Source: Methanobacteriota archaeon
GTDB lineage: Archaea > Thermoplasmatota > Poseidoniia > Poseidoniales > Thalassarchaeaceae
Direction: 5' to 3'
Assembly (NCBI GenBank): GCA_002718215.1
Contig: PBDV01000015.1
Location: 13,723 to 46,079, forward strand
DNA: 32,357 bases
In this document: piece by piece, positions 1-32,357 of the stretch
How positions within the stretch are numbered: the stretch's first letter is position 1
How the letters are laid out: each line of letters opens with the position of its first letter
The notes under the pieces: model-generated
What the model was told of the DNA's origin: nothing
The model's database searches: none
Seen by the model: only the letters and a program-made list of their open reading frames with translations
Translations under genes and position numbers: made by a program

Positions 1-540
1 GATTCTGCTCCATCAGTAATTTCCAAATCTATTGAAGGATTGAGTTTAGATTCTCATGGAATCGAAGAAATCCGGGAGTTTATTTCACATACTTCATCTG
101 TGGTTGCTGTTGCTGCTTATCGTCGTCTAAATTATGAAAACGCCTTGAACTTTCAGGACACTGTGACGTTACTCTCCAATCCATCTGGTGAGGCTATTGA
201 AGCAGTAGTTGACGCTTTTTCTGATGGAATCGAATGGGCAGATGAAGATATTATTGATTTTCTTTTATCAGTTCCTTCTGAATCATTGATTCCTAGATTA
301 GTTAGGCGTTCGCCGAAAAATGCAGTTGATCCTGTTCGAGCTAAGTTAATCTTGGGGCCTTGTAGTGAATTCAGAAAAATCCGATATTTAGAGGATCTCA
401 TTGGTCGAAAATTGGGTTTAGAGACTCTCTCTTCCGTCAAAACAATTTCAGAGGGTGTAGATGAAGGGCCATTAAGAGACATGGCGCTTGAAGTGCTTGA
501 AGATCAAAAATCGTTAGGTAGGGAGGAGGTTAGAGGATGA
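1..540 (+). CDS. Hypothetical protein, 5'-partial
   Basis: The frame is open from the first base of the window, so the gene starts upstream and only its last 179 codons are visible. The visible part looks mostly alpha-helical, with alternating hydrophobic and charged stretches and no membrane segment, signal peptide or recognisable catalytic motif. A HEAT-like helical repeat fold is possible but only a guess. The stop codon overlaps the ATG of the following M61 peptidase gene in an ATGA junction, so the two are almost certainly co-transcribed and translationally coupled. A TTG at 40 could serve as an internal start, but the open frame before it argues for truncation. I do not recognise the family. 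Confidence 0.7.
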   Translation, partial: DSAPSVISKSIEGLSLDSHGIEEIREFISHTSSVVAVAAYRRLNYENALNFQDTVTLLSNPSGEAIEAVVDAFSDGIEWADEDIIDFLLSVPSESLIPRLVRRSPKNAVDPVRAKLILGPCSEFRKIRYLEDLIGRKLGLETLSSVKTISEGVDEGPLRDMALEVLEDQKSLGREEVRG

Positions 541-2342
541 AGCCAATAATACACAGATTGGATGTTTCTACTCGAGATGAGCAACGTTTTCGTTCAGAGA
601 TTGAAGTACCTAATCCAGTTGGTTCAATTTTGGTTATTGCATTTCCGCGTTGGTCTCCTGGTTCATATTTAATTCGCGAGCCTAGGAGGTTAGTTCATGA
701 TTTAAGGGCGTGGGCAACGATTTCAGAAAAAGAAATGGACTGTAAAGTAGAACGACGAGGTCCTGATGAGGTTCGAATCAAAATACCAAAACATGCGACT
801 TCTATGCATGTTGAATGGTTTGCTTTTGGGAATGATTTGAGTGTAAGAACCAATCATATTGATTCAAGTCATTTTCATATGATTCCTTCTGCAACTTTTC
901 CTAGAATAATTAGGGGGTCTTCTGATTCGGAAGGGCCATACCAAGTAGAACTTCTTCATCCCGAGGATTGGTCAGTTACTACTCAATTAAAATCAGTAAA
1001 TTGTATCGATGAAGGAGGGATTATTCGCTCTATTTGGACAGCAGGTTCTCGTGATGCATTGTATGATGGAGTTTTGGAGGCTAATGCAAATCCCGAAGTC
1101 CTCTTTGAAGCAGGAGGTCGGCGATTTAGATTGAAATTATGGGATGCTGGAGGCGTTACCATTGATCCGCAGAGAATCGACTATCTGGTTGAATCAATGA
1201 GTAACTTATTTTCTGAATTTCATGCATTATTTGGAGAGCCACCTTGGGATAATTATGCCGTGATTCTCCACTTAACAGAAAAGGCGAGAGGCGGTTTAGA
1301 ACATACAGGAAGTCAATCTAGTCAGATGCGCAGGGGTTCATTGGATCCTGGCGATAAAGAAGGTTGGAGGGATCTAATTTCCCTTTTATCTCATGAATAC
1401 GTTCATGCATGGAATGTTAAGCGACTTCGGCCCAAAACCTTCGATGATTATGATTTGTCTCAAGAGATGCATACTGATTTACTATGGTGGTTTGAAGGAG
1501 TTACTAGTTGGCTTGGAGATATGATGTGTCTTCGAAGCGGCGTTTGGTCTGATGGAGATTGGGCTGCCGATCTAAAGAGAAAATTAACTCGTTTTCACTC
1601 TATGTCTGGCTGGGATCATCAATGCCTTTCTGAATCTAGCTTTGAGTCATGGTATCATTTGTATCGTCCACATCCTCATTCTTCTGAAACGACGATTTCC
1701 TACTATCTACAGGGCGAAATTGCCGCTATGTGTATGGATTTAGAATTGCGGAGGAGGACAAAGGGAGAAGTCGGTTTAGATGATGTAATGGTGGATCTTT
1801 GGAAGCGACATGGCCTACATATTGAGGGCGACTCCGGTTCAGGGGGATTAGAACCGAGAGCAATTATTGAGCAAGATATCGTTTCTTCAATGAATCGACT
1901 TAGTGGAGGTAAATTGAATGCGGTAGTTCGGCGTTTAGTCCATGGATTAGGTGCACCAAATATGTTGGAATGGTCCAAAGGAATGGGTCGAAAACTTGAG
2001 CCTGTAGAATCAGATGATCCTGTAGGATGGTTAGGTGTCCAACTTTCTGAATCTCCTTTGCGGATTTCTAAATTTTTAGCGGGAAGTCCAGTAAGAGATA
2101 AACTTCAGCCTGGGGACGAGATTGTATCAATTAATGGGCGAAGGACTCGAAAATCATCAGATCTTAAGGGGGCATTGCGTGGACGAGCAGAAGAAAAAGT
2201 TTCATTGACAATTTCACGTAGAGGGGGAATGATGGAGTTTGAAGTAGTTCCTGCTAAGAATCCTTTACATCCAGTATTGATTTCAGGGAATGGTAATCGG
2301 CTTTGGAGAGCATTTTCTTCATCTAAAAGAACTAATGATTAA
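537..2342 (+). CDS. M61 family glycyl-aminopeptidase-like protein with PDZ domain
   Basis: A 601-residue zinc peptidase of family M61. The conserved core is visible: GGLEH at residues 252-256, the zinc-binding HEYVH at 286-290 followed by AWNVKRLRP, and a downstream WWFEG whose Glu320 is the probable third zinc ligand. The N-terminal 180 or so residues match the beta-rich domain of the family (PRWSPGSYLIRE near 37-48). Residues about 490-580 form a C-terminal PDZ domain (GWLGVQL, then GDEIVSINGR). No signal peptide is seen, so it probably acts in the cytoplasm on peptides with small or acidic N-terminal residues; the substrate is family knowledge, not visible here. It is ATGA-coupled to the gene before it and overlaps the convergent ParB-fold gene by 4 bp. 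Confidence 0.93.
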   Translation: MKPIIHRLDVSTRDEQRFRSEIEVPNPVGSILVIAFPRWSPGSYLIREPRRLVHDLRAWATISEKEMDCKVERRGPDEVRIKIPKHATSMHVEWFAFGNDLSVRTNHIDSSHFHMIPSATFPRIIRGSSDSEGPYQVELLHPEDWSVTTQLKSVNCIDEGGIIRSIWTAGSRDALYDGVLEANANPEVLFEAGGRRFRLKLWDAGGVTIDPQRIDYLVESMSNLFSEFHALFGEPPWDNYAVILHLTEKARGGLEHTGSQSSQMRRGSLDPGDKEGWRDLISLLSHEYVHAWNVKRLRPKTFDDYDLSQEMHTDLLWWFEGVTSWLGDMMCLRSGVWSDGDWAADLKRKLTRFHSMSGWDHQCLSESSFESWYHLYRPHPHSSETTISYYLQGEIAAMCMDLELRRRTKGEVGLDDVMVDLWKRHGLHIEGDSGSGGLEPRAIIEQDIVSSMNRLSGGKLNAVVRRLVHGLGAPNMLEWSKGMGRKLEPVESDDPVGWLGVQLSESPLRISKFLAGSPVRDKLQPGDEIVSINGRRTRKSSDLKGALRGRAEEKVSLTISRRGGMMEFEVVPAKNPLHPVLISGNGNRLWRAFSSSKRTND

Positions 2343-2752
2343 CGTAATTTTTCTAGAGGGAAAAATTGTTGCGGATAATCAATCGAGATTGTATGTTTAC
2401 TCGTTTTTGGAGGAAATAAATTACCTGACTCCGCAATTGAAAGAACGGATTGTTTGGTCACAATAATTTCTTCTTTTCCTGGCCACGCTTTTACTTGGAT
2501 TGAATCATCTTCTAGATAATCAACTTCGATTCCAGGAATCAGTTTTAGCCCCAAATGTAATGCGGAATTGTATCGATGATGTCCATCTAGAATAGTTCTT
2601 GTTTTTATGTCCACTAATACAGGTTCAAAGAACCCACCTCTTTTTTCAACCCAATTAATCATTTTTTCAAGGTTTTTTGGCTTGATTTCCTCATGTGGGC
2701 GGAGGTCCTTTACCTTGATTAGGACGACATCCATGCTACTCTCAAGGTTCAT
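2339..2752 (-). CDS. ParB/SerK-fold protein, possible free-serine kinase or nucleotide-binding regulator
   Basis: A 137-residue protein with a ParB-type nucleotide-binding fold. Evidence is the VKDLRPHEE segment (residues 14-22), the EPVLVDIKT strand and the ILDGHHRYNSALHLGL motif (54-69), which matches single-domain ParB-fold enzymes such as archaeal SerK and staphylococcal SbnI more than plasmid ParB. There is no helix-turn-helix DNA-binding domain. In SerK the conserved acidic residue after the PHE motif acts in phosphoryl transfer; the PHEE here is compatible. Function as a serine kinase is an inference. The gene converges on the M61 gene with a 4-bp overlap and diverges from the CCA-adding enzyme gene across 64 bp. 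A second ATG at 2734 is an alternative start. Confidence 0.75.
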   Translation of the reverse strand: MNLESSMDVVLIKVKDLRPHEEIKPKNLEKMINWVEKRGGFFEPVLVDIKTRTILDGHHRYNSALHLGLKLIPGIEVDYLEDDSIQVKAWPGKEEIIVTKQSVLSIAESGNLFPPKTSKHTISIDYPQQFFPLEKLR

Positions 2753-2777
2753 TGATTCAAAACGCCTTGTGCGAAAT

Positions 2778-2818
2778 GAGCGGTTATTTCATTTGAATTG
2801 ACATTGACGAGCGGTTAT
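2778..2818. repeat. 10-bp direct repeat GAGCGGTTAT in divergent promoter region
   Basis: GAGCGGTTAT occurs at 2778-2787 and again at 2809-2818, 31 bp apart, between the divergent ParB-fold and CCA-enzyme genes. The second copy runs into the ATG of the CCA gene. The spacing is about three helical turns, so a regulator site is possible, but no regulator is known to me for this motif. Confidence 0.4.
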
Positions 2819-4124
2819 GGCATCCGCCCCGGCTCACTCTCCAGAGGCCGGGGGCACCCCACTTTCTTCAAAACATCAGGAACTGTTAGGAGTTCTTAAT
2901 CAAGACATAAACAGGGTAATATCCAAGATTTCTGAAGAGGGCTTCTCAATTTGGATTGTGGGGGGCACAGTACGAGATTCAGTGATTGGGTTTCCTCTAA
3001 ATGATATTGATCTTGCAACAAACGCAACACCAAGCGAAGTGTTGAAGTTAATCCCCTCGGCAATTCCTACGGGAATGGAATTTGGAACGGTTACTCTTCC
3101 ATCTACCCTTGATTCTGGTAAAATCGAAATCACTACTTTGAGGACAGATGGTACATATCTAGATGGCCGTAGGCCCGAGTCTGTTCGATTTGGATCTTCA
3201 TTAATGGAGGATCTTCAACGGAGAGATTTCACTGTAAATTCAATGGCGATTGACCCTATACATCGTCTTTTTTATGACCCTCATGGGGGTATTGATGATC
3301 TTCAGAAAGGAGTATTATCGGCAGTCGGAAATCCAATAGAGCGATTAGAAGAGGACGGACTTCGAATCATGCGAGCTTATCGTTTCATGTGCCATCCTTC
3401 TGGCCCATTCGTACCAGATTTAGAACTTTCAGAAGCATTGGTAGAATGTGCAGAATCTTTAGCTCCAGTTTCCAGAGAGAGGATTTGGGTGGAATTTCGA
3501 AAACTCCTCTCATTTCCTAAAGTGTTTGAAGTTCTCAATATGATGGTTGTTCATGGAAATATGGAAAATGTTTGCCCTGGCTTGAATGAAATCGATGATA
3601 TTGATTCTTGTTATTTTGATGGAATTAATGAAAACAGTTTGATGATTGGACGATTTTCATTATTGCTCAAACAAATGAATGAAGAAGATGCTAAAACTAT
3701 ACTGAACGGACTTAGAGTTCCAAATAAAGTTAGAGAATCAGTACTAATTATTCGAGGAAGAATTGGAATCATGCCTAACCCCGAAAGTAAGGGATGTCTT
3801 CGACGGTATAGGATGGCCTTAGGTGATGATTTAGATGCACAAATTTCAGCAGACAGAGGCTTGAATAAAGAAGTAGCAGATAATCTTCGTACCGCACTAA
3901 ATAATCTTCCTCAACTAAGAGGAGGCATAGAGCCATTAGTTGGGGGAGATGAAATATTGACTAGATTAGATATTGAACCAGGGCCTTTATTGGGAGAAAT
4001 TAAGAAATGGTTGTTTAGGATTCAGGTGGAAAATGATCTCGCAGATTCATCATCAGTATGGAATACTGCTGAATCTCTAGGGTTCAAAGGCGAACCAATT
4101 GGCGAGTATAGAATGTGGGTATAA
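2817..4124 (+). CDS. cca: CCA-adding enzyme / tRNA nucleotidyltransferase, class II (bacterial type)
   Basis: A 435-residue nucleotidyltransferase of the class II poly(A) polymerase/CCA-adding family. Visible motifs are GG..RD at 49-54, the metal-binding DID at 63-65, DGRRP near 116-120, the template-like RRDFTVN at 135-141, EEDGLRIMRAYRF and RERIWVEFRKLL. These are the class II hallmarks; archaeal CCA enzymes are normally class I and lack them. The enzyme would add or repair the CCA end of tRNAs in the cytoplasm. The length matches bacterial CCA enzymes without an HD phosphohydrolase domain. The first 20 or so residues (Ala/Ser/Pro-rich) are not typical, so a start further in is possible. 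A poly(A) polymerase role cannot be excluded from sequence. Confidence 0.9.
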   Translation: MASAPAHSPEAGGTPLSSKHQELLGVLNQDINRVISKISEEGFSIWIVGGTVRDSVIGFPLNDIDLATNATPSEVLKLIPSAIPTGMEFGTVTLPSTLDSGKIEITTLRTDGTYLDGRRPESVRFGSSLMEDLQRRDFTVNSMAIDPIHRLFYDPHGGIDDLQKGVLSAVGNPIERLEEDGLRIMRAYRFMCHPSGPFVPDLELSEALVECAESLAPVSRERIWVEFRKLLSFPKVFEVLNMMVVHGNMENVCPGLNEIDDIDSCYFDGINENSLMIGRFSLLLKQMNEEDAKTILNGLRVPNKVRESVLIIRGRIGIMPNPESKGCLRRYRMALGDDLDAQISADRGLNKEVADNLRTALNNLPQLRGGIEPLVGGDEILTRLDIEPGPLLGEIKKWLFRIQVENDLADSSSVWNTAESLGFKGEPIGEYRMWV

Positions 4125-4640
4125 TCACAATTCAGCTAAATAGTCCACATATTCTTCTCCACTGAGGAGATCATCGTAATCGAATCCATCCTGTGGTCTA
4201 ATTATTACGAACCATCCATCCCCATATGGGTCTCGATTAACATATTGGGGGTTATTTTCGACTTCACCATTCATACTCATTATTGAGCAAGCAAATGGAG
4301 TAAGAATATTCAACGTCTCAAATTCACACTGTAGGCCCACTAGATTGTCATCAGTTGAGAGTTCCCCCATGGCTCCTGTTTCCTCTTTTTCTTCATCTTT
4401 TGAAACGATTTCTTCATCTTCATGATTTTCATCATCAGACGGAATAAGAAAATCACTTCCATCTGTAATATTTGGAAGAGTCGCCTTTAGTATGCGTCCA
4501 AAATCCACTCTGATAAAATCAGAGATACCGATTTTGTATTCTTCGAAATCGTCGTTTGGTCCACTGATTAATTGGAACCACAAGTGTTCCTGAGTGTATC
4601 TTCTTCCTACTGCTATGCTGAACTCATCCTCGTCGCTCAT
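4125..4640 (-). CDS. GcvH-like lipoyl-domain protein lacking the lipoylation lysine
   Basis: A 171-residue protein resembling glycine cleavage H protein. It has RYTQEHLWF (residues 14-22; compare the YT.EHEW opening of GcvH), the YKIGISDFIRVDFGRILKATLP strand region, and the C-terminal VNRDPYGDGWFVIIRP, nearly the GcvH consensus. Two features are odd. The lipoyl hairpin, normally ESVKA, reads ETLNI with Asn111 where the modified lysine should be, and about four residues are missing from the hairpin. An acidic insertion (about residues 69-90, rich in Asp/Glu) interrupts the domain. It therefore probably cannot carry lipoate and may be a structural or regulatory paralogue. It ends directly at the stop of the CCA gene and diverges from the acyl-CoA dehydrogenase gene. 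Confidence 0.8.
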   Translation of the reverse strand: MSDEDEFSIAVGRRYTQEHLWFQLISGPNDDFEEYKIGISDFIRVDFGRILKATLPNITDGSDFLIPSDDENHEDEEIVSKDEEKEETGAMGELSTDDNLVGLQCEFETLNILTPFACSIMSMNGEVENNPQYVNRDPYGDGWFVIIRPQDGFDYDDLLSGEEYVDYLAEL

Positions 4641-4757
4641 GTACTAGCCTCATGGCGCGGCCGTTGCAATCTAATTTCAATTATTCGCTTATTTTGATAT
4701 TTTTTGAGAGTGCATCTCTTCCGAACGATTCACAAACGGAGCATTACTGGGAGGGGC

Positions 4758-5930
4758 ATGGACTTCCAAGAAACCGAAGAACAGACGATGATTCGAGACT
4801 TAGTTAGAGACTTTGCAGAATCTGTATTGGCACCAACCGCTCTAGAGCGCGATCGTCATCAAAAACCTCCAACAGAAGAGTGGGCTCAATTCATCGAATA
4901 TGGGCTTCATACCTGTACTATTCCAGAAGAATATGGAGGCACTCCTCTTGACGATATTTCTGAGGCTATAATTGTAGAAGAACTCTCACGTGTTGACCCG
5001 TCATTCGGAGTTTACTATTGTGTACATGTTGGACTTTGTAGCATGACGATTTCATTGCATGGAAATGAGCAACAGAAAGCAAAATATTTGCCGATGTTGG
5101 CAACTGATAAATTGGGTGCTTATTCTCTTTCAGAAGCAGGCGCTGGAACAGATGCTGCAGCCATGGTCTGTAAAGCTAAGATTTCTGATGATGGAAGTCA
5201 CTACATTCTCAATGGGGAAAAGATGTGGGTTACGAATGGGGCTACTGCAGACATTTTCGTTCTTTTCGCTAAAGATGTAGATCATCCTGATTATGGCGTC
5301 AAGAAGCATGGGGGAACAACTGCATTTATTGTTGAGAAAGAGTTTGAGGGCTTTTCCGTTGGTAAGAAGGAAGATAAGTTGGGAATCAGAAGTAGTGACA
5401 CTTGTACATTAGTATTGGAAAATTGCAAGGTGCCTGTAGAGAATGTATTGAAGGAACCTGGAAAAGGATTCCCAATCGCCATGAATGCTTTAGATAATTC
5501 TAGAATTGGAATTGCTGCTCAAGCATTAGGTATTGCTCAAGGCGCATTAGATGCTGCAGTTCGGTATTCACATGAAAGAGAAGCGTTTGGAAAGCCACTT
5601 GCCTATCACCAATCGATTGGCAATTATTTAGCAGATATGGCAACCCAGACTGACGCAGCTAGACTAATGGTCTATCGAGCAGCTTGGGCCAAAGAACAAC
5701 ATTATCATCACGGAGGAAGACGCCATACGAAAGAAGCCAGTATGGCAAAACTCTTCGCAGGAGATAATGCAATGTGGGTAGCAGAAAGAGCGGTTCAAGT
5801 TCTAGGTGGTTATGGATATACTACTGATTTCCCTGTTGAGAGATTCTTTAGAGATGCTAAGATTACTCAAATTTATGAAGGAACACAGGAAGTTCAGAGA
5901 ATTGTGATTAATCGTGCTTTAGGCGATTGA
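4758..5930 (+). CDS. Acyl-CoA dehydrogenase (short/medium-chain type)
   Basis: A 390-residue FAD-dependent acyl-CoA dehydrogenase that would introduce the alpha-beta double bond into an acyl-CoA and pass electrons to ETF. Evidence: the SLSEAGAGTDAAAM segment (123-136) and WVTNGATADIFVLF (157-170) of the FAD/substrate domain, FGKPLAYHQSIGNYLADMA, QVLGGYGYTTDFPVERFFRDAKI, and QIYEGTQE with the catalytic base at Glu374. The start at 4758 (MDFQETEEQ) is chosen because family members begin this way and GGAGGGG precedes it; a GTG at 4704 would add 18 unrelated residues. Chain-length preference cannot be read from the sequence. It is followed directly by the Asp-box lipoprotein, whose role may be unrelated. 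Confidence 0.95.
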   Translation: MDFQETEEQTMIRDLVRDFAESVLAPTALERDRHQKPPTEEWAQFIEYGLHTCTIPEEYGGTPLDDISEAIIVEELSRVDPSFGVYYCVHVGLCSMTISLHGNEQQKAKYLPMLATDKLGAYSLSEAGAGTDAAAMVCKAKISDDGSHYILNGEKMWVTNGATADIFVLFAKDVDHPDYGVKKHGGTTAFIVEKEFEGFSVGKKEDKLGIRSSDTCTLVLENCKVPVENVLKEPGKGFPIAMNALDNSRIGIAAQALGIAQGALDAAVRYSHEREAFGKPLAYHQSIGNYLADMATQTDAARLMVYRAAWAKEQHYHHGGRRHTKEASMAKLFAGDNAMWVAERAVQVLGGYGYTTDFPVERFFRDAKITQIYEGTQEVQRIVINRALGD

Positions 5931-5974
5931 GATTCTATGCGCAAGATAATTGTCTGATACCTCCTCGCAAGTAC

Positions 5975-7468
5975 ATGCGAGGCGCAACTCTGTTGGTCAG
6001 TTTCATGTTACTGACTGCAGTATTGCCTGGTTGTCTCAAAGAAGATATTCCGTCTCCTCCACCCCTTGTAGAACCTGAATTTCCTTCAACATTCGTAACA
6101 GGTGCCGATGGACTTCCAGTGGATGAAGAATTAATCCCTATGTCCTTTACTTTCAGTGATGTAGGAGAAACCGGAAAAGAACCTAGTATTGGTATAACTT
6201 CTAGTGGTTGTATTTTCTTTATTGCGATGGAGAAAGTAATGAGGTCCTGTGATTATGGAGAATCATGGGTTGAAACACAAGATCCGGTTCAATGTTCTCC
6301 TACTACAAGTGACCCATATGGTTGGGTAGATCCAATTACAGATAGAATATTCAATGTTCAAATGATTGGATTAGAAACATCTTGGATTTGTTGGAGCGAT
6401 GATGATGGTGAATCTTGGTTGGGCAATCCTCATGATTCAGGAACAACTCCAATTAACGATCACATCAAACTTGCAAGTGGTCCATGGACCGATTCTGGGT
6501 ATGGGGCTTTAGGGCAGTTTACTAGCGGATTTTATGAAACTGCAGTTTACTATTGTTACAACAAACTCGCGGGGATTTTTTGTTTCACCAGTTTTGATGG
6601 TGGTGCAACCTTTGAAGCAGGTGGTCAAATCATCGGTTTAGCCACTACAAATGGTGGTCTACATGGTGCTATATCAACAGCTCCAGATGGAACAGTATAT
6701 GTTACACCGCGTGTAGAAACTCCAACTGTAATCGTTTCCAAGGATAATGGATTTACTTGGTTTGAACGTTCCATGGGGGAAGATGTCGGAACTCCTTATC
6801 CTAGAAAGAATTCTGAGGTTTCAACGGACTCTGAATCAAATGCATATCATGTTTGGACTGGAGGTGATGAAGGTGTTTACATGTCTAGATCAACAGATTC
6901 AGGAGAAACTTGGGAGCAAGAGAGTATCCGAATTTCTCCCGCTGGTGTAATCTCTTCCGTGTTTCCTCAAACCGATGCAGGCGAACCTGGAAGAATAGCG
7001 GTAACTTATCTTGGCAGTCAAAATTCTGAGATGTTGAATCAATCCGATATCGATGGCAATGCTTGGGATGGAAATGCACACTATGCTCCGAATAATGTGA
7101 CCTATCATCTTTACATTACTTTCAGCCTTAACGCATTGGATGAGAATCCGGTTTTCCATACTTATCGAGTAACAGATGATCCTGTTCAAGTCGGTTCTAT
7201 CTGTCTAAATTCAGGTGATTGTAGAGATATTGGTGGATCAAACCGTAACTTGTTAGATTTCAATGACTTACATATCGATAGAGAAGGTCGTGTTTATGTT
7301 GCCTTTGCAGATGGTTGCACAGGTGAGTGTGCAAGCAATGAGAATTCAACTGCTGAAGATTCAAGAGATGGTAGAGGTTCTGTATACTATCTTTCTAGTG
7401 GACCAAGTTTGTTTGAATCATTTGGCGATCTTGAACCTTTGTTGATTCCAATCGAAAATGAAGAATAA
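5975..7468 (+). CDS. Secreted lipoprotein with Asp-box (BNR/sialidase-like) beta-propeller
   Basis: About 497 residues from the ATG at 5975. A short basic N-terminus, a hydrophobic core and the lipobox-like LPGC at residues 17-20 predict an exported lipoprotein anchored through Cys20. The body carries five Asp-box motifs of the form S.D.G.TW: CDYGESW, DDDGESW, DGGATF, KDNGFTW and TDSGETW, which mark six-bladed sialidase/BNR propellers. No sialidase Arg triad or FRIP motif is apparent, so glycosidase activity is not supported; it may bind or act on surface or environmental polymers. A TTG at 5927 overlapping the previous stop would add 16 residues that break the signal peptide. The gene may be co-transcribed with the acyl-CoA dehydrogenase gene before it. 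Confidence 0.8.
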   Translation: MRGATLLVSFMLLTAVLPGCLKEDIPSPPPLVEPEFPSTFVTGADGLPVDEELIPMSFTFSDVGETGKEPSIGITSSGCIFFIAMEKVMRSCDYGESWVETQDPVQCSPTTSDPYGWVDPITDRIFNVQMIGLETSWICWSDDDGESWLGNPHDSGTTPINDHIKLASGPWTDSGYGALGQFTSGFYETAVYYCYNKLAGIFCFTSFDGGATFEAGGQIIGLATTNGGLHGAISTAPDGTVYVTPRVETPTVIVSKDNGFTWFERSMGEDVGTPYPRKNSEVSTDSESNAYHVWTGGDEGVYMSRSTDSGETWEQESIRISPAGVISSVFPQTDAGEPGRIAVTYLGSQNSEMLNQSDIDGNAWDGNAHYAPNNVTYHLYITFSLNALDENPVFHTYRVTDDPVQVGSICLNSGDCRDIGGSNRNLLDFNDLHIDREGRVYVAFADGCTGECASNENSTAEDSRDGRGSVYYLSSGPSLFESFGDLEPLLIPIENEE

Positions 7469-7506
7469 TAATCATCAATCAGTGGTTCAGATTAGTCTGA
7501 CTATAG

Positions 7507-9078
7507 TTAGTCTACCCATCGATATCGGCGTTCTCCTGGGAGGCCGCCATTTACTTCTCGTACTATTGCGAATTCTTGGCTTGGTTCAATGATTGATTCC
7601 GTGGTACTCCCCCGATGCAATGCTTCGTAATCATCACTAAGGATTGGCCGTCGAAGGTCCAATCGTTCAAACAGTAGGAATCTAGAGGCAATTTCTTTCC
7701 ATTGAGGTTGAATAATCCCTTCGAAAACTTTGGCTTTAGCTCCAGAACCATATCCGCATAATCCTATTCTTTGCCCTTCAATAGCATTATTTTCATCATA
7801 ATCACATTCTAGTGAAGACATCAATGCAAGAAAAATCGAACCAGTATATTGGTTACCAATTAGACTTGAAGCCCTTTGCCCACGTTCAATCCTTTCATCT
7901 GCGAATTTCTTGAATTCCGTTGTTTTCGAAATTGCTCGCCTATAGGCATCATTTGCTTTATCGAATTCGGCGATTCCTTCGGGTGTGTCTTCAAAGTCTT
8001 CAATTAGAGGCTCAACGCCAATTTCTTCCACGATGTTGTCCCAAACAGGAGTTCCTCTTCGATCATGCCTGAATACATCCGGGAACATCCTCTTTCCTTG
8101 GAATGCATATGGAAGATGAACAATAATTCGCTTCCATTGTTCAGTAAGAATTGGATCAGTCTTTGGATTTAGGCGACCACTTCTCTCTGCTTTTCCATGA
8201 AAATCGATAAATGCCTGTTTTACTGATTCCATGTAACATCTATTCGAGAATTGTCCATCAAAAACTGGTGTATCTCTGTGAATCTTCAATGTATCCTCTG
8301 CGAATAATTCGTCGTTAGACATCTTAGAACCACGAAGATTTCTCATCATACGGTCACTAAGTCCCGATTTGAATGACTGCCCTGTCTCACGTGCTAAATC
8401 TAAAACTCGTTCGATTACATTCTTGACTGGTACTTCTCTTCTCGGTTTGAAGAAATCATGTACGGGTGTGGTCGATACTCCCCAGTTATCTGGAATTACC
8501 AACAATCGAGGATTGGCTCTGATTAAGATGCCTCCTCCTCCTGCTCCCTGAGTATATTCTCCACTCGATTCCATGTCGTACTTGGCATTATCACTGAAAA
8601 CAACAATTCCAATTCGCTCTTCTCGTTCCCCCCCTCTGGCAACCCAATCAAGGGTGTTGTGGAGTGCATCTACAGCGCCGATACAAGCGAAAGTCATGTC
8701 GACGACATCACAATTTCTGAAACTGTCTGGTCCAAATTCTTTGGCATATCTTTGTTGTAGCATGTCGATAATGTACGTTGCAGTAGGTTTCGCTCCATCC
8801 AATGCTGACTCGGTCCCTAGGTATATTCTCCCTATTTGGGATGGTGATAACCCGTTTCGATCGATTAGTCTAGCAACTGCATTCGCTCCCATAGTTGCAG
8901 TATCTTCGTGTGCATCTGGAATTGCCATTGCATTGAGCCCCAATCCCTTATTCAGTTTCTCGAAATCGGCACCTCTGAATTTGGCAAAATCCTTCATGTC
9001 GAAATAGAGGCGTGGGAAATGAATTGCAAAATCATCAATGCCAACATCCATCGTAATCATCTCTAGCGGCTGCCTCAT
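7507..9078 (-). CDS. Hydroxymethylglutaryl-CoA synthase
   Basis: A 523-residue thiolase-superfamily enzyme condensing acetoacetyl-CoA and acetyl-CoA to HMG-CoA for the mevalonate pathway to archaeal isoprenoid lipids. Catalytic positions are visible: GTES with Glu90, TFACIGA with Cys132 as acylated nucleophile, and IVHLPYAFQGK with His321. FSDNAKYDMESSGEYTQGAGG and GYGSGAKAKVFEG also match the family. It is longer than many homologues because of an insertion of roughly 55 residues between HDFFKPRR (207-214) and DTPVFDGQFSN (269-279). A TATA-like box about 23 bp upstream of the first ATG suggests a leaderless transcript starting at 9078; the ATG at 9051 (MDVGIDDF) is an alternative. TyrRS lies upstream on the same strand. 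Confidence 0.93.
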   Translation of the reverse strand: MRQPLEMITMDVGIDDFAIHFPRLYFDMKDFAKFRGADFEKLNKGLGLNAMAIPDAHEDTATMGANAVARLIDRNGLSPSQIGRIYLGTESALDGAKPTATYIIDMLQQRYAKEFGPDSFRNCDVVDMTFACIGAVDALHNTLDWVARGGEREERIGIVVFSDNAKYDMESSGEYTQGAGGGGILIRANPRLLVIPDNWGVSTTPVHDFFKPRREVPVKNVIERVLDLARETGQSFKSGLSDRMMRNLRGSKMSNDELFAEDTLKIHRDTPVFDGQFSNRCYMESVKQAFIDFHGKAERSGRLNPKTDPILTEQWKRIIVHLPYAFQGKRMFPDVFRHDRRGTPVWDNIVEEIGVEPLIEDFEDTPEGIAEFDKANDAYRRAISKTTEFKKFADERIERGQRASSLIGNQYTGSIFLALMSSLECDYDENNAIEGQRIGLCGYGSGAKAKVFEGIIQPQWKEIASRFLLFERLDLRRPILSDDYEALHRGSTTESIIEPSQEFAIVREVNGGLPGERRYRWVD

Positions 9079-9096
9079 CTCATATGAATGAGTGTC

Positions 9097-9107
9097 CTAT
9101 TTTTACC
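9097..9107 (-). promoter_or_regulatory. Putative TATA box (HMG-CoA synthase)
   Basis: The minus strand reads GGTAAAAATAG, centred about 23 nt before the ATG at 9078. This is the distance expected between an archaeal TATA box and a start site at or next to the ATG, so the gene may be transcribed leaderless in addition to read-through from TyrRS. Confidence 0.4.
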
Positions 9108-9135
9108 GGTTAAAACACTAAAAATTGGCTTATTT

Positions 9136-10281
9136 TCAACCACCGGTCATCTTATTCACAGCATCTAACAGTTCAGGTTTTTCATCAAAATGTTCTGAAA
9201 TAGGTGCTAGTATCTCAGTCAATCCACGGGCAATTGCCATTTTGGCATCGAAAGGATGCACAGTTCCATCATTTACTGCAGAAATTAGTGAATCTAGATC
9301 TGACCAAGAAGATGGTTCTCCAAATTCAGGTTTGGGTTGAACGTGCAATTCTCCTTGACTTGGCATTATTACGTGTTTAGCGATCTCATATACTGGCGAA
9401 TCCGAATTTCCAGGCTCAAGAAATGCTTTTCGAAATTTCTTTTCCAATTTTTTAGCCGTATCGTGTAACAATACTGCATTATTTGGGTCTGATTTTGACA
9501 TTTTGTGGTCGAATGAATCCATTCTACCACCTCCTCTCCCTTTCAATCCAGACAGCATAGGTGTATGGATACATGTTGCCTTAATCCATTGGTTTCGGTC
9601 TCCAACATCTCTCATGTACATGTGTGCTTTACGTTGATCCATTCCTCCAAATGCGATGTCTACATTTAATTCGAAAATATCCGCAGCCTGCATAGCTGGA
9701 TAAAAGAAAGCAGAAAGATCGTCATCAGATGAGTCTTCACTCCTACCCATTATGCTGAAAGTTCTTCTTGCCCTCGAAAGACTCATGCCCTTGGAACATC
9801 TTAGAACCCTCTCCCAGTATTTTCCTGAATCCATCAATTCACTTGCTCTCATGAATCTAATTTGTCCAGCGCCATCGCCTTCATCCGGGAATCCAAGTAG
9901 AACTCTGAATACTTCAGACATGTAGTCCCCAGCAATCGAAATTTTATCCATATCTCTATCGAACTTATCATTTACCCATGCATGCCAATCTGCTAGGAAA
10001 ACTAGAACATTCACTCCTTGATTTAGCATATTTCTAATCGAATCTGCTAGAATAATCCAACCAAGGTGTGCCTTTCCACTTGGCTCTAGGCCGATATATG
10101 CTCTTAGAACCGAATCTCCGCCATGTGAATTATTTCCATTCAGTACTGAAACCACATGTTCTAATCCAACAATTTCCTCTACTCCACCAAACATCGACAA
10201 AATCTTTCCTCGATTTTGTTCAGTTAATTCTGAGGAACCTGTTGTTTCATCTAAAAGACGATTGATTTCCTCCGGAGTCAT
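9136..10281 (-). CDS. tyrS: Tyrosyl-tRNA synthetase (archaeal/eukaryotic type)
   Basis: A 381-residue class I aminoacyl-tRNA synthetase charging tRNA-Tyr. Visible elements are GLEPSGKAHLGW (64-75, the HIGH motif as HLGW), LADWHAWVNDK, YPAMQAADIF, the tyrosine-pocket region FGGMDQRKAHM, and KMSKS at 260-264. GLEPSGK, GGMDQRK and the ending HPFDAKMAIARGLTEIL line up with archaeal TyrRS rather than TrpRS. The start at 10281 is preferred because GAGGGA stands before it and it leaves 13 bp to the upstream gene; the longest frame (to 10326) would overlap that gene by 32 bp. It is the middle gene of a three-gene minus-strand run. Confidence 0.93.
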   Translation of the reverse strand: MTPEEINRLLDETTGSSELTEQNRGKILSMFGGVEEIVGLEHVVSVLNGNNSHGGDSVLRAYIGLEPSGKAHLGWIILADSIRNMLNQGVNVLVFLADWHAWVNDKFDRDMDKISIAGDYMSEVFRVLLGFPDEGDGAGQIRFMRASELMDSGKYWERVLRCSKGMSLSRARRTFSIMGRSEDSSDDDLSAFFYPAMQAADIFELNVDIAFGGMDQRKAHMYMRDVGDRNQWIKATCIHTPMLSGLKGRGGGRMDSFDHKMSKSDPNNAVLLHDTAKKLEKKFRKAFLEPGNSDSPVYEIAKHVIMPSQGELHVQPKPEFGEPSSWSDLDSLISAVNDGTVHPFDAKMAIARGLTEILAPISEHFDEKPELLDAVNKMTGG

Positions 10282-10294
10282 TGGTTTTCCCTCA

Positions 10295-10807
10295 TTAATT
10301 GAGCAACTTGGATAGTTTTTCACCACGTCCAGCTGCTTTGGTATTATCTCCAGCCTCTAGGGCTGCTTCAATTTCTTCAATCAATGATTCAGCCTTTTCC
10401 CTTGTTTCGTCTGGAAGGTTGTTTGCTAGCGACATAAAATGTCTAGCAGAAGAAATTGCGGATTTTGCTTTATTGGCCTTTTTACCCCATTCTTTTGCCT
10501 TGTCTCCACGTTTCTTCGCATCATACCCTGTTGATTCATCTAAGAATTGAGTCCATCGAACCCGATCTTGCTGTGCTTCCTTAATTGAATCTGGATTTGA
10601 AAAATCCGGTTTTTCGTTGTCTACTTCTACGATTAGTGCATCGCCATCATAATGTGCTTCAATACTTTTCATTATGCCATGTGAGCCTTTGAATGCATTT
10701 TCTCCTGTTGATTCTACATTATCAAAGAATTTCTTTGCCAATTCAGCTAATCCACCGTCTGCAGTAACCTGCTTGACCAATCCTCTTGTCGTTGCGAAGC
10801 GTTCCAT
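10295..10807 (-). CDS. Hypothetical helical protein
   Basis: A 170-residue protein of unknown family. Its N-terminal third contains a short beta segment (EAHYDGDALIVEVDN); the remainder is a charged, Lys/Glu/Ala-rich helical region with probable coiled coil (about residues 85-170, including KRGDKAKEWGKKANKAK). There is no signal peptide or membrane segment, so it is probably cytosolic. The ATG at 10807 is chosen because GGGAGGGGC precedes it; the longest frame would add 22 arginine-containing residues read through the promoter. It lies 13 bp upstream of TyrRS, probably in one operon, and diverges from the propeller-protein gene at 10903 through a striking inverted repeat. Confidence 0.75.
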   Translation of the reverse strand: MERFATTRGLVKQVTADGGLAELAKKFFDNVESTGENAFKGSHGIMKSIEAHYDGDALIVEVDNEKPDFSNPDSIKEAQQDRVRWTQFLDESTGYDAKKRGDKAKEWGKKANKAKSAISSARHFMSLANNLPDETREKAESLIEEIEAALEAGDNTKAAGRGEKLSKLLN

Positions 10808-10906
10808 GCCCCTCCCGGTGAGGCGAGAGGACTTGAATGCTCCCAGTGGGGAAAGAAGACTTGGACCGTTCACATGATGAAGTCGAGCGTCCCCGGAGGG
10901 GCATGG
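10804..10906. repeat. Perfect 12-bp inverted repeat covering both start codons of a divergent pair
   Basis: CCATGCCCCTCC at 10804-10815 is the exact reverse complement of GGAGGGGCATGG at 10895-10906. Each arm contains the purine-rich ribosome binding site and the ATG of one of the two divergent genes. The spacer is 79 bp. The same 12-mer occurs at the acyl-CoA dehydrogenase start (4750-4761). Confidence 0.85.
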
Positions 10907-12123
10907 GCCGAGGCCGTCCGGGAGTCATTTTAGTGCTTTTTTTGGCATTTCTTGTTGTGCCCGTGCATGCTGAATCGGTAGTGAAGTCCGATGAATCTGT
11001 AACTCTAAGTGATGAATCTATTTTTCTTAATGCTCTTGATTCTAATCACATTGAATCTTTGGCCGTAGGTGAGGAGGGCGTTGTTTTCTCAATACCAAAT
11101 GATAGCCCGCAAGAGGCAATTCAACTTGAATCGATAACCGATCAAAACCTCAATGCTGTTGATTTCCATCCCGCTGGAAATGCATTCATCGTAGGAGATT
11201 TGGGGAGAGTGCTCCGATATGATTACCAAGATCAACGTTTATCCAATGTTTCTGGAACATCTTTAGTCGAGATTAGCACACTAACTTCAGTTGCTTGGAA
11301 TACAAATGGTGCTTGGGCATATATTGCTGCAGATTCGGGTCGTATTTGGAGATTCAGATCTTTAGTTGATGGTGGTGAGATGTATGCCCTAGAAAATACT
11401 CGAGAAAGTCCAGTGAAAGGTATTGATTGCCATTCTGTAGTTCGATTATGTGTTGTTATTACAGAATCTGATGGTATTGCAATAATAGATGCTGAACATG
11501 AAGTTACATGGCTTGGAGGAACTGCAACAATTTGGAATGACGTAGAATGTGCAAGTGACAATATCGCCGTTTGTGTTGCAGTAGGGGCTAATCGATACAT
11601 TGGCACAATTCGATTGGATGATTCTTCAAACGGTGAAACCATTCTAGATGCGGAAATGCTTAGTGAATTAGAAAGTGAATTATCTAGCATTTGTGGACAT
11701 AGCGAGGATAGAATGATGATTGGCACCACCCCCTATGGATTAATCGATTTTCGACCATCATCCGAGGATGCATTTCCCTGGTATGAGCATTCTGATGCCG
11801 CTGATCAACAATTGGAAATTACCACTAGTCCAGTGGTATGTTCTTGGAGTACTTCTGAAGCAACAGGGTGGCTACTAAATTCTAGAGGTGAAGCGATTAG
11901 TTTTGTTCCAATAGAAATTGAAAATCCGTTGCTAACTAGCCTAGCGGGTTACGCTTTGGCAGTTGTTGTTGTAATCAGTGTCCCTGGAATTGTTGTTGGC
12001 TTGATTTTCATGAATAGTCCAAAGATGCAGGCAGCATATTCTCGATGGCGAAGAAAACGCAAGGGGTTGGAGCCATCGTTGAAGGAAAAGCGGGAAGAAA
12101 GGAGGAAGCGGGACCGTTCATAA
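10903..12123 (+). CDS. Membrane-anchored beta-propeller (WD40-like) surface protein
   Basis: A 406-residue type I membrane protein. The N-terminus (MGRGRPGVILVLFLAFLVVP, then VHA) is a clear signal peptide. The ectodomain has repeated propeller-like strands such as LNAVDFHPAGNAFIVGD, SVAWNTNGAWAYIAAD and GRIWRF, resembling WD40/YVTN blades without strict WD dipeptides. A single transmembrane helix lies near residues 345-370 (SLAGYALAVVVVISVPGIVV), followed by a strongly basic cytoplasmic tail (RWRRKRKG, then EKREERRKRDRS). A role in binding or in surface structure is inferred; no enzyme motif is seen. The start at 10903 is preferred over an ATG at 10837 because it starts the signal peptide and has GGAGGGG before it. 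Glutaryl-CoA dehydrogenase follows after 66 bp. Confidence 0.75.
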   Translation: MGRGRPGVILVLFLAFLVVPVHAESVVKSDESVTLSDESIFLNALDSNHIESLAVGEEGVVFSIPNDSPQEAIQLESITDQNLNAVDFHPAGNAFIVGDLGRVLRYDYQDQRLSNVSGTSLVEISTLTSVAWNTNGAWAYIAADSGRIWRFRSLVDGGEMYALENTRESPVKGIDCHSVVRLCVVITESDGIAIIDAEHEVTWLGGTATIWNDVECASDNIAVCVAVGANRYIGTIRLDDSSNGETILDAEMLSELESELSSICGHSEDRMMIGTTPYGLIDFRPSSEDAFPWYEHSDAADQQLEITTSPVVCSWSTSEATGWLLNSRGEAISFVPIEIENPLLTSLAGYALAVVVVISVPGIVVGLIFMNSPKMQAAYSRWRRKRKGLEPSLKEKREERRKRDRS

Positions 12124-12189
12124 TTTGTCTACAAATTTCGGTAAGGTTCAAGCGGCGCTTACAGAGGCGAGTAACAAGGGGAGAGTTGT

Positions 12190-13365
12190 ATGGCATACGA
12201 AGCATTGGATTTCTTTGACGTCGATAAGATGTTGACTGAAGAGGAGCTAATGCTCCGAGATATGGTTAGGGATTGGGTAGACGAGAAGGTAATTCCCAAT
12301 ATAGAAAAGGCATACAATGAGGCATATTTCCCTGAAGAATGGATTAGAGATCTTGGAGAAATGGGCGTTCTTGGGATGGTAGTTCCTGAAGAATATGGTT
12401 GTGCAGGTATGTCTTACACTGCTTACGGCGTTGTATGCCGGGAGTTGGAACGTGGAGATTCAGGTTTGCGTTCATTCTGTAGCGTACAAGGTTCTTTGTC
12501 CATGCATCCAATTCACAAATTTGGAACAGAGGAACAGAAACACAAGTATCTCCCTGGAATGGCTACGGGCGAAATTATTGGTTGCTTTGGATTAACTGAA
12601 CCCGATTACGGCTCTAATCCGGGTGGCATGATTACTAAGGCAGAGAAGGTCGATGGAGGATATATCCTGAATGGAGCCAAAATGTGGATTACCAATGGTA
12701 CTGTTGCAGATATTGCAATAGTTTGGGCCAAGTTAGATGGAGAAATTCGCGGATTCATTGTTGATAAGGACGACGAAGGATTCAGTGCTCCCGAGCAGAA
12801 GGGAAAGCATTCACTTCGAGCATCCGTTACATCAGAACTGGTACTTCAGGATGTTTTTGTTCCTGATGATCGATATTTGCCTGGTGCAAAGGGATTGGGG
12901 GGTCCATTTTCTTGCCTTAATCGCGCTCGTTATGGGATTGCATGGGGCTCTATTGGTTCGGCTCAAGCATGTTTTGACGCTGCAAAGAAATACTCGTTGG
13001 AAAGAATCCAATTCGATCATCCAATTGCCGCATATCAGCTTATTCAGATGAAACTCGCAACCATGTTAAGAGAGATTACCAAGGGGCAACTTCTTGCATA
13101 TCATCTAGGTCGTAGAGTGGATGAGGATGATTGGTTCCCAGAGATGATTAGTTTAGCGAAAATGAACAATGTCGATATTGCTCTAGATATTGCTAGGGTG
13201 GCCAGAGACATTCATGGTGCGAATGGTGTTACTGACGAATATCCAATAATGCGTCATATGAACAATCTTGAATCTGTTAAGACCTATGAAGGAACTCACG
13301 ATATTCACAATTTGATTCTTGCTCGCCATATTACTGGCATACAATCCTTTACTCGCAAATTGTGA
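12190..13365 (+). CDS. gcdH: Glutaryl-CoA dehydrogenase-like acyl-CoA dehydrogenase
   Basis: A 391-residue flavoenzyme most like glutaryl-CoA dehydrogenase, which oxidises and decarboxylates glutaryl-CoA to crotonyl-CoA in lysine and tryptophan breakdown. Supporting segments are LRSFCSVQGSLSMHPI (Arg94 at the position of the glutarate-binding arginine), GCFGLTEPDYGSNPGGM, KMWITNG, KGKHSLRAS, GGPFSCLNRARYGIAWG, and TYEGTHDIHNLILARHITGIQ with catalytic Glu367. The match runs to the C-terminus, so this is a firmer substrate assignment than for most acyl-CoA dehydrogenases. AAGGGGAGAG precedes the ATG. The methyltransferase gene follows after 9 bp. Electrons would pass to ETF, encoded about 4 kb downstream. 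Decarboxylation should be treated as inferred, since non-decarboxylating relatives exist. Confidence 0.9.
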   Translation: MAYEALDFFDVDKMLTEEELMLRDMVRDWVDEKVIPNIEKAYNEAYFPEEWIRDLGEMGVLGMVVPEEYGCAGMSYTAYGVVCRELERGDSGLRSFCSVQGSLSMHPIHKFGTEEQKHKYLPGMATGEIIGCFGLTEPDYGSNPGGMITKAEKVDGGYILNGAKMWITNGTVADIAIVWAKLDGEIRGFIVDKDDEGFSAPEQKGKHSLRASVTSELVLQDVFVPDDRYLPGAKGLGGPFSCLNRARYGIAWGSIGSAQACFDAAKKYSLERIQFDHPIAAYQLIQMKLATMLREITKGQLLAYHLGRRVDEDDWFPEMISLAKMNNVDIALDIARVARDIHGANGVTDEYPIMRHMNNLESVKTYEGTHDIHNLILARHITGIQSFTRKL

Positions 13366-13374
13366 GGTTTTGCA

Positions 13375-14001
13375 ATGCGTCCTGCTGTAGATGTATTTGG
13401 TGAGTGGGCTGACATTGGTAAGGATGAAGGGATGGAAAAGGGGCATGCTCCATCCGTAAATGAGATTCTAAATGCTGCATTCAAAGAATTAAATCCCGAA
13501 ACAATCGAAAGAGGATTTTCAGCTATTGATGCAGGTTGTGGGAATGGCTGGGGAGTCAGATTATTTTCTGCACATGACAATTGCTCCATGGCAATTGGAG
13601 TTGATGGCGCTGAATCAATGGTATTGCGAGCATTGGAGAAAGACCCTGAAGGAATGTATTTTCACGCTAATCTAAGTAAATGGTCACCTCCAGAAATGGT
13701 TGATTTAGTTCATTCAATGGAGGTTCTGTATTATCTTGATGATATTCCCGATTTTTTGAATCGAGTTAGAGAAGAATGGTTGGTTTCGGGGGGCGTTCTT
13801 GCTTTTGGCGTTGATCATTATGCGGAAAACAAGGATAGTTTAGATTGGTCAGAGAAGGTAGGAGTTCGCATGGCTACTCATTCTGAACAAGAGTGGGCAT
13901 CTATGGTTCAACAAGCAGGCTTTGAAATTTTGAAATGTTTTAGAGCCGCTGCCAATGATAATTGGGCTGGAACATTATCTTTTATTGCTCGGAAAATATG
14001 A
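13375..14001 (+). CDS. SAM-dependent methyltransferase, class I
   Basis: A 208-residue Rossmann-fold methyltransferase. Motif I is AIDAGCGNGWG (about residues 48-58), followed by the acidic ribose-binding strand IGVDGAESM, the VDLVHSMEVLYYLDD motif and a post-motif region GGVLAFGVDHY. Substrate is unknown: the fold and length suit a small molecule or quinone-like acceptor, but nothing in the sequence decides this. It lies 9 bp after the glutaryl-CoA dehydrogenase gene and is surely co-transcribed with it; the functional link is not evident. Confidence 0.85.
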   Translation: MRPAVDVFGEWADIGKDEGMEKGHAPSVNEILNAAFKELNPETIERGFSAIDAGCGNGWGVRLFSAHDNCSMAIGVDGAESMVLRALEKDPEGMYFHANLSKWSPPEMVDLVHSMEVLYYLDDIPDFLNRVREEWLVSGGVLAFGVDHYAENKDSLDWSEKVGVRMATHSEQEWASMVQQAGFEILKCFRAAANDNWAGTLSFIARKI

Positions 14002-14030
14002 AAATATTGATGATTTTCAATCCGTGATGA

Positions 14031-14040
14031 TTATGATAGG
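14031..14040 (+). promoter_or_regulatory. Putative TATA box upstream of membrane subtilase
   Basis: TTATGATAGG is centred about 23 nt before the ATG at 14058. The same TTATGAT heptamer stands about 27 nt before tRNA-Ser at 28431. The geometry fits an archaeal TATA box with a leaderless transcript. Confidence 0.35.
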
Positions 14041-14057
14041 GAACTCATGGGCGTCTC

Positions 14058-15818
14058 ATGGTCGGACAGCCAAAGTCTCCTGAGGCTGTTCTTCTTGCCA
14101 ATTTGGATAATGATGTTGAGAGTGACTCACCCTCAATTTTTCAATTACTTACTCATTTCAAAATTAACATGATTTCTCTTGATTGGGTAAGAGGATTTTC
14201 ACTAACTAGGATGATATATTCGCTATCAGTGTTGTATATATTTTGGATGTTTGCAAAACATGGTGTCAAGGCCTTGATGGTGACTGAGAAATACATACCT
14301 GTTGTGTCGGTAATATTTCCTACAGAGTTCGCTCCCGCTGTATTGATTGGGGTTGGATTAATTGATATCAGTATAGCGTGTATGTTACTTGTTCGCAATC
14401 AACCATGGGTTTTGATTTATGCTGGTATTTATCCCTTCATTCCATTGAGCCTAACGTTTATCGCTACAGGTGAACTTGAATTGTTTGGGAAATTGTTGAT
14501 ATTCTCACTATCAGTTTTAGCGTTATTTACAGCCCCAGTAGAAACTAATATCATCGATTCTATTTTCTCTAGCAGAGAGTATACTCCTAAGCGATTATTA
14601 GCATCAGTAAGTGTTGCGGTTTTACTTATTTTCACTTCTACATTATCTGTGTATTTAGTTGCTAATTCATCTGATGGAGTAGCGGAAGAAATTATTGTTG
14701 AAGAAGATGATTGGCGAGCCTACTCAGTCGTTGCTCCCATTGACACTGGAATCAATGTCTATCATGAGCGTTTTATTCTCAATGAGACACTTCCAGATTG
14801 GATGTTAGAAGGTCTTGGAGTCACGATGTGGTGTAATCTCACCATAGAAGGAAGTTGGCAGGAAAGATATGACTCCGACAAAGAGACATGTTGGGACGTG
14901 ATTACCTCAACTGATATTGTTTATTTCCCTGGAACTAGAATTATTGGAACTACTCCGGATGACAATACTGATATTCCAATTCTAGATGATCCTTCAGATG
15001 GACATGGTACTGCAGTTACTGGTGCTGTTTTGGACGCCAATCCCGATGCAATTATTTTCTTTGTAGAAGGATTCAGTGATGCTGCAGTATTGGCTGCTGC
15101 CGAACAACCATTAGTGGATATTATCTCTACTTCTTTTGGTCCAATTGGTAGTATTCCTGTTCCTGGAATAGAAGATGCAACTCGTGTTGCAGTGGTTGAA
15201 AAACACAAAGTTCACACCGGTGCTGCAGACAATACTCCCTCTCCAGCAGTTCAAGATTCTACTGCTGGCCCTCCATGGTCAATAGGAGTCTCAGGATATG
15301 CAGAGGAAGGAGATGATCAGAAGGAAACCATGAGTGGGTCATACCCAGATATAGCTGCTGATTGGACTCAGGTATTGCCTAATCACGATGATACAGATGG
15401 GTACCATGAAACATCTGGGACATCATTTGCAACTCCTCGAACCGCCGGAATTCTAAGTTTAGTTCTCACTCAACTTAGGGAATTAGGAATGGATTATGGG
15501 TCCGGGGCTTCTGAGGACCGAGAAGGCCTTTTGGTCAACGGTTCCAATATGTCTATTTCAAATCAAGAACTAAGGGATGCATTGAATCTATCAGCTTGGT
15601 ATCCAGGGTTTTCTACTTGGGATCCAACTTCAGGGACTCTTCCTATTTCTCCTATTGCTCCATGTACTCAAGTTGGTTGGGGTGTAGTCAACATGTCCAA
15701 TGTAGAATTGATGTTTGAGCATCTTGCTGGTATCGAAACTATGCCCGATAGGCCTGCAGATGTAGTAGCATGTATGGAGGCAAATCAAGCGATACGTGAA
15801 GCATATTGGGGGGATTAA
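14058..15818 (+). CDS. Polytopic membrane subtilisin-like protease (DoxX-like N-terminus fused to S8 domain)
   Basis: A 586-residue fusion. Residues 1-205 contain five predicted transmembrane helices (about 50-66, 92-112, 116-135, 143-160, 180-202); the first four recall DoxX-type membrane domains, an uncertain assignment. The rest is a subtilisin-family domain with a full catalytic triad: Asp229 in APIDTGIN, His316 in DGHGTAVTG and Ser456 in SGTSFATP; TGAADN (387-392) is placed to supply the oxyanion asparagine. With five helices and a cytoplasmic N-terminus the protease domain would face outward. There is no classical cleavable signal or prodomain. The protein may process surface proteins or degrade external peptides. 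Its stop overlaps the probable GTG start of the MOSC gene. Confidence 0.85.
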   Translation: MVGQPKSPEAVLLANLDNDVESDSPSIFQLLTHFKINMISLDWVRGFSLTRMIYSLSVLYIFWMFAKHGVKALMVTEKYIPVVSVIFPTEFAPAVLIGVGLIDISIACMLLVRNQPWVLIYAGIYPFIPLSLTFIATGELELFGKLLIFSLSVLALFTAPVETNIIDSIFSSREYTPKRLLASVSVAVLLIFTSTLSVYLVANSSDGVAEEIIVEEDDWRAYSVVAPIDTGINVYHERFILNETLPDWMLEGLGVTMWCNLTIEGSWQERYDSDKETCWDVITSTDIVYFPGTRIIGTTPDDNTDIPILDDPSDGHGTAVTGAVLDANPDAIIFFVEGFSDAAVLAAAEQPLVDIISTSFGPIGSIPVPGIEDATRVAVVEKHKVHTGAADNTPSPAVQDSTAGPPWSIGVSGYAEEGDDQKETMSGSYPDIAADWTQVLPNHDDTDGYHETSGTSFATPRTAGILSLVLTQLRELGMDYGSGASEDREGLLVNGSNMSISNQELRDALNLSAWYPGFSTWDPTSGTLPISPIAPCTQVGWGVVNMSNVELMFEHLAGIETMPDRPADVVACMEANQAIREAYWGD

Positions 15819-16296
15819 TATTTCAGAGGGTTTTGTCTCTTCTGTAAATGTTAATCCTGAAGGCGGAGTTCCTAAGAATTCGGTAAATTCTGCTAAACTG
15901 TTTGTCGATGGAGTTGAAGGCGATTTACAGAAGGATACCAAACATCATGGGGGCCCAGAGCGAGCAGTCTGCCTATTTTCCTCGGAATTGATGAATGAAT
16001 TAAACAGAGAAGGGCATAAATTCCATCCAGGTTCTGTAGGCGAGAATCTAACTATTTCTGGAATCGATTGGTCATTAATGGATACTGGTATTCGCCTTTC
16101 TGTAGGGGATTCGGTAATTGAAATTACCAACCCTGCATCCCCTTGTAGTACAATTCAACATGTTTTTTCCGACCACAGTTTTTCACGAATAAGTCAGAAG
16201 AAAAATCCAGGTTGGTCGAGATGGTATGCGCGAGTGATCAAGGAAGCAGAAGTTTTCAAGGGTGATTTTGTATCCATTTTCTATAGTGAAGATTAG
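15796..16296 (+). CDS. MOSC domain protein
   Basis: A 166-residue stand-alone MOSC domain of the YiiM/molybdenum-cofactor sulfurase C-terminal type. Family signatures are NPEGGVPK, GVEGDLQKDTKHHGGPERAVCLF (about 39-61), FHPGSVGENLTISG, and SPCSTIQ, whose Cys is the conserved cofactor/sulfur-carrying position. Such proteins bind molybdenum cofactor or carry sulfur; the partner is unknown here. The start is a GTG overlapping the protease gene by 23 bp; no better ATG exists before the conserved SSVNVNPEGGVPK segment. The PAP2 gene begins immediately after its stop (TAGATG), indicating one transcript. Confidence 0.87.
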   Translation: MKHIGGINISEGFVSSVNVNPEGGVPKNSVNSAKLFVDGVEGDLQKDTKHHGGPERAVCLFSSELMNELNREGHKFHPGSVGENLTISGIDWSLMDTGIRLSVGDSVIEITNPASPCSTIQHVFSDHSFSRISQKKNPGWSRWYARVIKEAEVFKGDFVSIFYSED

Positions 16297-17115
16297 ATGC
16301 CTGTTATTGAATCAAGAGTTGTGGGCAAGATTAGAGAATGGCTTGATGTCTTGGGGGACCGGTTCTCTACTCCTTGGCCCTTTATTTGGAATGGTGCGTG
16401 GAAAAGAAGACATCTTTTGGGCGGAAATTTGTTTCTAATACAGATTCTAATCTTCGGATTATTTGGCATTGCTGTCCCTTATTTCGCATCCAATCAATTC
16501 GTTGCTGCGAATGGCATTACTGTTTGGGATCCTGAAATTGCCCTTGATAGAACAATTCCAGTAATTCCTTGGATGGTAGTTCCATACATGGCATTGTATC
16601 TTTACTATCCTGTCACTCTACTCTGTACTCCTAAAGATGACTATTCTCGAATGGAATTGATTGCGGGCGTTCAGATGCTAAGTATAGCGACGATAGCTTG
16701 CACATTGGTCTTCCTTATTCTGCCTGCTGAAATAGATATGCGAGACCAAATACCTGCTGAAGTTTTGCAAGGAGATGGCTTGTATAGCGCTCTATTTGCT
16801 CAAATGCATTCTATGGATGAACCTTGGAATGCTTGGCCTAGTCTCCATATTGCGCATTCCTATTTTTTGACCCGTTCCATTAGCAGATGGATGAAAATCC
16901 GCTCCCCTGAATCAATTATAGCACGTATTTTCGTTTCACTGGTTTGGATTGAATTCATTCTACTAAGCATCAGTATTTTGACTACAAAACAGCATTATGT
17001 TTGGGATTTGATTTCAGGAATGGCAGTTGGTGTAATTGGATGGATGGTTGCAGTCAGGGCATTAGATCGAATAAGAGGGACTCCCGAGGAAAAATTACAT
17101 CAGTGGATGAATTGA
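16297..17115 (+). CDS. PAP2-superfamily membrane phosphatase / phosphotransferase
   Basis: A 272-residue integral membrane protein with about six hydrophobic helices. The PAP2/Aur1-type active site is visible: PSLHIAHS (His184) and KQHYVWDLISG (His233 and Asp237), corresponding to the two later phosphatase motifs of lipid phosphate phosphatases and inositolphosphotransferases. The first KX6RP motif is not obvious, as in Aur1-like members. It probably acts on a phospholipid or polyprenyl phosphate in the membrane. It abuts the MOSC stop with no gap, so it is translationally linked. A perfect 20-bp tandem duplication covers its final codons and stop. Confidence 0.85.
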   Translation: MPVIESRVVGKIREWLDVLGDRFSTPWPFIWNGAWKRRHLLGGNLFLIQILIFGLFGIAVPYFASNQFVAANGITVWDPEIALDRTIPVIPWMVVPYMALYLYYPVTLLCTPKDDYSRMELIAGVQMLSIATIACTLVFLILPAEIDMRDQIPAEVLQGDGLYSALFAQMHSMDEPWNAWPSLHIAHSYFLTRSISRWMKIRSPESIIARIFVSLVWIEFILLSISILTTKQHYVWDLISGMAVGVIGWMVAVRALDRIRGTPEEKLHQWMN

Positions 17116-17135
17116 TACATCAGTGGATGAATTGA
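17096..17135 (+). repeat. Perfect 20-bp tandem duplication at the end of the PAP2 gene
   Basis: TACATCAGTGGATGAATTGA occurs at 17096-17115 and is repeated without a gap or mismatch at 17116-17135. The first copy encodes the C-terminus (HQWMN) and stop; the second lies outside the frame. Confidence 0.95.
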
Positions 17136-17211
17136 AAAATCTAGATTTCACGATAAAACCTAATCTTGATAGAGGCGTTTTGATTGGTCGGATTACTCAC
17201 GAGGTGACCTT

Positions 17212-17973
17212 ATGGATATAGCCGTTCTAATCAAGTACGTCCCCGACACGACTGCAAAGATTTCAATCAGTGGAGGAAGAGTTGACGAGTCAAGCGTTAG
17301 CAAGTGGTCAATTAGCCCCTTTGATGAGTATGCTCTTGAGGCTGCTTTGGGTATGAAAGATTCTGCCGGCGCTACCGTAATTGCAGTTACGTGTGGCCCT
17401 TCCCGTTCAGAGAAAGGGCTTAGGGATGCTGCTGCTGTAGGTGCTGACTCTCTTGTCCATATTGTTGTTGATGATTTAATGACTCTCGACTCTACGAAGA
17501 TTCAGGGTTTACTAGCAGGAGCAGTAAAGCATACTGGAGCAGATGTTGTTTTCTGTGGGAAACAGGCTGCAGATACTAATTCAGGTAGTACTGGACCAGG
17601 TGTAGCTGAACTGATTGGTGCGGCTTGTGTGACCAACGCTTCTGAGATTTCTCATGATGGTTCTTCTTTCGGTGTATTACGGCCCGCATCAAATGGTTCT
17701 GAACGTGTAAGTGTACAGACTCCTTGTGTTATTGCTTTTGATAAGACTTCTACCGAATTACGTAGACCAAATGTAAAGGGAATTATGATGGCAAAGAAGA
17801 AGCCAATTGAATCAATGGACTCAGGTTCCTTAGGTGTGGATGTATCTGGATCAACAGCACAGATAAATTCTCAATCTCCTCCTGCTGAAAAGGCCCCAGG
17901 TCAGATGTTTGATGGAGCAGAAAGTGTTCGTGAAGTTGTTCAGAAACTCAGAAATGAGGCAAAGGTGCTCTAG
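17212..17973 (+). CDS. etfB: Electron transfer flavoprotein beta subunit
   Basis: A 253-residue ETF beta subunit, the AMP-binding half of the heterodimer that takes electrons from acyl-CoA dehydrogenases. Family features are IAVLIKYVPDT at the N-terminus, SKWSISPFDEYALEAAL (31-47), DAAAVGADSLVHI, and GADVVFCGKQAADTNSGSTGPGVAE with the adenine-nucleotide-binding loop. The C-terminus is slightly extended after KKPIE. GAGGTGA precedes the ATG at normal spacing, and a possible TATA box (GATAAAAC, 17152-17159) lies upstream. It forms an operon with etfA 11 bp downstream. The two acyl-CoA dehydrogenases in this window are plausible electron donors. Confidence 0.95.
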   Translation: MDIAVLIKYVPDTTAKISISGGRVDESSVSKWSISPFDEYALEAALGMKDSAGATVIAVTCGPSRSEKGLRDAAAVGADSLVHIVVDDLMTLDSTKIQGLLAGAVKHTGADVVFCGKQAADTNSGSTGPGVAELIGAACVTNASEISHDGSSFGVLRPASNGSERVSVQTPCVIAFDKTSTELRRPNVKGIMMAKKKPIESMDSGSLGVDVSGSTAQINSQSPPAEKAPGQMFDGAESVREVVQKLRNEAKVL

Positions 17974-17984
17974 GAGGTGTAAGA

Positions 17985-18902
17985 ATGGAAATTACAATTA
18001 TTGCTGAAACAAATGAAAATGGGATTCATCCAGTAACTGCTCAAATGGTCGCTGCATCTTCTTCATTGGGGTCCAAACCAACGATTCTATGCCCTGGCGG
18101 AATTGGATCTGATTCTGCAGCGTCTATCGATGGTGTTGGCGCAGTAATTGGAGTTGAAGGCGATTGTTTCTCCTCATTTGATGGCGGAGCATGGGCTTCA
18201 GCATTGAATAGCGCAATTTCTGGAGGTACAGTTTTCACCGCATCAACTCCAAATGGTCGGGAGATGGCCGCTCGAATCGCTGCAGCACGGGGCGTTCCTG
18301 TAGTTCAAGATGTGACTGGTGTATCCTCAGGTATTACAGTTTCTCGACCAATTTATTCAGGTAAAGCCATGGAAGAAGTTAGTGTTTCAGGAGATTGCGT
18401 CCTTAGTATTCGTCCCAATGCATTTAGTCCATCTGGTTCAGGTGGTTCAGCATCCATATCTACTGTGAATCATTCATCTGATGTTTCGGTAACTGTGATG
18501 GAAGCAATTGCTAAAGCCAGTGAACGGCTTGATGTTTCTGATGCAGATATTGTGATTTCTGGAGGTCGAGGAATGGGCAATATCGATAATTGGGCAGAAT
18601 TAGAGGCAGTTGCAGATCAGATTGGCGCTGCCGTGGGTGCTTCCAGAGCTGTAGTCGACGAATGGGGGCTTTCCCATAGTATTCAGGTCGGCCAAACTGG
18701 AAAGGTTGTTACTCCAACTCTATACATTGCTGTAGGAATTTCTGGAGCGATTCAACATCTTGCTGGTATGCGTTCATCCAAGTTTATCGTTGCGATTAAC
18801 AAGGATGCAGATGCGCCTATCTTTGGTGTCGCAGACTACGGGATAGTAGCTAACTGGGAAGATGCTCTACCTGCACTAAAGGATGCATTATCTTCACTCT
18901 GA
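17985..18902 (+). CDS. etfA: Electron transfer flavoprotein alpha subunit
   Basis: A 305-residue ETF alpha subunit that binds FAD. The C-terminal FAD domain shows IVISGGRGMG, AAVGASRAVVDEWG, IQVGQTGKVVTPTLYIAVGISGAIQHLAGM and FIVAINKDADAPIFGVADYGIVAN, the standard signature. The N-terminal domain (about 1-180) is the less conserved alpha/beta domain. AGGAGGTG stands just before the ATG. The stop abuts the stop of the convergent propeller-PKD gene. The electron acceptor, normally ETF:quinone oxidoreductase, is not encoded in this window. Confidence 0.95.
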   Translation: MEITIIAETNENGIHPVTAQMVAASSSLGSKPTILCPGGIGSDSAASIDGVGAVIGVEGDCFSSFDGGAWASALNSAISGGTVFTASTPNGREMAARIAAARGVPVVQDVTGVSSGITVSRPIYSGKAMEEVSVSGDCVLSIRPNAFSPSGSGGSASISTVNHSSDVSVTVMEAIAKASERLDVSDADIVISGGRGMGNIDNWAELEAVADQIGAAVGASRAVVDEWGLSHSIQVGQTGKVVTPTLYIAVGISGAIQHLAGMRSSKFIVAINKDADAPIFGVADYGIVANWEDALPALKDALSSL

Positions 18903-20561
18903 TTACTCTAGGAGATCTTCTAGAGAATCTTCTGATTCCCTTTCTCCTTCTACTTTTATTGAGACTGAATCAGATGCAGATACTCCATTTTCACTGAGAA
19001 TTGTGAGTGTAAACTGATGCAATCCTGACGATAGTTTGACTTTTAGTGCCGGCGTATCTCCAATGGGTAAACCATCGACATCTCTCCATTCCCATGATAA
19101 AATTTCTCCATCTGAGCATTGGGATTTCCTTCCATCTAATGTTGCCAATGCAGTCCCATCTTCGTCTGCTTGTATCACCCGATCTTCACCTGCATCTGCA
19201 ATTGGAGGCATTGCGCTGAATGAATCATCATCGATAATTCCCTCGATTAGATAATTTGAATCATCATCATTGGTTTCATTTTCTTCTTCTGATTCAACTT
19301 CTTCTTCTAGTTCAGATAATAGATTTTCGATTTCATCTTCGCTTGCTTGGTTCGTTCTATAGATTTCCATTTCTTCTTCAGACAGTATATCTTCAATTTC
19401 TTCGAAATCCTCACTAGTTGCATTTTCAGTATTTTCTAATGCTTCCACCAAATCAGTACCAATGGAACCTCCCACTGAACCTCCAAATAGGTCATGATCA
19501 TCCATTAGTAGAGCTTCATCATCATTTACTTCAATACGAGTTGAATCAGGGTCATAAATATCAATTCGATCAATTCTAGTGTAGTCGTTTCGATTATCTC
19601 CAGAGATTGCAATCATTCTACCGCCTGAATCGGAAGAAACACGATCTATTAATCCAGGATGTTCTATTGCCCATGCTTCTTCCATAGGTGCTAAAAATCG
19701 CCTTAGATGGAACCATGAACCAACTATTATATCATCATCATGTGGTCGAACATCTCTGATTTCGTAACCTGTTTTTGCCCAAAGTATTGGTTCTGATGAA
19801 CCAATGCGATGTTCCTCAACATCACCATTTTCCATTCCTACTAGGATTCCTTGCCCCGTTCCGAAAAGTACTGATGCATTTGAATCGATTTCTACAGTGT
19901 GCAGGCATTCTCCATTTGTTCCAATACAACTCAATGCAATCTGTGGAGTTTCAGAATCCGTTAATCCATTGCATTCAGATGCATACACCAAGACTCCATC
20001 AGGACGAAACGTCATTGATGTTATTCGGTCGCCTTCAGCAGACCTAGGTTCGCATGTTGAAATCATCTCACCGGATGATGAAATCAGTTCGATTGTGCCT
20101 GTATCATCTGATAATGCAAAAGCCCCACCATCTGGGCGAATGGCAGATAATACGTATTGCCTTCCTTTATGTCGATTGATTTCATTTCCATTCATATCAA
20201 AAAGAATCGCTTCCCGCATTCCATCGATTACTAGGAATCGAGTTCTTTCGATGGTTGCAGTCATATTTTCTATTCCTCCAGAAGATTTGATTCTCCAAAC
20301 AATCTCTCCATCCATGGAAATACAATGCGCATCCTTGGAAATTGTGCCTACCAATACCGAATTATCTGGTAGACATAGTAGATGGTCAACTTCTTCTTCT
20401 AGTTCGAATGTGAGTGGATGTTCATCTACATCCATAGGCAGTAGGTGTAGTTTGCATGCATCGTCTGCCCATACTAGTTGACTCCCATCACGTGCAAGAT
20501 CGCAAGCCCTTACTCTGCTCTCGCATGGGACCCTGCGGCGCGCCTCGATACGATGTGGCAT
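18903..20561 (-). CDS. Beta-propeller protein with acidic linker and C-terminal PKD-like domain
   Basis: A 552-residue protein. Residues 1-345 show repeated propeller-type strands (RACDLARDGSQLVWAD, SMTFRPDGVLVYASE, GGRMIAISGD) of WD40-like kind. Residues about 375-445 are a low-complexity acidic linker (EEEVESEEENETNDDDSN). Residues 452-540 are a PKD/Ig-like domain with PIADAGEDRV at its start and HQFTLTILSENGVSASDSVSIKV at its end. Despite this extracellular-type domain, no signal peptide or transmembrane helix is found, so a cytosolic site is the simplest reading. It follows purF after 56 bp on the same strand. A later start is possible; function is unknown. Confidence 0.75.
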   Translation of the reverse strand: MPHRIEARRRVPCESRVRACDLARDGSQLVWADDACKLHLLPMDVDEHPLTFELEEEVDHLLCLPDNSVLVGTISKDAHCISMDGEIVWRIKSSGGIENMTATIERTRFLVIDGMREAILFDMNGNEINRHKGRQYVLSAIRPDGGAFALSDDTGTIELISSSGEMISTCEPRSAEGDRITSMTFRPDGVLVYASECNGLTDSETPQIALSCIGTNGECLHTVEIDSNASVLFGTGQGILVGMENGDVEEHRIGSSEPILWAKTGYEIRDVRPHDDDIIVGSWFHLRRFLAPMEEAWAIEHPGLIDRVSSDSGGRMIAISGDNRNDYTRIDRIDIYDPDSTRIEVNDDEALLMDDHDLFGGSVGGSIGTDLVEALENTENATSEDFEEIEDILSEEEMEIYRTNQASEDEIENLLSELEEEVESEEENETNDDDSNYLIEGIIDDDSFSAMPPIADAGEDRVIQADEDGTALATLDGRKSQCSDGEILSWEWRDVDGLPIGDTPALKVKLSSGLHQFTLTILSENGVSASDSVSIKVEGERESEDSLEDLLE

Positions 20562-20617
20562 GAATTCCGAACCATGGTGAAGGCTTTAGCCATGCCCATT
20601 CGATTTTCTATTGGAGA

Positions 20618-22156
20618 TTATTCTTCATTATGGATCTCGATAGTTTCATCTGATGAGGAAGATTTTGATTTTGCCCCATCGTTCCTAGCAGCTCCAACGG
20701 AAGCTAAGTATTCAGGTGTGATGGTCCCACAAACATATGTTCCGGTGAAACATGAAGTATCAAATTCCGTTACAGTTCCCTTTCCAGCTTCTGTCACTGC
20801 CTCTTCTAGGTCCTCTAAACTTTGGTAAATTAGCCAATCTACTCCTATTGCCTGCGCTATTTCATCTGTTGAACGGTTGTGAGCAATGTATTCTTCTTTT
20901 GCAGGCATGTCGATCCCATACACATTAGGATGAACAACTGGAGGAGCAGCACTAGCGAAAGCCACTTCCTTTGCACCAACATCTCTTGCTAATTGAACGA
21001 TTTTTCTCGATGTATTCCCTCTAACAATACTGTCGTCAACGAGAAGAACGCGTTTTCCTTCAAATTCATGGGGGATTGGATTGAGTTTTTTCCTAACACT
21101 ATCTTGTCTGATGGCCTGTCCCGGCATAATGAAAGTCCTGCCCACATATCTATTTTTGACGAATCCTTCTCGGTATTCTACACCCAATGTTCGAGCAACT
21201 TCCATTGCTGATATTCGCCCACTATCTGGGATTGGCATTACTACGTCAATTCCATGGTTTGGCCTTTGTTGAAGTATCTGTTCTGCTAGTTTTTCTCCCA
21301 TCTTGATTCTGGCTTCGTATACTGATATCCCGTCAATTACTGAATCTGGTCTAGCAAAATAAACATGCTCGAAAATACATGGATTCAACTTTGCAGACGG
21401 ATGGCAAGTACGCCTTCTGACCAATCCAGTTTCATCCACGAATACAGCTTCACCTGGGCGAACATCCCCTACAATCTCACACCCTAGTGTAGTTAATGCA
21501 ACACTTTCTGAAGCGAAAACATGTGTTGCTTCGCCATCTTCATCTAATTTTACTCCATGAATAAGTGGTCTAATTCCTAAAGGATCTCTGAATGCAAGAA
21601 TTCCATATCCGGAAAGAACGCTAACTGCTGCATAAGACCCCTGCGCTCGAGCATTTACTCGTTCTACTGCATCGAAAAGGTCCTCACAATCTAGATAGAG
21701 TTCGCCTTCAATTCGAGTAGCGTGAGTTCTCCCCAATTCACTTGCTAGTATATTGAGAAGGATCTCGGAGTCGCTGTTTGTGTTTACATGCCGGCGATCT
21801 GAGTGGATTACTTCGTGAAGTAGTTCTGCTGCATTGGTCAAGTTTCCATTGTGTGCAAGAGCCATTCCATAAGGGGAATTGGTGTAAAATGGCTGTGCTT
21901 CTGCAGATGATGATGAACCTGCTGTCGGGTAGCGAACATGTCCAATGCCCATTTTACCTCCGAGCAATTCCATGTGGTGTTGACGAAAGACGTCATTCAC
22001 CATACCATTTGATTTTCGTTGGTGGAATCTTTCTTTGTCACATGTGACTATTCCTGCAGCATCTTGCCCTCTATGTTGTAGGACCAGAAGTCCATCATAC
22101 AATTGCTGTCGTGCTTCAGTCCCTTCAGGAGCAAGGATTCCGATGATGCCGCACAT
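20618..22156 (-). CDS. purF: Amidophosphoribosyltransferase
   Basis: A 512-residue enzyme for the first committed step of purine synthesis, converting PRPP and glutamine to phosphoribosylamine. The start at 22156 is set by biochemistry: MCGIIGI exposes the N-terminal nucleophile Cys after Met removal, and the longer frame to 22210 would bury it. Glutaminase-domain motifs QHRGQDAAGIV, GIGHVRYPTAG and LAHNGNLTN are present. The phosphoribosyltransferase domain has the PRPP loop VLLVDDSIVRGNTS, plus PIPDSGR and YREGFVKNRYVGRTFI. No propeptide is present. It lies 50 bp after L37e, an arrangement seen in many archaea. Confidence 0.96.
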   Translation of the reverse strand: MCGIIGILAPEGTEARQQLYDGLLVLQHRGQDAAGIVTCDKERFHQRKSNGMVNDVFRQHHMELLGGKMGIGHVRYPTAGSSSSAEAQPFYTNSPYGMALAHNGNLTNAAELLHEVIHSDRRHVNTNSDSEILLNILASELGRTHATRIEGELYLDCEDLFDAVERVNARAQGSYAAVSVLSGYGILAFRDPLGIRPLIHGVKLDEDGEATHVFASESVALTTLGCEIVGDVRPGEAVFVDETGLVRRRTCHPSAKLNPCIFEHVYFARPDSVIDGISVYEARIKMGEKLAEQILQQRPNHGIDVVMPIPDSGRISAMEVARTLGVEYREGFVKNRYVGRTFIMPGQAIRQDSVRKKLNPIPHEFEGKRVLLVDDSIVRGNTSRKIVQLARDVGAKEVAFASAAPPVVHPNVYGIDMPAKEEYIAHNRSTDEIAQAIGVDWLIYQSLEDLEEAVTEAGKGTVTEFDTSCFTGTYVCGTITPEYLASVGAARNDGAKSKSSSSDETIEIHNEE

Positions 22157-22206
22157 GGGTCCTCGCGCTGTGTCTTGAGTGGCCGCCTTATGGTTCTTGA
22201 GCAAAA

Positions 22207-22389
22207 TCACTTGCTACCAATTAGGCGGTTTCTCTTTGACCATCGGTACTTGCGTCGCCGAGCAGTCACGCCATATCCGCACGCTGAACATGCGCGCTTT
22301 TGCTTGTGATATGAATGACGTCCACAGCGACGACATCGAATGTGCGTTGACTTCTGACGCTTACCAAAGGATGGTGTACCCTTACTCAT
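22207..22389 (-). CDS. rpl37e: 50S ribosomal protein L37e
   Basis: A 60-residue zinc-finger ribosomal protein of the large subunit. It begins with the family signature [12 protein letters not shown], has the C4 finger CRRC (19-22) and CSAC (34-37), and ends in a basic tail with [19 protein letters not shown] precedes the ATG. It heads the minus-strand run that continues to purF, and it diverges from the RCC1/TSP3 surface-protein gene across 110 bp. Confidence 0.96.
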
Positions 22390-22499
22390 CAGCTCACCTC
22401 GACGGCCTCGCGACCCAACCTGTTCTTATGAGGCTTGCCAAAGTAAAATAGCCGAATTTTACCCTATTTTATCGAATGTTTTGAAACCTAATCGCTTGA
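22390..22499. promoter_or_regulatory. Divergent promoter region between L37e and the RCC1/TSP3 gene
   Basis: This 110-bp gap holds an AT-rich block at 22444-22476. TATA-like elements can be read both ways: CTATTTTATCG on the plus strand near 22464-22474, about 30-40 nt before the surface-protein start, and a matching A/T-rich element on the minus strand some 70 nt before L37e. Assignment is by composition and spacing only. Confidence 0.35.
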
Positions 22500-24482
22500 G
22501 TGCGTGTTATGGGTACTGCACGAACCGCTCTGTTGATATCTCTTCTTTTTGTTTTGATTCCCTTCTCTCAGGTTTCTGCTAATGAGGTTGAGTCAAACGA
22601 TTTATCTTGTGAATCAGAAGTAGTTAATGCTGGCCAAGATATTGAATGTACATTAGATCTTAGTGATGTACAAGGGGTATCTTCACTTCGTTTCGAATAT
22701 TTCCAAGAAGGAAGAGAGGTAGATGATTTCTCAGTGCTCTCATTAGGAAACCATCATTCTTGTTCAATTTTAGATAATGGTTCTGCCATTTGTTGGGGGC
22801 GCGACGCAGAAGAACAATTGGGAGACGGTGGTGGAAATTCGAATCATGTCCGGCCCGAAGAATCAATAATATCTCCAGACGATTCAAATTTCCAGGCAAT
22901 TTATGCTTCGGGTTTCCGTACTTGTGCTCTAACTTCTTCTGGTTCGTTATATTGTTGGGGAGATAATGCTGAAGGGCAGTCGGGAGATGGCACTACAAAT
23001 CGTTATTCAAATCCTGTAATGCCAGCTAATATTCCTTCGAACCGAACAATTGTAACTGCAGGAGTTGGAAAGTGGCACACTTGTGCGATATTAGATGATG
23101 GGTCATTGATGTGTTGGGGCAAGGATAATAGTGGCGCATTAGGTAATGGAGAAGATGAGACTTCATCCCAGTATTCTCCAGTGAATATCGAAATCCCTGG
23201 AGATCGAAAATTAGTCGATGTAGGTATAGGATATGAAAATACATGCATACTTTTTGATGATGGAGGCATAATGTGCTGGGGTAAAGACCATAATGGTCAA
23301 AATGGAGATGGTGGAAGCAATGCAGCAGCACATTCGCCTAGTTCTAATGTAGCTTTACCAGAAGGAAGGTCTGCAGTTTCTCTTTCTGTTGGAGGCCAGC
23401 ATTCTTGTGCAGTTTTAGATAATGCTTCACTGGTCTGTTGGGGTTGGAATGGATATGGCCAAATCGGTGATAATTCAACGGCTGATGCCCATGTTCCAGT
23501 ATTTGTTGAATTGCCTGATGGAGCGAAAGTGATAGATGTAGATGCAGGAGTTTACCATACATGTGCAGTTCTTGAGAATGAGACAGTAAATTGTTGGGGT
23601 AGGAATTGGTGGAGAGCAGTAGGAGGTGAAGGCCCTTATTCTAAACATACCAAAGTGCTCCTTCCAAGGCATGTTGAAGGTACTTCTTCGGTAGTAAAAG
23701 TAGAAACAAGTGAAATTCATACTTGTACTCTAGCAGAAAATGGTACGATTAGTTGTTGGGGACAGGGTGATCATGGCGCTCTTGGAGTTGGCAGTTGCTG
23801 CTCAGATTATAGTTATCCAATTCAGTTAGAATGGTCGACAATTCCCTTTGCTCCCTTGACTGGCCCTGCACCAATTGGAGAATGGACCTCTTCATCCATG
23901 CGAGGCCAAATAGCTAATCCTACAGATGCGGGATGGAATTTCAGCGTGTCGGTTCCGGAATCTGCTGAATTAGGAAATTATTCTGTTGAAATTACGATGT
24001 CAATAATTGGAGGAATTCGTACCACAATAGTACTTGACAATGTCATTGAAATCATTGGTGTAGACTCTGATAGAGATGGGATTTTAGATTCAGAAGATGC
24101 CTTCCCTTCAGATCCTAATGAGACTTTAGATTCTGATTCTGATGGTGTTGGCGATAATTCTGATGCCTTCCCTTCAGATCCCAATGAGTCTTTAGATTCT
24201 GATTCGGATGGAGTGGGGGACAACTCCGATGCATTTCCTACTAATTCGGGTGAGACTTTGGATTCTGATGGAGATGGAGTCGGAGATAATACTGATGCAT
24301 ATCCATTTGATGAAACTAGAATCAATCCTTCATCACCATTGATGATGTATGCTCCAGCTGCTGCTTTGGTTGCATTATTGGCACTTATTTTACTGATTAG
24401 AATTGCAATGCGAACTCCTGCTGAAGAGAAACCAGAGAAGAAGTCTAGATGGAGCCGTAAGAATCCAGATCGTAAGTTTTGA
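22500..24482 (+). CDS. Surface protein with seven RCC1-like repeats, TSP3 calcium repeats and membrane anchor
   Basis: About 660 residues. A signal peptide (TALLISLLFVLIPFSQVSA) leads into seven RCC1-type propeller repeats (about residues 80-445). Each carries a cysteine pair in the form HxC followed by CWG, for example HSCSILDNGSAICWG and HTCAVLENETVNCWG. A beta-rich domain follows. Then come four DxDxDGxxD thrombospondin-type-3 calcium repeats (about 521-605), with 22-residue units around DSDSDGVGDNSDAFPSDPNE. A transmembrane helix (MMYAPAAALVALLALILLIR) and a basic tail (KKSRWSRKNPDRKF) end the protein. It should be an outward-facing anchored propeller; ligand or enzyme role is unknown. 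GTG at 22500 or ATG at 22509 may be the start. Confidence 0.85.
   Translation: MRVMGTARTALLISLLFVLIPFSQVSANEVESNDLSCESEVVNAGQDIECTLDLSDVQGVSSLRFEYFQEGREVDDFSVLSLGNHHSCSILDNGSAICWGRDAEEQLGDGGGNSNHVRPEESIISPDDSNFQAIYASGFRTCALTSSGSLYCWGDNAEGQSGDGTTNRYSNPVMPANIPSNRTIVTAGVGKWHTCAILDDGSLMCWGKDNSGALGNGEDETSSQYSPVNIEIPGDRKLVDVGIGYENTCILFDDGGIMCWGKDHNGQNGDGGSNAAAHSPSSNVALPEGRSAVSLSVGGQHSCAVLDNASLVCWGWNGYGQIGDNSTADAHVPVFVELPDGAKVIDVDAGVYHTCAVLENETVNCWGRNWWRAVGGEGPYSKHTKVLLPRHVEGTSSVVKVETSEIHTCTLAENGTISCWGQGDHGALGVGSCCSDYSYPIQLEWSTIPFAPLTGPAPIGEWTSSSMRGQIANPTDAGWNFSVSVPESAELGNYSVEITMSIIGGIRTTIVLDNVIEIIGVDSDRDGILDSEDAFPSDPNETLDSDSDGVGDNSDAFPSDPNESLDSDSDGVGDNSDAFPTNSGETLDSDGDGVGDNTDAYPFDETRINPSSPLMMYAPAAALVALLALILLIRIAMRTPAEEKPEKKSRWSRKNPDRKF
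24063..24311 (+). repeat. About 66-bp coding repeats (TSP3 units)
   Basis: Four consecutive units encode DSD.DG.GDN.DAFP.D motifs with period near 66 bp, and the middle units are very similar at DNA level, so the array probably grew by in-frame duplication. Confidence 0.75.
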
Positions 24483-24483
24483 T

Positions 24484-24903
24484 TTAGGATTCGTCCATTG
24501 CTAGGAGTTGATCCTCCTCAAATTCTCGTCCGGTAATGATAGCTAGAACAGTGAACAATACAATCAATGTACTCATTGCTAATCCTACCCATTGAACAGT
24601 CAATGTCGCTAGAATATCTTCAGGGAGACCTCCACTAACGATTTCGGTTAGCCCCAATCCTCCAACAGAAAGGAGAAGTAATGCAATGAAGAGGGTTCTA
24701 GGGTCTTTCCCTCTATGGAGAATTCCAGTACTTGATGTTGCTAGAATCACCCAAGTAACAGTCATGGCCATCAATGATCTGATTAGAACATCTTCGAGTA
24801 TTGATTCCAATCCGGAAAGATTCCAACCTACCAACCATCCGATAATTCCAACGACAGTCATTGAGGCAATGAATAGAACTCCGAGAGAATTTCTTCTATT
24901 CAT
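24484..24903 (-). CDS. Small integral membrane protein, four helices
   Basis: A 139-residue hydrophobic protein with four predicted transmembrane helices: SLGVLFIASMTVVGIIGWLV, SLMAMTVTWVILATSS, TLFIALLLLSVGGLGLT and WVGLAMSTLIVLFTVLAII, and a short acidic C-terminal tail. I do not recognise the family. Its ATG overlaps the stop of the preceding membrane-protein gene (ATGA, 24900-24903), so the two are translationally coupled and their products may form a complex. Its stop lies 1 bp from the stop of the convergent RCC1/TSP3 gene. Confidence 0.75.
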   Translation of the reverse strand: MNRRNSLGVLFIASMTVVGIIGWLVGWNLSGLESILEDVLIRSLMAMTVTWVILATSSTGILHRGKDPRTLFIALLLLSVGGLGLTEIVSGGLPEDILATLTVQWVGLAMSTLIVLFTVLAIITGREFEEDQLLAMDES

Positions 24904-25685
24904 TCGTGTTCACCTCCAATATTCGCTTTGAGATGTTTCTCGACCAATTCCATTTCATTTTCAGTAACTGGGGACGCTGTCTCGGGAAGTGTTGCTCCTC
25001 GTTCCACTAACACTGCTAAATGGAATGCGACCCAAAGGGCAAAACATACTCCAATCACTGTTCCAATTGCTGTCTTCAGTGCACTGTCGATTGCATTTGA
25101 GAAAATCTCAGAATCGATTGAATTAGAATCAGATGTTAGTACCAATAATAATGCGATAGAACCAATCGAAAGCGCGCTCGTGGTGATCGCAGCAATCCAA
25201 CGTTTTTCTCCCATTGATAGAATAATCACAGTGCCAGCAGCACCGATTAGCGAAATCCCAACCAATAGGGATGTTATTGCAAATTCATTCATGATAGTAG
25301 GTTGAATTGGAAGTTTCTCCGGTTCTAGAGATTGTACAATGATCAATGATATTGATGCCAACATCAGAATGCCCCCGCCTCTTCTCCAACTTTTCGGAAT
25401 GGGGCCTACGGGTGTAGGTCCTCCAAAAATAGCGAGACAAGCACCTACGAGGTAGATTACAGTGGGAATTGAGAGATAGAGAAGAGAACCCCCTACCTCA
25501 AATGGACCATTGCTGCCGTTCGTTCCAATCGCATCTGCAGTTCCCGCAATGCCAGCAAGTACGAGAATTGTTGCAGGCAACGCCATTCGATTCATTTTTG
25601 TTTCTTTTCGGTGAAGATGCATGGCTAGTACACATGGAATCCCTGCGTAAAGGAGTAGCCAGAAGCCGATGTCCAACCAATCCAT
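24900..25685 (-). CDS. Integral membrane protein, about seven helices
   Basis: About 261 residues, mostly hydrophobic, with roughly seven transmembrane helices beginning at WLDIGFWLLLYAGIPCVLAM. A Gly/Pro-rich loop (GGPTPVGPIPKSWRRGGG) lies between helices three and four, and the C-terminus is a charged cytoplasmic-type tail (ENEMELVEKHLKANIGGEHE). No transporter or enzyme motif is recognised. The ATG at 25685 is chosen; a TTG at 25754 would add 23 polar residues. It is ATGA-coupled to the four-helix gene downstream and diverges from the ribosomal L44e operon. Confidence 0.7.
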   Translation of the reverse strand: MDWLDIGFWLLLYAGIPCVLAMHLHRKETKMNRMALPATILVLAGIAGTADAIGTNGSNGPFEVGGSLLYLSIPTVIYLVGACLAIFGGPTPVGPIPKSWRRGGGILMLASISLIIVQSLEPEKLPIQPTIMNEFAITSLLVGISLIGAAGTVIILSMGEKRWIAAITTSALSIGSIALLLVLTSDSNSIDSEIFSNAIDSALKTAIGTVIGVCFALWVAFHLAVLVERGATLPETASPVTENEMELVEKHLKANIGGEHE

Positions 25686-25818
25686 GCCTGTCGATACGTT
25701 GGGATGAACATGAACATTGATGTTTCTGGCGCCAATCTTTGCCTTGGAATCCAACCATTCGACCGCGACACGCTCAAATAGGGGCCGATGGTCGCCGAGA
25801 TGCTACAGAGGTGACATG

Positions 25819-26103
25819 ATGGTTAAGATGCCGCGCAAGGTCAAACGTTACAGCCCTGCTGCTGCACGTCATACCGAGCATACTGTAGAGCGTGTCAAGA
25901 AGAAGCGCGCATCTGAACTTAAGTGGGGTCAGAGACGCTTCCGAAGAGTCACTGCAGGTTACCGTGGTTTCCCTCGACCGAAACCAGAAGGGCGTGAGAA
26001 GCCAACCAAGAGAGTCAATTTGATCTTCAGGTGTACTGAGACCGGCAAGGCTCATTCTCCAGCAGGACAAAGAGCAAAGAAATTCGAGCTTGTGGATAAG
26101 TGA
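25819..26103 (+). CDS. rpl44e: 50S ribosomal protein L44e (zinc-finger cysteines largely lost)
   Basis: A 94-residue large-subunit protein. The order of conserved blocks identifies it: MPRKVKRY, HTEHTVERVKK, GYRGFPRPKP, EKPTKRVNLIFRC, TGKAH and AKKFEL. The usual C4 zinc ribbon (YCPxC and CxxCGKAH) reads YSPAA and CTETGKAH, so three of four cysteines are gone; metal binding is unlikely. Adjacent ATGs occur at 25816, 25819 and 25828; GAGGTGA best fits 25819. The longest frame (from 25717) would add over 30 unrelated residues. It opens the translation operon, followed 10 bp later by S27e. Confidence 0.92.
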   Translation: MVKMPRKVKRYSPAAARHTEHTVERVKKKRASELKWGQRRFRRVTAGYRGFPRPKPEGREKPTKRVNLIFRCTETGKAHSPAGQRAKKFELVDK

Positions 26104-26113
26104 GGTGGAAAGT

Positions 26114-26284
26114 ATGGCTGGTAGATTTCTTCGAATTACTTGCAAAGATTGTGGGAGTGAGAGTATAGTCTTTGAGCGTGCTTCTACCCCCATCAATTGC
26201 AGTGTTTGTGGCGCAATACTTGCTATTCCGGCAGGCGGCAAGGCTTCTCTTGTTGGAAGCGAGGTTCAGGAAGTCCTCGAGTGA
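26114..26284 (+). CDS. rps27e: 30S ribosomal protein S27e
   Basis: A 56-residue zinc-ribbon protein of the small subunit. Starting MAGRFLRITCKDCGSE, it has an intact C4 finger, CKDC and CSVC, and the family segment SIVFERASTPINC. GAGGTGG sits just upstream of the ATG at 26114; an upstream start in the same frame would overlap L44e and add eight unrelated residues. Its intact finger contrasts with the degenerate one in neighbouring L44e. aIF2-alpha follows after 15 bp. Confidence 0.95.
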   Translation: MAGRFLRITCKDCGSESIVFERASTPINCSVCGAILAIPAGGKASLVGSEVQEVLE

Positions 26285-26299
26285 TCGGGGGCAACTAAG

Positions 26300-27088
26300 A
26301 TGTCCGAATATATTCAGTATCCTGAAGAGGGCGAGTACGTCGTAGTCACGGTCTCTGAAATTGAGAAGAATGGCGCATATCTCGATTTAAATGGCTATTC
26401 CGATGAAATTAGAGCGTTTGTTTTCGTTGGTGAAGTTAGTTCTGGATGGGTTGCTAGAGTTAGAGATCATATCCGTGAAGGACAGCGTACTGTTGCAAGA
26501 GTAACCAAGGTTCGAAAAGACAAGCGTAGCGTTGATGTTTCAATCAAGTCTGTTTCTGATGAACGTCGCCGAGACACACTTCAAGATTGGAAGAACCAGC
26601 AAAGAGCAGCTCAATTGCTGAAAATTGTCGGTGAACGAAATAATTGGGACGAAGCAGAACTAAGACGCATTAGTCTAGAACTTGAGGAGACATTCGGAAC
26701 CCTGTATGGCTCCTTTGAAGAGGCAGCATCAAATGGTGAAATCCTAAAAGAAATGGGATTTGAAGGTGAATGGACCTCTCTACTAATTGAATTAGCATTA
26801 GAGAATATTGTCCCAACTAATGTAACGATTCGTGGCCGTCTGATGATTGAAGTTTGGGACGATGAAGGTGTAGAGGTAATTAGGAAGGCATTAACTGAGG
26901 CAGAAGCAGCATCCTCTACAGAAGATGAAGTTGAGGTATCGTGTTTCTATGATGGCGCTCCTGAATACCGAGTTGAAGTGATTGCGCCCGATTATAAGTT
27001 GGCAGAGAAGGCCTGGATGACTGCCCAAAAATCCGTTGAAGAGATGGTTAAGGTGGCCGGCGGTTCTGTTGAATGCCACCGTGAGTGA
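26300..27088 (+). CDS. Translation initiation factor aIF2, alpha subunit
   Basis: A 262-residue subunit of the heterotrimeric factor that delivers initiator tRNA to the small subunit. The N-terminal S1 RNA-binding domain (about 8-85) is clear: EGEYVVVTVSEIEKNGAYLDL, FVGEVSSGWV and KSVDVSIK-like RSVDVSIKSV. A helical middle domain (DWKNQQRAAQLL onward) and the C-terminal alpha/beta domain (VEVSCFYDGAPEYRVEVIAPDYK) follow. The position after S27e and before Nop10 is a widely conserved archaeal gene order. GGGGG stands upstream of the ATG. Confidence 0.95.
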   Translation: MSEYIQYPEEGEYVVVTVSEIEKNGAYLDLNGYSDEIRAFVFVGEVSSGWVARVRDHIREGQRTVARVTKVRKDKRSVDVSIKSVSDERRRDTLQDWKNQQRAAQLLKIVGERNNWDEAELRRISLELEETFGTLYGSFEEAASNGEILKEMGFEGEWTSLLIELALENIVPTNVTIRGRLMIEVWDDEGVEVIRKALTEAEAASSTEDEVEVSCFYDGAPEYRVEVIAPDYKLAEKAWMTAQKSVEEMVKVAGGSVECHRE

Positions 27089-27161
27089 TGCTCTCGACCC
27101 CCTCTCTACCCGAATTGTTCTTGTGCTCTCCCGAGAGCAACCCTCAGAACAGGTGTTGCAG

Positions 27162-27380
27162 ATGGGCCGAAGTAATCTACAGAAGTGCCCTAAATGTCCT
27201 GTATATTCACTTGCCTCAGAATGCCCTGAATGTGGGGCGAAAATGAAGGCGGCCGCTCCTCTCAAGTTTTCTCCTGAAGATCGTCAAGGAGATCGTCGTA
27301 GGCAAAGAAAAGGCGTTGAATCCGGTGAATGGGCTCAGAGTTTACCTTCAATTAGAGAATCGGATGGTGAGGAAGAATGA
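27162..27380 (+). CDS. Ribosome biogenesis protein Nop10
   Basis: A 72-residue component of H/ACA ribonucleoproteins for rRNA pseudouridylation. It begins MGRSNLQKCPKC, has a C4 zinc ribbon (CPKC at 9-12 and CPECG from 21) and the KFSPEDRQGDRRRQRKG segment equivalent to the PPKFSPEDPYGKYRR signature of Nop10. The C-terminus has an extra acidic tail (SIRESDGEEE). The upstream extension to 27036 would be read over the aIF2-alpha gene and is unlikely. Its stop overlaps the ATG of the PAC2 gene by 4 bp. Confidence 0.92.
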   Translation: MGRSNLQKCPKCPVYSLASECPECGAKMKAAAPLKFSPEDRQGDRRRQRKGVESGEWAQSLPSIRESDGEEE

Positions 27381-28138
27381 ATCGAACAGAGATTCATTGG
27401 ATGAATGAAGAAGAATCACTCCCGAAAGGGATGGTGTATATCGAGGCCCTCCCAGGTGTTGGAAACGTCGGTAAAATCATTTCAGATGCTTTGATTGAAG
27501 AACATCAGTCTGAATGTCTTGCATGGATTATACACCCCGATTTCCCCCCTCATTCTACGATGAAGGATGGTTTGCTACATCCTCCTAGAATCGAAGTGCA
27601 CCAAGTATTGCTTCCAATGGGCCTGCCAGTGATTGTATTGACTGGAGATTCTCAACCGTTAACTCCAACAGGACAATACGAAGTTGCAGATAAAATTCTG
27701 AAAATGTTGGATGGCGCAGATGCTGAACTTCTACTGATTCTAGTTGGGCTTCAAGCTGATGTTGAGGACCATTCAATACATCTCGTTTGTGCTGATGCAG
27801 ATACTAGGGATGCTTTTGCAGATCGAGGAGTAATTGCTTCATCTACTGCTCCCGAAGCAGGAATGATTGGGATGGCCGGTCTTCTAGCCGGAATGGCTCC
27901 CCTACGTTCTGTTCCTGCAGCATGTGCTGTAGCGGAGACACTTGGTTCAACAGTGGACGTAATTGCAGGGCAAAGATTGGCATCCTGGGTCGAAGAAAAT
28001 TTAGGAATTGCATTGGACATTAGTATTGATACAACTGAAAGCACTGCAGAACGTATTCGTAGAGATGTTGCATTAGACCATACAGAACTGGATTCACTGC
28101 TAAATCCATCTGAACCATCGCCAGAGTTCTATGTGTGA
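27377..28138 (+). CDS. PAC2-family proteasome assembly chaperone
   Basis: A 253-residue member of the PAC2 family (archaeal PbaA/PbaB-like). Evidence: ALPGVGNVGKIISDALI (24-40), the loop region PTGQYEVADKIL, and GMIGMAGLLAGMAPLRSVPAACAVAETLG. The last three residues are Phe-Tyr-Val, which fits the HbYX motif that archaeal chaperones and activators use to dock in the alpha-ring pockets of the 20S proteasome. It is ATGA-coupled to Nop10 as last gene of the translation operon; this order is common in archaea. Its stop abuts that of a convergent ThiS/MoaD/SAMP-like gene. Confidence 0.93.
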   Translation: MNRTEIHWMNEEESLPKGMVYIEALPGVGNVGKIISDALIEEHQSECLAWIIHPDFPPHSTMKDGLLHPPRIEVHQVLLPMGLPVIVLTGDSQPLTPTGQYEVADKILKMLDGADAELLLILVGLQADVEDHSIHLVCADADTRDAFADRGVIASSTAPEAGMIGMAGLLAGMAPLRSVPAACAVAETLGSTVDVIAGQRLASWVEENLGIALDISIDTTESTAERIRRDVALDHTELDSLLNPSEPSPEFYV

Positions 28139-28339
28139 TTATCCACCTGATGAAACGATAATCGTACCCAATTCGACATCTGATTTGATTACGGTGGAAT
28201 GTGGAACGATTTTTTCACCATGAGTAACTAGAACCGTACTTGGAAGAACGTCGATTTTTTCGAGTATTTGATTAATCGTAATCCCTTCTTCTGCCTCTAC
28301 TTCATGCATGGTTCCTTCCACCTCGATCCGGACCTTCAT
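28139..28339 (-). CDS. Ubiquitin-like MoaD/ThiS/SAMP family protein
   Basis: A 66-residue beta-grasp protein with the strand pattern MKVRIEVEGTMHEVEAEEGITI, NQILEKIDVLP, and the C-terminal VELGTIIVSSGG ending in the required diglycine. The C-terminal Gly-Gly can be adenylated by an E1-like enzyme, for sulfur transfer in tRNA thiolation or molybdopterin/thiazole synthesis, or for protein modification (SAMP). Which of these applies cannot be told; no E1-like enzyme lies in this window. Its position beside the PAC2 proteasome chaperone is suggestive of a protein-tagging link. Transcribed alone. Confidence 0.87.
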   Translation of the reverse strand: MKVRIEVEGTMHEVEAEEGITINQILEKIDVLPSTVLVTHGEKIVPHSTVIKSDVELGTIIVSSGG

Positions 28340-28400
28340 GCCCTTGCGTAATATTGCTTGAATTCAGTCTTTACCACTGAGAAATTACCTCTAGAGAGAC

Positions 28401-28410
28401 TTATGATGAA
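28401..28410 (+). promoter_or_regulatory. Putative TATA box for tRNA-Ser
   Basis: TTATGATGAA is centred about 27 nt before the 5' end of tRNA-Ser, a normal archaeal promoter distance, and resembles the TTATGAT element upstream of the subtilase gene. Confidence 0.35.
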
Positions 28411-28430
28411 GAGGCAGGTGGCTCAACCAA

Positions 28431-28516
28431 GCCGAGATCGCATAGCCCGGTATTGCGGTGGATTCGAAATCCACTGTCCTTTGGACGCGGGAGTTCAAAT
28501 CTCCCTCTCGGCGCCA
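28431..28516 (+). tRNA. tRNA-Ser(CGA) with encoded CCA
   Basis: A complete type II tRNA of 83 nt plus CCA. The acceptor stem GCCGAGA pairs with TCTCGGC; the D stem is GCA/TGC; the anticodon arm is GTGGA-TTCGAAA-TCCAC with anticodon CGA, reading UCG; the long variable arm TGTCCTTTGGACGC forms a small stem; the T arm is GGGAG-TTCAAAT-CTCCC. The discriminator is G73, as expected for archaeal serine tRNAs. CCA follows at 28514-28516. No intron is present: the anticodon loop is continuous. Confidence 0.95.
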
Positions 28517-28582
28517 TCCTCCTGATGAAATTGAATAATCATTTCATTTGATTAGTTAAGCATAATTGTATGTTGGGGACGT

Positions 28583-31500
28583 CTACAATTCTCTTGATTT
28601 CACTTCATTCTGCATGTCTTCTTCAACTAGATGAGTCTGATTTTCGGGCATTGGTTCCATTGACGAAAGTTGTTGTTTCCTTGCTTCAAACATGTCGTCG
28701 AGTTCCACTCTAAGTCTTTCCAATCGGATACCTTGGTGGGGACCAATCAGTCTCAGCATTAGGGCATACTCGCTATCCAATGCAATTTCTTCCAATTCAT
28801 CTCTTGATGTAGCATTTCGAAGTCTTTCTTCAAATCTAGCTGTTCTATTGTTTCGGGTAATAAATCCGAATGCGATCCAAATGAACAAAGGAATTCCCCC
28901 CATCATTCCGATTAAATCCCATGCCCCTAGTCCAACTGTTGTCCCTGGTACTACGATTTCAAATGGTTCAACTGGCATACTTAATGCATCTCGGGAATCA
29001 GTTCCTTCACGATCCTCAACAGCATCTGACCATCCATCTCCATCGTCATCAGTATCTTCGTTATCTCCCAATCCGTCTCCATCAAAATCAAAACATTCTG
29101 TAGGGTCTTCAGGGAATAAATCGGGATTCAAACCCTCATCCATACAACCATCAGCATCAAGATCACCAGGACTTGCAAATTTTGGAAGAATGTCGATGGC
29201 ATCTATGAATCCATCATTGTCAAAATCAAACAGGTGGAGGTCAGGTTCTGTTCCAGATTGGTTATCTCCTAATCCGTCTCCATCAGCGTCTTCCCATTGT
29301 GTAGGATTATCAGGAAACAAATCAGCTAATCGGCCACCTAAGTTGTCACCCCATCCATCGCCATCCCTATCCGAATGTTGAGTTGGATCTGTAGGAAACT
29401 GGTCAGGATTTGAACCAGTCTGATTATCTCCATAACCATCTCCATCAATATCTGACCATTGGCTCGAATCATTTGGGAACTTATCTGCCCCACTTCCTGT
29501 AGGATTATCTCCAAACCCATCTCCATCAGAATCTACTTGTTGTGATGGATCGAATGGGAAATCATCTGCATTATTTCCTACGCCATCTCTATCAGAATCT
29601 TCCCATTCATTGGGGTCATCCGGGAATTCATCTCCTCGGTCTCCAAATGGGTTGTCTCCAAATCCATCTCCATCTCCATCTGAGTATTGAGACTCTTCAT
29701 TAGGAAATGCATCATCCTCGTCTGCCACTCCGTCTTTATCAGAGTCCTTCCATCTGGTGGGGTCGTCGGGAAACTGGTCGCCTTCTGAACCAAATGGATT
29801 ATCTCCATGACCATCGCCATCTCTATCTGAATTTTGAGTTGGATCAAGGTCGAATGCATCAGCATTATCTCCTACTCCATCAAGATCTTGATCGTTCCAT
29901 TCTTGATTATCATGGGGGAAGGGGTCCCTAATATCAGGTCGAGTATCTCCATCTGAATCCAAACATCCTTTTTCTAAATTATATGTTGAATTTCCCGCAA
30001 TTCGAGGACATAGGTCGTCATAATCTTCGAATCCATCAGCATCATCGTCCATGTCTTCTAAGGAATCCATGCATCCATCCTGATCGATATCAGTGGTACT
30101 ATTTGCAATCCACCCTACCATTCCCTTTTCACATGAATCTGCATAGTCTTCTACGCCATCCCCATCGTCATCTGAATCTTCATCTGAATCTCTACATCCG
30201 TCTCCATCATGATCAAAGGAACCCACTGATTGGAAGCCTATTGGAGAAAATTTGCATCCATCTATGATATCCAAAATAAAATCATCATCATCATCATTAT
30301 CCTTAGCATCTGTTTCCCCATCACCATCATAATCGGACGAGAGTTTTCCGAGGAATATATCTTCATTTCCAAAACTAGGCATGGAGTTTGTTCCAAAAAT
30401 CGCACTTCCATCTGTTTGGCCACTTACATACAATTGTCCAAACATATCACTACCAATCCTAAATCCTAAATCATCTCCTATACTTCCTCCAGACAATCCC
30501 CATTCTGGGGTTCCTAAATCATTGATTTTGATGACAAAAACATCCTCTCCACCTCCCGATGGTGCTAGGTATACTGGCCCTACTGTAAGTGTACCACCAT
30601 ATTTCCCTGTAACGATAACTCCTCCATTGTTATCTGAGACTAAGTCATTACCATGTGTAGTCGATGAACTATCTATCTTTAGCCCCCATAACCAATCTCC
30701 TGTAGAATTTAGTTTGGCCACGAACCCTTTTTGGTTCCCACCTGCACTTAGGGAAGTTGAGCCTAATTCAAGATATCCGTAAAATTCTCCTGTTACTAGA
30801 ATATCATCATTTGAATCGATAATAGCGGAATTAATGATTGATGAACTTGTGGGGTATGCAGCTGTTGAGAACCAATCGTAATTGCTTGTTGAATTAATTT
30901 TCATGATGAATAACCGATTTGCTGGAGTGTAATAGTTCTCACTTGTTCCATTGATTGTAAGCGATAGACTGCCGCTAAAATAACCGTTCACATACAGATT
31001 GTCTGAATTATCGAAAAATATGTTTTGAATAGTCATACAAGAAGTGCATCCATGATCTATTTCAGTCTGATAATGTCCCGTTGAGTTATATTTGCGAATA
31101 TGGTCAGAAAAAGCAGTCCAAATATTTCCATTTGAATCTAAAGATATGCTCAATTCAGTTGCTTGAGTCATTACATGTTCGCTTGCCCATTCCCATGTTC
31201 CGTTATTGTTTATTTTTGAGATGAAACCATAACTCAGACCTTTTGAGAGGCTTCCAAAATAGTAAGTTCCCCCTTGTCCTACTTTAGATACCATGTATAC
31301 ATCATGATTAGAATCAGTTGTTATCGAAATCATATTGTTGGCATCATTGGTTGGGACATTATGAAGCCCAGATACTGTATTTATCCAATCACATGAACCA
31401 TTTAAATCGAATTTAGCAATGAAAATAGAATACCAGACTGAATTTGAGTTTGGCGCCATATTTCCATTGCATGAACCAATAGAAATAGAATCCTGGAAGT

Positions 31501-31744
31501 AACCTGTAACGTAAATTTCTCCACTTGGTAATACAATCATATCTGAAACTTGGTCCGGATAACTTGACCCTCCCCCGGTTACCCATTCCCATGCTTTACG
31601 ATCTGATGTTGATGAATCATATCTGTAATCTAGTGATTTGAGTTCACTCATTTCTTCATACTCAAAGGCAATAGGAGTAAACGATGCAAGCAAGAGAATT
31701 AGAATCGAGAGCGTGGCTCTGATACTCGCCCTTCGTCCTGCCAT
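28583..31744 (-). CDS. Giant surface protein: SBBP-type propeller, TSP3 calcium repeats, membrane anchor
   Basis: About 1053 residues. A signal peptide (AGRRASIRATLSILILLLAS) precedes an N-terminal half of SBBP-type propeller repeats, marked by recurring DSNDDILVTGEF, GFVAKLNSTGDWLWG and DVFVIKINDLGTPEWG. The second half is a long run of thrombospondin-type-3 DxDxDGxGD repeats, many followed by FP.DP..W or Q, expected to bind much calcium and form a stiff stalk. A transmembrane helix (IGMMGGIPLFIWIAFGFI) and a charged helical cytoplasmic tail (RFEERLRNATSRDELEEIAL and beyond) end it. The ATG at 31744 is chosen because it starts the signal peptide and avoids overlap with the rhodanese gene; a TATA-like box lies 23 nt upstream. 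Confidence 0.87.
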   Translation of the reverse strand: MAGRRASIRATLSILILLLASFTPIAFEYEEMSELKSLDYRYDSSTSDRKAWEWVTGGGSSYPDQVSDMIVLPSGEIYVTGYFQDSISIGSCNGNMAPNSNSVWYSIFIAKFDLNGSCDWINTVSGLHNVPTNDANNMISITTDSNHDVYMVSKVGQGGTYYFGSLSKGLSYGFISKINNNGTWEWASEHVMTQATELSISLDSNGNIWTAFSDHIRKYNSTGHYQTEIDHGCTSCMTIQNIFFDNSDNLYVNGYFSGSLSLTINGTSENYYTPANRLFIMKINSTSNYDWFSTAAYPTSSSIINSAIIDSNDDILVTGEFYGYLELGSTSLSAGGNQKGFVAKLNSTGDWLWGLKIDSSSTTHGNDLVSDNNGGVIVTGKYGGTLTVGPVYLAPSGGGEDVFVIKINDLGTPEWGLSGGSIGDDLGFRIGSDMFGQLYVSGQTDGSAIFGTNSMPSFGNEDIFLGKLSSDYDGDGETDAKDNDDDDDFILDIIDGCKFSPIGFQSVGSFDHDGDGCRDSDEDSDDDGDGVEDYADSCEKGMVGWIANSTTDIDQDGCMDSLEDMDDDADGFEDYDDLCPRIAGNSTYNLEKGCLDSDGDTRPDIRDPFPHDNQEWNDQDLDGVGDNADAFDLDPTQNSDRDGDGHGDNPFGSEGDQFPDDPTRWKDSDKDGVADEDDAFPNEESQYSDGDGDGFGDNPFGDRGDEFPDDPNEWEDSDRDGVGNNADDFPFDPSQQVDSDGDGFGDNPTGSGADKFPNDSSQWSDIDGDGYGDNQTGSNPDQFPTDPTQHSDRDGDGWGDNLGGRLADLFPDNPTQWEDADGDGLGDNQSGTEPDLHLFDFDNDGFIDAIDILPKFASPGDLDADGCMDEGLNPDLFPEDPTECFDFDGDGLGDNEDTDDDGDGWSDAVEDREGTDSRDALSMPVEPFEIVVPGTTVGLGAWDLIGMMGGIPLFIWIAFGFITRNNRTARFEERLRNATSRDELEEIALDSEYALMLRLIGPHQGIRLERLRVELDDMFEARKQQLSSMEPMPENQTHLVEEDMQNEVKSREL
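28985..30340 (-). repeat. TSP3 calcium-repeat coding array
   Basis: About 1.35 kb of tandem, imperfect coding repeats for Asp-rich DSDGDGFGDN-type motifs. Unit lengths are irregular (roughly 25-40 codons), and neighbouring units such as those with FPDDPNEW and FPNDSSQW are similar in DNA, indicating expansion by duplication and divergence. Confidence 0.8.
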
Positions 31745-31762
31745 GTATGAAGAGGGGAGCAG

Positions 31763-31770
31763 TATAGAAA
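31763..31770 (-). promoter_or_regulatory. Putative TATA box for giant surface protein
   Basis: The minus strand reads TTCTATAC, centred about 23 nt before the ATG at 31744, the spacing for a leaderless archaeal transcript. It lies between this gene and the stop of the rhodanese gene, so the surface gene can be expressed independently. Confidence 0.4.
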
Positions 31771-31781
31771 TGAAGGATTCG

Positions 31782-32357
31782 CTACTGTTTTTTCTCAATA
31801 CAGTAGGGGCAATATTTCTCAATCACGTAATCTTCTGATTTTTGTTCCTCTACTGAAAGTGGATTTCGGCATTCAAAACATAGTACATGGTCACTTTCTT
31901 CTAATTCTGGAGTGATAGACACTCGTTTATCGAATACAAAACAATCTCCATTCCAATGTGCTCCACCACATTCTTTGAAGTAGCCAAGAATTCCTCCTTT
32001 GATTTGGTACACGTTTTTCCATCCTTGATTTTCCATCACCACACTTGCCTTTTCACATCGGATACCGCCTGTACAAAACATAACTACAGGTGTTGATTTG
32101 TCTTGTTCTAACTTCTGAGTAGATTCAGGAAATTCACGAAATGATTTGATGTCAAGATTAATGGCGTTTTCGAAAGTACCAACTCGTAATTCGTAGTCGT
32201 TACGAGTATCTAACACCATCACTTCTTTTCCTTCGTCTAACCATTTCTTGAATTCTTGAGGTTCAATGTATTGGCCTGCACGTTCTGCAGGCCTAATTTC
32301 ATCCATACCCAAAGAGATGATCTCATTCTTTAGACGAACAAGCATTCGCTTGAATGG
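31782..32357 (-). CDS. TrhO-like rhodanese protein (tRNA uridine hydroxylase family), 5'-partial
   Basis: The frame is open to the window edge; 191 C-terminal residues are visible, beginning PFKRMLVRLKNEIISLG, which matches the linker after the N-terminal ferredoxin-like domain of TrhO (YceA/UPF0176). The rhodanese domain follows, with VMVLDTRNDYELRVGTF, the active-site loop FCTGGIRCEKAS and IKGGILGYFKECGGAHWNGDCFVFDKRV. The C-terminal part has paired cysteines (CFEC and CPYC), also typical. TrhO makes 5-hydroxyuridine at wobble position 34 of certain tRNAs using O2. The ATG at 32345 is not the true start. Such proteins are best known from bacteria. Confidence 0.9.
   Translation of the reverse strand, partial: PFKRMLVRLKNEIISLGMDEIRPAERAGQYIEPQEFKKWLDEGKEVMVLDTRNDYELRVGTFENAINLDIKSFREFPESTQKLEQDKSTPVVMFCTGGIRCEKASVVMENQGWKNVYQIKGGILGYFKECGGAHWNGDCFVFDKRVSITPELEESDHVLCFECRNPLSVEEQKSEDYVIEKYCPYCIEKKQ

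Follow-up and report, generated by a model that had tools for sequence, protein, structure and literature searches.

Locus organization and gene neighbourhood

The window analysed here is a stretch of 32,357 bp of contig PBDV01000015.1, from a genome of the family Thalassarchaeaceae, and its relevant features are collected in Table 1. The gene under study, hereafter called the paralogue, encodes a GcvH-like protein without the lipoyl lysine and stands head-to-head with the gene of an acyl-CoA dehydrogenase, the closest NCBIfam models of which are short-chain types, such as the acryloyl-CoA reductase AcrC, matched below cut-off. A strict rule recovers this arrangement in 62 of the 65 loci; of the remaining three, one starts at a contig end, in another the dehydrogenase is hidden by an over-long ORF call, and the third (L096) is seemingly a true exception. 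Only three of 41 common local adjacencies are kept both in Thalassarchaeaceae and in the sister family Poseidoniaceae, namely the paralogue/dehydrogenase pair (20/20 and 37/37), a CCA enzyme and a ParB-like protein that also stand head-to-head, and a third pair. Both start codons, that of the paralogue and that of the dehydrogenase, could be located in 38 loci, in which they are 109-138 bp apart, and TATA-like elements facing both directions were read by eye in the intergenic alignment. Several other genomes also have electron transfer flavoprotein (ETF) genes close to the pair, and the downstream neighbours of the paralogue differ between the two families.

Table 1. Features of the paralogue locus and of related genes, numbered from the first nucleotide of the window.
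Feature	Position	Strand	Remarks
Lysine-less GcvH paralogue, CDS	4125..4640	-	171 aa, stop codon included; intact ORF
Predicted hairpin (codons 99-113), lipoyl-lysine carrier in canonical GcvH	4302..4346	-	AlphaFold2 strands 99-105 and 109-113
Codon 111 (Asn), lysine replacement according to the preliminary description	4308..4310	-	Return strand, by alignment and model
Codon 107 (Phe), lipoyl-lysine column	4320..4322	-	Alignments
Acidic, predicted disordered insertion (codons 59-90)	4371..4466	-	pLDDT < 50; Thalassarchaeaceae-like family only
Divergent intergenic region, putative two-way promoter	4641..4757	.	117 bp; length kept across the order
Acyl-CoA dehydrogenase, head-to-head neighbour	4758..5930	+	390 aa, Pfam; pairing conserved across the order
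Second acyl-CoA dehydrogenase	12190..13365	+	Clade differs from that of the head-to-head enzyme
Electron transfer flavoprotein beta and alpha genes	17212..18902	+	Acyl-CoA oxidation context

In the window, the ParB-like protein (137 aa; 2339-2752, minus strand) and the CCA-adding/polyA-polymerase-type gene (2817-4124, plus strand) are likewise head-to-head, an arrangement conserved throughout Poseidoniales, with 20/20 and 24/24 loci in the two families. The second acyl-CoA dehydrogenase and EtfBA (12190-18902) are located 8-14 kb from the paralogue and are separated from each other by genes for a methyltransferase-like protein, a subtilase (14058-15818) whose N-terminal region is seemingly membrane-spanning, a MOSC protein and a PAP2 protein. 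Further along, the window encodes an RCC1-repeat protein (22500-24482), which has Asp-rich repeats at its C-terminus and is likely membrane-anchored, and a predicted surface protein of 1079 aa (28583-31822), which contains numerous Asp-rich DxDGDG repeats and matches no Pfam family.

Another contig of the same genome encodes a canonical gcvH, in which the lysine of ESVKS is present as usual and for which the preliminary description had suggested looking; gcvP, gcvT and an LplA-family (lipoate/biotin-ligase-family) protein are also encoded in that genome. The lysine-less gene, which is unlinked to the gcv genes, is therefore an extra copy and not a damaged only copy.

Family assignment and predicted fold

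Pfam GCV_H (PF01597) is the sole Pfam match of the paralogue (51.4 bits; cut-off 22.2 bits), and it was matched by all 37 orthologues searched (37/37). The NCBI gcvH equivalog model TIGR00527, which the canonical GcvH of the same genome passes with 141.0 bits, is failed by the paralogue (47.8 bits versus a curated cut-off of 115.85), and the cut-off of the not_gcvH model TIGR03077 is not reached either (30.3 versus 144.05). The AlphaFold2 model of the window paralogue is of moderate confidence (mean pLDDT 70, with the hairpin in the 80s), and the model of a Poseidoniaceae orthologue, which has no insertion, is better (pLDDT 82.7). With both models, all 22 significant Foldseek matches in the PDB were GcvH structures, the best being 1onl and 1htp, with 3ab9 also among them; TM-scores by target length were mostly 0.7-0.8, and biotinyl domains matched only at E > 0.05. 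The sequence profile search also pointed to GcvH. The GcvH-like nature first noticed at the two ends of the protein is thus borne out by both the Pfam score and the solved structures matched best.

The window protein also carries an acidic insertion, which makes it about 32 residues longer than its Poseidoniaceae counterparts, not about 20 as initially estimated; residues 59-92 include 14 D/E and 2 K/R, and residues 59-90 are predicted to be disordered, with pLDDT below 50. The insertion is missing from the Poseidoniaceae orthologues in the alignment and, being also predicted disordered, was rejected as a defining trait of the paralogue.

The lipoyl-lysine column and other diagnostic residues

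The lipoyl lysine is absent, as had been claimed, although the residue in its place is not the one first named. All alignments, including that of 65 orthologues, assign Phe107 to the lysine column and require no gap in the window protein when it is set against canonical GcvH, and the AlphaFold2 model puts E106-F107-E108 at the tip of the hairpin; Glu70 of the Poseidoniaceae orthologue occupies the same column and the tip of its own model. Across the 65 orthologues the column holds E (26), D (15), N (8), Y (6), F (3), S (3), H (2), L (1) and Q (1), and lysine in none, so that the statement that the protein cannot be lipoylated there is well supported. Asn111, which the preliminary description took for the substitute, is ruled out as such by the alignment register and the model, and lies in the return strand. 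The hairpin described as about four residues shorter was a product of pairing ETLN with ESVK by eye, which forced a false four-residue deletion.

No lysine is found near the tip of the window paralogue. Its only lysines are K36, K52, K81 and K85, and its C-terminal 86 residues are therefore lysine-free. In most Poseidoniaceae orthologues a lysine follows the tip at a distance of two residues, for example residue 72 of L129, where K/R is common in that family and not invariant; elsewhere R, T, V, S or A takes this position (T109 in the window), and since it varies it is not a conserved attachment point. A displaced lysine was consequently rejected as the lipoyl site, being neither conserved nor present in the C-terminal half of the window protein.

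Column-by-column comparison of the paralogues with canonical GcvH sequences revealed the loss of the canonical invariants E15 (the glutamate of the HEW motif), A32, Q33, E63, S64 and K66, and of the near-invariants E43, V65, S69 and G77. The last, which is the glycine of the ExxKx10G motif, is kept in only about half of the paralogues, and the glutamate of the motif is lost. The helix and strand residues lost near the arm are A32, Q33, L36, D38, V40 and E43, and the HEW glutamate, present in 100% of canonical sequences, is replaced by L, V, I or M. By position, the HEW glutamate corresponds to Glu-14 of E. coli GcvH and canonical S69 to Ser-67. In the E. coli protein, Glu-12 and Glu-14 keep the loaded arm locked inside its pocket, and release of the arm is guarded by Ser-67 (PMC7733448). 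The core residues Y15, H19, W21, G38, N124, P131, N135, Y139, W143 and Y164 are retained by the paralogue. New fixed positions are E6, F7, R13, L20, Q23, S40, G48, V127, E163 and E170, and two residues that GcvH does not fix, G125 and E128, have become near-invariant. The losses in the arm hairpin and in the pocket thus indicate that both are gone and that another set of conserved residues has taken their place. Among the orthologues C105 and C118 vary, and a redox thiol was therefore discarded.

Distribution, phylogeny and selection

Throughout the order Poseidoniales (MGII) the lysine-less copy is a regular gene. It is present in 46 of 48 genomes of Thalassarchaeaceae and in all 30 sampled genomes of Poseidoniaceae (30/30); of the two genomes lacking it, one is 74% complete and the other consists of 260 contigs with an estimated completeness of 93%. 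A wider sample of the phylum gave the same distribution, with a sharp drop outside the order. All GcvH examined from 20 other Thermoplasmatota genomes keep the lysine, including those of marine group III, a label that we infer for relatives belonging to the same class. In marine group III gcvH adjoins gcvT and has no acyl-CoA dehydrogenase beside it, which disposes of an origin of the paralogue next to such an enzyme there.

In the maximum likelihood tree the 35 paralogues tested form one clade (support 100/100) with a long stem of 1.34 changes per site, separate from the clade of canonical Poseidoniales GcvH. The best explanation is an ancient GcvH paralogue, fixed before the two Poseidoniales families split; a recent or genus-level oddity is ruled out by this order-wide single clade. 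Within the genus, dN/dS values of 0.03-0.1 denote strong purifying selection, and the protein is therefore functional; 18 columns are invariant across the order and the ORF is intact in nearly all genomes. One contig titled Nitrospiraceae bacterium UBA2166 (L095; DCWI01000095.1, positions 1-10942) also carries the Poseidoniales paralogue and the genes around it; this is archaeal DNA that was almost certainly assigned to the wrong bin.

Proposed role and alternative explanations

Taken together, these data are best read as describing an ancient GcvH paralogue that lost lipoylation and was kept as a non-carrier adaptor or regulatory subunit, probably acting on the acyl-CoA dehydrogenase/ETF system, a reading to which we assign a probability of about 0.5. 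According to this scenario, one GcvH copy would have lost lipoylation and been retained for another job; its hairpin, unable to carry an acyl or aminomethyl group, would belong to a protein engaged in protein-protein contacts, probably co-expressed with the dehydrogenase and acting on it or on ETF, and the process affected would be the oxidation of fatty or branched acyl-CoA. The constant head-to-head pairing suggests co-expression, and this makes a role in acyl-CoA oxidation the leading guess, with the dehydrogenase as the putative partner. The pairing itself indicates shared regulation at most, not binding. The apparent sharing of a two-way promoter suggests that a carrier fold has been recycled as a non-carrier partner protein. 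The idea of a repurposed H-protein scaffold, already put forward in the preliminary description, is well supported by the lysine-free column, the separate canonical gcvH and purifying selection. Neither of the circumstances that it named as counting against it applies, since the tip has no lysine close by and none of the orthologues has retained the residue. Among the roles it offered, lipoate transfer is unsupported with the attachment lysine absent, as is a redox regulator with no conserved cysteine, and a structural partner survives as an option. Its observation therefore stands in substance, two details apart, and its interpretation was right in outline.

The CCA enzyme/ParB-like pair is conserved equally well. 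The adjacency could thus reflect no more than a general tendency of divergent pairs to stay together, and the paralogue might be a neofunctionalised adaptor whose partner has nothing to do with the acyl-CoA dehydrogenase, the pairing being merely a stable chromosomal arrangement; the family-specific downstream neighbours agree with this. Yet the two head-to-head pairs survive where hardly any other adjacency has been preserved, and the narrow range of the intergenic gap fits a functional shared promoter, and we regard an unrelated partner as rather doubtful. Alternatively, the protein could still serve glycine cleavage, docking on GcvP, GcvT and Lpd as a decoy or assembly H-protein that lowers or organises activity by competing with lipoylated GcvH. 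The presence of the glycine cleavage system in the genome and the retention of the fold, with the C-terminal residues N124, P131, N135, Y139, W143 and Y164, are compatible with such a decoy. A decoy, however, should keep the docking face, whereas A32, Q33, D38, E43, the HEW glutamate and ESVKxxS are lost and partly replaced by other fixed residues, and the gene is unlinked to gcv genes, unlike gcvH of marine group III. Since the residues surrounding the arm and the docking region have diverged and others have acquired a new, fixed identity, a decoy is less likely than an adaptor, and we consider it improbable.

Two further explanations fare worse. That the protein is still a carrier, lipoylated or acylated at a displaced lysine, draws on the lysine at the +2 position of most Poseidoniaceae orthologues; the variability of that position, the lysine-free C-terminal half of the window protein and the known need of attachment enzymes for a lysine exactly at the hairpin tip make this very unlikely. 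The loss of an essential GcvH residue might equally be expected of a decaying, pseudogene-like copy, a notion left with practically no probability, refuted as it is by the low dN/dS, the near-universal intact ORF and the invariant columns. At the other end, a more ambitious version of the adaptor reading sees in the protein a dead H-protein that became a core component of the Poseidoniales acyl-CoA dehydrogenase/ETF system, an order-wide non-carrier regulator possibly coupling glycine and one-carbon metabolism with fatty-acid oxidation; we put it forward as an unlikely but conceivable extension.

Poseidoniales rank with the most abundant archaea of the plankton and are, to our knowledge, uncultured. 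Because nearly all of them carry a gene that is annotated as GcvH but whose product cannot be lipoylated, tallies of glycine cleavage genes based on genomes come out too high for this order, and the gene points to an undescribed protein probably linked to acyl-CoA oxidation. Our verdict is that the fold is known and the subfamily new, with a putative new role.

Comparison with known systems

The paralogue shares with GcvH (PF01597, TIGR00527) the fold over its whole length, the conserved Y, H, W, G and P, the N..P..N...Y..GW pattern and the C-terminal Y, and differs from it in lacking the lipoyl lysine, the ExxKx10G motif and the HEW glutamate and in scoring below the TIGR00527 cut-off. The open-access literature searched, a limited library, yielded no report of a prokaryotic GcvH without the lysine. 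Two prokaryotic side branches are nevertheless comparable. LbpA of sHdr sulfur oxidation, a lipoylated protein with a strictly conserved lysine and linkage to hdr-like genes (PMC6067878), is likewise derived from GcvH and has a separate role and genomic setting, but the paralogue lacks its lysine, does not conserve the two cysteines of most LbpA and, with acyl-CoA dehydrogenase, CCA enzyme and ParB-like neighbours, has no hdr-like linkage. GcvH-L of Staphylococcus and Streptococcus (5a35), which has the same fold according to Foldseek, keeps Lys56, lipoylated by the LplA2 of its macrodomain/sirtuin operon (PMC4518038), whereas the paralogue has neither the lipoyl lysine nor an LplA2/sirtuin/macrodomain operon.

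Simiate/Abitram (FAM206A), a proposed H-protein descendant with a non-carrier role that is described as restricted to eukaryotes (PMC3859600), is a possible distant parallel. The BADC proteins, relatives of BCCP without the biotin motif, serve plant acetyl-CoA carboxylase as subunits for assembly or inhibition (PMC11926652) and, by analogy only, resemble the paralogue as carrier-domain proteins without a modification site that are kept as non-catalytic subunits; they demonstrate that a change of role like the one proposed here does occur. BADC is nevertheless related to BCCP and acts on acetyl-CoA carboxylase, whereas all significant structure matches of the paralogue are GcvH. If the proposed role is true, the paralogue would give BADC a counterpart among prokaryotes, a protein of the swinging-arm type that was retained after losing its arm.
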